Assembly (NCBI GenBank): GCA_902604715.1
Contig: CACLAD010000004.1
Coordinates: 1-64,000, forward strand
Direction: 5' to 3'
Origin: an uncultured Bacteroidota bacterium
Lineage (GTDB): Bacteria > Bacteroidota > Bacteroidia > Flavobacteriales > Flavobacteriaceae
DNA: 64,000 bases
The first letter of the stretch is position 1. Each line of letters starts with the position of its first letter. Below the pieces are notes generated by a model. It was not told where the DNA came from. It saw only the letters and a list, made by a program, of their open reading frames with translations, and did no database searches. Of the stretch, positions 1 through 64,000 are shown piece after piece. The position numbers and the translations under genes were made by a program.

Positions 1-923
1 TTTATGATGAAAATAATAATGAAATCAACTTTATTAATGCGCTAATTCAAAATGGTGTAAACACAATTAGATTAAGATTATGGGTAAATCCTGCTGATGA
101 ATCTTCATCACTTGAAGAAGTAAAGGAATTTTCAAATGAACTAAGATCACTTGGATTTAAAATATGGATTACCCCACATTTTTCAGACACTTGGGCTCAT
201 CCGGGTCAACAACAAATTCCAACTAATTGGCAATCCTTAAGTTTTGAAGAATTAAAAGATCAATTATATGATCATACCAATCAAATAATGAGTGAAATAA
301 ATCCAGATTATATACAAATTGGTAATGAAATAAACACAGGTATATTATTTCCGCATGGAAATATTATAGATAATCAAGACCAATTTATTGAATTGGTAAG
401 TATAGGTGTGGATGCTGTAAGAAATAACTCAACAAATACAAAAATTATTCTTCATTGTGCTGGATTTGAATCCTCTGATTGGTTTTTTAATATTGTCAAA
501 GAGGTTGATTATGATATTGCAGGAATCTCATACTATCCATGGTGGCACGGTAAGTCACTGGAAGATTTACAAAATCAATTATCAAACCTTTCAATCAATT
601 TTAATAAAGAGATATTAATTGCAGAAACCTCTTATCCATTTACCCTAAGTTGGAATGATTGGACTAATAATAATGTGGGGTTAGAAGAACATCTTATTCT
701 ACCAGAATACCCAGCAAGTCCACTGGGTCAAAAAGATTTTATTAGAGATATTAAAAATCTAATATTAGAAGTTAATAATGGGATAGGTTTTTGCTATTGG
801 GGTGCGGATCTAATTGCTTGGGATGGTGAAACTTCAACAAATGGATCGACTTGGGAAAATCAAGCTGTTTTTGATTTTGACAACAAAGAGCTTCCTGTTC
901 TGAAAGAATTTAATTTAGATTAA
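1..923 (+). CDS. GH53-like arabinogalactan endo-beta-1,4-galactanase, 5' truncated by window edge
   Basis: Reading frame is open from the window start (YDENNNEINFINALIQNGVNTIRLRLWVNP...), upstream of the listed ORF at 288; QIGNEINTG and LIAETSYPF match GH53 acid/base and nucleophile regions. Confidence 0.85.
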   Translation, partial: YDENNNEINFINALIQNGVNTIRLRLWVNPADESSSLEEVKEFSNELRSLGFKIWITPHFSDTWAHPGQQQIPTNWQSLSFEELKDQLYDHTNQIMSEINPDYIQIGNEINTGILFPHGNIIDNQDQFIELVSIGVDAVRNNSTNTKIILHCAGFESSDWFFNIVKEVDYDIAGISYYPWWHGKSLEDLQNQLSNLSINFNKEILIAETSYPFTLSWNDWTNNNVGLEEHLILPEYPASPLGQKDFIRDIKNLILEVNNGIGFCYWGADLIAWDGETSTNGSTWENQAVFDFDNKELPVLKEFNLD

Positions 924-3900
924 TTTTTAACCAGCCTAAATACAACCTTTTTATTTTCTGCGATAATTGAAAGGAAATAAACTCCGGAGGCTTCAATTAT
1001 ATTTAAACCAAAAACTCTTCCTTCACTATAAGACTTATTCATTAATTGTCTTCCAAGTATATCATTTAATTGTATAGTTACATTATTATAGTTTTTCCTT
1101 AAATCAACCGAAACAACTCCATTAGTTGGGTTGGGGTAAATAATTGGATTTTCTGGGAAAGTATTTTCGATTAATCCTAGTGAGGATTCTACAATTACCA
1201 CTGAGTAATCTTCCGTTTCACCATAAGTAGTTTCAACACAAGGATCAACAGGTACATCAGCTGCCCAATTTGCTTTAGCTCTTAATATGTGTTGTCCTAA
1301 AGTTGCGTCCTCTGGAATAATTAAATTTATTGTTTCTGTATATACTCCCCCCGCTACTCCGGGTGCAATAATGTGGTTATTTACAACAACTTCATCCTCA
1401 GTAAAATCAAGGTCATCATTGTAATCGATCCAGACCTTAATATATTGATCTCCATATCCTGTTGTAACGGTTAATTCATATTCCACACCTTGTTCCAAAT
1501 CAGTTGACAACGAAGTAAAATCTCCATAACCTTCACAACCTGAAGTGTTGTCTATATCTTGTAATTGGAACAATTGAAAACCATCGTTGTAATCACAATT
1601 CATGAACGGTGTACATAAAACATTTGCTCTTACTTCATACATAAACCTATATGTTTCAGAAACTTGTCCTTCATTTGATTCAGCAAAGACTTTAAAAAAT
1701 ACTTTTGTACCAGCTTCAAAATTTGGAATAGCTGAATTTGATATCCATACATCATTTTCTGAATTGGACATCTGAATTATATCAGACTCCAATTGTGTTG
1801 ACCATTCAACATAAACACTACTTAAATCACCATCAAACTCTATGGTTGAAGTAACAAATTGATCTAGGCCTTCCTTTGGCTGAGTGTCTGTAGGTTGATT
1901 AGAAATAGTTGTTGTTCTTATTGATGGATAATTTTCTCTTCCCACGAGAGAATATTCCCACACACCTCTGCCCCAAGTTGTGCCTCTCAAAGTATTTGAC
2001 CCATATACAACTTCAAGCTCCATCATAGTTGTATTTGGTAAATTTTCGTTATATAATTCCCAAGAGTTTGCAGACATTGATTTTTTATAAACTCCAATTT
2101 CAGCTCCTAAATAAATAGTTGAATTTTCAGTATGATCGATTGCCACACTTCTAATTGGCATATTACCTAAATTATGTGTAATATTTTCCCAGCTATTACC
2201 CTGATCATTTGAAATGTAAACTTTTTGGTTATTGTTTGAATAAGTTCCGTAAGTCACTATAATTGTATCATCATTATTTGGGTCAAATGCAATATCATTA
2301 ATAAACTGATTTGGTAGAGATTGAGAAACCTCAACAAAAGTTAACCCTCCATCATTTGAAATTTTTAGTCTGTTATAATAAGATATAGCTAAAATGTCAG
2401 AATTGTTTTCAGCAATTGCAGCATTTTGAATATTTCCACTAAAGAAACTGTTGGCTAATGTTGTCCAGTTAGAACCAAAATCATCGCTTCTATATAAAAT
2501 ATTAGTCACCGTATAAATACTCATCTGATTATTTGGATCATACATTAAAGGAGTAACCCAATCCCCGCTAAAATCATCTGGATTTATACCATCCTGGTTA
2601 TAACCTCCATCTTTAGTTCTACGCTTACCTCCAAATTGTAAACTGCCAATCATCCAATCATCATTTAATGGATGTATAATTCCCTCCATACCATCTGCAC
2701 CGTAAAATTCTATCCAATTATTTTCATTTTTAATACTAGTTCCATTATCCTGGGAACCCGTTATTGTTCTAAAATGATTTGACTGACTTACTCCTAAACA
2801 ATAGTTTTCTCTAATTGATTGTCCTTCAAAAATTTCCCAGCTTATACCATTGTCAACACTCTTTGCTAAAAGCCCATCAGTATTCACCCAAAACACCCCA
2901 TTATAACTTCTTGATCCTCTAATATCAGCGTGAACATATTGACCTGTAGTGTCATAGTTTGCATTACCTGTTGCCCAATAGGTTACCTGATTCCATGTCT
3001 GACCTCCATCATTACTCATGTGTGTGTCAATATCACCAAATAACATATAATTTTCATCAGTATCGCTTACAGCAAAGGCACCATAATTTGCAATATTTGG
3101 ATTTCCCAGTAATGTAAAAGTGTCTGCCATGTTATCAGATTTCCAAACTCCATCACTAGAACCAACAAATACACAATTTTCACATGCAGCAGAGACTGAC
3201 AGTTGAATATTGCTTCCATTTCCCGGAATTGTGCCGGATTGAACAAAATTTTGTCCTTGGTCTGATGAAACATATATCTGAGCGTCATTATTAAAAGTTG
3301 ATGCATATATTATATTTTCATCCGTTGGATGAAATTCAATATAATCGTAATCTTGATTATATTCCCACGAGTTGCCGGTCTGAACAAAAGAAAATGATTC
3401 AAAATTATTATCTGACCTAAAAAGCCCTTCACTAGTTCCAGCAAAAACGAGATTTGGAATTGTTGGATGGTACATTATTTTATAAATTCTGTTGTTTGTA
3501 CCAAGACCTCCCCAATTCAAATTGTCAGGGTTGAAATTCGTAATTGTCCAAGTATCACCACCATCAAGTGATTCATAAATACCATGAGTAGTTCCATTAT
3601 AAGAATTTCTTACATTAATCAAAACTCTATTTGGATTATCTGGTGAAACGGCAATGGTATTTACTCCAGATGCAAATAAAAAATCTGTAGTATTTTCCCA
3701 AGTTTGTCCACCATCTAAAGTCTTCCAAAAACCTCCACTCCTTGACCCTAAAAATATTCTATTATCATTATTTAAATCAATGTAAAATGTCTCTATCCTT
3801 CCAAGTCCAACTGCATAATGTCCAGTTACTTCTTCAATGTAATAAGGTCCCAGCTCCTCCCATCCATTTTCAAAATTTGATTTATTCGAGGAAGGGTTTT

Positions 3901-4207
3901 TAGATAAAAATTCTTTGTATTCTTTTGCGACAAAATTCGACTCAATATTATTTCTAATTCCGGAGGGATAATATTTTGGCTCATTTTCAAATAGCCATCT
4001 CTGATATGCCTTCCAACCAGAACCTTTTTTTGCTTTGTCAATATTTTCAAAATATGCTTCTGCTTCAGCCACAACATCATATAAATTTACGTTTATATCG
4101 TTGGCCATTTCTTTCCATTGCTGAGAAAATGAAAGATTAATAAATCCAATAAATAATATTAAAAATAGGTGTCTCAAAAAAAATAAATTTAAAACACAAA
4201 AGTACAC
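920..4207 (-). CDS. Secreted BNR/sortilin-like beta-propeller protein with GEVED domain and T9SS C-terminal sorting domain
   Basis: Repeated S.DGG.TW motifs, TYGETEDYSV GEVED-type motif, C-terminal YPNPTNGVVSVDL...GVYFLSI; signal peptide. Confidence 0.8.
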   Translation of the reverse strand: MYFCVLNLFFLRHLFLILFIGFINLSFSQQWKEMANDINVNLYDVVAEAEAYFENIDKAKKGSGWKAYQRWLFENEPKYYPSGIRNNIESNFVAKEYKEFLSKNPSSNKSNFENGWEELGPYYIEEVTGHYAVGLGRIETFYIDLNNDNRIFLGSRSGGFWKTLDGGQTWENTTDFLFASGVNTIAVSPDNPNRVLINVRNSYNGTTHGIYESLDGGDTWTITNFNPDNLNWGGLGTNNRIYKIMYHPTIPNLVFAGTSEGLFRSDNNFESFSFVQTGNSWEYNQDYDYIEFHPTDENIIYASTFNNDAQIYVSSDQGQNFVQSGTIPGNGSNIQLSVSAACENCVFVGSSDGVWKSDNMADTFTLLGNPNIANYGAFAVSDTDENYMLFGDIDTHMSNDGGQTWNQVTYWATGNANYDTTGQYVHADIRGSRSYNGVFWVNTDGLLAKSVDNGISWEIFEGQSIRENYCLGVSQSNHFRTITGSQDNGTSIKNENNWIEFYGADGMEGIIHPLNDDWMIGSLQFGGKRRTKDGGYNQDGINPDDFSGDWVTPLMYDPNNQMSIYTVTNILYRSDDFGSNWTTLANSFFSGNIQNAAIAENNSDILAISYYNRLKISNDGGLTFVEVSQSLPNQFINDIAFDPNNDDTIIVTYGTYSNNNQKVYISNDQGNSWENITHNLGNMPIRSVAIDHTENSTIYLGAEIGVYKKSMSANSWELYNENLPNTTMMELEVVYGSNTLRGTTWGRGVWEYSLVGRENYPSIRTTTISNQPTDTQPKEGLDQFVTSTIEFDGDLSSVYVEWSTQLESDIIQMSNSENDVWISNSAIPNFEAGTKVFFKVFAESNEGQVSETYRFMYEVRANVLCTPFMNCDYNDGFQLFQLQDIDNTSGCEGYGDFTSLSTDLEQGVEYELTVTTGYGDQYIKVWIDYNDDLDFTEDEVVVNNHIIAPGVAGGVYTETINLIIPEDATLGQHILRAKANWAADVPVDPCVETTYGETEDYSVVIVESSLGLIENTFPENPIIYPNPTNGVVSVDLRKNYNNVTIQLNDILGRQLMNKSYSEGRVFGLNIIEASGVYFLSIIAENKKVVFRLVKN

Positions 4208-4278
4208 ATCAAATGCTAGCAGTACAAACGCGCAATAATAATTTTATTTTACATATTTTTAAACTAAATAAGTAGCAC

Positions 4279-5964
4279 ATGAAAAACATATTATTTCTAA
4301 TTGTAATTACATTAAGTCTAAAATCATATTCTCAAGATAGAATCACTGGTGAATTATTCTCAACTAGGTCAGAAGTCATTGCTGAAAATGGTATGGTGGC
4401 CACAAGTCATCCTTTAGCAACACATGTAGGAATTGATATTTTAAAAAATGGTGGAAATGCGATTGATGCTGCAATTGCTGCTAATGCTGCAATTGGTCTA
4501 ATGGAGCCTACTGGAAATGGAATTGGCGGTGACTTATTTGCTATAATTTGGATTGAAAAAGACAAAAAACTTTATGGTTTAAATGCAAGTGGAAGATCTC
4601 CAAAAAACCTAACATTAGATTATTTTAAGAATAATAATTTTTCTGAGATCCCTGCATATGGTCCTTTACCTGTAAGTGTTCCTGGGTGTGTAGATGGGTG
4701 GTTTGAAATGCATGAAAAATTTGGAAGCACTCCCATGCGTGATATACTAGAACCAGCCATTGAATACGCTGATAACGGATTCCCAGTAACAGAGCTCGTT
4801 TCATATTACATGAAAAAAGCTAGTAAAAACTTTGATATGTATCCGAACTTTAAAGAAACCTACTATATTAATGGAACAACCCCTAAAAAAGGTCAAATTT
4901 TTCAAAATAAAGATTTAGCAAACACCTTAAGGGTAATTGTAAAAAAGGGAAGAAAAGGATTTTATGAAGGTGAAATTGCTAAAGCAATATCAGATTTTAT
5001 TATTGAGCAAGGTGGGTTCCTTTCAAATGATGACCTAAAAAATCATAAGTCTGAGTGGATTGATCCGGTCTCAACAAGTTACAGAGGTTTTGATATTTGG
5101 GAGCTACCTCCTAACGGTCAAGGAATTGCCGCACTTCAAATTTTAAATTTACTGGAAGCATATGATATTAAATCTATGGGGTTTGGTTCTGCAGAATATA
5201 TTCACCATTTTACTGAAGCTAAAAAAATTGCTTTTGCCGATAGGGCAAAATATTATGCAGATATGGATTTTAACAAAATTCCTGTTGATTATTTGATTTC
5301 TAAAGAGTACTCAGAATTAAGAAGAACTGAGATCGATTCAAATAAAGCTGCCATGAGAGTAAGTGCAGCTGAAATAGAAAATGGAGATACAATTTATCTA
5401 ACTACAGCCGACAAGGATGGTAATATGGTCTCACTTATTCAAAGTAATTATCGTGGGATGGGGTCTGGAATGGTCCCTCCTGGTTTAGGTTTTATGTTAC
5501 AAGATAGAGGAGAGTTATTTTCATTAGAAGAAGGACACTTCAATGTATATGAGCCAGAAAAGAGACCATTTCATACAATAATTCCAGCATTCATAACAAA
5601 AGAAAATAAACCCTATGTTAGCTTTGGACTAATGGGTGGGGCAATGCAACCACAAGGCCATGCTCAAATTGTAATTAATTTAATCGATTTTGGTATGAAT
5701 TTACAAGAAGCAGGTGATGCTCCAAGAATAAGACATTTGTCAAATCAACAACCAACAGGAGGTAATATGCTTGACGGAGGTGAGCTATCACTTGAGTCTG
5801 GATTTGATTACAAAGAAATTCGTCAACTAATAGAATTAGGACACAAAGTTATTTTCGATCTAGGTTCATTTGGTGGTTACCAAGCAATAATGTATAATGA
5901 TAAAACGGGTGTGTATTATGGAGCTTCAGAATCAAGAAAAGATGGTAGTGCAATGGGTTATTAA
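4279..5964 (+). CDS. ggt: Gamma-glutamyltranspeptidase
   Basis: MVATSHPLATHVGIDILKNGGNAIDAAIAA and TTADKDGNMVSLIQSNYRGMGSG motifs; signal peptide. Confidence 0.93.
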   Translation: MKNILFLIVITLSLKSYSQDRITGELFSTRSEVIAENGMVATSHPLATHVGIDILKNGGNAIDAAIAANAAIGLMEPTGNGIGGDLFAIIWIEKDKKLYGLNASGRSPKNLTLDYFKNNNFSEIPAYGPLPVSVPGCVDGWFEMHEKFGSTPMRDILEPAIEYADNGFPVTELVSYYMKKASKNFDMYPNFKETYYINGTTPKKGQIFQNKDLANTLRVIVKKGRKGFYEGEIAKAISDFIIEQGGFLSNDDLKNHKSEWIDPVSTSYRGFDIWELPPNGQGIAALQILNLLEAYDIKSMGFGSAEYIHHFTEAKKIAFADRAKYYADMDFNKIPVDYLISKEYSELRRTEIDSNKAAMRVSAAEIENGDTIYLTTADKDGNMVSLIQSNYRGMGSGMVPPGLGFMLQDRGELFSLEEGHFNVYEPEKRPFHTIIPAFITKENKPYVSFGLMGGAMQPQGHAQIVINLIDFGMNLQEAGDAPRIRHLSNQQPTGGNMLDGGELSLESGFDYKEIRQLIELGHKVIFDLGSFGGYQAIMYNDKTGVYYGASESRKDGSAMGY

Positions 5965-5967
5965 AAT

Positions 5968-6041
5968 GGGGATGTAGCTCAGCTGGCTAGAGCGCTTGAC
6001 TGGCAGTCAAGAGGTCGTGGGTTCGAGTCCCATCTTCTCCA
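5968..6041 (+). tRNA. tRNA-Ala (anticodon GGC)
   Basis: 74-nt cloverleaf folded by eye; anticodon loop CTGGCAG, T-loop TTCGAGT, G3:U70 identity pair; no encoded CCA. Confidence 0.93.
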
Positions 6042-6078
6042 CTCAAATAATTTATATAAAACATTTAAAATAGATATT

Positions 6079-7923
6079 ATGAAAAAAACTAGAGACATAA
6101 TCAGATTTATTGATAACCTACTGACAAAATTCAGAAAGGTATTTGTAAATACAGTTACCTTTATTTTCTTAACAGGATTTACTTTAGTGTTTCTTTTCAG
6201 CCTAGGGTCTTTATTTGAATCCGATGAAATTGATACAAAGAATCAAATTTTATACCTTGAGCCAAAGGGTTTAGTAGTGGATAAGGCAATCACAAGAAAT
6301 AGTCCTTTTGAGGACCTTGAAATCTTTGAAAGCAACAATAATCAGATTGAATTAAAAAATATTTTAAAAGTTATAAATCAAGCTGGACAAGATGAAAACC
6401 TTAAGGCTATTTATCTCAATGTTGATGAATTGAGAGCTTATTATACATCTGCATTAAAAGTAGCAGATGCACTTTACAAAGCAAGGGAAAATGGCAAAGA
6501 GATTATTGCTTTCACTAGCGGTTTAGGAACCACTGGATATCTCATGGCATCTCAAGCTACTGAAATAATTTTAGAAAAAGATTCATATGAATCTGTACTT
6601 CCATTTGGGTTTAGTAGAGTTAGACAATACCAAAGAGACTTCTTTAAAAATATTAAGGTTGACGTAAATGTTTATGCAGCAGGTGACTTCAAATCAGGCC
6701 CTGAGGGTTTCACGAGAAATGATATGTCTAAAACCGATAAATTAGCTTGGTTAGAGTTTGCAACACCAGTTTGGGAAAAGTATAAAAGTAAAATGGAAAT
6801 TGGAAGAGAGTTAGAATCAGGAACGATTCAGCATATCGGAGACAACTACCATCTACTTGCCACAGAGAATGGTGGTGACGACAATGAAACGGCTCTTGCG
6901 ACAGGACTGGTCGATAAGCTAATGTCTAAGCAAGAAATTAGAAACTACATGATTGAAAAATATGGAAGCGATGATGAATATGACTGGCCTAAGGGAATTT
7001 CTGGGGCAGAATATCTAACCACCCTAAAGCAGGAGGAAGTAAGTATGAAACAAAAACAAGTTCAAGAAAAAAATAAAATTGCTGTCATTCATGTTGAGGG
7101 AGCTATTGTAACCGGGGGTATTGATTTTAATACCGCTGGCTCAGCAGGCATTGTAAAAAACATTAATAAAGCCAGAGATGATGAAAATGTAAAGGGAATT
7201 ATACTGAGGGTAAACAGCCCAGGAGGAGATGTATATGCATCTTCTATGATTACAAATGCTTTGGAGGAATTTCAAGCAACTGATAGGCCAGTAATAACAT
7301 CAATGGGTGATATTGCTGCCTCTGGGGGAGTATGGGTTACTACTACATCTGAGGAAATTTGGGCAGAAGAAACCACTTTAACAGGTTCAATTGGTGTATA
7401 TAGTATAATTCCAGATTTTACTCCATTAGAAAATTGGGTAGGAATAAATTATGACGGCGTAAGTATGACAAAAGCTGGAGAAATTTATGATTTAAGAAGG
7501 GGAATGAATGAGGAGCTTGAAAAGCAATACAGGGAAAACACAGAGAATTTTTATAGGGAATTTGTTACCAAAGTTGCCAATAATAGAGATATGGAATATT
7601 CAGAAGTTCTCAAATATGCTGGAGGAAGAATATGGCGAGGTGATACAGCCTTAGAATTAGGCTTAATTGATAAATTGGGATCCATTGATGATGCAATTGA
7701 CTCAATGGTTACAAAGCTAGAATTAGAAGACTATAAAGTTTTTTCTTATGAAAATGAGGTTGAATTTGAGTTTGATTTAAATCTGCTGATACAAAATAAA
7801 CTGCCGTCTCAAATACAAAATTTAATTAACGAAATTAGTGGCTTAAACAGAATGTTTCTCTCTAAAAAAGAAAGATATGTAGTTTCCTATTGTTTTGATT
7901 GTGGCCTTGAAAATTTCGAATAA
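6079..7923 (+). CDS. sppA: Signal peptide peptidase SppA, 67K type
   Basis: Tandem S49 domains, GDFKSGPEGFTR lysine region and TLTGSIGVYS serine region; N-terminal TM. Confidence 0.93.
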   Translation: MKKTRDIIRFIDNLLTKFRKVFVNTVTFIFLTGFTLVFLFSLGSLFESDEIDTKNQILYLEPKGLVVDKAITRNSPFEDLEIFESNNNQIELKNILKVINQAGQDENLKAIYLNVDELRAYYTSALKVADALYKARENGKEIIAFTSGLGTTGYLMASQATEIILEKDSYESVLPFGFSRVRQYQRDFFKNIKVDVNVYAAGDFKSGPEGFTRNDMSKTDKLAWLEFATPVWEKYKSKMEIGRELESGTIQHIGDNYHLLATENGGDDNETALATGLVDKLMSKQEIRNYMIEKYGSDDEYDWPKGISGAEYLTTLKQEEVSMKQKQVQEKNKIAVIHVEGAIVTGGIDFNTAGSAGIVKNINKARDDENVKGIILRVNSPGGDVYASSMITNALEEFQATDRPVITSMGDIAASGGVWVTTTSEEIWAEETTLTGSIGVYSIIPDFTPLENWVGINYDGVSMTKAGEIYDLRRGMNEELEKQYRENTENFYREFVTKVANNRDMEYSEVLKYAGGRIWRGDTALELGLIDKLGSIDDAIDSMVTKLELEDYKVFSYENEVEFEFDLNLLIQNKLPSQIQNLINEISGLNRMFLSKKERYVVSYCFDCGLENFE

Positions 7924-7965
7924 TTTCAACCTATTGACTTTTAAAAAAAGTTGAAATACTCAATA

Positions 7966-8304
7966 TTATTTTTTAAATGACTCTTTCTCCAGTTTAATAA
8001 TCTTTTTTACTTCCTCATTTGTAAAAACGTTCATCAATTTTTTGCGAGTTTCTGTGAATGCAGAGCGATAAACCTGTTTTTTTTCATCTTCAGTTAAATT
8101 TTTACCTCTGATTTTTGAAGCATTTGATGCATACTTATTGTAAAGAGTTTCTCTTAAAAAAGCAATATCTGAATCAGATATTTGCATATTTTCCGAAATT
8201 AGATTAACTGCATTATCTGCTCTATTAGCAGCAAATTTATTTTCTTGAGCTTGAGTAAAAGTGACAAAGAGTGTCATTATAAATACTAAAATTATTTTTT
8301 TCAT
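7966..8304 (-). CDS. Small secreted helical protein, Spy/CpxP-like in character
   Basis: Signal peptide then charged helical sequence with NLTEDEKK and FTNEEVKK; aligns ungapped to the linker module of the sulfatase-GH10 fusion. Confidence 0.75.
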   Translation of the reverse strand: MKKIILVFIMTLFVTFTQAQENKFAANRADNAVNLISENMQISDSDIAFLRETLYNKYASNASKIRGKNLTEDEKKQVYRSAFTETRKKLMNVFTNEEVKKIIKLEKESFKK

Positions 8305-8326
8305 CTTGTTAGTTTAACGTATCAGC

Positions 8327-8357
8327 AAGATAGTAAGTTATTTAGGTTTTATCAAGT
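8327..8357 (-). promoter_or_regulatory. 31-nt upstream element, near-identical to 54073..54103
   Basis: aagatagtaagttatttaggttttatcaagt; on the minus strand TTG-N20-TATCTTG, compatible with Bacteroidetes -33/-7 spacing. Confidence 0.6.
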
Positions 8358-8417
8358 AAGAATCAAGGATATTTATATGTTTTATATAGCTCTATACATT
8401 ATAAAATATTATCAATT

Positions 8418-8630
8418 TTATTTTCCCTTTTTTTTATTACCAAAATAGCCAATTATAAAAAAAAGAAATATCGTTAGCAAAGCATAACCTATAAGATCAG
8501 AGATTTCACCTTGATAGTTCTGAGAATCTATTATATTATTAATTATAGCGTTATCTCCATCATATTTATAACTACAAGCAAATACAGACAAAATAAAAAA
8601 TAACGATACAAGCTTTTTTGAAAATTTCAT
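8418..8630 (-). CDS. Small putative lipoprotein with one C-terminal TM helix
   Basis: Start moved to MKFSKKLVSLFFILSVFACSYKYDG (lipobox-like), inside the longer listed ORF 8418..8723; 1-nt TAATG overlap with upstream ORF. Confidence 0.55.
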   Translation of the reverse strand: MKFSKKLVSLFFILSVFACSYKYDGDNAIINNIIDSQNYQGEISDLIGYALLTIFLFFIIGYFGNKKKGK

Positions 8631-9031
8631 TAAACAGTAGATTTCCAATAAATAATAGTCAATGTATTTATAATCAATGTGATGAATGTGAGTATTATCG
8701 TTGATAGGTGTAATACTGTCCATAGTTGGTCGTTTAAAGAATCTTTAGCTTCATTAATCATTGGAGTGATTAAATAGCAAACTAACATAAGTACAAAACT
8801 TATTAATGAAATGTATTTAAATAAATTTTGATTTGAGTTAATTATTAAAATTACTAATGAGGCCAATGAAAGGACTGCAATGATAATAAAAAATTTAGGC
8901 CAAATATTTCTTAAGAAAATACTTGCATCTTCATCATTAATTAGTTTATTGATTGCTGGAGCAACAAGCGCTGATTGAAATAAAGTGATTCCAACAATCA
9001 TCGCTGAAAAGACTAGGGGTAGGTTTTTCAT
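8630..9031 (-). CDS. Hypothetical multi-pass membrane protein
   Basis: 133 aa with about four hydrophobic segments; overlaps the next gene by 1 nt. Confidence 0.65.
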   Translation of the reverse strand: MKNLPLVFSAMIVGITLFQSALVAPAINKLINDEDASIFLRNIWPKFFIIIAVLSLASLVILIINSNQNLFKYISLISFVLMLVCYLITPMINEAKDSLNDQLWTVLHLSTIILTFITLIINTLTIIYWKSTV

Positions 9032-9156
9032 ATTTGTAATAAATTAATTCTAACAGTTTTGCATTTGTTACTACTGAGATTAATATCAAAATATAGGCCA
9101 TAGACGATGAATAATGCGATATAGTAGGATAATTTTATATACAAGGCTCTCATTTA

Positions 9157-9306
9157 TTACCCCCCTCTTCCTACTTTTCTAACACCTCCAGATTTTGCTC
9201 TGTTGTTTTGATTCTGAGCTTTATTTTTTGCAGATTTTTTATTAGAATTTTTTCCTTTGTTATTTGATTGCTTGTCAAATCTATTTCCAAAAAATTTACT
9301 AGGCAT
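9157..9306 (-). CDS. Small basic protein MPSKFFGNRFDKQSNNKGKNSNKKSAKNKAQNQNNRAKSGGVRKVGRGG
   Basis: 49-codon ORF below the cutoff of the ORF track; Lys/Asn/Arg-rich with GGVRKVGRGG tail. Confidence 0.5.
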   Translation of the reverse strand: MPSKFFGNRFDKQSNNKGKNSNKKSAKNKAQNQNNRAKSGGVRKVGRGG

Positions 9307-9380
9307 TGCTTTCTTTTAATTATAAATTTTAAGTTATCAAATTTTTGATTAATTTCAGCAATTAACCAAAAAAAAATAAC

Positions 9381-9836
9381 ATGAAGAAAATTCTTTTTAC
9401 AATCGTTTTAGCAGGGCTTTTATTCAATTGTGAAACACCTGAAAAAAGTCAATACAATAAAAATGAAATAATCTTTATAGTGGATATGAATTCAAATGAG
9501 GGAAAATCAGAAGATGATATTGCTGAGTTTTCTAAGTATTACACAAATGCTATTGACATGAATGAGCCCAATTCTCTTGGATGGGGTTTTTACAATTCAG
9601 GTGATAAAGTAATTTTAATTGAAAGATACTTAGACGGAGGTGCAATGATGCAGCACAGTAAAAATATTTCTGAAGGAGGACCACTAGAAACCCATTTTGC
9701 TAAATTCATGGAACATTTTACGATTAACAAAATAGATGTTTATGGTACAGCATCTGATGAATTAAAAGAATTTGTAAAACCTTTCGGGTTACCTTTCTAT
9801 TTTCATCCCGATTTTACAAAATTTAGCAGAAATTAA
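9381..9836 (+). CDS. Putative lipoprotein, possibly ABM-like ferredoxin fold
   Basis: Lipobox-type GLLFNCE; LIERYLDGGAMMQHSKN...HFAKFMEHF resembles the ABM E.Y....A...H pattern; 1-nt overlap with FGE gene. Confidence 0.6.
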   Translation: MKKILFTIVLAGLLFNCETPEKSQYNKNEIIFIVDMNSNEGKSEDDIAEFSKYYTNAIDMNEPNSLGWGFYNSGDKVILIERYLDGGAMMQHSKNISEGGPLETHFAKFMEHFTINKIDVYGTASDELKEFVKPFGLPFYFHPDFTKFSRN

Positions 9837-10888
9837 TGCATTACTTATCAAGATTTTTTTTGTTAATTTTTACATTGATTTTTTCTTGTGATGATGTAAC
9901 TAAATCAGTTGAGAGCTCATTCATTAACCCTGAAGGAATGATTTGGGTTGAAGGTAAATCTTATACAAAAGGTGCAAAGAATAATGACGTTTTTGCAATG
10001 ATGAGGGAAAAACCATCCCACGAAGTTTACATTGATGGTTTTTTTATTGATGCAACTGAAGTTACAAATAATGAATTTCAAAAATTTGTAAATGAAACTG
10101 GTTATTTAACAATGGCTGAAAGAGAAATCGATTGGGATGAAGTGAAGAAAAGCCTACCGGCTGGGACACCAAAACCTCATGATTCGATTTTACAACCCGG
10201 TAGTTTAATATTTAATGATCGAATAAAAACCGTTGAGAATATGGAAAATTATTTTCAATGGTGGAGATGGCAAATAGGTGCAAGTTGGAAAGCGCCAAAA
10301 GGTCCCGGCTCCAGCATTGAGAATAAAGGTAGCTATCCTGTAGTTCATATCGCTTATGAGGATGCTAAAGCTTATTGTGAATGGGCTAATAGAAGACTTC
10401 CTACTGAGGCCGAATGGGAATCAGCAGCTCAAGGAAATTATAAAAATGCCGTTTTTCCTTGGGGAGATGATGTAAATTTATTGAACTCAAATGCAAATAT
10501 ATGGCAAGGTAATTTTCCTGTTAAAAATGAATCGATTGATGGATATGAAATGATTGCCCCTGTAAAATCTTTTCCTGCAAATAGCATTGGTATATTTGAT
10601 ATGGTTGGAAATGTTTGGGAAATTACAGATGATTTATTCAACGTCAATTACTATTCAGAAATAAGCACTGAAACTGAACTAAAAAATCTCAAAGGTGCTA
10701 GTAGTTGTTACAACCCAAGTAACCCATACGAAATACAATATGTAATGAAAGGTGGTTCGTTTTTATGTCATGATTCTTATTGTGCAAGCTATAGAATTTC
10801 TGCAAGGATGGGTGTGAGTGTTGGTTCTGGGTCTGACCATACCGGATTTAGAACAGTTGCAACACCTGAAATGCTTCTAAATAAATAA
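9836..10888 (+). CDS. Formylglycine-generating enzyme (sulfatase-modifying factor) family, secreted
   Basis: FFIDATEVTNNEFQKFV, RLPTEAEWESAAQG, GNVWEITDD and the two-Cys motif KGGSFLCHDSYCASYRISAR. Confidence 0.93.
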   Translation: MHYLSRFFLLIFTLIFSCDDVTKSVESSFINPEGMIWVEGKSYTKGAKNNDVFAMMREKPSHEVYIDGFFIDATEVTNNEFQKFVNETGYLTMAEREIDWDEVKKSLPAGTPKPHDSILQPGSLIFNDRIKTVENMENYFQWWRWQIGASWKAPKGPGSSIENKGSYPVVHIAYEDAKAYCEWANRRLPTEAEWESAAQGNYKNAVFPWGDDVNLLNSNANIWQGNFPVKNESIDGYEMIAPVKSFPANSIGIFDMVGNVWEITDDLFNVNYYSEISTETELKNLKGASSCYNPSNPYEIQYVMKGGSFLCHDSYCASYRISARMGVSVGSGSDHTGFRTVATPEMLLNK

Positions 10889-10958
10889 CTCTTTTTTTGA
10901 GCTTTAATACTCTATTTTTTTATATTTAGTATTGATAAAATAAACTAACTAATTTCAA

Positions 10959-12443
10959 ATGTATTATCTGGGTCTAGATGTTGGCAGTTCTTCTGTAAAA
11001 GCAGCTTTAGTTGAAGCAAAATCAGGTAAGGGCATTCTAAGTGCACATGAACCAAAAAATGAAATGAGTATAAGCTCATTAAAAAATGACTGGGCAGAGC
11101 AAGGTCCAAATGTCTGGTGGAAGCACACATGTACTGCTATAAAAAGGGTTTGTAAAGAATCTAATATTGATCCTAAAAAAATTATTTCGATTGGGATTTC
11201 ATATCAAATGCACGGACTAGTCATCGTAGATAAAAATGGGGAACCACTTAGAGATTCTATTATTTGGTGTGATAGTAGAGCCGTTAATATTGGAAATGAT
11301 GCTTATGAAAAGTTGGGTAAGAATAAGTGTATGTCTCATCTGCTAAATTCTCCAGGAAACTTTACAGCATCAAAGTTAAAATGGGTAAAAGAAAATGAAC
11401 CTGAGGTCTATGAAAAAATATATAAATATATGTTACCTGGAGATTTTATCGCATATAAATTAACCGGTGAAATTAACACAACAAGAAATGGTTTATCAGA
11501 AGGAATAATTTGGGATTATAAAAACAATGAAACCGCAAATTGGTTGCTAGATTTCTACGGTATTGATCGAAATCTTACACCTGATTTAGTTGAAAACTTT
11601 ACGAATCAAGGGGTTACTAATTTGAAATCATCTGAAGAAACCGGATTAAATATTGGCATTCCAATTTCCTATAGAGCTGGTGATCAGCCAAATAATGCTC
11701 TTGCTTTAAATGTTTTTGATAATGGTGAGGTAGCAGCGTCGGGTGGAACTTCAGGGGTTATTTATTCAATTACAAACGATATTAATTCTAGGGAACCATC
11801 TAGAATAAATCATTTTGCTCATGTTAATTATAACGATAAGAATAATTCCATTGGAAAATTACTGTGTATTAACGGAGCAGGCATACAGTATAGATGGCTT
11901 AGAAATCATAGTATTGGCAAATCATATGAAAAAATGAATGAAGTTGCATCAAGTGTTCCAGTTGGGTCTGAAGGAATTTCAGTTATACCCTTTGGTAACG
12001 GAGCTGAAAGAATGTTAAATAATAAAAATATAGGAACACATATATGTAACATTAATTTGAATCAACATAGCCATGGTCATTTATACAGATCATCATTGGA
12101 GGGAATTGCTTTCTCATTTATGTACGGAATGGAAATTTTAAAAAATGACAATGCGTTAATTAATGTGGTTAGAGCTGGTAATGATAATTTATTTAGATCT
12201 AAAATTTTTGCAAATACTGTTGCTACCTTAATAGGTCATGAAATTGAAATCTATAATACAACTGGTGCATTTGGTGCTGCCAGAGCATCAGGAGTTATGA
12301 ATGATAATTTAGATTCATTTAGAAAAAAAATAACTAAAAACGATCACGTAATGACATTTTTACCACTTAAGAATACATCTGAGTATGTAGACGCCTATTC
12401 TAGATGGAAAGAAGATTTACAAGGAGTATTAAAAAACAAATAA
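10959..12443 (+). CDS. xylB: Xylulokinase
   Basis: FGGY kinase: [45 protein letters not shown]; adjacent to xylA. Confidence 0.93.
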
Positions 12444-12450
12444 TATAATT

Positions 12451-13764
12451 ATGAGTAAAGAATATTATAAAGGAATTGAAAAAATTAAATATGAAGGAGC
12501 TGAATCAGATAATCCTTTAGCATTCAAATATTATGATCCAAATAAAGTAGTTGCTGGAAAAACAATGAAAGAACATTTCAAATTTGCAATTGCTTATTGG
12601 CATTCATTCTGTGGAGTTGGATCTGATCCTTTTGGACCTGGAACATTGAACTTTGAATGGGATAAAAATCCTGATCCGATTCAAGCTGCAAAAGATAAAG
12701 CTGATGCTGCATTTGAATTTATTGGCAAAATGGGGTTTGATTACTTCTGTTTCCACGATTTTGATTTAGTAAGAGAAGCTACAACGTTTTCAGAGTCAGA
12801 AAAAAGACTTGAAACAATAGTTGAGTACATTAAAAATAAAAAAGAGGAAACTGGAATTAAGCTTCTGTGGGGAACAGCAAACTGTTTTTCAAATCCAAGA
12901 TATATGAATGGGGCAGCTACTAATCCAAATTTCAATGTGGTTGCTCATGCTGGAGCTCAGGTAAAATTAGCCTTAGATGCAACAATTGCTTTAGAAGGAG
13001 AGAATTATGTATTCTGGGGTGGAAGAGAAGGCTATATGTCTTTACTAAATACTGATATAGGAAGAGAACTTGATCACATGGCTAGATTCTTAACCATGGC
13101 AAAGGATTATGCCAGATCACAGGGGTTCAAAGGAACTTTTTTCATTGAACCAAAACCAATGGAGCCAATGAAACATCAATATGATTTTGACGCTGCAACT
13201 GCAGTTGGATTTCTTAAAGAATACGGACTTGATAAAGACTTTAAACTAAATATTGAAGTTAATCATGCGACCCTTGCACAGCATACTATGCAGCACGAGC
13301 TTGCTGTAGCTGCAAAAGCAGGGATGCTTGGAAGTATTGATGCGAATAGAGGTGACTACCAAAATGGTTGGGATACTGACCAATTTCCAAATAATGTTCT
13401 TGAGACAACTGAGGCAATGCTAGTATTTCTTCAAGCTGGTGGACTTCAGGGCGGAGGAATAAACTTTGATGCTAAAATCAGAAGAAATTCTACTGATTTG
13501 GAAGACATATTCTATGCGCACATTGGTGGAGCTGATACTTTCGCAAGAGCTTTAGTCACTGCTGATAAAATAATGACCTCATCCTCCTATTCTGATTTAA
13601 GAAAAAAGAGATATCAGAGTTTTGATAGTGGAAAAGGGAAAGATTTTGAGAACGGTAAATTAGAGTTAAAAGACTTATATGAAATAGCAAAAGATACTAA
13701 CGAAATAAGTCCTGAAAGTGGAAAACAAGAGCTCTTCGAAAATATTTTAAACCAGTATTTATAA
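12451..13764 (+). CDS. xylA: Xylose isomerase
   Basis: [52 protein letters not shown]. Confidence 0.98.
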
Positions 13765-13770
13765 CATATT

Positions 13771-15423
13771 TTGACAACAGTATTAGAGGGTTTAGATTGG
13801 ATTGTCTTGGGAATATATTTTCTAGCACTGATTTTTATTGCAGTGTGGGTTGTTTTACAAAAAAATAAAAATACAGAAGACTATTTTCTAGCTGGAAGAA
13901 ATGTTGGATGGTTCGTAATTGGTGCTTCAATTTTCGCCTCAAACATTGGGTCCGAACATGTTGTTGGACTAGCAGGAACAGGTTTTGAATCTGGAACACC
14001 CATGGCTCATTATGAGCTGCATGCATGGATAGTATTATTATTGGGTTGGTTGTTTTTACCATTTTACATTAGGAGTGGGGCTTTTACAATGCCTGAGTTT
14101 TTGGAGAAACGATTTGATTCAAAATCAAGATGGTTCTTATCACTTTTTTCTCTAGTTGCATATGTATTAACAAAAGTTTCTGTTACAATATATGCAGGCG
14201 GGATTGTTGTCTCTGAATTGCTGGGAATACCCTTTTGGTACGGAGCGATTGGGGTGGTGGTTTTTACAGGAATATATACTGTGATAGGAGGAATGAAAGC
14301 TGTAATTTATACTGAAACCCTGCAGGCTATTATACTAATTCTGGGTTCAATAATTATCACTTATCTGGGATTGCAAGAAGTTGGTGGGTGGGGTGAATTA
14401 AGAAACACCGTTATTGCTGCAAGCCCTGATCATTTTAACATGTGGCGCCCAATGTCAGATCCTGATTTTCCTTGGACTGGGTTGTTGTTTGGTGGTACAA
14501 TAGTTGGTGTTTGGTATTGGTGTACAGATCAATATATTGTTCAAAGAACATTGGCAGCAAACAATATTAAAATTGGAAGAAGAGGGGCAATATTTGGAGC
14601 TTATTTAAAATTACTTCCCATATTTATTTTTTTAATTCCAGGAATAATTGCCTTTGCATTATCGGTTCAAAACCCTGAGGTATTTTCTATTGAAAAAGCT
14701 GATAGGGCATTCCCAATGCTTGTTAAAACTTTACTTCCTGTTGGACTGAAAGGCTTGGTTGCTGGGGGTCTAATGGCAGCACTTATGAGCTCACTTGCAT
14801 CAGTATTTAATTCATGCTCAACTATATTTACAATTGACATTTATAAAAAGTTAAAGCCTAATGAATCAGAAAAAAAACTATTAATTATTGGTAAGCTCGC
14901 AACTACTGTAATTGTAATTCTTGGAATCATTTGGATTCCGATTATGGAAAAAATTGGCGGTGGTGTTATGTATCAATATCTCCAAAATGTTCAATCCTAT
15001 ATAGCTCCCCCAGTAGCAGCTGTTTTCATCTTAGGAATTGTTTGGAAAAGGGTAAATTCAAAAGCAGCCATAACAACCTTAATGGCTGGTTTAGTTTTAT
15101 TAATTATGAGGCTCAGTTCAGAAATTTATTTTCAGCCTGAAATATCTTCAAACACAATAGTTGATAGCTATATGTTTGTCTTTGCCACAATTAATTTTTC
15201 ACATATGGCAATACTTATGTTCATATTTTCAATTTTATTATGTGTGAGTGTTACACTTTCTACAACTGAACCCGAATATAGTAAAATTGTTGGCCTATCA
15301 TTTGGAACATTAACAAAAGAACAAAAGTTAGAAAACAAAAATAGTTATGAAGCAATAGATGTGATTTTATCAGTGACTCTGTTAATAATAGTCGTTGTTA
15401 TTTTAAACTATTTTACTGGCTAA
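13771..15423 (+). CDS. Sodium/solute symporter (SSS family), probable xylose transporter
   Basis: TEDYFLAGRNVGWFVIGASIFASNIGSEHVVGLAG; TTG start; downstream of xylA. Confidence 0.9.
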   Translation: MTTVLEGLDWIVLGIYFLALIFIAVWVVLQKNKNTEDYFLAGRNVGWFVIGASIFASNIGSEHVVGLAGTGFESGTPMAHYELHAWIVLLLGWLFLPFYIRSGAFTMPEFLEKRFDSKSRWFLSLFSLVAYVLTKVSVTIYAGGIVVSELLGIPFWYGAIGVVVFTGIYTVIGGMKAVIYTETLQAIILILGSIIITYLGLQEVGGWGELRNTVIAASPDHFNMWRPMSDPDFPWTGLLFGGTIVGVWYWCTDQYIVQRTLAANNIKIGRRGAIFGAYLKLLPIFIFLIPGIIAFALSVQNPEVFSIEKADRAFPMLVKTLLPVGLKGLVAGGLMAALMSSLASVFNSCSTIFTIDIYKKLKPNESEKKLLIIGKLATTVIVILGIIWIPIMEKIGGGVMYQYLQNVQSYIAPPVAAVFILGIVWKRVNSKAAITTLMAGLVLLIMRLSSEIYFQPEISSNTIVDSYMFVFATINFSHMAILMFIFSILLCVSVTLSTTEPEYSKIVGLSFGTLTKEQKLENKNSYEAIDVILSVTLLIIVVVILNYFTG

Positions 15424-15436
15424 TTAAAACTATATA

Positions 15437-16288
15437 TTGAATAAAACAATATACATATTATTTATAACCGTATTATTATATAATTGTAATAGTGAGGATA
15501 GTTTAAATAATACGGGTGACCTGGAATCTAATAATCTAATATCTACAACAATCACAATTGAACAGGAATTAGAAGATGGGAATACAATATTAAGGCCTGT
15601 AATAATTCAAGCTCCAAATGTAATTGACGCTAATAAAAACTATCCAGTTGTTTTCGCATATCATGGACGTGGAGGAAATAATAATAGCTGGATTAATATA
15701 CTCGGTAACTATACAAATTCAGGAGCATTTATAGGGGTTTATCCACAGGGTTATTTGGAATCGTGGAATCTGGGGCCCGAACCCTCTAATGCTGATGATG
15801 TAGAATTTACTAATTTAATTATTGCTGAATTAGAAAGTTATAATAACTTAAATCTTGAAAAAATATATGCGATTGGTATATCAAATGGGTCAGGAATTGT
15901 AAATAAATTAGCTATTGAAACTAGTCATTTTAAAGCTATTGCTCCTATTGTTTCTCAACTAATTGAGAGTCTTCCTCTGCTTGAATCCACTAATCCAGTT
16001 TCTGTGTTTCAAGTAAATGGTGCGGCAGACACATCTATTCCGATTAACGGTGGGCTACAATTTGGACATGTGTTTTTAGATGCATTTGAAAGTGCTCAAC
16101 TTTGGGCGTCTCAATTTAATTGCTCTGAAAATCCAAATACAATAATGTTAGGACAAGATACTTTATACATCTTTGATTCTTGTGATAATGGAAAGGAAAT
16201 AAGGTATCTCAGAATTGAAAATGGTGGTCATAATTTAAATCTAAATATATTATTTCTAGATGTATGGGATTTTTTCCAAAGATTCTAA
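15437..16288 (+). CDS. Alpha/beta hydrolase esterase, CE1/LpqC-like lipoprotein
   Basis: VVFAYHGRGGNNNSW, GVYPQGY, nucleophile elbow GISNG, catalytic His in GGHNL; TTG start. Confidence 0.8.
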   Translation: MNKTIYILFITVLLYNCNSEDSLNNTGDLESNNLISTTITIEQELEDGNTILRPVIIQAPNVIDANKNYPVVFAYHGRGGNNNSWINILGNYTNSGAFIGVYPQGYLESWNLGPEPSNADDVEFTNLIIAELESYNNLNLEKIYAIGISNGSGIVNKLAIETSHFKAIAPIVSQLIESLPLLESTNPVSVFQVNGAADTSIPINGGLQFGHVFLDAFESAQLWASQFNCSENPNTIMLGQDTLYIFDSCDNGKEIRYLRIENGGHNLNLNILFLDVWDFFQRF

Positions 16289-17131
16289 TTATTTATTTAT
16301 AGTTGGGGGGCCTGATAAATACCCATTAGATTTTAGAAAAATATCTGTCTGCAAAAGTGTATCTACAAAATCATCACCCCTATTAAAAAAAGCATGTTCT
16401 GCACCCTCATACAAAATAATATTACATCTACTGCCAACAGCATCCATTCTTTTTTTATAATTTTCAATTAATTCAACTGGTATTACTTTATCCTCAGTAC
16501 CGGTTAATATAATTGTTGGGGGAGCCCCTTTGCTTATATTATCGTATGGTGAAGCATCTGAGGGGTTATCAATCCATATCCATTTTCTTCCATAATGTAT
16601 GACTGGATTATAAAGAATTAATAAGTTAGGTTTAGAGCTAATAGTCAGATCTTCATCACCATTATCAAATAACTCAATATTTCCCGCAACTGCTGCCAAG
16701 TGTCCTCCTGCTGATCCCCCGGCAGCAGCAATTTTACTTGGATCAATTGAAAGTAATCTTGCATTCGACCTGATAAACCTTATTGCAGATTTTGCATCCT
16801 CCATTGCTTGAATCGGGGATGTGCCGTGCTTATTTCTTATCCTATACTCAACAGAAATAGTTACCATCCCCCTAGAAGCAAAATATCTTGACTGTCTTTG
16901 AAATTGTTCTGGGTTTCCAGAATTCCAACCGCCTCCATGAAAAAAAACTATACAACTATATTTTTTTTTGATATCAAATTCTGAAGGTTTATATACAAAT
17001 AAATTGAGCTCTCCTTCTTTAGTATTCTTATAAAGAATCTTTTCAGGTTTTATTTGTTGAATTTTATTTTGAGAATAATTTAATTGGAGTGAACCAAGTA
17101 TTAATAATGTACTTATGGTAAACCTTAACAT
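16289..17131 (-). CDS. Secreted alpha/beta hydrolase (BD-FAE/carboxylesterase-like)
   Basis: VFFHGGGWNSG and nucleophile elbow GGSAGG, His in GAEHAFF. Confidence 0.85.
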   Translation of the reverse strand: MLRFTISTLLILGSLQLNYSQNKIQQIKPEKILYKNTKEGELNLFVYKPSEFDIKKKYSCIVFFHGGGWNSGNPEQFQRQSRYFASRGMVTISVEYRIRNKHGTSPIQAMEDAKSAIRFIRSNARLLSIDPSKIAAAGGSAGGHLAAVAGNIELFDNGDEDLTISSKPNLLILYNPVIHYGRKWIWIDNPSDASPYDNISKGAPPTIILTGTEDKVIPVELIENYKKRMDAVGSRCNIILYEGAEHAFFNRGDDFVDTLLQTDIFLKSNGYLSGPPTINK

Positions 17132-17133
17132 TA

Positions 17134-20085
17134 TTAATTAAAATTTATAAAGCTTTTTACAACTTCATATGTTTTTGTTGGAATCGTATCATTATCATAC
17201 ATAGACATATAATGTCCTTTTAAACCTCGCGAGCTTTTTCTCTCTCCCATACTCCAAAAATTTACTGTAACTAATCCGTTTTTTGATTTTTCTTGAGATA
17301 AGTTCATTAGCTTTTGATATACCTCAGCTTGCTTTTTGACAGAATTTAAACTGTTATTTTCACCATCATTATAATAATCTAACTCGGTTATATGAAATTC
17401 AAGTTTATTTGAATGAGCCCAGTCAATTAGATCAGATAATTTTTTTAACTCCTCGTCTAAATTTTCAACAAATTGTTTAAGTCCTTGGTTATTCATTAAA
17501 TGACCTTGCCAACCTATACCATCAACTCTATGACCTTTTGATTTTAAATACAAAACTGTTTCCTTTAACTTATCCCACATTGGAATCTGCATACCACCAT
17601 TCTGATTATAAACAAGCTTTTTATTTGGTGCATATTTATCTGCGAGTTCAAATGCTTTAATAATATACAATGGATATCCGTTTTCGTCAAGACCAATATC
17701 TAACCATGGGTTTTCCCATTTGCTATTTCCTGGCTTTGAGCCAAGCCATTTTCCCGAAGCTAAAATGGTTTCGTTTACAACATCAATCCATTTTATATTT
17801 TCAAAATCTTTATATCTGCTTAGAAGTCTGAATAAAAATTCTTCAAGGCTGGCTTGAAGTTCATCAGCTGTTCTGGCATCATCTTTTATCCATTTTGAAC
17901 ACTGTGGTCCAATAGGACTATGAAGTCTAAAAAGTAAGTTATTATTTTTTGAAAACTCAACAAAGTTGTCAATTTGGTCCCATTTCCAACTACCATTTGT
18001 TGGATTAATATTTGCCTGTTTTGCAGCATTCATTGCTGTCAAATATTTAAAGTCTTTTAAAAATAAATTTGCATAATTACTGCTAAGTTCTCTATGTATT
18101 AATGTTGATCCGACCAAAAAGCTTTCATTCTGAAGAGATGAAATTAGACTGACATTATTGTTCTCTTTTGGGGTTAACAATTCTTCAGATTCATATTTTA
18201 AGATTGAATCAACTTGTTTCTTTGTAAATTTTTTAAGTAATATTTCTTTTATAAGACTAAATGTTTCTTTATAAATTGTTTCTTTCTGATTATCTGTCAA
18301 GTTGTTATCAGCAGTCAAATTATTATTTCTTGCGTACTTACTATAAAAAACGTCAATGATAAATTCTTTTTGATTTTTATTCATCAGCATTTCTCCAGCG
18401 ATATAATTTCCGATAACCTTTGACCTTTTATCAGCCCTCGAGTTTGATTTGTCATTAGTCATGATATTTTCTGGAATATTATTTGATTCGACTACAATCT
18501 CCATTTCTGAAAGCTGAGAGTTAAAAAAACCGTTGGCTAACTTGACAAACTGAGTTTTTATCCTTTGGTAATTTTCTAAACCAGCTTTATTTTCGGTTTC
18601 ATTTGGATCAATCTTATAGTCATAAAGCTCTTCAGCATAAATATCATCATTTGAAATTGGCTCAGTACTTTTTTTATTTTTTACCCAAACTGTATATCTA
18701 TATCTTTCTGATCTAAAACTGTAGCCCATAGTTTCTCCAGAGTTCTTAGAACGTCTTGGATATTGACTAACTGCAAAAATCTTAGATGTGGTTTTTTCAC
18801 CCTCAATTTGTGGCCTCAAGCTTATACCATCTAGATTTTGAGGCATATCCAGATTTGTCATATCACAGAGAGTGGGAAAAATATCAACAAATTCAGTTGG
18901 TGAGCTTATTTTATACATCTCATTAACCCTTGGGTCTTTAATCAATAGTGGTGAGCGTGTTGACTGCTCAAAATTTGTATGTTTGGTCCACTGGCTGTGA
19001 TCTCCAAGATGAAAGCCATGATCACCCCAAATAACAATAATTGTATTTTTATCTAAGCCTTTTTCTTTAAGCTTATCAACAAGCTTTCCTATTTGCGCAT
19101 CAATATAACTTGAGGCAGCGTAATATCCATGAATCAATTTTCTTTGAAAATCATCTGCTAAAATCAAAAGATTTTCCTCATTGTGTGGATAGTCTGTTTC
19201 AGGTGTATGATAGGAGTTGATTTCCCACCCAGCTTTATAAGCAATATCAACAGGGTATTTGGACTTTATTCTAAATTCCGCCAGCTTAATCTCATTTGGG
19301 TCATATAAATCCCAATATTTTGTAGGTGCAACAAATGGCATATGAGGTCGAACGAATCCCACAGCAAGAAAAAATGGTTGTGAAGTATCCATATTATCGA
19401 TTAAATCAAGGCTACGATTAGCAATTGCACCATCTATATATGCACCGTCAGGAACATCAGCACTTTCATATGGTGGCTTAAAAATGTCAGTAGTATATTT
19501 ATTTAAACCTCTCTCACTAATACCCTTTGAAATTCCTTCTTGCCTTAGTTGAGATACTTTTGCTCTAATTTCATCACTTTGGTAGAATCCATTTGCAGGA
19601 AAACTGTATCCATCAGAAAATGTTAGGTTTCTCTGAGATATAAACGGAACAGACCAAGACGGCTTGTCTTTAAAATTGTCAACACTTCGATTATCAAAAA
19701 TCTTACCAATACCTATTGTCTGATAGCCATTTTGCTTGAAATACTGAGGAAGAGTTAAAATATCAGGATTCATATCTCTCATTCTTGTTTTTAAATCCCA
19801 AACTCTTGTCTTGTCAGGTCTTAGGCCGGTCATTAGACTGGCCCTTGAGGGACCACATACTGCTTGCTGAGTGTGATTATTTAAAAAAACAGTTGATGAT
19901 TTTGATAATTCGTCAATATTTGGTGTGACAGCGAATTCATCACCAAAACTCCCAATACTTGGCTTCAAATCATCCACGGCAATAAACAAAACATTCATTT
20001 TTTCCTTAGCCTGAGAAAATACAGAAATATATGAGAAAAGTAATACGCAAAATACAATTGTTTTAAGACTAGTTACTCTATTCAT
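17134..20085 (-). CDS. Sulfatase - helical module - GH10 fusion protein, secreted
   Basis: N-terminal sulfatase NVLFIAVDDLKPSIGSFGD, CGPSRASLMTG; helical segment ~18181..18438; C-terminal GH10 WIDVVNETI and FHITELDYY; one uninterrupted frame; likely start at MNRVTSL rather than 20118. Confidence 0.92.
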   Translation of the reverse strand: MNRVTSLKTIVFCVLLFSYISVFSQAKEKMNVLFIAVDDLKPSIGSFGDEFAVTPNIDELSKSSTVFLNNHTQQAVCGPSRASLMTGLRPDKTRVWDLKTRMRDMNPDILTLPQYFKQNGYQTIGIGKIFDNRSVDNFKDKPSWSVPFISQRNLTFSDGYSFPANGFYQSDEIRAKVSQLRQEGISKGISERGLNKYTTDIFKPPYESADVPDGAYIDGAIANRSLDLIDNMDTSQPFFLAVGFVRPHMPFVAPTKYWDLYDPNEIKLAEFRIKSKYPVDIAYKAGWEINSYHTPETDYPHNEENLLILADDFQRKLIHGYYAASSYIDAQIGKLVDKLKEKGLDKNTIIVIWGDHGFHLGDHSQWTKHTNFEQSTRSPLLIKDPRVNEMYKISSPTEFVDIFPTLCDMTNLDMPQNLDGISLRPQIEGEKTTSKIFAVSQYPRRSKNSGETMGYSFRSERYRYTVWVKNKKSTEPISNDDIYAEELYDYKIDPNETENKAGLENYQRIKTQFVKLANGFFNSQLSEMEIVVESNNIPENIMTNDKSNSRADKRSKVIGNYIAGEMLMNKNQKEFIIDVFYSKYARNNNLTADNNLTDNQKETIYKETFSLIKEILLKKFTKKQVDSILKYESEELLTPKENNNVSLISSLQNESFLVGSTLIHRELSSNYANLFLKDFKYLTAMNAAKQANINPTNGSWKWDQIDNFVEFSKNNNLLFRLHSPIGPQCSKWIKDDARTADELQASLEEFLFRLLSRYKDFENIKWIDVVNETILASGKWLGSKPGNSKWENPWLDIGLDENGYPLYIIKAFELADKYAPNKKLVYNQNGGMQIPMWDKLKETVLYLKSKGHRVDGIGWQGHLMNNQGLKQFVENLDEELKKLSDLIDWAHSNKLEFHITELDYYNDGENNSLNSVKKQAEVYQKLMNLSQEKSKNGLVTVNFWSMGERKSSRGLKGHYMSMYDNDTIPTKTYEVVKSFINFN

Positions 20086-20129
20086 AATCAGATAGGTTTT
20101 AGTTTGTTTAAATATCATTAAAATTTAAT

Positions 20130-20153
20130 TATTATCATAACTTTATGATAATA
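20130..20153. promoter_or_regulatory. Palindromic operator candidate between divergent GH10 genes
   Basis: TATTATCATAA-CT-TTATGATAATA, 11-bp perfect arms with 2-nt centre in a divergent intergenic region. Confidence 0.5.
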
Positions 20154-20163
20154 TATAATTGAT

Positions 20164-21375
20164 ATGAATAAAATAAACCTAATAATTATAATCTGTTTGC
20201 AATTTGTTTTTAGAATTGAATCGCAAAACTATAACCCTGATTTGTTTTTAAAAGATTATTCGGTGGATATGATAATCACAACACAAGTAAAAGCGGAGGG
20301 AAATAAGGCTATTCTTAGAGGAACAGAAGCCAAGAAAAATAGAAATTTTGTTTTAGAAAATTACAATGGCATTCAGCCCTCAATTTACCCAGCATGGGAT
20401 GAAGGATTCTGGCCAAAGAAAAAACCAGAGTCATTAAAAGACTTTAGTTTTGATACAAAATTTTTTGACGAATTAGTAAACTGGGGGATAGAAAATGACT
20501 TTCATATAATGCATCACTGTTTAATCTTTCCAAATAAATATTTTCCAAAATGGTTCTCAAAAACTAACTACACAGATAATGAACTAGAATATATTCTTGA
20601 AAAATTCATTGTAAAGGTTTTAAACTCAAATGATAATAAAAATAAAGTTGATGTGTTTAATGTAATCAATGAGATTTTTGCCATGGGTAAATCAGGGAAA
20701 TACAGAGTTTCAGGAAACGAAAAAGAGGATTGTAAATGGATGGATATGGGTTTTGAAAAAGATAATTCAGGACTTGTTGGCGAACAGAATATCAATAGTG
20801 AGCACCCCCTTTTTGTTAGAAGAGTTTTTGAAATTGCGTCTGAACTAACGGATGCCAAACTTGAAATAAGAGATTTCAATATTGCTTTTGGTGGAAAAAA
20901 AGCTGATGGTTTATATCAACTTGTAAAACATTTAAAAAACTCAGGGGTAAGAATTGATGCTGTGGGTTTTCAATGTCATCTGAATGTAGGGATAAATTAC
21001 AACTATGAAAACCTTAGAAAAAATATTAAAAGGTTTATAGAGCTGGGAGTTGAAGTTTATATTACAGAGTTAGATGTGGGATTAAATCTTTGGGGGCAAG
21101 GAGGTAATCACAAAAAGGTTTCGGATGTAATTAAGACCCAAAGTGATTGGAATAATTTTTTTGAGGAACAAAACAAAATATATTATAATCTGGTTAAAAC
21201 CGCGAAAGAATCAGGTGTTAAACTTATCAGTGATTGGGGTTTCCGAGACGATATTCCATATGGTGGCTGGAGAAAAGATCAAAAGGCATGGATGGTTAAT
21301 AAGAACTACTCGAGAAAGGGAGCGTACTATTCAGTTCTAAAAGCGCTTTATGATGCAGATCAAAATAAAAAATAA
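20164..21375 (+). CDS. Divergent GH10-like glycoside hydrolase, secreted
   Basis: VFNVINEIFAMG and VYITELDVG acid/base and nucleophile regions, LISDWGFRDD C-terminal strand; signal peptide. Confidence 0.85.
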   Translation: MNKINLIIIICLQFVFRIESQNYNPDLFLKDYSVDMIITTQVKAEGNKAILRGTEAKKNRNFVLENYNGIQPSIYPAWDEGFWPKKKPESLKDFSFDTKFFDELVNWGIENDFHIMHHCLIFPNKYFPKWFSKTNYTDNELEYILEKFIVKVLNSNDNKNKVDVFNVINEIFAMGKSGKYRVSGNEKEDCKWMDMGFEKDNSGLVGEQNINSEHPLFVRRVFEIASELTDAKLEIRDFNIAFGGKKADGLYQLVKHLKNSGVRIDAVGFQCHLNVGINYNYENLRKNIKRFIELGVEVYITELDVGLNLWGQGGNHKKVSDVIKTQSDWNNFFEEQNKIYYNLVKTAKESGVKLISDWGFRDDIPYGGWRKDQKAWMVNKNYSRKGAYYSVLKALYDADQNKK

Positions 21376-21420
21376 AATTTTCAGGAATATTATTTCTGAC
21401 ATTTTTATGTAAATTATCAT

Positions 21421-23412
21421 ATGAAAAAAAATTTATTAATTTTTTTAACATTTATAGCCCTAAAGGGTTTAGCCCAAAGTACCTCATTTGAAATTGTTGA
21501 AGAAATGGGTAGGGGTATTAATTTAGGGAATGTTCTAAGTGCTCCAATTGAGGGTAATTGGGCTTTTTCGGTCTATGAAGAATATTTTGACCAAGTTAAA
21601 GATGAAGGATTTAGCAACGTAAGAATTCCTGTTGATTTTTTTGGGGGTAACTTTTTGAATGCAGATTACACTGTGAATGGAAGTGAAAGAACTCTTAGTA
21701 GTTTGTCAAACTGCGATGACAACTCGTGTTTTTCAGAGTTAGCAGGCACCCAAAATCAATATGATGGAAGTCCAGATGATTATTATGTTAATCCTTTGTA
21801 CTTGGATAGGCTACAACAAATTGTTGACTGGTCAATATCAAAAGGACTAGTTACAATAATTGACTTTCATGGAGCTAGACTAAAAGAAAATTTTCTTTAC
21901 ACTTTTGACCAAAATGACATAAACGGGGTGAACTACTATTCAGATCCAACATCGGCAAAAAGAATTGCGGACTTAAATAAATTTAAAGCAATCTGGAGAG
22001 ATATTGCAGAAAGATTTAAAGATTATCCAGAAACATTACTATTTGAAGTTTTCAATGAACCTTATTTTTGGCTTTCAGCTAATGAAATATCTACCATTTC
22101 CAGTGACATAATTAACATTGTAAGGTCATCAGGCTCTAACAATGAATCCCGTAAAATAATTATTACAGGAGGAGACACTAACAGCTGGGAAGTTATTTTT
22201 CAAATACCAAATGATTTGATTAATTCTGACCCAAACTTAATAGCGACATTTCACTATTATCAACCAATGAGTTTTACATCATCAATGCAGGAGAACAATA
22301 ATAATTTTAATCTGAGTCAAAATGCAAAAAATCAAATTACACAAAGATTTGGTCAGATTAACTCATGGTCAACAACAAATAATATACCTGTTTATCTAGG
22401 TGAATTTGGAGCAGATAATGAAAATGGAATAAATTATTGGGTAGGAGGGTCTAACGGTGCTTTTGGCGGCCCAAATCCTGCAGATAGAATTGAATATCAT
22501 AGACATATTGCTGAGCAAGCAATATTAAATAATTTTTCGTTTTCTGCTTGGTGTGCTGGTAACAAATCAACCAAAACCATAAGTTTAAGAACTGATAACC
22601 CTGATAATGAAAATATTATTACAGGAGATTGGGTTGAAGAGGTTAAGGACGCATTATTGGGAATTGGTTGCTATAGTACTAATGACGTCTTAATACAAAA
22701 CCCTGATTTTGAATGTGGCATTAATAATGGTTGGGGGTTATCAACCTTTAGCGGTGCACAAGCTAATTTTTCTGAAACTGAAACTGAATCCTATGAAGGA
22801 AAGTCGGCTAAAATTGAGGTTACAGAGTTGGCTACAAGTAATTCTGGGTTCAATAAGGTAATTTTGAATAATCAGGAATATGATCAGGATTTAAGCGGTA
22901 AAACGATTAATATAAAATTCCATGCTAAGTCAAGCTCTGATAACAATGAATCTATTTCAATAAAAATTAGGTTAAAGCTAGGTAGTAGTGGTAATAATTA
23001 TATTGTTTCAGATGAATTAACCCTTGGTTCAGAATATAACCTTTATGAATTTGAATTTAATATTGACGAGACCTATGATACTCATAAATTACAAGTATTA
23101 TGTGGGAATGCTATTGGCGAATATTTCTTTGATAATTTTGAAACAACAATTAATGACCAATCATTTTCAAATTATGATGAAATTCTTAAAGATGTGGTCT
23201 TCTTTCCAATACCATTTGAAAATAATTTATACTTCAACTCAAATCAAAATTTAGATGTTAGTATATATAGTATAGACGGGAAACTAATAAGTATCTTAAA
23301 ACTACAAAGTGAGACAGGGAAAGTAAATCTTGACTTTCTTGAAAAAGGTGTATATATATTAAAGTACTTCGTTGAGGGGGTAAATTATTACAAAAGGATA
23401 ATTAAAAATTAA
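21421..23412 (+). CDS. GH5 glycoside hydrolase with CBM-like domain and T9SS sorting domain
   Basis: MGRGINLGNVL, LLFEVFNEPYF, PVYLGEFGADN; beta-sandwich-like C-terminal part; T9SS-like end. Confidence 0.88.
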   Translation: MKKNLLIFLTFIALKGLAQSTSFEIVEEMGRGINLGNVLSAPIEGNWAFSVYEEYFDQVKDEGFSNVRIPVDFFGGNFLNADYTVNGSERTLSSLSNCDDNSCFSELAGTQNQYDGSPDDYYVNPLYLDRLQQIVDWSISKGLVTIIDFHGARLKENFLYTFDQNDINGVNYYSDPTSAKRIADLNKFKAIWRDIAERFKDYPETLLFEVFNEPYFWLSANEISTISSDIINIVRSSGSNNESRKIIITGGDTNSWEVIFQIPNDLINSDPNLIATFHYYQPMSFTSSMQENNNNFNLSQNAKNQITQRFGQINSWSTTNNIPVYLGEFGADNENGINYWVGGSNGAFGGPNPADRIEYHRHIAEQAILNNFSFSAWCAGNKSTKTISLRTDNPDNENIITGDWVEEVKDALLGIGCYSTNDVLIQNPDFECGINNGWGLSTFSGAQANFSETETESYEGKSAKIEVTELATSNSGFNKVILNNQEYDQDLSGKTINIKFHAKSSSDNNESISIKIRLKLGSSGNNYIVSDELTLGSEYNLYEFEFNIDETYDTHKLQVLCGNAIGEYFFDNFETTINDQSFSNYDEILKDVVFFPIPFENNLYFNSNQNLDVSIYSIDGKLISILKLQSETGKVNLDFLEKGVYILKYFVEGVNYYKRIIKN

Positions 23413-23424
23413 GACTATCCTTCA

Positions 23425-24474
23425 TTAAAGAATTGAAAAATCATTATAGGGTTCAAGTGTTTTGATTAACCCATCCTCGTCGTATTGAATTTCAGCAATT
23501 TTAACAGATCTCAAATGCGTAACACCTTTTGAAAGTGAAGAATCATGATAAAATAAATACCATTTACCCTTGAATTCACAAATTGAATGGTGAGATGTCC
23601 AGCCGACAACTGGGTTTAAAATTTTTCCTTTGTAAGAAAATGGGCCATAAGGATTATCACCAATTGCATAGCAAATAAAATGTGTGTCTCCCGTTGAATA
23701 TGAAAAATAGTATTTGCCGTTATACTTATGCACCCATGCAGCTTCAAAAAAACGTCTTTCGTTATCACCAGCTAATAGCAATTTACCTTTTTCATCAAGT
23801 ATTTGTACCTCCCTTGGTTTTTCAGCAAATTCTAATAAATCATCTGACATTTTTGCTACAAAAGGTAAAAGAGCTGGTTCATCATCATTTGGAAGAAAAG
23901 CTATTGGGCTTGTAGAATTATTGGGGTTAAAAACCCCGTTTCTCCATCTTTGTAATTGGCCACCCCAGATACCTCCAAAGTACATATAATATTCTCCATT
24001 ATCGTCTTTATAAACTGCAGGGTCTATTGAAAAACTTCCTTCAATTGGTTTATCCATTGGAGTAAAAGGGCCCTCTGGGTTTTCACCAACTGCAACGCCA
24101 ATTCTAAAAACACCTTTATAATCTTTTGCTGGAAAAAACAGATAATATTTTCCATCTTTCTCATTTGCGTCTGGAGCCCACATTTGTTTTTCAGCCCATT
24201 TCACATTATCTACATGTAATGCAATTCCATGATCTTTGACAGTACTGTCTATATCTTCCATTGAAAATACATGATAGTCTTCCATAGCAAAATGACTTCC
24301 TAAATCATCAAATGCATCACCAGCGTCTATATCGTGAGAAGGATATATGTAAATCTTTCCGTCAAAGACATGTGCAGATGGATCGGCAGTATAGAGATGA
24401 GTAATTATGTGTGGTGATATTGATCTTTTATTTAAATCTTCAAAATCAATATGGTCGATACTATTCTCTGGCAT
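23425..24474 (-). CDS. GH43 glycoside hydrolase (beta-xylosidase/arabinofuranosidase type)
   Basis: YTADPSAHVFDGKIYIYPSHD, MWAPDANEKDGKYYLFFPAKD, SIDPAVYKDDNGEYYMYFGG; no clear signal peptide. Confidence 0.92.
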   Translation of the reverse strand: MPENSIDHIDFEDLNKRSISPHIITHLYTADPSAHVFDGKIYIYPSHDIDAGDAFDDLGSHFAMEDYHVFSMEDIDSTVKDHGIALHVDNVKWAEKQMWAPDANEKDGKYYLFFPAKDYKGVFRIGVAVGENPEGPFTPMDKPIEGSFSIDPAVYKDDNGEYYMYFGGIWGGQLQRWRNGVFNPNNSTSPIAFLPNDDEPALLPFVAKMSDDLLEFAEKPREVQILDEKGKLLLAGDNERRFFEAAWVHKYNGKYYFSYSTGDTHFICYAIGDNPYGPFSYKGKILNPVVGWTSHHSICEFKGKWYLFYHDSSLSKGVTHLRSVKIAEIQYDEDGLIKTLEPYNDFSIL

Positions 24475-24482
24475 TGTGTTCT

Positions 24483-25916
24483 CTAACTTTTTCTTTTTTT
24501 CAATAAATCTTTTTCAATCTTCTCCTCCATCTTTTTATCAATGACATAAAAGAATAGCAAAGCAGCGGCAACTAAAAAAGGAATTGAGGGAAAGATACTA
24601 ACCAACATTTTAGTGCCTAAAATTGCAGATTCAGTTTGCTCACCTACGCTATTTGGAACATAACCATAGCTACCTAATACAGACGCTACTAATGCGCCCC
24701 CAATACTTAAGCCAAGCTTTAGGCCTACCATCATTGCTGAAAAAATTATTGCCGTAGCTCTTCTGTTGTTTTTCCATTCTGAATAATCTGCGACATCTGC
24801 AATCATTGCCCAAAGCAATGGTATTGTAATCCCGTAAAAAAACCCATGAAATATTTGGGCACCAAAAATTAAATTAATGGAATCAGGTGAGAGAATATAA
24901 AAAACTAAAATGAATAAAGTTGATATAAATAAAAACACCCCAAAAACATTTCTTTTCCCATATTTGTCAGCTAACATTTTTGAGAGGCTTATTCCAGCAA
25001 TCATAAATATAATACCTCCAGCATTAAAGAGTCCAAATCCAGCAGATACAGGATCATTGCCAAAAAAATTAATTCCAATATTTGATAAGAAATCCAGTAT
25101 TGGTGAAATGAAATTACTCAGGGAATTTTCTGAAACGTAGTTTTCAAAATAATAAACATAAGCGCCTCCCTTCATTGAAAGTGTTATAAATAATAGAGTA
25201 GTTATAGTCAACATAATTACCCACGGAATATTTTTAATTAGATCTTTAATATCTTCTAGTAAACTTGATGATTGCTCTTGGGTTGGAACAATTCTTTCCT
25301 TAGTGGTTATAAAAGTAATTAGTAATAGAATCGTTCCGATAACTGCCAGCCAGGTCATGGTTATTTCAATCCCGAGCGCTTTGTCTCCATCACCAGCATA
25401 CATAATAATTGGTAGCATGAATACCTGAACAAAAAATTGCGCAAACATGACTGCAACAAATCTATATGCTGAAATACTATTTCTCTCTTTCATATCACCA
25501 GTTATAACTCCGCTAAGTGCTGAGTAAGGTAAATTGCTTCCTGCATATAATAACAATAATAAAGTATAGGTAACTACCGCATAAATTACTTTGCCACTGT
25601 ATGAAAAGTCAGGTGTGGTAAAAGCTAATACTGAAGTAACCCCAAGTGGTAATGCAGTCCATAATATCCAGGGTCTAAACTTTCCCCATTTGCTATTTGT
25701 TCTATCAGCTAATGCACCAATAATTGGATTGAATCCAATAGCAGCAGCTGTACCAACAAAAAAAATGATAGCAGTTGCATCATCCGCGTTTAAGCCATAA
25801 ATATCAGTATAGAAATATGCTAAATATGTGATTAAAGTTTGGAATACAAGATTAGCTGATAAGTCTCCTAGACTGTATCCAATCTTTTCTTTAATCGAAA
25901 GGGGTTGTGTAGTCAT
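24483..25916 (-). CDS. GPH-family (glycoside-pentoside-hexuronide) cation symporter
   Basis: KIGYSLGDLSANLVFQTL, ADRTNSKWGKFRPWIL, ADVADYSEWKNNRRATAIIFSAM. Confidence 0.92.
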   Translation of the reverse strand: MTTQPLSIKEKIGYSLGDLSANLVFQTLITYLAYFYTDIYGLNADDATAIIFFVGTAAAIGFNPIIGALADRTNSKWGKFRPWILWTALPLGVTSVLAFTTPDFSYSGKVIYAVVTYTLLLLLYAGSNLPYSALSGVITGDMKERNSISAYRFVAVMFAQFFVQVFMLPIIMYAGDGDKALGIEITMTWLAVIGTILLLITFITTKERIVPTQEQSSSLLEDIKDLIKNIPWVIMLTITTLLFITLSMKGGAYVYYFENYVSENSLSNFISPILDFLSNIGINFFGNDPVSAGFGLFNAGGIIFMIAGISLSKMLADKYGKRNVFGVFLFISTLFILVFYILSPDSINLIFGAQIFHGFFYGITIPLLWAMIADVADYSEWKNNRRATAIIFSAMMVGLKLGLSIGGALVASVLGSYGYVPNSVGEQTESAILGTKMLVSIFPSIPFLVAAALLFFYVIDKKMEEKIEKDLLKKRKS

Positions 25917-25919
25917 ATA

Positions 25920-27032
25920 TTATTTGATTTTTGAAAAGTCAATATTTAGTAATTCAAATAAAGCAGGCTTCTTGTTATATTCTCTATCGAATAATAATGG
26001 GTAGTCTGTTCTGCCTCTAATTGGATTTTCATTTCTCCACGTATACTTATCGGTAGTACCCCAAAAAGTTACCCTGCTAATTTTATCATGATGCTTTACA
26101 AATAACTCAAAAATCTCTTTATATCTCCTGGTTAATTTTTTTTGAATATTTTTGGGTATCCCAGATTGATATGGATCCCATTTTTTATCACCTTCGAATT
26201 TTTTAAATTCTTCTCTTGCTATACCTGCTAACTCATAGGGGTTTGGAATTACCGTTATATCAAGCTCGGTTATCATTACATCAACACCTGTAGCTGCTAA
26301 GTCAACAATTGTTTCTTCAATTTCCTTAATGCTAGGGAAATGAAGGTCCCAATGAGCCTGAATACCAACTGCATCTATTCTTATTCCTTTTTCCTTTAAA
26401 GAGTTAATTATCCTAATAGCACCTTCTCTTTTCTTTGGCTTATACAGATTGTAATCATTGTATGCAAGCTCAACATTCGGGTCAGTATCATTTGCATATT
26501 GAAATACTTTTTCAATATAGTCATCACCCATCATTTCAAGAAATACGGTCTCTCTAAGCGACCCATCATCATTTAATGCTTCGTTGACTACATCCCACAT
26601 ATCGACCTTGCCTTTAAATCTTGTGACCATTTGAAATATGTGATTTTTTAAATGCAGGTGGAATTTAGCTTTGTCATTGATTTCTGAAACATACTCAGGA
26701 ACTTGATTGTGCCAAACCAAAGTATGACCTAATAAATACATATCATTTTCTTTAGCAAAATCTGTGATTTTCTGAGCATTTGAAAATGTAAACTTTGAAT
26801 ACTCTGGATGTGAGTGCATCCACTTCATTGAGTTTTCAGGAGTTACAGAATTAAAATCTTCAGAAACAATTTTTAAAATTTTTTCGTCTTTATCAATAAT
26901 TTGATAATCCTCCTGATTAATAGTTGCTCCAATTAAAAAGTAATCTTCAAATTTTTCTTTTAAAGTCTCTTTTTCTTGAGAACAAGCAAGAAATGGTATT
27001 GAGATAAATAATGAAATTAATATTCTTTTCAT
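25920..27032 (-). CDS. Canonical GH10 endo-1,4-beta-xylanase, lipoprotein
   Basis: FLACSQ lipobox, ENSMKWMHSHPE, GHTLVWHNQVPEYV, VDMWDVVNEALNDDG, VMITELDI. Confidence 0.95.
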   Translation of the reverse strand: MKRILISLFISIPFLACSQEKETLKEKFEDYFLIGATINQEDYQIIDKDEKILKIVSEDFNSVTPENSMKWMHSHPEYSKFTFSNAQKITDFAKENDMYLLGHTLVWHNQVPEYVSEINDKAKFHLHLKNHIFQMVTRFKGKVDMWDVVNEALNDDGSLRETVFLEMMGDDYIEKVFQYANDTDPNVELAYNDYNLYKPKKREGAIRIINSLKEKGIRIDAVGIQAHWDLHFPSIKEIEETIVDLAATGVDVMITELDITVIPNPYELAGIAREEFKKFEGDKKWDPYQSGIPKNIQKKLTRRYKEIFELFVKHHDKISRVTFWGTTDKYTWRNENPIRGRTDYPLLFDREYNKKPALFELLNIDFSKIK

Positions 27033-27047
27033 ATAAATTTAAGGTAT

Positions 27048-27080
27048 TAAAAAAATGCCAGATAAAAATTTATCTGGCAT
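27048..27080 (-). terminator. Rho-independent terminator
   Basis: ATGCCAGATAAA-AA-TTTATCTGGCAT with A7 on the plus strand giving a U-tract downstream on the minus strand. Confidence 0.85.
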
Positions 27081-27103
27081 TCTTTATTTATTGGCTTAAT
27101 AAA

Positions 27104-30100
27104 TTATCTAACAACTAGTTTAGATACTTTACTTTGTCCATCAACTGTAACTTTCAGCATGTAGAAACCACTATTGAATGAACTCACATCAAGTGTGTTT
27201 CCATTAATAACAGTATCCATTACTTTTCTACCAGTCACAGTAAATACTTGGATTTCTTTAGATCCTTGTACCGGAGTTACAATAGTAACATAGTTACCAT
27301 CAACTGGGTTAGGATAAATCATCATATCAAGTATTTCATTATCACTTGTAGATAGTGTACCATCTATACAGATGTCATCGATGTTCCAATCAGCACCATA
27401 AGTACTATTAAGCTGGAATCCGATTACAACACTTTCAGCACTTGGTATACTAAATGTTCTCTGTACAAATACATCTTCAGCATCAGTACCGATTACATCA
27501 TTTAATAATACCCATGTAGCAGTTGTTGGATCACCTGCATAATCAGTTGCGTACCATACGTTGTGTGCAGTAGCATCAGCTGACCAGTTTAGATATTCAA
27601 AGTAGGATACAGTTGCTGTTCCTTCTGATAAACCAGATGTATCATATGATGGGGAAATTGCCCAGTCATCATATGCAGCATCTGATGGTAGGTAACCGTG
27701 ACCTAATGCAGCAGCTGAATCTCCATTTGCTGGAGTATCAATTTGCCAATCAGAAGTTAAACCACCTAGATCAATAAATGTCCATCCTTCTGTTCCATCC
27801 TCAAAGTCTTCACACAATGGGAATGTTACAGGGGCAGCACATTCTACAAATGGATATGGACACCCTGAATCACATGTTGTTTCTGAACCGTCAGTACAGT
27901 TAACTTCACCATACGTCCACGCTCCCTCAACTTTATATGCCCAAGAATCCATGTATTCCCATGCTTCACCAGTACCATCAACATCAACATCACCGAATAC
28001 TTCGATAACACCTCCGCCAAAGTAAAGCTCGATAGCATCATCACCATTTTGTGAAATATCACTACTTGCTTGTAGTACTTGGTCAAAGCCAGTCATTCCG
28101 TAAGCTTCCATTGCTTCTAGAGATCTAGCAACTAATATATGTTGACCAGCAGTTGCTGAACCTTCTGGGAAGACATATTCTTCACCGTCAGTACCACCAC
28201 CGTTGTTAGCAACACCAATTCCATAGTTAGACAGGTCAGCAATATCTTCAGTAACAAGTACATGTATTGCTTTACCGTCAGAACCAGCACTTGGAACTGT
28301 AAAGTCAATGATACCTTGTAGTACCATCATACCATCTTCTGAAGCTGCACAACCTACACCATCACCAGAGCAATCTCCGAAGCAGTGTAATAAGTATGTG
28401 TCACCATCAAATTCAGGTAGCATTCTATCATTATAGTTGTTTACGTCAGCACATTCTTGACCGGTTAAGTCTTCTTTAGCACCCCAGTCACCACCGTCAC
28501 CAGGTCCGTTTAAGAATATATAATTCGCTCCAACTTGATCTGTGTTCACCTCAAGTGTAACTTCATATATTCCGTCTCCGTCGTCATCAGACATTGCGTG
28601 ACCTTGTGCGTCTCCAAATGCACCACCACCTAAATACATACCACTATCACCAACGGTAATATTAGCCGTATCAACAGCAAATGTTAAATTGTAAACTTGA
28701 CCAGGTGTTTCACCAGGACATAAGTTCCAGAATACTGTATCTAGTGTCATGTCAGCACCAGCGACTGTAAATGCTCTGTTGGTATATGTACCATCAGTAA
28801 CCGTACAACCTTCAACAGCTCCGATTGATCCAAATTCTTCCTGAACACTCCATCCGTTAATAGTGAACTTATATTCATAGTCACCATCTTCTAATGCAAC
28901 TGTTACAGTCCAAATTCCGTCTCCATCATCGTCGTTCATTGGAGTACAGTCTCCACACCATCCAACAAAGTTACCGTTTAAGTAAACAATATCACTGTCA
29001 GCTAATCCTCCAGGATAGTTACTCATGTTTACATTGAATGTAACATCATAAGTAGTTGATGGAGCAGGACATTCTCCTGTACCATTACCTGAACATTCTC
29101 CAAAGCAGTGTAATAATGTATAATCTTCTTCTCCTACTGGATCTAAGATTCTGTCATCATAGTTGGCTGGATCAGCACAATCTTGACCATTTAAATTTTC
29201 TTTAGTTCCCCAGTCAGATGAACCGTTAGGGCTATTAAAGAATATGTAGTTTCCTGTAGTACCAGGTGCTAAAGCAATAGTAGTTACCCAAACACCATCA
29301 CCATCATCATCTGATAATGCGTAAGCGTCAGAACCACCAAGAACTCCACCACCAACATAGATGCCATTTGCACCTACTTCAATGTTCTCAGTATTTACAC
29401 TGAATGTAACATTTGTTAAAGCAGCAGCACAAGTGACAGCAAAGTCAAGTGTATCACCACTTACAGAACTGTCAGAATCAATTTCTACAAAGATAGTACC
29501 ATCAGTAGAAGTAATTGCCTGACCAGTATGATCACCAGAAGCATTATACAATACATTGCCAGCACCATCTGTGATGATAAGGAAATCATAATTATTTTCT
29601 GTTGAACCAGTAACCGTTACAGTTACTTCTCCACCAGGGTTTGAAGCACTAAATAATGTACCTGATTCATTGTTACCGTAAGTATATGAATAAGTTGTAT
29701 CACAAGCTATCGCACCACCTGTAGTTGTAAAAGCAACTGTTGCTTCAACAGCAGGGTCTAATGCTTGATGATTTGCATCAACTAACGAGAAAACAATTGT
29801 GTGATCACCATTAGGTAAATCACTCAATGTAAGGTCGTCAGATGAGTATACCATAACTTCTGCACCACCATTCAATGAATAGTGAATGTGTCCGTCTACA
29901 CCATCTCCTTGACCAACAGTAAAGTTTTCTAATGTAAATGAGAAAGTTGCAGAAGCTGTACCTGTAGTTACACCTACACTCATTGAAGGATCACTTGAAC
30001 ATACAATACTTGCAGTAGCTTGAGCACCTGAACTAACTGTGTAAGAAACACCGTTTACGCTAATAGATGCACCATTCCAGCCATCGCCGTAAGAATCGTT

Positions 30101-31261
30101 CATAACTAATGTGTAAGTATCTCCATAAGACATTTCTAATGTTTGAGCAGTAGTACTACTAGCATCTCCAGACATTACAGCAGTTCCTGAAGCATCTTGA
30201 ATCTCCCATGAAACCTCGGATGGATAAGAACCACCAGATTCCATGAATACATCAAATGAACAATCAACAGATGGTGGATTAATAGATTCAGTTGCAAATA
30301 AAATTTGCTGAATATCAATAATCCCAGCTGATGCAACAGGTCCATCCCCTGGATTTTCAACTAGTTGAAGCCACCAATTTGCTTGAGTGCCATTCCAATT
30401 TGTTAAAGTAGTAAGGTCTAACTCATAAGTTTGAACAACACCATCATTTACTACCATATCAGTGGTAGAGTACTCGTTTCCACCACTCGGTGAAACAAGA
30501 GTTAGCTTATTTTTTGGTGAATTATTTACTAATGTTATTTGGGCATATTTATAAGTATCTGCATCAACGCTGTAAAGGCCTGTTTGCTCCAACTTTGGAT
30601 ATGGGCTCTGAGCAGCAATATCTAAATTTAATTCACCAGCTACTGGCTGTGTAAGAGTAATACCATTGACTCCAGAAAAACCTTCACTATCAGAAGTATC
30701 ATCAAATGTATAATCAACTCTTGGAGTAGAAGGAATTGATTCAACAATTTCAATATGATCAATCAAAATATCTCCCGCAAAAGTCTGATTGTTGACTCCA
30801 TTACCTTTTTTAAACCTAAAGATTATTTCACTAATAGTTCCAGTCCAATTTGAGTTTGCGCCCACATTTATATAATGAGTTACAAAATCTGCGTCATTAG
30901 CAGTAAGCGTTTCAAAATTTACATAACATCCACAAGCACCACCTGGTGGACCAATGATTGCCTGCATTTTGTTGTTAGCAGTTTCATTTTTCATCGTGAT
31001 CGCAATAAAACTACCTAAAGACGTGTCAATTGCTGCGTCTAAATTTCTAAAATTTGAGTTTGCAGACTCTGCATCTCCATCTCCATCAGCATCGGTCAAG
31101 GTAAAAGTAACATAAGAGTCACCAGCAGATAATGAAGCATAATTTTGTGCTACAAAGCCATGATCAGTTCCGTTAAAATCCCAAGGTGGGCCATCTTGGG
31201 CAAACAAGCTTAAATTGAAAAATATCAAAAAAGCTGCAATGATTGAGTAAAGTTTATTCAT
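27104..31261 (-). CDS. Large secreted surface glycan-binding-type multidomain protein with T9SS sorting domain
   Basis: Signal peptide; N-terminal beta-sandwich domains; three beta-sandwich repeats (two near-identical in layout ending in LLHCFG.CSG, one SBD-like); lamin-tail-like segment; cleaved-adhesin-like domain; YPNPVDGNYV...GFYMLKVTVDG. Confidence 0.85.
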   Translation of the reverse strand: MNKLYSIIAAFLIFFNLSLFAQDGPPWDFNGTDHGFVAQNYASLSAGDSYVTFTLTDADGDGDAESANSNFRNLDAAIDTSLGSFIAITMKNETANNKMQAIIGPPGGACGCYVNFETLTANDADFVTHYINVGANSNWTGTISEIIFRFKKGNGVNNQTFAGDILIDHIEIVESIPSTPRVDYTFDDTSDSEGFSGVNGITLTQPVAGELNLDIAAQSPYPKLEQTGLYSVDADTYKYAQITLVNNSPKNKLTLVSPSGGNEYSTTDMVVNDGVVQTYELDLTTLTNWNGTQANWWLQLVENPGDGPVASAGIIDIQQILFATESINPPSVDCSFDVFMESGGSYPSEVSWEIQDASGTAVMSGDASSTTAQTLEMSYGDTYTLVMNDSYGDGWNGASISVNGVSYTVSSGAQATASIVCSSDPSMSVGVTTGTASATFSFTLENFTVGQGDGVDGHIHYSLNGGAEVMVYSSDDLTLSDLPNGDHTIVFSLVDANHQALDPAVEATVAFTTTGGAIACDTTYSYTYGNNESGTLFSASNPGGEVTVTVTGSTENNYDFLIITDGAGNVLYNASGDHTGQAITSTDGTIFVEIDSDSSVSGDTLDFAVTCAAALTNVTFSVNTENIEVGANGIYVGGGVLGGSDAYALSDDDGDGVWVTTIALAPGTTGNYIFFNSPNGSSDWGTKENLNGQDCADPANYDDRILDPVGEEDYTLLHCFGECSGNGTGECPAPSTTYDVTFNVNMSNYPGGLADSDIVYLNGNFVGWCGDCTPMNDDDGDGIWTVTVALEDGDYEYKFTINGWSVQEEFGSIGAVEGCTVTDGTYTNRAFTVAGADMTLDTVFWNLCPGETPGQVYNLTFAVDTANITVGDSGMYLGGGAFGDAQGHAMSDDDGDGIYEVTLEVNTDQVGANYIFLNGPGDGGDWGAKEDLTGQECADVNNYNDRMLPEFDGDTYLLHCFGDCSGDGVGCAASEDGMMVLQGIIDFTVPSAGSDGKAIHVLVTEDIADLSNYGIGVANNGGGTDGEEYVFPEGSATAGQHILVARSLEAMEAYGMTGFDQVLQASSDISQNGDDAIELYFGGGVIEVFGDVDVDGTGEAWEYMDSWAYKVEGAWTYGEVNCTDGSETTCDSGCPYPFVECAAPVTFPLCEDFEDGTEGWTFIDLGGLTSDWQIDTPANGDSAAALGHGYLPSDAAYDDWAISPSYDTSGLSEGTATVSYFEYLNWSADATAHNVWYATDYAGDPTTATWVLLNDVIGTDAEDVFVQRTFSIPSAESVVIGFQLNSTYGADWNIDDICIDGTLSTSDNEILDMMIYPNPVDGNYVTIVTPVQGSKEIQVFTVTGRKVMDTVINGNTLDVSSFNSGFYMLKVTVDGQSKVSKLVVR
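28340..29415 (-). repeat. Three intragenic beta-sandwich domain repeats (~110-115 aa each; approximate bounds)
   Basis: GIYVGGG..LGGSDAYALSDDDGDGVW...DWGTKENLNGQDCADPANYDDRIL and GMYLGGGAFGDAQGHAMSDDDGDGIY...DWGAKEDLTGQECADVNNYNDRML flank DIVYLNGNFVGWCGDC...DDDGDGIW. Confidence 0.75.
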
Positions 31262-31298
31262 AATTAATTTGTTTTTTTTTATTATATAATTTAATAAT

Positions 31299-31835
31299 TT
31301 ATTTTGATATTGATACGTCGTCCAAGAAAAATTCTGTTCCCTCAGTCATATACCAAAATCTTATTGCTTGATTTGAGCTATTAGATTTTAAGTTAAAAGT
31401 ATGTGAATATTTGGTCCAATCTTCAGAGAGGATAAAATCCTTTCCTTGATAACTTCCTTGAACATCAGATTGAATCACTACTTTCATTTTTCCTCCCCCA
31501 TCTTTGTTCTTCGCGTGAAAAGATATTGTAACCGCATCTCCTACTTTTCCTTTAAACTTTTGATTGTATTGTGAACTTAAGTGATAACCCTTTTCACCCA
31601 ACTGATGAGTTTCTACTTTAAGGGCCTTTTGACTGCCTGGGTTTGTATCAAAATCCTCCACAGAAAATGTAGCATTAGCTCCTTTCCGCGTGACGTCATT
31701 CCACCACCAAAACTTACCCTCGGGACTTAGACGTTCCAAATTTGAATTTTTTAATTCTAGGGTTTTTTGTGAATAGGAACTATAGTAAAAAAATAGTGAT
31801 AAAAGTGCTAAAATAAATTTAATAGTAAGTTTCAT
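31299..31835 (-). CDS. Stand-alone carbohydrate-binding module (CBM4/9-like)
   Basis: Signal peptide plus a single ~155-aa beta-sandwich; aligns along its length to the N-terminal module of the GH30 protein. Confidence 0.78.
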   Translation of the reverse strand: MKLTIKFILALLSLFFYYSSYSQKTLELKNSNLERLSPEGKFWWWNDVTRKGANATFSVEDFDTNPGSQKALKVETHQLGEKGYHLSSQYNQKFKGKVGDAVTISFHAKNKDGGGKMKVVIQSDVQGSYQGKDFILSEDWTKYSHTFNLKSNSSNQAIRFWYMTEGTEFFLDDVSISK

Positions 31836-31858
31836 AATTGATTTTTTAGTTTATAATA

Positions 31859-34366
31859 TTATTGTTTTATTAATCTAAAAATTTTTGATTGTCCCATATT
31901 TATATCCTCAAGCTTTAAAAAATATAAGCCTTTTTCAAGACCTGATGTGTCAATAGAAAGCGAATTACTTTCAAAATTATTTATAGCATTTATCTCATAA
32001 TTTTTACCCAATATATCGAATACAGATATTTTTGAATTCGAATAAACATTTTGAATGTTTAGTATATCTTTGACAGGATTTGGAAATACAAATATATTTT
32101 CAAAATTATTTTCTGAAATAGAAAGTGGGTCAAAAACAGTTACCTCAACTTGACTACTCACAGAATTTCCTGAAGTATCAGAGGCTGTAAAAGTGACAAA
32201 GTAAACTCCAACTGTTGATGTGTCAACATTATGAGAAACCTCATAACTTATATCACTATCACAATTGTCATTTACTGTTGGAAGATCAATATCATCTATA
32301 TCAAAAGTTGAATTAATTTCATATTCATAACTACATCCTGACCCACCACAATCTGATAATTCAATTACCGGTGGTGTTGTGTCGTTTGAACATTCATTAG
32401 TGCTAAATTCATATGCCCCGATATCAACTATATCTCCAGAATTTTCGAAATCAACCGCAGGTGAGCCTTCGGTGACAAGTGAAAAATCATCTATATAAAA
32501 GTCAGATCCAACACCTCCTTGAACAGGTGGTCCTTTTACATATAAAAAGAAATTATTAGAGATTTCATGATTAAAATCTGCCGTTAACAAAGTCCATTCT
32601 TGATCTGAAACTTCAATAGCCTCAGTTAAATTATAATACTCATTTTGATCTGTATCCTTTATTGTTAACTGGGTTGTACCTGTCTCACCCTCAGCCAATT
32701 TTACCCAAATATAAAATGTGTATGTTTCCCCTTGATCAAGTAGATTGTTTAATACAATTCTTGGGCTATGCCAATTTGCTGTCCTATCTGTTGTAAATAA
32801 GCTTCTATCACCTGACAATGATTGATCGGATGTCGTTTCAATTGTTGATCCAAATGCAGTCCATCCGCCAGTTGCATTTTCAAAACTTGTTGACGCAATA
32901 GCGCTTGCCGAAACTGGTCTTGGATTGCCATTAATATCGTGAGTAGGACTGTAACTTGGATTTCCAGCGTTAATAGCTGGAGAACCTTCAGTAAGTGAAA
33001 AATTAGTTCCTTCAATAGTTAGTGGACCATCCACAGTTTCAGGTGCTGAAGTGAACATAGGATCGACATTGATAAGATTATTACTTTCGGTAGCCGGCCA
33101 TGCATAGGTCCCATTAACAATTATATTGTCGGTGGCCACCCTAGTTCCATACACATTATTTAACTGCAGAGCTGAAAACTCACTATCTCTAGTTACCATT
33201 ATGTTATTTACAACAGTTGCATTTAATACATGATTTGCTTTTATACCACCTACTTTTTGTCCTCTATGTGCTGGATTACCTTCAGCTTCTGAAATATCTT
33301 GTATGATTTCATGTACGCCATTATAATAAAGGGTATTGTTTTGATAAATAGCTGAAGCTGAGTGTGAATGGTCAAAATTAATTCCGTTTTTACCATTGTT
33401 TAAACACAAATTGTTTTCGAATAAAAAAGTACCCGCATATTCAGGGTCACTTCTCGTAACATATATTCCTTGACCATCCCATATGGATTGAAAATTTGCT
33501 GTTCCATAATTTGGATTATTATTACCTGAATTATCTGGAAGTTGTGTCACATAAAATCGGATTCTATTCCAATTATTATAAACAATATTTCCACGAATTA
33601 TCATTTTAATATCGTTAGTATTATCTCCGGAAACTGCAATGGATTCAGCTAGTACAATGGCGCTTGATGCTGAAGAAGTCCACCAGTTTGAATTATATAC
33701 TGTGTTGTTTTCTATTAATATATAATCACTGTCATTAAATCTAATTGCAGAACCACACGTGTCGTGTACAATATTATTTCTTATTATAATATTGTGGTGA
33801 GCTCCGTAGCCTCCCCATATTCCTTTTCCTCCAAAATAAGAATGGTTGTAATTTGTAGAATCATCTTCATCTTCGGCCATCTCAATTTTATAATTTCTAT
33901 CTGCCTCAGCCATTTCATAATTAATATCTTGTGCAGGGCCCTCAACTTCAAAGCCCTCGATAATTATATAATTCATATTATTAGAAATAACTATACCACC
34001 TCTTCCATCAAATTGAATTTTGGGTGTATGTCCTGGATAATTTCTTAATGTAATATATGCGCCTTCACTTCCTGATTTATTTACAGTAACCACATGTGGA
34101 TTATCCATGTTTGTATTGTTTGAAGGATCCACAGTACCATAATTTTCATTTTGATAAATACCATCCATAACATAAACTGTTCCTCCGGCGCTAACCACAG
34201 AAATTCCTTTATTTATTGTTTTAAAAGGTGCTTCAAGAGTACCTGAATAATTATCTGAACCGTTTGAATCTGAAACATAAAAATCCTGTGCAATTACAAG
34301 CTGAGTGCTTGTAAACATTAATATAAAACACACACACAATACTTTATAAGATTTTGAAATCATCAT
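31859..34366 (-). CDS. Right-handed beta-helix protein with CBM22-like insert and T9SS sorting domain
   Basis: FYVSDSNGSDNYSGTLEAPFKTINKGI, repeated NNIV/ENNTVYN coils, choice-of-anchor-Q-like SPAINAG..DINGNPRP and DIVDIGAYEF; FPNPVKDILNI tail. Confidence 0.85.
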   Translation of the reverse strand: MMISKSYKVLCVCFILMFTSTQLVIAQDFYVSDSNGSDNYSGTLEAPFKTINKGISVVSAGGTVYVMDGIYQNENYGTVDPSNNTNMDNPHVVTVNKSGSEGAYITLRNYPGHTPKIQFDGRGGIVISNNMNYIIIEGFEVEGPAQDINYEMAEADRNYKIEMAEDEDDSTNYNHSYFGGKGIWGGYGAHHNIIIRNNIVHDTCGSAIRFNDSDYILIENNTVYNSNWWTSSASSAIVLAESIAVSGDNTNDIKMIIRGNIVYNNWNRIRFYVTQLPDNSGNNNPNYGTANFQSIWDGQGIYVTRSDPEYAGTFLFENNLCLNNGKNGINFDHSHSASAIYQNNTLYYNGVHEIIQDISEAEGNPAHRGQKVGGIKANHVLNATVVNNIMVTRDSEFSALQLNNVYGTRVATDNIIVNGTYAWPATESNNLINVDPMFTSAPETVDGPLTIEGTNFSLTEGSPAINAGNPSYSPTHDINGNPRPVSASAIASTSFENATGGWTAFGSTIETTSDQSLSGDRSLFTTDRTANWHSPRIVLNNLLDQGETYTFYIWVKLAEGETGTTQLTIKDTDQNEYYNLTEAIEVSDQEWTLLTADFNHEISNNFFLYVKGPPVQGGVGSDFYIDDFSLVTEGSPAVDFENSGDIVDIGAYEFSTNECSNDTTPPVIELSDCGGSGCSYEYEINSTFDIDDIDLPTVNDNCDSDISYEVSHNVDTSTVGVYFVTFTASDTSGNSVSSQVEVTVFDPLSISENNFENIFVFPNPVKDILNIQNVYSNSKISVFDILGKNYEINAINNFESNSLSIDTSGLEKGLYFLKLEDINMGQSKIFRLIKQ

Positions 34367-34368
34367 AG

Positions 34369-35808
34369 TTAATTTGATTGATTTTGAAACGGATCCTTAT
34401 TTACATAATTTCTCATCTCTCCTAATTTAATACTATATTTTTTAACAAGCTCTTTATTCTCAGGGAGTTTTGAAATATCAATGTTTTGCTTTTTATCGTT
34501 TTGCATATCATAAAGCATATTACCTAAATATTTTTCTGCCACTACAAATTCAGTATAAGAATAGTTTTTGTCTATTACTGCTTCGCCTTGCTTATACCTG
34601 GTGTAAATTTCATCTTTCAAAATAGTTTCCGGATTTTTAAGAACAGGTGTTAAACTTTTTCCTTGTATGTAATCTGGAGGCGAGATTCCTACTAGCTCAC
34701 AAAGAGTTGGATATATATCAACCAGCTCTGTGAAAGAATCTGAATTGTCTTTCGCACTATATTTTGGAGAAGATATAATTAATGGAATTTGGACTGCTTC
34801 GTAAAAAGTACTATGCTTACACCAGAAACCATGTTCGCCTAAAAAATATCCGTGATCACTCCACAAAATTATTGTGGTATTTTCTCTTAAACCAGTTTCA
34901 TCTAATCCTTCAATTAATTTTCCGATCATTGCATCCATGTATGAAACACTCGCATAATAACCATGAATCAAATCCTTTGATAATTCATCGTCAAGTAGGC
35001 CTTCTGCGGGAATCTCAAGATAATTTTTTCTAAGTTCTGCTGAATTATGTTGTGCTTCAATTGATATATCTGGTGAGTTTAGAGGTTGATATGTATTATC
35101 AGCTAGCTTAATCTTTTCGTGATCATACATATCCCAATACTTTTTAGGCTGTATGAAAGGGAGATGTGGCGAAACATATCCAATTGCCATAAAAAAAGGT
35201 TTTCCGTTGTTACTAAATTCCTTAAACTTTTCAATCGCCTTGAGTGTAATTTTTCCATCATTATATGCAAAGTCGTCAACGTCAGGATATTCAATAATTG
35301 GATTTTTCTTACCATACTCACCTGTTTCAGCATTATCTCGTAACCTTATAGATTCTGGATCCTGAAAATCAGCTTGAGCGGCACCGTTATCTTTTTCTGT
35401 CCAGTGTTCTGCAAAATCGTCATTGTGATGGTAAATCTTCCCGTATGAAATAGTTTCATATCCATTTTCTTTAAAAATCTGATTAAGCGGAATTGCATCT
35501 GGGGCGTCAACTGAAGCTCGAGTTGAAAAATCATTAAATCTCTTCTCGCTTGGTCTTATGCCAGTCATAATACTTGCTCTACTTGCACCACATACTGCAA
35601 TATTTGTAAAAGCATTATTAAATTGTACACCCTCAGAAGCTAGCTTGTCCATGTAAGGGGTGATCATTTTCTCGATTTCATAATTATAAGAATTCATAGT
35701 TGGCCTTAAATCATCAATTGAAATAAAAAGTATGTTATGTTTTTTTTCAACATGATTGTTGCATGATATTAGAAAAACTCCTAAAATGATTACAAATATT
35801 TTTTTCAT
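34369..35808 (-). CDS. Sulfatase (iduronate-2-sulfatase-like), lipoprotein
   Basis: HNILFISIDDLRPTMNSY, CGASRASIMTG, LWSDHGYFLGEHGFWCKHS; lipobox-type FLISCNN. Confidence 0.93.
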   Translation of the reverse strand: MKKIFVIILGVFLISCNNHVEKKHNILFISIDDLRPTMNSYNYEIEKMITPYMDKLASEGVQFNNAFTNIAVCGASRASIMTGIRPSEKRFNDFSTRASVDAPDAIPLNQIFKENGYETISYGKIYHHNDDFAEHWTEKDNGAAQADFQDPESIRLRDNAETGEYGKKNPIIEYPDVDDFAYNDGKITLKAIEKFKEFSNNGKPFFMAIGYVSPHLPFIQPKKYWDMYDHEKIKLADNTYQPLNSPDISIEAQHNSAELRKNYLEIPAEGLLDDELSKDLIHGYYASVSYMDAMIGKLIEGLDETGLRENTTIILWSDHGYFLGEHGFWCKHSTFYEAVQIPLIISSPKYSAKDNSDSFTELVDIYPTLCELVGISPPDYIQGKSLTPVLKNPETILKDEIYTRYKQGEAVIDKNYSYTEFVVAEKYLGNMLYDMQNDKKQNIDISKLPENKELVKKYSIKLGEMRNYVNKDPFQNQSN

Positions 35809-35815
35809 TATAAAT

Positions 35816-37471
35816 TTAGTTTGATGTTATTTCTGATGCTTTATATCCTAGTCTAATTGCCCTTGCAACAATTTTTTGTTTATCGCCAACCAGTATAGGC
35901 TTGTGATATAAATTCCAGCTGTTTGTTCCTATTTTTTCATCTATTTGATAGCCTATTGATGCTCCTTTTGTAATTGATGTCAGTTCATATAAACCATCAT
36001 GCCTTATTTTAAACTCAACATTTTCTGTCTTTGGCTGAATTAGATTTGGCCAAAATGATTCTACTATTTTATTCTCGGGAATAAATCCCTGATCATTAAT
36101 TTCATTTTGCCAATTTTGTAAAGCATCTCTAAAATTGTTTATCCTATCAGCATATTTTGGATCATCAATAATATTGTTAACCTCATACGGATCAGTTTCA
36201 AGATCATAAAACTCCTCAAAAGGTTTTGTTTTCATAAATATATATTTTGCATTTCCTTCTAAAACATCTAAACTATCCATTTGAATAAGTTTAGAATTCA
36301 TAGTAATTCTTTCTCTGTATTTATTTCGGTAGATAAGAGGTAGTTCAGGCATAAAGTTTTTTATATAAACATACCTGCCATCCAAAACCGATCTTTGCAT
36401 ATCTGTACTTTCGTCAAATCTATCGGCAGTACCAAATGCATATTTCCTTGGACTTTCTTCATATTTACCAGCTATTGCCTTACCATCATAATGTTTTGGA
36501 GGTTCAATATTTAATAGAGATAAAACCGTAGGGCCTAAATCCATTAGAGATACAACTCTATCATCAACTTTTCCAGCATCAATTTTATTTGGATATCTAA
36601 TTATTAAAGGAACATTTAATCCACTATTTCCAACAGCTCTTTTTTGTCTAAGTAGGTTTCCCCCGTGATCGCTCCAAAACATGATAATTGTATTCTCTAA
36701 TAATCCGTCTTCCTCTAGTTGACTAATTATCTCACCTACTTTTTCATCCATAGCCTCAATATTAGAATACTTTCTAGCGATATCATTTCTAACCTGAGGA
36801 ATGTCTGGATAGTATGATGGAATTTCCACATCTTTAGGGTTGACAGTTAGAGGTTTATTGCTCCTTTCCCAAATTCTAGATTCATGGGTTAATAATGTGT
36901 TCCAAACATAAAAGAATGGTTTGTCTTTTGGCGCATCCCGAAAACTTACAGTTGATGATACTTCATCCCACGCAGTAAAAGGAGCATTAAATTGATAATC
37001 ACATTTAAAATTATTTGCGCAATAATATCCATTAGCTCTTAAAATCTCAGTAAATGGTTTAACGTTGGGAGGCGGAACTACCTCATACTCTGGAATATTT
37101 TTCCCAGCCTTATCAATTACGCCGATATCATTTCTGTGAGTTACCTGCTCAGGGGTTTTATAATTATGATAATCTCCCGTTCTCATATTGTGTGCTCCAA
37201 GTCTAGCAGAATACATTCCTGTTATAATTGAAAACCTACTTGGGGCGCAGACTCCAACAGTTGAATACGCATTAGTATATCTAACTCCTTCTGTTGCAAG
37301 CTTATCAAGATTTGGTGTTTTAACAACATCATTACCATATGAGCCTAATATAGGCCCCATATCCTCACAACTTATCCATACTACATTAAGTGGTTTTTGA
37401 GTTGTTTTTATGCCTTCAGACCATGAAAAAAATAGTGGAATAATTAGCAATATAAGTTTTGACTTAAGCAT
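35816..37471 (-). CDS. Sulfatase
   Basis: NVVWISCEDMGPILGSYG, CAPSRFSIITG, MFWSDHGGNLLRQKRAVG; likely start MLKSKL, which removes the overlap with the upstream gene. Confidence 0.92.
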   Translation of the reverse strand: MLKSKLILLIIPLFFSWSEGIKTTQKPLNVVWISCEDMGPILGSYGNDVVKTPNLDKLATEGVRYTNAYSTVGVCAPSRFSIITGMYSARLGAHNMRTGDYHNYKTPEQVTHRNDIGVIDKAGKNIPEYEVVPPPNVKPFTEILRANGYYCANNFKCDYQFNAPFTAWDEVSSTVSFRDAPKDKPFFYVWNTLLTHESRIWERSNKPLTVNPKDVEIPSYYPDIPQVRNDIARKYSNIEAMDEKVGEIISQLEEDGLLENTIIMFWSDHGGNLLRQKRAVGNSGLNVPLIIRYPNKIDAGKVDDRVVSLMDLGPTVLSLLNIEPPKHYDGKAIAGKYEESPRKYAFGTADRFDESTDMQRSVLDGRYVYIKNFMPELPLIYRNKYRERITMNSKLIQMDSLDVLEGNAKYIFMKTKPFEEFYDLETDPYEVNNIIDDPKYADRINNFRDALQNWQNEINDQGFIPENKIVESFWPNLIQPKTENVEFKIRHDGLYELTSITKGASIGYQIDEKIGTNSWNLYHKPILVGDKQKIVARAIRLGYKASEITSN

Positions 37472-37472
37472 A

Positions 37473-38873
37473 TTAATAATGGAGTTTAATATAATCTTCA
37501 TTTTTTAGTTTACCAGTCAAATTTTGAGGAACTGTATTCCATTTTGAGTTTTTATCCAAAGGATGAAGGGTCGGTTTTAATATTGAGATTGGATCTAGCA
37601 AAAGAAAATCTTCTTGAGTTTTCATCCAATCTTCTAAAGCAATTGATAATCTGTTTCTTATTTTTTTGTATTTATTATCCTTAATCAAATTTACTTTTTG
37701 ATATGGGTCTTTTTTTAAGTCGTACAATTCTTCGTAGGGAACATTTGGAAAAGATTCTGCTCCGATTTTGGCAAATTCGTTTATAACTGGATTGTCACCC
37801 AAATTTGAATTGACAACTTCAATGGAATTAAAATTTCTTATGAGCTTAAACCTTGAGCCTCTTACCATTCTAGATGGGAAAATTTTACATTCCCTAATAT
37901 TTTGTCTAGTAGCTACACCAAATATATATTCATTAATTTGTTTGTCATCACCTTTTAATGACTCTACAAAACTTTTCCCGTCAAGCTCTCTTGGAATTTT
38001 AGTTTTTGATACATCTAAAATAGTAGGAAGAACATCTACAAGAGTCAACAATGTTTCGGAGGTTGTGTTAGGCTTAATTATGCCAGGCCATCTAACAATA
38101 AACGGAAGACGAATTCCTTGTTCTTGTAAACTCCACTTACCACTCAAGCCATGGTCTGAAGCATAAATAAACATAGAGCTTTCATTAAGACCATACTTGT
38201 CAACCATTTCTAAAACTTTTCCAAGCTGATCATTGTCATCTTGAATATTTTGATAATACCCTGGCTTGTGATTGCCAACATAATTTGGGTCATATGGCAA
38301 TTTAAAAATATCTGCTTTACTATAATTGTCAGTTTTAGGAAACGGGCCATGAGGATAATCTGAAGCAATAATTAAGCAAAATGGTTTATTGACATTTTTT
38401 AAATAATCGTCAATTTTTTCTAGTGGTAAATATCTGTTATTAACTTTTGGAAAATAGTGTGTCCAGTCAAACACTTTGTTTGGTTTGACATGGCTCTTAC
38501 CCGCTAAAACCACTTCATATCCTGATTCCTTTAATAACGATGTAATACTTTTTATGTTTGGCTTTACACCAATATGATTTGCCATACAACCGTTTTTTAC
38601 CGGATACATTCCAGTAAAAATTTGCGATCTACTAGGAGCACATATGGCCTGACCAGAATAAAAATTTGTAAATTTTATTCCTTGATTTGCTAGAAGATCA
38701 ACATTACTAGTTTCAACTTTTGGGTTGCCATAAACTCCGTAATCTAAAAGATCCTGATCATCTGAAAGATAAAATATTATATTGGTAGGCTTTGATTCTT
38801 GTTGAGCATAAAAACTATTGAGAAACAATAAAAATATTATCGTAACATAATAAGTAAATTGATTTATTTTCAT
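37473..38873 (-). CDS. Sulfatase
   Basis: NIIFYLSDDQDLLDYGVYG, CAPSRSQIFTG, IYASDHGLSGKWSLQEQGIR; signal peptide. Confidence 0.92.
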   Translation of the reverse strand: MKINQFTYYVTIIFLLFLNSFYAQQESKPTNIIFYLSDDQDLLDYGVYGNPKVETSNVDLLANQGIKFTNFYSGQAICAPSRSQIFTGMYPVKNGCMANHIGVKPNIKSITSLLKESGYEVVLAGKSHVKPNKVFDWTHYFPKVNNRYLPLEKIDDYLKNVNKPFCLIIASDYPHGPFPKTDNYSKADIFKLPYDPNYVGNHKPGYYQNIQDDNDQLGKVLEMVDKYGLNESSMFIYASDHGLSGKWSLQEQGIRLPFIVRWPGIIKPNTTSETLLTLVDVLPTILDVSKTKIPRELDGKSFVESLKGDDKQINEYIFGVATRQNIRECKIFPSRMVRGSRFKLIRNFNSIEVVNSNLGDNPVINEFAKIGAESFPNVPYEELYDLKKDPYQKVNLIKDNKYKKIRNRLSIALEDWMKTQEDFLLLDPISILKPTLHPLDKNSKWNTVPQNLTGKLKNEDYIKLHY

Positions 38874-41026
38874 TGTTTAATAATCTTTTTAGTTACTGTC
38901 CTTTTATCACTTGTAGAGTTTATCTTTAGTAAGTAAGTTCCTTTTTGAAATTCAGCAATGTCAATTAATACTTCTTTATTATTACTAAACCTGTCGATTA
39001 ATTTTTGACCTTGCAAATTAAAAATCTTAATATTATAATTCGAATAATCAGGAAGAATCAAATTGAGTTGATCATCTGCTGGATTTGGAAATAACTCAAC
39101 TTGAATATAATTATTATTTACAAAATTTAACTCACCGTTAGAAAGGGATTCATCAATATCAAAGACAAGTGAAGTTAAAGACAATTCGGGTAAAGTTGTT
39201 GTAAAATATCTGTTATAATAATCCATTTCATTTATACCCAAGGATGAAAACTCCTCAGAATCATTGTTGGTAGTTAAAAAAGTTTCAACTGATATTGCGC
39301 CAAGTGGAACATCTATTGAAAAATCTTTTTCATTTCCCTCATTGAATATTTGAATTATTACTTTAGATTCATCATCTGAAATAAATCCTGCAACAAAAAC
39401 TCCATCTTCATCACTTGAGCCAGAGCTAATTAGGCTATAATCTTTCTTGACTAAGTTTGCAAAATGCTTAAATGAATGGTATCTTTTAGGTAAAATTATT
39501 TCACCCGTTGGAGTCCATGCAACTAAGCTAGAATAACCATTGTTATCTGCTTCCTCATAAAATAAATGTAACATATAAGCAGTAACCCCACCTTCGTTAA
39601 ACCCTCTCATTATCCACTTAATATAATTTGCTGCATCTGTCATTGATTGATCTGTACTATTGAGACTAGCCGATTCAGTTACCCACACTGGTTTACCATT
39701 AGCCGCTACTTTTAATGCATTCCAATTAGCATTGTGATTTGGGTCTGCATAAGTATGGGTGCCTACAACATCAACAGCTTCCTCAACCGCTGAATTTTCA
39801 AACATTGTATTAATATAATTGGTGGCAGAAGTTCCAGAATTTTGAGATTCAACTCTGAAGCACTCAGGTGAAACTATATTAATGTAATCCAACCCAGAGT
39901 TTGACAACCTAGCATTAAGATTTATCAATATACTTGATAATTCTGATGGTGTTGTATTCATGGATTCATATGAAACTTCATAGTCAGGTTCATTAGTGGG
40001 TGAAATTGCGGTTACTTCAATTCCATATCGTGATTCCATTCCGTTTAAAAAAGCAACGAGAAACTCACTAAATTCTGATTCTCCTCCGCTAATCAGAGTG
40101 CCTCCACCATTATGTTGACCGTTTGTTTTAAGCCAGGCTGGGGCGCTGTTACAGTTGCCAATTACGTGATCAAATCCATTAACACTATGGCTAAAAGCAT
40201 TTTGTAAGGCTTCACCAACATATCTAGTTCTCCAACTACTTGGATCGCTATCATATCTTGTCCAGTCAAGTTGTGATTCGTCTAAGCTATACGGATCGTC
40301 ATTATCATTTTCAGGTTCTAAATCATGATATACAAAAAACCTAATCATATTAACCTCAAGGTCATTAAAGCAATATTGTTCAATCTGCTCCCTAAACGAG
40401 TCGTTTAATACATAAAGCTGCTCTGTTCTTCTTTTAATTCCTGCTCCAAAACCATCAACTACTTGTAGTTTTTCTTCAGGTTGAAAGGTTATTCTGTCGC
40501 CCGGGGAAATACTTACCTCATCCAAAAAGTAAGTTACGTCAGATTGCATATACCAAAACCTTACCCTATTGTTATCACTTGAATGTTCGACGGTAAAAGT
40601 GTGAGAATATCTTTGCCATTCATTTGTTATCCAAATATTTTGTCCCTGATAACTTCCAGAAACATCAGATTGAAAAACAAGTTTCACTTGCCTAGAGTCT
40701 GCTCCCTGAACTTTAGCAAAAAAAGTCACAGTATATTTTTGACCGGCAATAACTTGAAAAGGATATTCACTTTTTGAACTAACATGCCATCCGTTTGCCC
40801 CCAATGAATATACTTCACACTTAAGAGCTTTTGTACTGCCCGCAACCAAATCATTTGTTTCAATTGAGTATGTTGCCTCTCCTCCCTCATTGGCTTGATG
40901 GCTCCAATATTGAAATTCATTATTTTCAATATCTTCTAAAAAACCATTAGCCAGAGGTAATTGATTTTGTGAAATCAAAGGGCACAAAACCAAAGTCGTT
41001 AAAGCTGTTAATATTAACTTTTTCAA
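38870..41026 (-). CDS. GH30 glycoside hydrolase with N-terminal CBM and T9SS sorting domain
   Basis: QVVDGFGAGIKR, ISPTNEPDYEVSYESM (acid/base), VWVTESASLN (nucleophile), LFPNPADDQLNL; 4-nt overlap with downstream sulfatase. Confidence 0.9.
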   Translation of the reverse strand: MKKLILTALTTLVLCPLISQNQLPLANGFLEDIENNEFQYWSHQANEGGEATYSIETNDLVAGSTKALKCEVYSLGANGWHVSSKSEYPFQVIAGQKYTVTFFAKVQGADSRQVKLVFQSDVSGSYQGQNIWITNEWQRYSHTFTVEHSSDNNRVRFWYMQSDVTYFLDEVSISPGDRITFQPEEKLQVVDGFGAGIKRRTEQLYVLNDSFREQIEQYCFNDLEVNMIRFFVYHDLEPENDNDDPYSLDESQLDWTRYDSDPSSWRTRYVGEALQNAFSHSVNGFDHVIGNCNSAPAWLKTNGQHNGGGTLISGGESEFSEFLVAFLNGMESRYGIEVTAISPTNEPDYEVSYESMNTTPSELSSILINLNARLSNSGLDYINIVSPECFRVESQNSGTSATNYINTMFENSAVEEAVDVVGTHTYADPNHNANWNALKVAANGKPVWVTESASLNSTDQSMTDAANYIKWIMRGFNEGGVTAYMLHLFYEEADNNGYSSLVAWTPTGEIILPKRYHSFKHFANLVKKDYSLISSGSSDEDGVFVAGFISDDESKVIIQIFNEGNEKDFSIDVPLGAISVETFLTTNNDSEEFSSLGINEMDYYNRYFTTTLPELSLTSLVFDIDESLSNGELNFVNNNYIQVELFPNPADDQLNLILPDYSNYNIKIFNLQGQKLIDRFSNNKEVLIDIAEFQKGTYLLKINSTSDKRTVTKKIIKQ

Positions 41027-41039
41027 TTTTCTAAATAAA

Positions 41040-41073
41040 ATGCTGCCACTAATATTATAATTAATGGCAGCAT
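41040..41073 (-). terminator. Intercistronic hairpin after susD (attenuator or mRNA-stabilising)
   Basis: ATGCTGCCA-N16-TGGCAGCAT starting ~16 nt after the susD stop, followed on the minus strand by TTTTATTTAG; weak U-tract. Confidence 0.6.
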
Positions 41074-41089
41074 ATATAAATTTAAATTA

Positions 41090-42613
41090 TTAGTCAATCA
41101 AATCGTTAGTATTGATTTCAATTAACGGAATTGGCAATGACATTACTTGAGACTCGTCGGTACTTAAAGTAAGATCTACTGCTGGATTATGAATAGGGTT
41201 ATTATTGTGAAATAAAATTGTCTTATTTAAAAAATAATCAAATCCTCTCCTTCTATTGTTATGCGCATCTTCTCCTTCACCTAACAACTCAAATCTATAC
41301 TCATACATGATTGCATCTCTAAATTCAGCTTGAGTTCCAAAATAATCTGCTTGAGGGCTCATCCCAACTCTACTTAATAGTTCAGTTACAAATCCTAATT
41401 GTTGACCATTGTCTAATTCATTTGATATTTCAGCAAGCATTATTAGTAATTCTCCGTATCTATAAATGACTACATTCTGATCTCCGTATTGATTACTGTG
41501 CTGAGTGTCTTTCTCTGTGAATTTGAAGAAAAATGGATGTGCCTTGGAAAAGTTTGGCCTATTAGGATTAGAAGGATAAACAGTAACTAAATTTCCGTTA
41601 TCTGCTCTATTATAACTATGTAAGTAGGTTCCCTCCAGTCTTGGGTCATTTGGATAGGTTGATGTATGATGATTATAAACATCTGCATTTGCCCTTAACC
41701 ATCCAAAATGTTGTCCTAGTTTATATTTCCATGGGGTAAAATTTCTTCCCATTTGTGAATTTGCAGCATCTTGGCTTATTTGTAATTCCCAAATAGATTC
41801 CGAGGAGTTTTCATTAGTGTCGGTAAATAAACTGCTGTAATCAGCAACTAAACTGTATTGTCCGTAAACCTGCATGGCTTGGTCGTAAGCTAATTGCCAG
41901 TAATCCATTTCACTTAATCCGTCAGCTCTTAGATCCGGGTTAGTTGCTAGGGTCATGTAAACCTTTGCAAGTAACATATTAGCGGCATACTGCCTAGGAT
42001 ATCCAATTCCAAAATTGCCATTCATAAGGGAGATTGCCATTTCTGCATCAGCAATTATTTGTGCATAAATGTCCTTTGAGGGTGAAGTTGCTAAATGCAA
42101 ATTTTCATTGTTTGGTAATGATAGCCAAAGAGGTACATCACCCCATAATCTAGTTAAAGAAAAATATGACCATGCTCTGACAAAGTATGCTTGGCCAGCG
42201 ATGTCATTAAACCCTGATTCATCAGATGATGATGGCTCTAAGACTGTTGAAACATTTTCTATAGCTCCATTACACCTGGCAATAACCCTGTATAATCCAC
42301 CCCACATATTCTCAGAATCTATATCATAGGTTGGTTTTAGAGAAAATAAGTTTGCATTGTTTACATTATTAACGTTGTTACCGCCGTTTTTACCTGTAAC
42401 AAATAATCCCGAATAACCTGCAAGTGCAAAAAGTCTTTGCTCCTGAGCTCCGTAGCTAGTTAATCCCTGATATATTCCGTCTAATGCACCTTTTGCAACA
42501 TTTATATCAGTATAAACTGCTTGAGAATCTAAAAATATTGGATCTTCATCAAGGTCGCATGACATTGATAATATCCCAATTATAGCTAATAATATTATTT
42601 TAAAATTTTTCAT
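41090..42613 (-). CDS. SusD/RagB family outer-membrane glycan-binding lipoprotein
   Basis: SMSCDLDEDP lipobox, GLYRVIARCNGAIENV, GQAYFVRAWSYFSLTRLWGDVPLW; follows SusC. Confidence 0.95.
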   Translation of the reverse strand: MKNFKIILLAIIGILSMSCDLDEDPIFLDSQAVYTDINVAKGALDGIYQGLTSYGAQEQRLFALAGYSGLFVTGKNGGNNVNNVNNANLFSLKPTYDIDSENMWGGLYRVIARCNGAIENVSTVLEPSSSDESGFNDIAGQAYFVRAWSYFSLTRLWGDVPLWLSLPNNENLHLATSPSKDIYAQIIADAEMAISLMNGNFGIGYPRQYAANMLLAKVYMTLATNPDLRADGLSEMDYWQLAYDQAMQVYGQYSLVADYSSLFTDTNENSSESIWELQISQDAANSQMGRNFTPWKYKLGQHFGWLRANADVYNHHTSTYPNDPRLEGTYLHSYNRADNGNLVTVYPSNPNRPNFSKAHPFFFKFTEKDTQHSNQYGDQNVVIYRYGELLIMLAEISNELDNGQQLGFVTELLSRVGMSPQADYFGTQAEFRDAIMYEYRFELLGEGEDAHNNRRRGFDYFLNKTILFHNNNPIHNPAVDLTLSTDESQVMSLPIPLIEINTNDLID

Positions 42614-42639
42614 AATTTAAGAGTTTAGTTTTTTATTTT

Positions 42640-45600
42640 TTAAAATCCAACATTTAATCCCAATATAAATGTTCTAGCATTTGCTCTTCCGTTCCAGTCA
42701 ACCCCATTGATTAAACCATTGTATAAAAAGCTTGATATTTCAGGGTCATACCCCGAATAATCAGTCCATGTAAGTAAATTTTGTCCTGCTATAAATAATT
42801 TTAAATTACTTATTGAATCATTTTTATTTACATCAAAGTCATAGCTTATGGTAAGATTACTTAATCTTAAGTAACTTCCATCTTCTATAATTCTATCTGT
42901 CATTGCTGGTTGACCATTAGTCGTATATCCAATTCTAGGATATGTATTTGTTTGAGCATCTGGTCTCCATGCATTATAATAAGCATCTGGTGCAATATTT
43001 AAATATGTAAGTCCTTCTGCATTTTCTAATTGAAGCAAGTTTCCATTTGCAATATCATTTCCGTAAACTCCATTAAATAAAATGCTAGCCGATAGTCTTT
43101 TATAGTTTAGATTGAAATTAAATCCATATATAAAATCAGGATTTGGATTTCCAATAAAGGTTCTGTCATTTAAGTCAATAATACCATCTCCATTTTGATC
43201 AACAATTTTGACATCACCTGGGACAGCAGCAGTACCAAAAACATTTGGAAGCAAATCACCTGTTTGATATATTCCATCTGTCTCTAAACCATAAAATAAA
43301 CTTGTTTCTTCACCTTCAACAAAAACATTTGCTGGGTATTTAAATATGTTTCCTCTTGACACCTGTGCTCCAAAATAAAACCTTCTTTCCTCCGCAATAC
43401 CATCTATATAAAATTCGTCTAATGGCTGTGCTGACAAATTTGTAATTTTTGTTTTATTAAAACCAATATTACCTCCAAAAGTTAAATTAAAATCATTGCT
43501 AGATACAAGCTCAGTATCCAATGAAATCTCCAGACCTTTATTTGAAATTTCACCTCGATTTACAAGAATGTTTGAAAAACCTGAGGATGTTGGAATATTT
43601 ACATTTTGTAATAAGTCTTTTGTAGTTTTCTCGTAAACATCAATTGTACCGCTTACTTTTCCATTAGTTGTTGTAAAGTCAGCTCCAACATTTATCTGCT
43701 CCGTGGTTTCCCAAGTCAGGTCAGGATTTGCAACATTTTGTAAGGCAATAGGAACATTTGTGCCTCCATCTGGATTTCCGTACAAATTTGGTGAGACTCC
43801 ATAATTAGACAATGTACCATAAGATCCAATACCATGATTACCAATTTGACCCCAACCAGCTCTTAACTTAAGCTCATCAAATATTTTTAAATCATTATTC
43901 TGATGAACATTCCATGCTAATGCAAAAGAGGGAAAAAATCCATAACGATTATTTTGAGCAAACTTTGAAACCCCATCTCGTCTAAAAGTTGCAGTCAAAA
44001 TATATGTATTATCATAAGTATAATTGACCCTACCTAATAATGAAAAGATTTGCTGATCACCTTTAATATAGGTAAGCGGTCTAGTAATAACTTGTCCAAA
44101 CGCTGGGTTTTGTGTTGTAAACTGCGTAGTTACAAAATCTTCAACTGCATAGATATTATTTGAAACTTTTCTTACATCATATGTAACACCAAGAACACTA
44201 TTAATTCTATGCTTACGCTTTAATGTTCTATTGAATCTTAAAAAGTTATTTACTTGAAAAGAAGAATTGTTTAAACCAGTAATTTGTAGTGCTCCATTTG
44301 CATTATTACCTAACCAGGTTGTTGTTCCAAAAAATCTTCTTCTTTCTTTGGTTCTAATGTTTCCACCAATCTTAACCTGATATCTGAGGCCTTGTACAGG
44401 CAATTTATATGTAAGTCCAATATTACCGATGTATCTACTTTCTTTTGAAATATCCTCAAAATCATTTATCCAAGAATAGGGGTTTGAAAGGTCTAAATCT
44501 TCACCAAAATCCTCAAATTCTTCAGTGATAATTGGTCTAAAAGAAATAAGGTTTTTAATAAAACTTTGATTTGAGCCTCCAATTAAGTCACCACTTTCAG
44601 CAAAGTTTGTTGAACTTATATATCCACTCATTCTTGCCTCAAGAATAAGCTTATCATTAAGGTCCTGATTAAAATTCATTCTTAAATCACCACTTTTAAA
44701 TGACGAGGTTGGAACTACACCAGCTTGATCATCAAATCCAGCAGAAATGTAATAATTTCCGTTATCAGTTCCACCTGAAACAGAACCTCCAACTTTTCTA
44801 CTAATTCCGCTTGTATATATTTCATCTTGCCAATGATATGAACGAGCTGGTGTTGCTGAAATAGTACCATCAGACTCAACACCATATATTGCATAATCAT
44901 CATCAATAAAATATCTTGGGTTTAATCCATTACTTGCTTGGACCTCATTAGCATAAGCAGCAAAACCATAAGGGTCTAAAACATTGTATTTTTTTGAAAT
45001 AACCCTAACAGAAGTATTACTAAACGCTTCAATATTAATCTTACCACTCTTTCCTTTTTTCGTTGTTATAACAACCACTCCATTAGCACCTCTAGATCCA
45101 TAAATAGCAGTAGCCGATGCATCTTTCAGAACCTGTATACTTTCAATGTCTCTTGGGTTGATTCCATTTAGGCCGTTTTGGCTTTCTTGACCAGAATTAC
45201 CAACCCCAGCTGGTAACACATCTTCACCTGCCGAAGAAATAATTACACCATCAACAACGTAAAGAGGCTCATTATTTCCTCGCAAACTATTTGTCCCTCT
45301 AATTTTTACACTGATTCCAGCACCTGGAGTACCTCCATTTTGAATTACCTGAACTCCTGCAGCTCTACCCTGCAAAAGCTGATCAATAGAGTTTGATTGA
45401 TTGGCAACTTCTTCATCAACTTCAACTTGAGATAGTGAACCTGTTAAATCCTTTTTTAAGACTGAGCCATAACCAACAACAACTACTTCTTCAAGTTGCT
45501 CAAGATCTGGTATCATCATAATGGAAATATTATCTGATGATGAAACATCAACCTCCTGTGTTGTGTAGCCTAAATAAGAAAATATTAAAACCTTGGGTTT

Positions 45601-45789
45601 ATCAGTAGGAATTGTAATAGAAAAATTCCCGTCAAAGTCTGTTAAGGCTCCGAGGTTTGAATTCTGAACTGTAATGTTAACTCCCACTAAAGGAAGGCTG
45701 TTTTCATCATTAACAGTTCCCGAAATCGTTTTCGTTTGTGCGAAAACTAAAATTGGGAAAAGAACAAATACTATAAGTAATTTTTTCAT
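42640..45789 (-). CDS. SusC/RagA family TonB-linked outer-membrane transporter
   Basis: ISGTVNDENSLPLVGVNITVQNSNLGALTDFDGNFSI, EEVVVVGYGSVLKKDLTGS, IESIQVLKDASATAIYGSRGANGVVVITTKKG; start taken at MKKLLIVFV. Confidence 0.96.
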   Translation of the reverse strand: MKKLLIVFVLFPILVFAQTKTISGTVNDENSLPLVGVNITVQNSNLGALTDFDGNFSITIPTDKPKVLIFSYLGYTTQEVDVSSSDNISIMMIPDLEQLEEVVVVGYGSVLKKDLTGSLSQVEVDEEVANQSNSIDQLLQGRAAGVQVIQNGGTPGAGISVKIRGTNSLRGNNEPLYVVDGVIISSAGEDVLPAGVGNSGQESQNGLNGINPRDIESIQVLKDASATAIYGSRGANGVVVITTKKGKSGKINIEAFSNTSVRVISKKYNVLDPYGFAAYANEVQASNGLNPRYFIDDDYAIYGVESDGTISATPARSYHWQDEIYTSGISRKVGGSVSGGTDNGNYYISAGFDDQAGVVPTSSFKSGDLRMNFNQDLNDKLILEARMSGYISSTNFAESGDLIGGSNQSFIKNLISFRPIITEEFEDFGEDLDLSNPYSWINDFEDISKESRYIGNIGLTYKLPVQGLRYQVKIGGNIRTKERRRFFGTTTWLGNNANGALQITGLNNSSFQVNNFLRFNRTLKRKHRINSVLGVTYDVRKVSNNIYAVEDFVTTQFTTQNPAFGQVITRPLTYIKGDQQIFSLLGRVNYTYDNTYILTATFRRDGVSKFAQNNRYGFFPSFALAWNVHQNNDLKIFDELKLRAGWGQIGNHGIGSYGTLSNYGVSPNLYGNPDGGTNVPIALQNVANPDLTWETTEQINVGADFTTTNGKVSGTIDVYEKTTKDLLQNVNIPTSSGFSNILVNRGEISNKGLEISLDTELVSSNDFNLTFGGNIGFNKTKITNLSAQPLDEFYIDGIAEERRFYFGAQVSRGNIFKYPANVFVEGEETSLFYGLETDGIYQTGDLLPNVFGTAAVPGDVKIVDQNGDGIIDLNDRTFIGNPNPDFIYGFNFNLNYKRLSASILFNGVYGNDIANGNLLQLENAEGLTYLNIAPDAYYNAWRPDAQTNTYPRIGYTTNGQPAMTDRIIEDGSYLRLSNLTISYDFDVNKNDSISNLKLFIAGQNLLTWTDYSGYDPEISSFLYNGLINGVDWNGRANARTFILGLNVGF

Positions 45790-46008
45790 GATTAGTTTGT
45801 TTCTGTTATTAAATTTATAGAGTAAAGATAACACTAAAGGATATTTTAGAAAAGATATTTACAAATAATACCGTTAATTTTTTATGTTTTATTATCTAAA
45901 TAGACCAAATACTGAGATATTAATAATTTTTTAATGTATAATTTATCAATTTAGCATGCATCATTACTTAAAAACACTTCGCATGCACAGTATTTTTTTT
46001 ATATTGTA

Positions 46009-47319
46009 ATGATGAAAAAAAATATTGTCTACTTCTCATTTATTCTATACTCTTTATATTTTGTAAATCCAATAAAGGCACAAATCAATTTACCTATAGA
46101 TTTTGAGAATGAGCAAATTAGTAATGATGATATTATTCATTTTAATGGTGGCTCAGGTTATGTTGTTTATAATCCTCAAATCGATAATGACAACCCAAGT
46201 GAATATGTCGGTGTAGTCATAAGAGATGGGGGTGATATTTGGGCGGGGGCCTATATTGAACTTGATAGTTATTTAGACTTTTCAACCAATACTACATTAA
46301 ATATGCGTGTTCTCTCACCCTACCCAGGTTTAATGGTCAAGTTTAAAATCGAAGGTGATCAAGGGGCTTTTCCTTCGGAACCTGCGACCGAAAGAGATTC
46401 CTATACTACAAAAAATAATGAATGGGAAATACTATCATGGGATTTCTCTGGCGAACCTTCAAACACATACAGAAAGCTTGTTCTAATGTTTGATTTTGGA
46501 AATGTTGGTGACGGTACTGAAGACTCTACATTTTATTATGATGATATTTATCAGACTGATCCTAGTGGAGGTCTTAGTCAAATGGATTTACCAGTTACCT
46601 TTGAGGATCCTAGTATATATTATGTATTGACAGACTTTGGAGGGAATGGTCCTTCAACAATTTTAGAAACAGTTGACGGCAATTACGCAAGAGTAGAAAA
46701 AAATAACGGTGCCGAGACATGGGCTGGAGTTACCATCGGTTCTGGAGCTGGGTTTTTGAACAATATTCCTGTTACAAATACCAATACAAAAATGTTTGTA
46801 CATGTTTATGTATCAGGCACAACGCAAACTGGAATTCCTATAAAATTAAAAATCGAAAATTCACAGGATCCAACTAAATCAGTTGAGACAGACACTAATA
46901 CAACGGTTGCTGGGGAATGGGAAACAATGGAGTTTGATTTTTCAAACGAGTCAGAAGGAACAGCGGCCCTCAATACAGATTTTGTCTTCGATATGGCCTC
47001 CATATTTTTTAATTTTGGGTCCTCAGGAAATCAAAATATAGTATACTACTTTGACAATGTTTCATTTGGAGCACCATTAAGTCTTGATGATAATTTACTG
47101 ACGTCTTATAAAATCTATCCAAATCCATTTTTTGATGTAATAAATGTTTTCGGAATCGAAGGAGATGAGACTATTATTGTTAATGATATTCTTGGTAAAG
47201 AAATCTTTAAAGGAATAGGTGTAGAAAAAATTAACCTTTCAGTTTTTGAAAAAGGGACATACTTTTTGACTCTTTCCAAATACGGTCAAAGCAGTACATT
47301 CAGGGTCATAAAAAAATAA
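46009..47319 (+). CDS. Secreted protein with two tandem CBM-like beta-sandwich domains and T9SS sorting domain
   Basis: LPIDFENEQ... and LPVTFEDPS... repeats each with WAG and DFS/YYDDI-FDNVSF motifs; YPNPFFDVINVFG tail; divergent from SusC. Confidence 0.8.
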   Translation: MMKKNIVYFSFILYSLYFVNPIKAQINLPIDFENEQISNDDIIHFNGGSGYVVYNPQIDNDNPSEYVGVVIRDGGDIWAGAYIELDSYLDFSTNTTLNMRVLSPYPGLMVKFKIEGDQGAFPSEPATERDSYTTKNNEWEILSWDFSGEPSNTYRKLVLMFDFGNVGDGTEDSTFYYDDIYQTDPSGGLSQMDLPVTFEDPSIYYVLTDFGGNGPSTILETVDGNYARVEKNNGAETWAGVTIGSGAGFLNNIPVTNTNTKMFVHVYVSGTTQTGIPIKLKIENSQDPTKSVETDTNTTVAGEWETMEFDFSNESEGTAALNTDFVFDMASIFFNFGSSGNQNIVYYFDNVSFGAPLSLDDNLLTSYKIYPNPFFDVINVFGIEGDETIIVNDILGKEIFKGIGVEKINLSVFEKGTYFLTLSKYGQSSTFRVIKK

Positions 47320-47323
47320 TCAA

Positions 47324-47503
47324 ATGAACAGTTTCTGGAATCAAAATAATTATAGAAAACTATTTAATATGTCTGTTTTTTTAATCATTCTTGGTGGGGT
47401 ATTATCTATTATTGAGTTGCTCACAGAAAATAGTAGTTCAATATTCCTCTCCGGAATTGTTTTGCTAGTTATTTTGAAAATTTTTAAATCTAAATTTTTT
47501 TAA
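47324..47503 (+). CDS. Small membrane protein, 59 aa
   Basis: MNSFWNQNNYRKLFNMSVFLIILGGVLSIIELLTENSSSIFLSGIVLLVILKIFKSKFF; two hydrophobic helices; not in ORF track. Confidence 0.4.
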   Translation: MNSFWNQNNYRKLFNMSVFLIILGGVLSIIELLTENSSSIFLSGIVLLVILKIFKSKFF

Positions 47504-47595
47504 GCAATAACTTTCCTAATGATGTTAGTATTATCTAAAATTAGATGATTTTATAAAGCTTTTAATTTTAAATTTGTTTTTTTATTCACTTAGTT

Positions 47596-48096
47596 TTGAT
47601 AAGAAAGGGCGATATTTCTGACATAGATGCTATTTTAAATATTACAAAATCATGCGCAAAGCAAATGATTAAAAATGATATATATCAATGGAATGAACAT
47701 TATCCAGACAGAGGCTCTTTCATCAAAGATGCGGAAAATCAAGAATTATATGTTTATGTCATAAACAGTAAGGTGGTTGCATGTATTTCTCTTTGTTTGC
47801 ATATTGATGAAGTTTATTTACCTGTAAAATGGAAAACTAAAAATGATAATAATTTATACGTTCACAGATTGGCAGTTCATGCTGATTTTCAGCAAAAGGG
47901 TATTGGAAAAATCTTGATGGATTTTGCTGAAAAATATGGCAGAGAAAAAAAATTTATTTCTGTTAGGCTAGATACATTTTCTGTGAATAAAAGAAACTTA
48001 AAATTTTACGAATCGAGAGGTTATGAGCGATTAGAAGAAATCTATTTTCCAAAGCAGAGTGAGTTTCCTTTTTATTGTTATGAATTAATAATTTGA
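47596..48096 (+). CDS. GNAT family N-acetyltransferase
   Basis: HRLAVHADFQQKGIGKILMDFAEKYG acetyl-CoA motif; TTG start. Confidence 0.88.
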   Translation: MIRKGDISDIDAILNITKSCAKQMIKNDIYQWNEHYPDRGSFIKDAENQELYVYVINSKVVACISLCLHIDEVYLPVKWKTKNDNNLYVHRLAVHADFQQKGIGKILMDFAEKYGREKKFISVRLDTFSVNKRNLKFYESRGYERLEEIYFPKQSEFPFYCYELII

Positions 48097-49418
48097 CAAA
48101 TTCAGTTAAAATTTCCGACATTCAAAAACTGGCAATACCTGCTTTAATTTCAGGAATTGCAGAACCAATATTATCAATAACAGATACAATTATTGTTGGA
48201 AATATGGATGAAAATGCAACTATTTCGCTTGGAGCAGTTGGCATTGTAAGTAGTTTTATTTCCATGTTAATTTGGGTGTTTGGTCAAACAAGAAGTGTGA
48301 TTGCGTCAATCATTGCTCAAGCATTTGGTCAGAAGAAATTGGAGGAAGTGAAAGATCTTCCCGCTCAAGGAATCTTGATCATTATATTCAGTAGCTTTCT
48401 GATTATATTGCTAACCTACTTCAACTCAGAGGGGCTATTTAAATTTTACAATGCAAGCGGTAATCTTCTAAAATTTTGTGTTGAATATTTTAATATTAGA
48501 GTTTGGGGGCTACCCTTTACCTTACTTACCATAGGCATCTTTGGAATATTTCGAGGATTGCAAAACACATACTACCCTATGATAATTGCTATTGTTGGAA
48601 CTATATTAAATATAGTGCTAGATATAATTTTAGTTTATGGAGTTGAGGGTTTTGTTGATCCAATGTTCATTCAAGGAGCTGCCTATGCTAGCTTAATTGC
48701 TCAAATATCCATGGCATTTCTTGCCGTTATATTATTGTACAAAAAAACCAATATTAAGCTTGCTGTAAAATTTCCTTTTAATCCCAAGATTAAATCTTTT
48801 ATGCAGATGTTTGGAAATTTAGTTGTTAGAACTGCTTCACTTAATGTGACATTATATTTCTGTAATGCCTTTGCCACAAAGTACGGAGATGAGTTTATTG
48901 CTGCTTACACTATAGCAATTAATCTTTGGTTTCTTGTCGCATTTATTATTGATGGATACTCAAGTGCTGGGACAATACTTTCCGGAAAACTGTATGGTGA
49001 AAAATCATATGGTGTACTTATGAAATTCGGAAATGATTTGACAAAAATAGGAGTCAAAATTGGCATTATCATGTGCATTATTGGTTTTATTTTTTATTAT
49101 CCTCTAGGAAGAATATTTAATAATGATCCTGTTGTTTTAAAAGAGTTTTATAATGTTTTTTGGATAATTCTGGCGATGCTTCCACTTTGCTCAATTGCAT
49201 TTATTTTTGACGGATTATACAAGGGTTTGGGGTGGATGAAAGATCTTAGAAACGTACTACTATTCTCAACTTTTATAATCTTTGTTCCATTTGTTATTTT
49301 ATTTGACCATTATGAACTTGGGTTGCATGGAATCTTTTATGCATTTACTCTTTGGATTTTATCTAGATCAATTCCTCTGATAATTAAATTCAGAAAAACA
49401 TTTAATAAGCTTTCATAA
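48093..49418 (+). CDS. MATE family efflux transporter
   Basis: IPALISGIAEPILSITDTIIVG, 12 TM pattern; TTG start, 4-nt overlap with upstream gene. Confidence 0.9.
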   Translation: MTNSVKISDIQKLAIPALISGIAEPILSITDTIIVGNMDENATISLGAVGIVSSFISMLIWVFGQTRSVIASIIAQAFGQKKLEEVKDLPAQGILIIIFSSFLIILLTYFNSEGLFKFYNASGNLLKFCVEYFNIRVWGLPFTLLTIGIFGIFRGLQNTYYPMIIAIVGTILNIVLDIILVYGVEGFVDPMFIQGAAYASLIAQISMAFLAVILLYKKTNIKLAVKFPFNPKIKSFMQMFGNLVVRTASLNVTLYFCNAFATKYGDEFIAAYTIAINLWFLVAFIIDGYSSAGTILSGKLYGEKSYGVLMKFGNDLTKIGVKIGIIMCIIGFIFYYPLGRIFNNDPVVLKEFYNVFWIILAMLPLCSIAFIFDGLYKGLGWMKDLRNVLLFSTFIIFVPFVILFDHYELGLHGIFYAFTLWILSRSIPLIIKFRKTFNKLS

Positions 49419-49451
49419 ATAATGTAAATTTGGAGCTCAATAATTAACTAA

Positions 49452-49901
49452 ATGCCAAATATTAGAATTACCAAAAAGTTTAGATTTGAAGCAGCACATG
49501 CTCTTTATGGTTATGACGGAAAATGTAAAAATATTCATGGTCATAACTACAATCTTTTTGTGACTGTAATTGGGGTTCCTGTCAACGAAAGTTCTAATGT
49601 AAAATGTGGAATGGTTATGGATTTTGGTGACCTAAAAAAAATAGTCAATTCTGAAATAATTGAGAAATTTGATCACTCAGTAATTTTAAATAAAAACTCT
49701 CCCCACAAAGAACTTGCTAATAATTTAATAATTGATGGCCACAAAGTAGTTATGGCTGATTATCAACCAACAATTGAGGAAATGGTGGTTGACTTTGCTA
49801 GCAAAATCTCTTCAAAACTACCAGTTGAAATTAAACTTCACTCACTTAAACTAGAAGAAACAGAAACCTCATATTCAGAGTGGTTTGCTGCTGACAATTA
49901 A
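49452..49901 (+). CDS. queD: 6-carboxytetrahydropterin synthase / PTPS family
   Basis: FRFEAAHALYGYDGKCKNIHGHNYNLFVTV and LEETETSYSEW. Confidence 0.88.
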   Translation: MPNIRITKKFRFEAAHALYGYDGKCKNIHGHNYNLFVTVIGVPVNESSNVKCGMVMDFGDLKKIVNSEIIEKFDHSVILNKNSPHKELANNLIIDGHKVVMADYQPTIEEMVVDFASKISSKLPVEIKLHSLKLEETETSYSEWFAADN

Positions 49902-49930
49902 TCTTTTATATATCTTTGGCTTAATAAGTC

Positions 49931-50695
49931 ATGAAAGTAACCGAAGGAAAGAAAATATATTTTGCATCTGACAACCATTTAGGAATACCTGATTCTAAGT
50001 CAAGCTTGGTGCGTGAGAAAAAGTTGGTAAAATGGCTAGACACCATTAAAGTTGATGCACATTCAATTTACCTTCTTGGTGATTTATTTGACTTTTGGTT
50101 TGAATACAAAACAGTTGTACCTAAAGGATTCACAAGGGTTTTAGGAAAAATAGCAGAAATTTCTGATTCTGGAATTCAGATATATTTCTTTCCGGGAAAT
50201 CATGATATGTGGGTTAATGATTACTTCCAAAAAGAGCTTGGAGTAAAGGTAATTACAGAACCTCAGGAGTTTGAAATAAATGATAAAAGTTTTCTAGTTG
50301 GACATGGAGATGGTTTAGGTCCTGGTGATACTTCTTACAAATTGATGAAAAAATTCATTACGGGAAATAGATTTTTTAAGTGGTGCTTTAGATGGATTCA
50401 TCCTGACATTGGGGTCAAACTTGGTCAATTTCTTTCAAGGGAAAAGAAAATAATGTCAGCAAAAAAAGATATTGGTGATGTTGAAAATCAGTGGCTAACC
50501 CAGTACTGTAGAAAAAAACTTGAAACAAAGCATTATGACTATTTCATTTTTGGTCACTCTCACATTCCAGTTGAATTAAATTTAAACTCAGAGTCTAAAT
50601 ACATTAATCTGAGTGACTCTTTTCCTCTTCCTACAAATTTCACCTATGCCGAGTTTGACGGGAATAAGCTAAGCCTGAAAAGGTATAATGATTAA
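49931..50695 (+). CDS. lpxH: UDP-2,3-diacylglucosamine diphosphatase LpxH-like
   Basis: FASDNHLG, GDLFDFWFEY, FPGNHD, GHGDGLG, FGHSHIP metallophosphoesterase motifs. Confidence 0.88.
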   Translation: MKVTEGKKIYFASDNHLGIPDSKSSLVREKKLVKWLDTIKVDAHSIYLLGDLFDFWFEYKTVVPKGFTRVLGKIAEISDSGIQIYFFPGNHDMWVNDYFQKELGVKVITEPQEFEINDKSFLVGHGDGLGPGDTSYKLMKKFITGNRFFKWCFRWIHPDIGVKLGQFLSREKKIMSAKKDIGDVENQWLTQYCRKKLETKHYDYFIFGHSHIPVELNLNSESKYINLSDSFPLPTNFTYAEFDGNKLSLKRYND

Positions 50696-51075
50696 TTTTT
50701 CTGAATCTTTCTTTTAAAATCTTTATCCTCTTTTCTTCCATAATACATGTTGCCAATTAGGGCAATGACTTCTTCTACAATTTCATCTGGCTTTGCCGAT
50801 TCAATCGGAAATACAAGCCCACTCATACTGATCAATTCATTCCCATTGCAATCTAAATCTATCGCAGTAGCATAATAATATCTAAGAACATAATCTAAAG
50901 AGTAATTACTGTCTTTATATTTACTTTTGAAAATTAAGGAATCGGAAAAAGTAGTTTTTAAAGTTCTATACCCTTTTTCCATATTATTGTTTTTAATATA
51001 GACTTCCATATCTAGTTTTTCTTGTGCTATGGAAAGTGATGTAAATAGCAAAACAACAAAAATAATAAGCCTCAT
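50692..51075 (-). CDS. Hypothetical secreted protein
   Basis: 127 aa with signal peptide; directly downstream of TonB receptor. Confidence 0.65.
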   Translation of the reverse strand: MRLIIFVVLLFTSLSIAQEKLDMEVYIKNNNMEKGYRTLKTTFSDSLIFKSKYKDSNYSLDYVLRYYYATAIDLDCNGNELISMSGLVFPIESAKPDEIVEEVIALIGNMYYGRKEDKDFKRKIQKN

Positions 51076-53054
51076 TAGAAAGTAGTTTTAATTGAAAGGA
51101 TGAAACTTCTAAGTGAAGCTGGCTCGTAAAACCTGCTGCCAAATGCGTTGGTTCTAATATTGTCAAAGTATTTTTCATCAAGTAAGTTTCTTACATGTAA
51201 ACCAGCTTCTAGGAAAAACCCTCTGAAATTAAACTCGTTTTTTAGAGCAATATTTGACAGTAAATACGAAGGAACTTTTACTTCATTATTATTGTCCGCA
51301 TATAATGAATTTACATATTTTAAATCCATTTTTAAATCAAAACCCTTGTATCCATAAAGCCACTCAAGGGCAAAATTGGATTTTGGAATTCCAGGTAAAT
51401 CTCCACTAACACCTTGGTTTTCAAATTCATATTTAGCTTGAGTATATGATGCATTTAATTGCCCTGACTTCCCTAAGTTATAACTAGCCTCAAACTCAGC
51501 ACCAACTCTTTTTGAGGTCCCTAGATTTCTGTAGAAGTTCATACCCTCAAAACCCTCTAATTCGTAACGAACTATTTCGTCTTTTGTGTCAATATAAAAT
51601 GCTGCAATGCTGAAAGATAAATTTTGTGAATTCTTTCTAAAACCTATGTCAAATCCGCTTGAATTCATTGGATTTAAATCTTCATTGAATCCAACGCCAT
51701 TTGGATTTGCTGAGAGCTCACTTAATGACGGTGTTTCATAAGATTCTCCATAATTTATATAAACTTCATCATTTCTATTTAAGTTATAAATTAATCCAAT
51801 ATTGGGGGAAAAAGCATTAAGTGACTTAGAATAATCAAGATATTGTTGATCAATCCCAATATTGTCATGTGATGAAATTTTGTGTAGATCAAACCTTACG
51901 CCTGATTGAATACTATAATTTTCTTCGTTGTATGAAGCAAGAGCAAAAGCCCCATAAGACTTAAAAGACTCAATCTGATCAAGGGTTATAAAACCCTTTT
52001 CCCCTTCATTATTTTCAAATCTTTTTCTGTCGTCTTTTTGATCTTGAATTGACGTTCCAACTATCCATTCAAAATTCTGAGATTTATCTTTGATGCTTAT
52101 TTCCGCACCAGAGAAATCTCTCTCTAATTCAACATAACCTCCATTTGTAAATGGCAGTAATCCTACAAAATCACGATTACTGTAATATACATTTGAATTA
52201 ACCTCACCAAGTTTTGTATCCCAGTCTAAAACTAGTCCTGTTTGAATTTGTTTAATTGATTCTTGTGAATTATAAAGCACATTTCTGTCTCTTGCTTGTG
52301 ATCTATTTTCTTCAACTGATTCAATATTTAATCCTCCTGGGTCAAAAGCGTAAGGGCTATCGAAATAAAGCAAATTGAATTTCAAATTAATCTTTTGGAA
52401 TTTCCTTGTATGCTTAAAAAATAAAGACTTGTTTAAGTAGCTACTATGATCTCTATATCCATCACTCTCAGCTTGAGTAATGTTTAAAATAGTGGATGAC
52501 TTTTGACTGTTTGTTGAGTATAATCCTTTAATATTTTTGTAACCATAACTTCCATAACCAGCCTCCATAATATATTTATTGGAAAGGTTAGAAAAGGTGT
52601 TTACACTAACCACTCCACCCGATGCATTTCCATATCTTGTGGATGACAGGCTTTTCATAATCTCTACATTTTCAATCAGTTCAAAAGGGATATTATCTAC
52701 TTGTGATTGTCCATCTGGTGTTGTGAGTGGAATTCCATCAAGAATAATTTTAATACCTCTAATTCCAAAAGCTGATCGGGCTCCAAAGCCTCTTATTGCC
52801 ATTCTGTTGTCTTGCGCTTGATTCTCACTATTTGTAATCCAAAGGCCAGGTGAAAAATCAATGGCATCCTGAAAATTAATGGGTCTAATTTCATTTTGCT
52901 TGTAGGATATTTCGGAAACCGATAATGCTGGGTTTGTTTGGTTTATTAAAGTACTTTTAAGTACTACTCTGTCTAAAATTAGTGTATCTGATTGTATGGC
53001 AAATACATTGATTTGTAACAGTGAAAAGATAATTGAAACTAAAATTCTACTCAT
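51075..53054 (-). CDS. TonB-dependent outer-membrane receptor
   Basis: ENQAQDNRMAIRGFGARSAFGIRGIKIILDGIPLTTPDGQSQVDNI plug; barrel with YINYGESYETPSLSEL. Confidence 0.9.
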   Translation of the reverse strand: MSRILVSIIFSLLQINVFAIQSDTLILDRVVLKSTLINQTNPALSVSEISYKQNEIRPINFQDAIDFSPGLWITNSENQAQDNRMAIRGFGARSAFGIRGIKIILDGIPLTTPDGQSQVDNIPFELIENVEIMKSLSSTRYGNASGGVVSVNTFSNLSNKYIMEAGYGSYGYKNIKGLYSTNSQKSSTILNITQAESDGYRDHSSYLNKSLFFKHTRKFQKINLKFNLLYFDSPYAFDPGGLNIESVEENRSQARDRNVLYNSQESIKQIQTGLVLDWDTKLGEVNSNVYYSNRDFVGLLPFTNGGYVELERDFSGAEISIKDKSQNFEWIVGTSIQDQKDDRKRFENNEGEKGFITLDQIESFKSYGAFALASYNEENYSIQSGVRFDLHKISSHDNIGIDQQYLDYSKSLNAFSPNIGLIYNLNRNDEVYINYGESYETPSLSELSANPNGVGFNEDLNPMNSSGFDIGFRKNSQNLSFSIAAFYIDTKDEIVRYELEGFEGMNFYRNLGTSKRVGAEFEASYNLGKSGQLNASYTQAKYEFENQGVSGDLPGIPKSNFALEWLYGYKGFDLKMDLKYVNSLYADNNNEVKVPSYLLSNIALKNEFNFRGFFLEAGLHVRNLLDEKYFDNIRTNAFGSRFYEPASLRSFILSIKTTF

Positions 53055-54054
53055 TTAGATTTGCTAATAATTTCTCAATTTTTGAAAGTCTAAGATCCTG
53101 ACTTTTTATAATTTTATTTTGCTCTTTCAGTGCATTGATAAGTACAGGCACTAATCCTTGATAGTTTACTGCTAACATTTCATTGTCACCCTCACTTACA
53201 AGTTCAGGAAACACTTCTTGAATCTCTTGTGCAAGTACACCTATCTTTTGTTTGCCTTTCATCTCATAGGACTTACCATCTATTTGTAATAGTTTAGGAA
53301 GTGTAGAACCAAGAGATACTATGTTTGACTTTAATCTTGCATCAGATTGAACTTCAACGTCACCCACTACAGTAAGGTCATTACTTACTGTAGCATCACC
53401 ATTAAACATCACTTTAAATGCATCTGATAAACCTGCTGAGGTGCCATTACCAATTACAAAAGCCGTGTTTGAAGTGCTAAAAGATGTAGCACTATTAGTA
53501 ACAGAAGAACCGGAAGAATTGTAATGTCCAATTACCAAAGATCCATAATCACTTGCTGTTGTACTTCTTCCGATTGCAGTTGAAACACCTCCACTTGCTG
53601 TTGTACTAATTCCCATGGCTGTAGAATTAGGTCCATTTGCTATTGTGCTTAATCCCATTGCTGTGGAACTAATACCGCTTGCCGTTGTGGCATATCCCAT
53701 TGCTGTGGAAACTTCTCCACTTGCTGTTGTACTTGCTCCCATAGCTGTTGAGTTGTTTGCACTTGCTGTTGTTTGATTTCCCATTGCCGTAGAACCATCT
53801 CCACTTGCTATTGTACTTACCCCCATAGATGTAGAGACACTTCCGTTTGCTGCAGTGGCATATCCCATAGCTGTACAATAACTTTCACTAGCTGTTGTTT
53901 GATATCCCATTGCTATTGAATAATTTCCGCTTGCAATTGTTTGATATCCCACTGCTGAAGAATAGGTGCCTGAATTGTTTGTACCACTTGTGCTTATTTG
54001 TGCATTCATTATAAATGGGAAAATCAATGCTAAAAGTGTAAATAGTTTTTTCAT
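53047..54054 (-). CDS. YadA-head-repeat protein with C-terminal peptidase S74 (intramolecular chaperone) domain
   Basis: STAMG..TTASG repeats; SDARLKSNIVSL...IGVLAQEIQEVFPELV; signal peptide. Confidence 0.9.
   Translation of the reverse strand: MKKLFTLLALIFPFIMNAQISTSGTNNSGTYSSAVGYQTIASGNYSIAMGYQTTASESYCTAMGYATAANGSVSTSMGVSTIASGDGSTAMGNQTTASANNSTAMGASTTASGEVSTAMGYATTASGISSTAMGLSTIANGPNSTAMGISTTASGGVSTAIGRSTTASDYGSLVIGHYNSSGSSVTNSATSFSTSNTAFVIGNGTSAGLSDAFKVMFNGDATVSNDLTVVGDVEVQSDARLKSNIVSLGSTLPKLLQIDGKSYEMKGKQKIGVLAQEIQEVFPELVSEGDNEMLAVNYQGLVPVLINALKEQNKIIKSQDLRLSKIEKLLANLNE
53527..53970 (-). repeat. ~10 copies of a 42-nt/14-aa YadA-head repeat
   Basis: Regular G..STAMG.sTTAS units in protein and 42-nt periodicity in DNA. 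Confidence 0.9.
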
Positions 54055-54072
54055 CTTGAAAATTTTTTGGTT

Positions 54073-54103
54073 AAGATAGTAAGTTGTTTAGGGTTTATCA
54101 AGT
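54073..54103 (-). promoter_or_regulatory. 31-nt upstream element, near-identical to 8327..8357
   Basis: aagatagtaagttgtttagggtttatcaagt; 29/31 identical to the other copy; both upstream of minus-strand genes. Confidence 0.6.
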
Positions 54104-54109
54104 CATTTC

Positions 54110-54259
54110 TCAGTCAAATTTTTTTGGTTGATTATGTCTTGAGTAATAGCCAAGATCATTTTCTTTATCCTTCTTTTTTTGATTGTGAATATCCCATATT
54201 TGAAGAAATATATATATTGCAAATACACAACCTCCTACTATATACATCGCTATAATCAT
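54110..54259 (-). CDS. Small single-TM protein, 49 aa
   Basis: MIIAMYIVGGCVFAIYIFLQIWDIHNQKKKDKENDLGYYSRHNQPKKFD; starts 3 nt after the MFS gene stop; not in ORF track. Confidence 0.45.
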   Translation of the reverse strand: MIIAMYIVGGCVFAIYIFLQIWDIHNQKKKDKENDLGYYSRHNQPKKFD

Positions 54260-54262
54260 AAT

Positions 54263-55525
54263 TTATTTATTTTCGTTCATATCTTTTGTTAAATCTAATT
54301 TTCTAAATTTCGGAAATTTAATCGCTGTAAACCCAACTGTCAATATTGTCATTACACCTCCAAATACCACAGCAGGTACTGTTCCCATTAATTTTGCTGT
54401 TGCCCCACTTTCAAATGCACCCAGCTCGTTTGATGAACCAACAAATATTGAATTTACGGAAGCAACTCTTCCTCTAAATTCATCTGGTGTTTTTAATTGT
54501 AAAATAGTTTGTCTAATAATCATTGAAACTCCATCGGTTAATCCATACATAAATAGTGCAAATACTGAGAGCCAGAATATATCAGAAACCCCAAATACAA
54601 TTATCGAAATTCCAAAACAAAAAATGGCAAAGAGCAGCTTCTTACCAGCATTTCTTGTAAGCGGGATATGAGCAGAAGCAACCATCATTAAAACTGACCC
54701 TACTGCTGGTGCTGCTCTTAAAATTCCAAATCCCTCTGAACCAACATTTAATATATCTTGTGCATAAATTGGTAGTAGTGCAATTGCTCCTCCAAATAAA
54801 ACGGCAACCATGTCAAGAGTCAATGCAACTAAGATAGCCTTCGTTTTATATACAAAGTTTAGACCTGCTTTCAGACTTTGATATATTGGTTCGCCAATGT
54901 TGGGATTTAAAATAGGTTTCTTTTTTATAAATCCGATTAATAAAAGCCCAATTACTATCGTTAATAACACAATCCCCATCGAATTGTGAACCCCAATCCA
55001 TGCTATAGAAAACCCTGCAAATGCAGGACCCAATACAACTGCTAGTTGCCAAGTTGAACTACTCCAAGTTGCTGCATTTGGGTAAACTCGTTTTGGTACA
55101 ATCAAAGCAACTAATGAAAAAATTGTAGGGCCAATAAAAGCTCTTATAAACCCCCCTAAGAAAACCAAAATATATATTCCCGTTAAAATTTGAGAATTTT
55201 CGTAATTATCATAAACATATGGGCCTGTTATAAAATAATAGCCAATGGCAACTAATAGAAATGCTAAAATACACTGAACAAATAACATCTTTTTTTCCCG
55301 TTGATCAACTATATGTCCCGCAAACAGTGCTGTTGAAATAGCTGGAATAACTTCAACCAAGCCAATCAGGCCTAAAGAAAGTGGGTCTTTTGTTAAACTA
55401 TACACCTCCCATTCAACAATAATAAACTGCATTGACCATCCGAAAACAAGTATAAACCTTATAACAAGGAAAAAATTAAACTCCTTAAATCTAAGTGCTG
55501 CGTACGGGTCTAATTTTTCTTCCAC
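54263..55525 (-). CDS. MFS transporter (EntS-like)
   Basis: FALFMYGLTDGVSMIIRQTILQLKTPDEFRGRVASVNSIFVGSSNELGAFESG. Confidence 0.88.
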   Translation of the reverse strand: MEEKLDPYAALRFKEFNFFLVIRFILVFGWSMQFIIVEWEVYSLTKDPLSLGLIGLVEVIPAISTALFAGHIVDQREKKMLFVQCILAFLLVAIGYYFITGPYVYDNYENSQILTGIYILVFLGGFIRAFIGPTIFSLVALIVPKRVYPNAATWSSSTWQLAVVLGPAFAGFSIAWIGVHNSMGIVLLTIVIGLLLIGFIKKKPILNPNIGEPIYQSLKAGLNFVYKTKAILVALTLDMVAVLFGGAIALLPIYAQDILNVGSEGFGILRAAPAVGSVLMMVASAHIPLTRNAGKKLLFAIFCFGISIIVFGVSDIFWLSVFALFMYGLTDGVSMIIRQTILQLKTPDEFRGRVASVNSIFVGSSNELGAFESGATAKLMGTVPAVVFGGVMTILTVGFTAIKFPKFRKLDLTKDMNENK

Positions 55526-55526
55526 G

Positions 55527-56306
55527 CTAATTGGTCAACTCTTTTGCTTGATAAATCAAAAATTCTGCCTCTTTTTTCATTTCCGGTAATTTTAGATGAA
55601 TAAAGTCATTATAATTTGGGTGTAAAACCAGTAAGTTCATTGAGCTAATTTTCTTTTTATAGTTCTTTTCAATTATACATCTATAAACATTTTGTTGTAG
55701 AGCATACCTATTAAAACTATTATCGGCTACATGAGATAATCCATCGTATCCAAAGTTAAAATCCTTTAGAACTGGCTGATTGTTTTGGTCTACTAGTTTT
55801 GAGGTTCTTTTCCAATCAAAAATAAATAGTTCGCCATTTTCTTTTTCATAAGCCATATCAACAGTACCAGCCAATGAAAGATTTTTGTCATAAATTTTCC
55901 ATTCTGTTCTGTAGGGTTTTAATCTTTTGTATTTATTGTGAAAATTTTTGAAATATTCAAACTCTGGTGGATAATCATTGTGAAGTTTAGAGTTGTAAAA
56001 GTCTTCTATCTTCTCATGTAATATAGTCCCTTTTGATGCGGCATCAATTCTCTTCTTTTCCCAACCATTTGAGATTTGTTTTATAACTGACTCTAATATT
56101 TCAGAATCATAATCAATGTGATCTCGTTCTAATTTTTCTTTAGCCTTTCTCTCTGCCCAGTAGGCTTTATCAAATTTTGGAAAAAACTTATCAATGATTT
56201 CAGTAACCGAAAATTTAATCTTTTTACCGTCGACAAAATAATCGTGATTAGCCTCATCAAAACTAATCCTGCCATCATTTATATGTCTGTTAATTTCTGC
56301 TAGCAA
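55527..56306 (-). CDS. PD-(D/E)XK nuclease-like protein
   Basis: SKGTILHEKIEDFY, LAGTVDMAYEKENGELFIFDWKRTSK, ALQQNVYR. Confidence 0.75.
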   Translation of the reverse strand: MLAEINRHINDGRISFDEANHDYFVDGKKIKFSVTEIIDKFFPKFDKAYWAERKAKEKLERDHIDYDSEILESVIKQISNGWEKKRIDAASKGTILHEKIEDFYNSKLHNDYPPEFEYFKNFHNKYKRLKPYRTEWKIYDKNLSLAGTVDMAYEKENGELFIFDWKRTSKLVDQNNQPVLKDFNFGYDGLSHVADNSFNRYALQQNVYRCIIEKNYKKKISSMNLLVLHPNYNDFIHLKLPEMKKEAEFLIYQAKELTN

Positions 56307-56309
56307 TTT

Positions 56310-56726
56310 TTAATTGTACTTAATTTCAATTTTAACTTTGGAAAAACCCCTAAACATTTCCATTACTCCACAATACCTGGTAACAGACAAATCAACAGAT
56401 TTTTCTATTTTATCTTTGTCTAAATCTTCACCAAAAAAATGATACTCTACTGTAACCTCATCATAAAATCTTGGGTGCTCATCGGTTAAGCGTGCAGTTG
56501 TATTTATTTTAAAATCATCTAATTCAACTCTCATCTTTTTGAGAATTGCTATAACATCTAGTCCTGAGCATACTGCCAAAGACGCTAGCATAATTGCTTT
56601 TGGTGAAGCAATTTTTTTTTCTCCATCTGAACCAGTTCCAAGAATCGTTGATATACCATTTGGGTTAATACACTCAAACTCTGTCGTTCCTTTTTTCCAA
56701 TTTGTAATAACTGTATTTGTATCCAT
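56310..56726 (-). CDS. OsmC family protein
   Basis: SPKAIMLASLAVCSGLDVIAILKKMR; SVTRYCGVMEMFRG. Confidence 0.88.
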   Translation of the reverse strand: MDTNTVITNWKKGTTEFECINPNGISTILGTGSDGEKKIASPKAIMLASLAVCSGLDVIAILKKMRVELDDFKINTTARLTDEHPRFYDEVTVEYHFFGEDLDKDKIEKSVDLSVTRYCGVMEMFRGFSKVKIEIKYN

Positions 56727-56731
56727 ATTTT

Positions 56732-57400
56732 TTAGTTTGGTGAAAGGATAATTACAAATTCTCCTTTTGGTTTCTTTTTTTGAAAATACTCAATTGACTC
56801 TTTAATTGTACCTCTAAATGTTTCTTCATATAATTTTGTAAGCTCCCGTGATACGCTAATTTGACTTTCAACATGAAAGTAATTTGAAAAATCATTTAAC
56901 GTTTTTAGTATCCTGTGAGGAGACTCATAAAAGACCATTGTCTTTGTATCGGCTGATAGCTCTTTCAATCTTTTAGTTCTTCCTTTTTTAACAGGTAAAA
57001 ACCCTTCAAAAGAAAATCTATCACTAGGTAGTCCTGAGGACACTAAGGCTGGTATAAAGGCTGTTGGGCCTGGTAAACACTCAAGCTCGACTTCATTCTT
57101 TATACACTCACGAACCAATAAAAACCCTGGGTCAGAAATTCCGGGCGTTCCTGCGTCAGAAATTAAAGCAATTTGGGTATCATTTCTTAGCTTATTAATT
57201 ATAGATTCTAGTTTTTTATGCTCATTGTGCATGTGAAAAGACTCTACAGGCGAGTCAATATCATAGTGCTTCAATAGTTTAGATGATGTTCTTGTGTCTT
57301 CAGCCAAAATAAGATCCACCGATTTAAGTACTTCGATGGATCTTAAAGTGATATCACCTAGATTTCCTATTGGTGTTGGTACAATGAATAGCCTACTCAT
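56732..57400 (-). CDS. rsmI: 16S rRNA 2'-O-ribose C1402 methyltransferase
   Basis: LFIVPTPIGNLGDITLRSIEVLKSVDLILAEDTRTS, ISDAGTPGISDPG. Confidence 0.96.
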   Translation of the reverse strand: MSRLFIVPTPIGNLGDITLRSIEVLKSVDLILAEDTRTSSKLLKHYDIDSPVESFHMHNEHKKLESIINKLRNDTQIALISDAGTPGISDPGFLLVRECIKNEVELECLPGPTAFIPALVSSGLPSDRFSFEGFLPVKKGRTKRLKELSADTKTMVFYESPHRILKTLNDFSNYFHVESQISVSRELTKLYEETFRGTIKESIEYFQKKKPKGEFVIILSPN

Positions 57401-57513
57401 TAAAAATCTTTAAATTAAATTTAACTAAGGTTAATATCAGCTTGTTTTTTACTAAATTTATTTGTTTCAATTTTAAGAATCAATTAAGCTATCAACTTTT
57501 TTAAATTTACGAA

Positions 57514-58128
57514 ATGTTTCTTGAAAATACTTTAAACTTTAGCAAACAAACCGGATGGATTGAAGTTGTTTGTGGATCAATGTTTTCTGGAAAAACTGAA
57601 GAGTTAATAAGAAGAATTCGTAGGGCTAAATACGCAAACTTGAATGTAATTATTTTTAAACCCAAACTAGATATAAGAGACAAAAAAAACACTGTAGTGT
57701 CACATGATGACACAGTTATTGAGTGCAAAACAATCAAGAAATCTGAAGAAATTTATAAAAAAATTAAAGGTTTTAAAGTAGTAGGAATTGATGAGGCGCA
57801 ATTTTTCGATGATAGTATTGTTGAGGTTTGTAATGTACTTGCTAATCAAGGAGTAAGGGTTATCGTTGCTGGATTAGATATGGACTATAAGGGAGTTCCA
57901 TTTAAAAATATGGCTAATCTTATGGCAACATCTGAATATGTCACCAAGGTGCATGCTATATGTCCAAAGACTGGCGGTCTCGCTCAATATAGTTATAGAA
58001 AAACAAAGAGTAAAAAAAGGATTCTGCTTGGAAAAGGCGATGAATACATGCCTCTGAGTCGCGCAGCGTTCGTTAAAAAGTCAATCAAAAAAGCAAAAAA
58101 AGTTTCAAGAAAAAAAAATAAAGATTGA
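57514..58128 (+). CDS. tdk: Thymidine kinase
   Basis: CGSMFSGKTEELIRRIRRA, VGIDEAQFFDD. Confidence 0.96.
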   Translation: MFLENTLNFSKQTGWIEVVCGSMFSGKTEELIRRIRRAKYANLNVIIFKPKLDIRDKKNTVVSHDDTVIECKTIKKSEEIYKKIKGFKVVGIDEAQFFDDSIVEVCNVLANQGVRVIVAGLDMDYKGVPFKNMANLMATSEYVTKVHAICPKTGGLAQYSYRKTKSKKRILLGKGDEYMPLSRAAFVKKSIKKAKKVSRKKNKD

Positions 58129-59219
58129 AAAAAAGTATATTAGAAATTAATCTTAAAGCTCTTGAGCACAACTTTAATGTCATTTCTTCCAAACTAAGTT
58201 ATCGAACAAAATTCATGGCTGTAGTTAAAGCAAATGGATATGGATCTAGCAGTTTAGAAGTTGCTAGAAAATTAGCATGCTTAGGGGTGGATTATTTTTC
58301 CGTTGCATTTGCAAGCGAAGGTGTTGCGCTGAGAAAATCAGGGATTAAAACTCCTATATTAGTGCTGCTTCCACAAGTTGCATCCTTCAAAGAAATTATT
58401 GAATATAATTTAGAGCCTAGTCTATATTCTTTTTATTTTCTTGATAACTTTATTGATTATTTAAGCTCTAATAAAACAAAAAACTATCCGTGTCATTTCA
58501 AAATAAATACTGGTCTAAACAGAGTTGGGTTTAATGAAAAAGAAACTGAAAAGGCAATGAATAAAATCAAGAATTGTGATTCTATTAAATTAGTAAGTAT
58601 CTATTCTCATTTAGCTGCAACTGAAGATCCTCAAGAATCAAAGTTTACATTTTCTCAGATAAATTTATTTAAAAAAATCTCGTCAAATATAAAATCCCAG
58701 CTTTCATATAACCCTTTTCTTCATATGTCAAATACATCTGGAATTTATAATTATCCCGAGTGTGAATTTGATATGGTGAGATCTGGAATTGGATTATATG
58801 GATATAATAATGAGTTGAATAAAGAGTTAAGGCCTGTTCACACATTAAAGTCTGTTATTGCTCAAATAATTGAAGCTGAAAAGGGAGATTCAATAGGCTA
58901 TAACAGAGCCTTTTTCTGTGAAAAACAAATAAGGGTTGGCATAATTCCCCTTGGACACGCTGATGGAATTAGTAGATCATTTTCAAAAAGTGCATATGTT
59001 ATAATAAATAATAAAAAGGCAAAAGTAATTGGTAATATTTGTATGGATGTATTCATGGTAAACCTAAACGGAATCAAGTCTGTGGAAGGAGATGAGGTGA
59101 TTATATTTAATAAGGAAAATAATGCTGAGTATTTTGCAAAAAATGTTGGAACTATTTCTTATGAAATTTTAACCAACTTATCTGAAAGAATTGAGAGAAA
59201 GTTTATTAATAAAAATTAA
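58125..59219 (+). CDS. alr: Alanine racemase
   Basis: AVVKANGYGSSSLEVA, RSGIGLYGY, VIGNICMDVFMVNL; TTG start, overlaps tdk by 4 nt. Confidence 0.95.
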   Translation: MKKSILEINLKALEHNFNVISSKLSYRTKFMAVVKANGYGSSSLEVARKLACLGVDYFSVAFASEGVALRKSGIKTPILVLLPQVASFKEIIEYNLEPSLYSFYFLDNFIDYLSSNKTKNYPCHFKINTGLNRVGFNEKETEKAMNKIKNCDSIKLVSIYSHLAATEDPQESKFTFSQINLFKKISSNIKSQLSYNPFLHMSNTSGIYNYPECEFDMVRSGIGLYGYNNELNKELRPVHTLKSVIAQIIEAEKGDSIGYNRAFFCEKQIRVGIIPLGHADGISRSFSKSAYVIINNKKAKVIGNICMDVFMVNLNGIKSVEGDEVIIFNKENNAEYFAKNVGTISYEILTNLSERIERKFINKN

Positions 59220-62200
59220 TTAGACTTTATTATACGCTTTATTGTAAGCGAATTACCATGATAAACTTTTATAATATAAATACCATTTGCATATGGGCCC
59301 ATATCAACATTTGAAATATTAAATGCTGTATAAATTTTTTGACCCGTTAAGGAATAAATTTCAACATTATAGGATTCTAGATTGCCGCTAATTTGTAAAA
59401 TGTCATCTACAGGATTTGGATAAATTCTTATATTATCAAGTAGAATATCTGTTGGTATTGACAAGTTTGAGGTATTTGGGGCATTAGGGCTTCCAAACTC
59501 ATTTATACAGTCCCAATTTTCGGCAACTGAGTTGTCTAATTCTGGACTGATTAGTTCTAATGTATAGCCTGTCCCGTCAGCACATAAATTCCAATCTGAA
59601 GCATTTTCAGAGCAAAATGCTAACACATTTTCATCTTCTAAAGTGTCTCCATAATGTCCTGATGCAATTATATTACCATTACCGTCAAGAATTTCAAAGG
59701 AAACTTCTTCTAACCAATCTCCAGAATACCAAATTAGCTCAATTGAGTCACCCTGGGTAGCTTCAAATAAAATGTCTTCAAAGTATCCATTTTGGAATGT
59801 TACTTCCTCAACTACAATTTGGCCGTTTACTACAACCGATACAGCATTTCCGTTCCAACCATCTCCGTAAGAATCAATCATATTTAGAGTATGATCGCAA
59901 TTTGGATTGGAATTGTCTATGTCATAATCAACCTCATCAATTAGTTTACTTGCTGAATTAAATAATCTGACTGCATCAGAGCCACCAAGACCAAAACCTA
60001 ATTCACCTATGTAGGGAATTCCAGGGTAAGAGCTACTAAAATCAAGCTCATCGCGTACAATCACGAGGAAGCCTTCAGGTTCAATTTGTGTTGACTCTGG
60101 AATGTAGAAAATATGGTTGTTATTATCATCCCTAATTTGCCAATCTGATAAGTCAATTGGGTATGATTTCGGATTGTATAGCTCTATCCAATCATTTGGG
60201 CTAAATTCATCACCAGACCTAAAATTAATCTCATTTATAATTACTGATTCAATTTCGACTCGAACTGAATCCTCAAATGAGCATATGTTTTGTGAGTCAA
60301 CTACAACAACATTATATAGCCCTGAGGGTAAGTCTGTAAAGAAGTTATCATCGAAGAAGGTCTGTCCTCCATCGATGCTATACTGATAAGGGCCTTCACC
60401 AGAATTTGGAGTTATTGTAATACTTCCATCAGTTGATATACTCGACGGAACTCCAGTAGCCTGTACATCAACAGCTGTTAAGCTGCAAAACTGAATTGCA
60501 ACATGTTGTTCAAACTCACATGTACCTGCAGAACCGATGATTGAAATATTGTAGTCACCTGGTGATAAGTCTGTAAAGGTGTTTGATTGCGAGTAATTTA
60601 AACCTCCGTCAATACTATACTGAAATGGGCCAACCCCTGATGAAACAACAATTGAAATCAGTCCGTCATTCATGTCCTCAGAGCTTGCATTTGTAACATT
60701 GACTTCGGCTGTGATTTCACATCCATTTTCACCTAAACAAAATGTTTCCTGTGTAAAATTGTCAAAAATGCCATCATTCTCAAAAATCACATTTCCACTT
60801 AAATCAATCATCATAAAATTCCCTTCTCCATATCCGCAACAAATTCCATCACCATATGAGTCAAAGAAATCCAGCGTAAAACACGATTCAAAATTTACAC
60901 AAATATCTTCGATATAATAATCTGTTTCTGAATTTAATGAGCCTGTGTGAACAATTTCATTTGTTGTGCTATCATATAACTTCCAAGAAGTTTCCTGCGG
61001 GTAATTGTCGGGGTTAATGATGAAAGTAACAATATTATATGATGATTCAAGTGTTGTTGTAGTTGTGACAATGTCATTGGCAGTGCTTTCATCATTTTGA
61101 TTGTTAATAGAAATTATATCTAATAAGATATCATTTGATTCTTGAAGATTTTGATCCAAAACAAGCGTGACTGTTTCTTGTTCAGAATATGGAATTTCGA
61201 AAGATTCGTAATTAACTAATATCGAAAGTCCGTTTACCATGGTTTCAATTTCAATTTCGTTAATTGTTGTATCACCTAAATTAGAAATTGTCAAATCTAC
61301 TTCAACTAAATCGCCGCATAAAACTCTAAGAGCTTCTATTTCTAGTGAAGCATCATACTGTGGTATGTTACTTACCGTGGTTGTTAACGAATCGTTATTC
61401 TCATATACATCATCAGGATGACTGAGATTAACAGTAATTTCATAATCACCGCTGTTTGATAAATCTATTGGAACTGTAAATTGAAAATTTGATTCTTCAA
61501 AAGGCTCGATAATCTCAGTAATCGTAATCGTTTCAATTATTTCATCACCAAACACAAGTTGAATATCAAAATTACTTATCTCGTTTAATCCATAATTTGC
61601 AATAGTAACCGTTACAAGTTCATCATCTCCTAAGCTTGACGATGTCTCAGGGTTTATTATCGCATCAACGGCCAAATCATAGTCGCCGTTAATGTCTGCC
61701 CAGAAGGATACCCATGGCCTAGCTTGTTTGATGGCTAGTTGGTTTTGGGCTGTAACTTTATATTCAATATCCATAGCAAAGTCTTCTTGACCGGCAACAT
61801 CATAAAGTATGGCAAATTCATCATGAATTACAGTCAAATAGTCTCGCATTTGATTTAGGTATTCGTCATCCATTATAAGCTCTCCTGCATTAACTAAGTT
61901 TGAAAGCCTTAAAACTAAATAGCCCCCTGACTGTGTAGGATCTCTGTATAGTAAAATTTCCTCAGGAACAGAATTTGGATCTGGGTTTGTTATCAAGGAT
62001 TCACCAACTTGGGTGTTAAGATAAAATGTATCCTCGGTTTCATAAATTGGATCAATACTTATTCCCACACCATTCGATTGTTCTTGCTGATAGTTCGGGT
62101 GGCAGAGTAGTCCCATAGCTGCTGAGAAATGATCAATTCTATAAAAATCTCTTTCTTCGTAAGCCCTAAAATTCCACATACTGGCAAAAACTTGCTTTAC

Positions 62201-63913
62201 AGATTTTGAAATATGGCCTTCATCAGGATATTGGGTCTTAGATGTATATAGGCCAGCTCCGCTAAATCCTGGAAGATCTTCATTGTTGGTGCTTGATCTG
62301 ACACGAACAGCCGTACCTTCTGGAAAAGCATCATGCATAGCTTGAAGGTCGTCCAACATCCACTGGGGCATAGGCGCATCTTTAATTGCTGTACGTAGTG
62401 TTTGAAGTCGATCGACCCTAAAATTTATATCATATTGGAAACTAGGGTTGTCAATCATTATTTGGACTTCCTCATAAAAGTTGTTAAACTGCATGAATTC
62501 ATCATAATAATAAAATGGAATACCGAATCCGTCTGGAATGGTACCATCTGGAAATTGGAATGTCCTCATCGTCGAAACATTTGCACATTTTGCACCAAAT
62601 GCAGTTGACATTTCAAAATCAATTTCTGCCAGTGGTAGTATTTCAGTGATACTCAAATCACGTATTGGAAACTGTGGTTCAGATGGTCTAATGTTTTCAT
62701 ACCATTCGTTGACCTCATCAAGGGTGGCTTCTCTGATTTCAAAGCTTTCATTTTCAACCTTATAATATATATAGCCATTTAATAAGCTTGCTATTTCGTT
62801 TATAGAAAGAGGGTCGGCTATATATGCATTAGGAACATTGTCTTGGATAGCCCTGAGGTTTACATGAGAAAGTGGTGTTTGAATAACAGATGTAATAATA
62901 CCCCCAACCCTGGGCAATGAATTAGGCAAGGCATCATAAAGAACAATGTCTCTACTTCCAGGTGTTTCATTTAAATTTTGCATGTGTCTAAAATATCCAT
63001 ATCCTTCAGCTAAATGGAAGGGTATGTAATTTACTTCAGCAAAAACATCTGTCTCCAGAACCACATCAAATCTTGAATCTACAAACTCATCAGCATAATT
63101 GTTTAAGTGGTCATTTTCGTCTGCCTGCCCTATAAAATGATTCATGTTGTTTTGTAGAAATGGCATACTTGCTACTAATAATTCATAAGTTCTTTGAGTA
63201 TCCTCAAAATTATATGCGTCACCAAAAGAGAAATTAAAAGAATAAGTTCCAATAATACCTGTTGGTAATATTGTATTTGGATTAAAAACTATTTCACCAG
63301 ATGCGTCATCACCAGTAACTGAAGCACCTATACCGTTCCAAAAGCTGGCGTGAATTGTATATGTATTGCTATTGATAAAATAAACTTTCGGGTTAGGTGT
63401 ATCTCTATCTAATATTCCAAACTTAACATAAAGCTGGTCATCTAAAAATGGGGCCCAACTTACATTATTAACAGTGGCCAGCTCCATAAATGTATCCGCG
63501 TCCGGAATTGAAGTTGATCCATCAATAAAATCAATCGCTGGGGCGTAATTGAAAGGCGAATCAGTTGGCATGTTATTAAATTCTGTGATGTCATCAATTC
63601 CGTCCCCATCATAATCGTCTGGATTATCAATATCGTGCTCTGTTATAGAATAGTTTTCTAGTGGATAAGCCTGTGATGGTTCAGAAATAATCATAGTGCC
63701 ATCTAACCCGATGGTAAGTGATGTTGCCCAATTAAATTCCGAATTGTGTTGTGCATGTAGAATATAGTATTTGCCTTGCTGCCCCTGTATTGATAATTGA
63801 GCTTGACCAAGATTATTAACCGAGTAATTGTCAATAGTAACAAATTGAGCAAAACAGAGGTTTTGAAAAAGAAATAAAAAAATTGATGTTAATATAAAAT
63901 TTCTCAGTCTCAT
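59216..63913 (-). CDS. Giant secreted T9SS protein with phosphohistidine-like and PEP/pyruvate-binding (ATP-grasp) domains, CARDB-like, lamin-tail-like domains
   Basis: TPLSHVNLRAIQDNVPNAYIADP; AVRVRSSTNNEDLPGFSGAGLYTS; SVKQVFASMWNFRAYEERDFY; LAIKQARPW; VIINEINFRSGDEFSPNDWIELYNP; IYPNPVDDILQISG. Confidence 0.85.
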   Translation of the reverse strand: MRLRNFILTSIFLFLFQNLCFAQFVTIDNYSVNNLGQAQLSIQGQQGKYYILHAQHNSEFNWATSLTIGLDGTMIISEPSQAYPLENYSITEHDIDNPDDYDGDGIDDITEFNNMPTDSPFNYAPAIDFIDGSTSIPDADTFMELATVNNVSWAPFLDDQLYVKFGILDRDTPNPKVYFINSNTYTIHASFWNGIGASVTGDDASGEIVFNPNTILPTGIIGTYSFNFSFGDAYNFEDTQRTYELLVASMPFLQNNMNHFIGQADENDHLNNYADEFVDSRFDVVLETDVFAEVNYIPFHLAEGYGYFRHMQNLNETPGSRDIVLYDALPNSLPRVGGIITSVIQTPLSHVNLRAIQDNVPNAYIADPLSINEIASLLNGYIYYKVENESFEIREATLDEVNEWYENIRPSEPQFPIRDLSITEILPLAEIDFEMSTAFGAKCANVSTMRTFQFPDGTIPDGFGIPFYYYDEFMQFNNFYEEVQIMIDNPSFQYDINFRVDRLQTLRTAIKDAPMPQWMLDDLQAMHDAFPEGTAVRVRSSTNNEDLPGFSGAGLYTSKTQYPDEGHISKSVKQVFASMWNFRAYEERDFYRIDHFSAAMGLLCHPNYQQEQSNGVGISIDPIYETEDTFYLNTQVGESLITNPDPNSVPEEILLYRDPTQSGGYLVLRLSNLVNAGELIMDDEYLNQMRDYLTVIHDEFAILYDVAGQEDFAMDIEYKVTAQNQLAIKQARPWVSFWADINGDYDLAVDAIINPETSSSLGDDELVTVTIANYGLNEISNFDIQLVFGDEIIETITITEIIEPFEESNFQFTVPIDLSNSGDYEITVNLSHPDDVYENNDSLTTTVSNIPQYDASLEIEALRVLCGDLVEVDLTISNLGDTTINEIEIETMVNGLSILVNYESFEIPYSEQETVTLVLDQNLQESNDILLDIISINNQNDESTANDIVTTTTTLESSYNIVTFIINPDNYPQETSWKLYDSTTNEIVHTGSLNSETDYYIEDICVNFESCFTLDFFDSYGDGICCGYGEGNFMMIDLSGNVIFENDGIFDNFTQETFCLGENGCEITAEVNVTNASSEDMNDGLISIVVSSGVGPFQYSIDGGLNYSQSNTFTDLSPGDYNISIIGSAGTCEFEQHVAIQFCSLTAVDVQATGVPSSISTDGSITITPNSGEGPYQYSIDGGQTFFDDNFFTDLPSGLYNVVVVDSQNICSFEDSVRVEIESVIINEINFRSGDEFSPNDWIELYNPKSYPIDLSDWQIRDDNNNHIFYIPESTQIEPEGFLVIVRDELDFSSSYPGIPYIGELGFGLGGSDAVRLFNSASKLIDEVDYDIDNSNPNCDHTLNMIDSYGDGWNGNAVSVVVNGQIVVEEVTFQNGYFEDILFEATQGDSIELIWYSGDWLEEVSFEILDGNGNIIASGHYGDTLEDENVLAFCSENASDWNLCADGTGYTLELISPELDNSVAENWDCINEFGSPNAPNTSNLSIPTDILLDNIRIYPNPVDDILQISGNLESYNVEIYSLTGQKIYTAFNISNVDMGPYANGIYIIKVYHGNSLTIKRIIKSN

Positions 63914-64000
63914 AAAGATGTCCGCAATATATTACTAATTACAATCAAAAAATGTCTCAAACACAAATAGTTTCTTATTTTTTTGACTGATAATAACTTT

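Follow-up and report, generated by a model that had tools for sequence, protein, structure and literature searches.

A sulfatase-GH10 fusion protein with an intervening helical module in a putative sulfated-xylan utilisation locus of an uncultured Flavobacteriaceae bacterium

The fusion gene and its surrounding locus

The window analysed here, a stretch of 64,000 nucleotides from an uncultured marine member of the Flavobacteriaceae, carries a gene that encodes a sulfatase, a helical module and a GH10 domain in one frame. This frame is open for 994 codons between 17134 and 20118 on the minus strand, with zero internal stops. The start at 20085 is probably the true one rather than that at 20118, since the relatives L046, L048 and L050 begin at the equivalent position (983 aa). 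The gene and its parts are as follows.

17134-20085, minus strand: sulfatase-helical-GH10 fusion gene, 983 aa from the 20085 start (longest frame, to 20118, 994 aa)
20011-20085, minus strand: Sec signal peptide without a lipobox, by sequence inspection
18544-19995, minus strand: formylglycine sulfatase domain (Sulfatase and SGSH_C in Pfam; nearest structure 6HHM, P18_S1_7)
19843-19857, minus strand: CGPSR maturation motif, residues 88-92, by sequence and alignment
18178-18441, minus strand: helical module of four helices, residues 560-647, by AlphaFold2 and homologues
18124-18168, minus strand: fusion junction, a remnant of a GH10 signal peptide (NNNVSLISSLQNESF), 33 bp shorter than in the split relative L049
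17155-18129, minus strand: GH10 domain with catalytic E783 (17770-17772) and E912 (17383-17385)

Both halves of the protein are recognised by Pfam above cut-off, the sulfatase at residues 42-422 (E 7.8e-45) with its C-terminal subdomain SGSH_C at residues 372-525, and GH10 at residues 664-988 (E 3.9e-40; score 138.5 bits, cut-off 22.1). The CGPSR motif conforms to the C/S-x-P-S-R signature of formylglycine (type I, S1) sulfatases, and the metal and catalytic residues of that class, an early Asp pair, a late Asp-His and Lys/His, are all found; D49, D50, D366, H367, K139, K379 and H259 are kept across aligned relatives, unreadable bases aside. In the GH10 domain the acid/base Glu follows Asn (NE, residues 782-783, in DVVNE) and the nucleophile Glu lies in ITELD (TE, residues 911-912). 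Both are present in every aligned fused relative with readable bases (L050 has N's at E783), and the catalytic Glu pair, the adjacent Asn and the active-site His, Gln and Trp are kept in fused and split relatives. An AlphaFold2 model built from 33 sequences (mean pLDDT 82) contains three folded units, the sulfatase, the helices at 560-647 and a GH10 barrel of alternating strands and helices as in a TIM barrel, connected by flexible joints at residues 539-553 and 648-658; at a pTM of 0.54 it does not fix the relative placement of the domains. The initial annotation had described a single frame coding for a complete sulfatase with CGPSR, a helical module of about 86 aa (88 aa in the model) and a GH10-type domain in which the two catalytic Glu regions are present, and had asked of structure prediction whether either active site was incompetent. 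This description stands, and both active sites look competent. The annotation had called the polypeptide secreted; the most likely location of the protein is the periplasm.

The GH10 domain departs from canonical GH10 beta-1,4-xylanases on the glycone side. The glycone-subsite motifs TxEN and GHTLVWHxQ are absent and TAMN and LHSPIGPQ stand in their place, so that the E of TxEN is M and the W of LVWH is G; these are the E43-type and W84-type residues (numbered after Cex). The change lies within a conserved HxPISPQ motif. Because the two canonical motifs are missing, we assign the domain by sequence to a divergent GH10 subfamily; the losses would possibly fit a glycone side altered for decorated substrates. 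Sequence searches mark this subfamily as rare: of 395 genomes sampled across the phylum 4 gave matches, and of 395 sampled across the class 2 did so, the window's own genome counted in each. When the window is compared with its nearest relatives, dN/dS is about 0.05 for the sulfatase, 0.2 for the helical module and 0.1 for GH10, which indicates purifying selection on each of the three parts in this lineage.

The fusion gene lies in a polysaccharide utilisation locus (PUL) with the following features.

7966-8304, minus strand: stand-alone secreted helical protein, 112 aa, a homologue of the fusion's module
9836-10888, plus strand: formylglycine-generating enzyme (FGE) with both catalytic Cys (GGSFLCHDSYC), aligned to 6S07
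10959-15423, plus strand: xylulokinase, xylose isomerase and SSS-family symporter
15437-17131: two esterase/alpha-beta-hydrolase-like genes adjoining the fusion (16289-17131, minus strand, BD-FAE-like)
20164-21375, plus strand: second divergent GH10, 403 aa
21421-23412, plus strand: GH5 with T9SS tail
23425-27032, minus strand: GH43, MFS sugar transporter and canonical GH10
31859-34366, minus strand: PelN/PL9-like N-terminus, CBM22/CBM4_9-type module and T9SS tail
34369-38873, minus strand: three more sulfatases
38870-41026, minus strand: GH30-type xylanase-like enzyme with T9SS tail
41090-45834, minus strand: SusD and SusC pair

In total the locus holds three GH10, one each of GH30, GH43 and GH5, four sulfatases and SusC/D. 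The FGE has the LCHxSYC motif expected of the maturase and is the sole strong FGE match in the genome. The GH10 at 20164-21375, transcribed divergently from the fusion, has a glycone motif altered in the same way (HHCLIFPNKYFPKW). Two large proteins were also noted on the minus strand. One, beside the xylan PUL (27104-31261), has 1385 aa, AMPK1_CBM/CBM48-like segments and a T9SS tail; the other (59216-63913), of 1565 aa, combines PPDK_N ATP-binding, CARDB, lamin tail and SprB repeat segments with a T9SS tail, an unusual combination in an exported protein.

In North Sea Bacteroidetes a "sulfatase domain-containing GH10" was reported to be characteristic of PULs putatively directed at sulfated xylan (Krüger et al. 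2019, PMC6794258). Two gene patterns were reported there, one with a sulfatase-GH10 fusion, GH3 and two sulfatases, and a second with GH30, three sulfatases, PL9 with CBM22, GH10 and GH43 (PMC6794258). The window's PUL contains the gene set of the second pattern, PL9 being taken from a partial PelN match and GH43 assigned at family level. Of the first it has the sulfatase-GH10 fusion and further sulfatases; no GH3 was found within the window, and four lie elsewhere in the genome. Judged by gene content, the PUL thus corresponds to the second pattern's gene set joined to the first pattern's sulfatase-GH10.

Distribution and history of the fusion

A scan of GTDB genomes yielded 80 loci; once the window and another two loci were added, there were 92 GH10 entries, 40 of them fused to a sulfatase and 52 not. 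Fusions occur in 39 database loci besides the window, which excludes a chance pairing. A fused gene of 983-994 aa, its parts 84-98% identical to those of the window, is present in four further records from this lineage (L046, L047, L048 and L050). One of these is a metagenome-assembled genome (MED649); the other three bear AG- isolate names, which we take to denote single-cell genomes. More distant fusions are found in Polaribacter, Formosa, Lutibacter, further Flavobacteriaceae and Reichenbachiella, and the fused form is spread over diverse Flavobacteriales, mostly with links of 5-35 aa. Lutibacter agarilyticus is a cultured example. A search of plasmid and phage collections returned zero records covering 80% of the fusion protein. 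In Reichenbachiella faecimaris (L115, 3982-7467) a CBM4/9 module takes the place held elsewhere by the helical module, in a sulfatase-CBM4/9-GH10 protein of 1161 aa that carries a GH101_dom-5-like domain at its C-terminus. A stand-alone GH10 relative at about 9.9-11.1 kb of L035 (G071) is broken by an in-frame TAA and is a possible pseudogene.

The initial annotation had proposed that two separate genes in related genomes would expose the fusion as an assembly chimera. Two-gene relatives do exist (L049, L052, L057, L059 and L060), and a chimera or a missed stop codon could be argued from them. The same junction is nevertheless present in all four of the independent same-lineage records. An assembly chimera is accordingly rejected, and we give an artefact of either kind practically no credence.

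The relative L049 (AG-461-G08) illustrates the split state. Its contig begins within the sulfatase gene, of which just the final part is visible. There the sulfatase-helical frame stops at a TAG, and three bases later begins a separate GH10 gene, 92% identical to the GH10 of the window and with its own signal peptide (MNFFYLRNSLILFFSFAISFAQ). Aligned to L049, the fused genes are without the stop codon and without 33 bp coding for the core of the signal peptide, and the remainder is the segment seen at the window's junction. Since stand-alone GH10 relatives generally start with a signal peptide, we take split genes to be the ancestral state at this fusion.

At least nine switches of state are required to explain how fusions are distributed over the GH10 tree, and starred branches force six of these; a tree that unites all fused GH10 sequences in one clade is rejected (p-AU 1.5e-4, on a quick tree with an unsure root). 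Fused and split states are likewise scattered on the sulfatase tree. These phylogenies indicate that the fusion arose or broke up several times among related seawater bacteria. In two same-genus genomes (L140 and L141) the PUL is syntenic and its sulfatase-helical gene codes for 634 aa; between this gene and the esterase no GH10 was found. Because many relatives have a separate GH10 gene, and these two genomes have no GH10 fused or following, covalent coupling of sulfatase and GH10 is, on the evidence of gene order, optional. A further fusion occurs on a plasmid of Persicobacter sp. JZB09 (CP012861.1; L143, 4004-6757), beside SusC/D. This 917-aa protein likewise joins a sulfatase, 47% identical, to a GH10-family domain, but its GH10 half comes from a distant lineage, so that the fusion looks independent.

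The helical module

The module was initially annotated as a helical piece between the catalytic domains. It is present there, and it appears to be a separate, mobile, PUL-linked domain, more than a linker. Folded alone, it is predicted as a confident four-helix unit (pLDDT 90, pTM 0.82). No match above cut-off was obtained in Pfam or NCBIfam and none of significance among PDB sequences (best E 0.27) or in a fold search (best E 0.51); the stand-alone protein at 7966-8304 is also unmatched in Pfam, NCBIfam and PDB. Homologues form the end of sulfatases without a fused GH10 (L052, L057, L059, L060, L140 and L141) and also occur as secreted proteins of 112-122 aa in related PULs. The family is found in 9 of 300 same-family genomes and, where the neighbourhoods of such genomes were inspected, the gene lies in or beside PULs like that of the window. 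We rejected a mere spacer as a full description of this element, given its folding alone and its occurrence as separate secreted genes. The model and these homologues instead indicate an independently folding, mobile, PUL-linked secreted family.

A tentative extension, to which we assign rather low confidence, is that the family is docking or chaperone-like and specific to sulfated-xylan PULs, a small secreted four-helix protein that would bind the sulfatase and GH10 enzymes, organise them in the periplasm and, in some lineages, have become part of the sulfatase itself. The module was not found described in the literature searched. The family, its position inside a sulfatase-GH10 enzyme and the recurrent fusion and fission are apparently new.

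Proposed substrate and function

The structure nearest to the sulfatase half is P18_S1_7 of Formosa agariphila (PDB 6HHM), its top match by sequence (E 1.9e-75) and by fold (E 1.5e-35, TMt 0.87), at 32% identity; iduronate-2-sulfatase follows among the closest matches on both measures. P18_S1_7 has no fused GH10 and is described as a xylose-2-sulfate sulfatase acting on ulvan fragments (PMC9096561). The mode of S1_7 enzymes is disputed, endo in one review (PMC9096561) and exo in another (PMC8360166), and S1_7-type sulfatases act on further sugars too (PMC9096561), so that the family does not fix the position of the sulfate. Sulfatase and glycosidase are also combined in P36 of Formosa agariphila, whose S1_25 sulfatase and GH78 rhamnosidase domains were shown to act consecutively (PMC8511951). 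P36 thus provides a characterised case in which a sulfatase works in sequence with the glycosidase fused to it, although it differs in sulfatase subfamily, GH family and substrate (ulvan). The sulfatase-GH10 proteins of Krüger et al. (PMC6794258) resemble the window's more closely, with both catalytic domains in one polypeptide, the same kind of locus and related taxa (Polaribacter, Formosa); they are predictions only, have a GH3 neighbour and come without mention of a helical module, whereas here the module lies between the domains and the window has no GH3. The initial remark that a characterised enzyme of exactly this order was not known holds for biochemistry, as no such characterisation of a sulfatase-GH10 protein was found in the literature searched, but the pairing itself was already known as a prediction.

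We propose, with a probability of roughly two in three, that the fusion acts in the periplasm as a bifunctional enzyme within a locus for the use of sulfated xylan, first desulfating xylosyl residues and then cleaving the backbone so exposed. The polymer would be cut at the surface by enzymes bearing T9SS tails (GH30, GH5 and PL9-like/CBM22), and SusC/D would bring in sulfated xylo-oligosaccharides, a sugar flow drawn by analogy with characterised PULs. The PUL-encoded FGE would convert Cys88 and so activate the sulfatase domain, which would strip sulfate from xylosyl residues, probably at 2-O; the tethered GH10 may then cut the backbone bond formerly blocked by sulfate. As sulfate removal would unblock this bond, the sulfatase domain would make the substrate of the GH10 domain. 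The helical module, folded and connected through flexible joints, may serve for spacing or docking and is kin to the stand-alone secreted protein of the PUL. The fusion most likely acts in the periplasm on imported oligosaccharides, and GH5, GH30 and the PL9-like protein on the surface, because the fusion has a Sec signal without a lipobox and lacks a T9SS tail (no Por_Secre_tail match in a profile search of the protein), while those three carry such tails. In favour of this bifunctional enzyme are the domains, the active-site residues, the 6HHM match, the FGE, the xylose gene set, the agreement of the gene content with the published PUL patterns, purifying selection and the consecutive action shown for P36. 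Against it count the lost glycone residues, with which the GH10 may be no ordinary beta-1,4-xylanase, the same-genus relatives that live without the GH10 half, the breadth of sugars taken by S1_7-type enzymes and the pTM of 0.54 for domain placement. The initial suggestion of covalent coupling suited to sulfated xylan is accordingly upheld in part: the xylose and sulfated-xylan gene content and the kinship of the sulfatase speak for the substrate, but the tether is dispensable among relatives.

Alternative functions can be weighed against the same evidence. The two activities could be uncoupled, adjacent genes drifting near-neutrally between one frame and two, with a tether of no catalytic benefit; the many state changes (at least six forced, a single fused clade rejected), the two-gene state of the close relative L049 and the lack of a GH10 at this position in L140 and L141 would all be expected. 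We nevertheless regard such drift as rather unlikely, given that the fusion is kept in 40 of 92 GH10 entries across diverse Flavobacteriales with links mostly of 5-35 aa, that both catalytic domains are under purifying selection in the window's lineage, and that in Persicobacter the same kind of sulfatase is joined to another GH10-family domain. That the GH10 domain has been repurposed, for binding or for cleavage of a backbone other than xylan, could explain the loss of W84-type and E43-type residues inside the conserved HxPISPQ motif; retention of the catalytic Glu pair, adjacent Asn and active-site His, Gln and Trp in fused and split forms, together with a dN/dS of about 0.1, makes this improbable. 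Ulvan or another xylose-2-sulfate heteropolymer would be the substrate if the action of the nearest solved sulfatase on Xyl2S in ulvan (PMC9096561) were a guide, and a sulfatase-GH78 fusion is indeed known from an ulvan PUL (PMC8511951). Among the scanned PUL proteins, however, there is no match to rhamnosidase (GH78), GH105 or ulvan lyase, the glycoside hydrolases present all belong to families containing xylanases or xylosidases, and the sugar kinase and isomerase serve xylose, so that we consider such a substrate very improbable.

Sulfated xylans have been put forward as one of the major glycans in algal blooms, and characterised enzymes of the predicted pathway for their use were not found in the literature searched. 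In the fusion a probable xylose sulfatase and a glycosidase are combined in one protein, and the helical family is a new marker of sulfated-xylan loci and perhaps also a new functional component. The fused, split, GH10-free and CBM-containing relatives form a natural control set, with which the substrate assignment and the benefit of the tether are directly testable.
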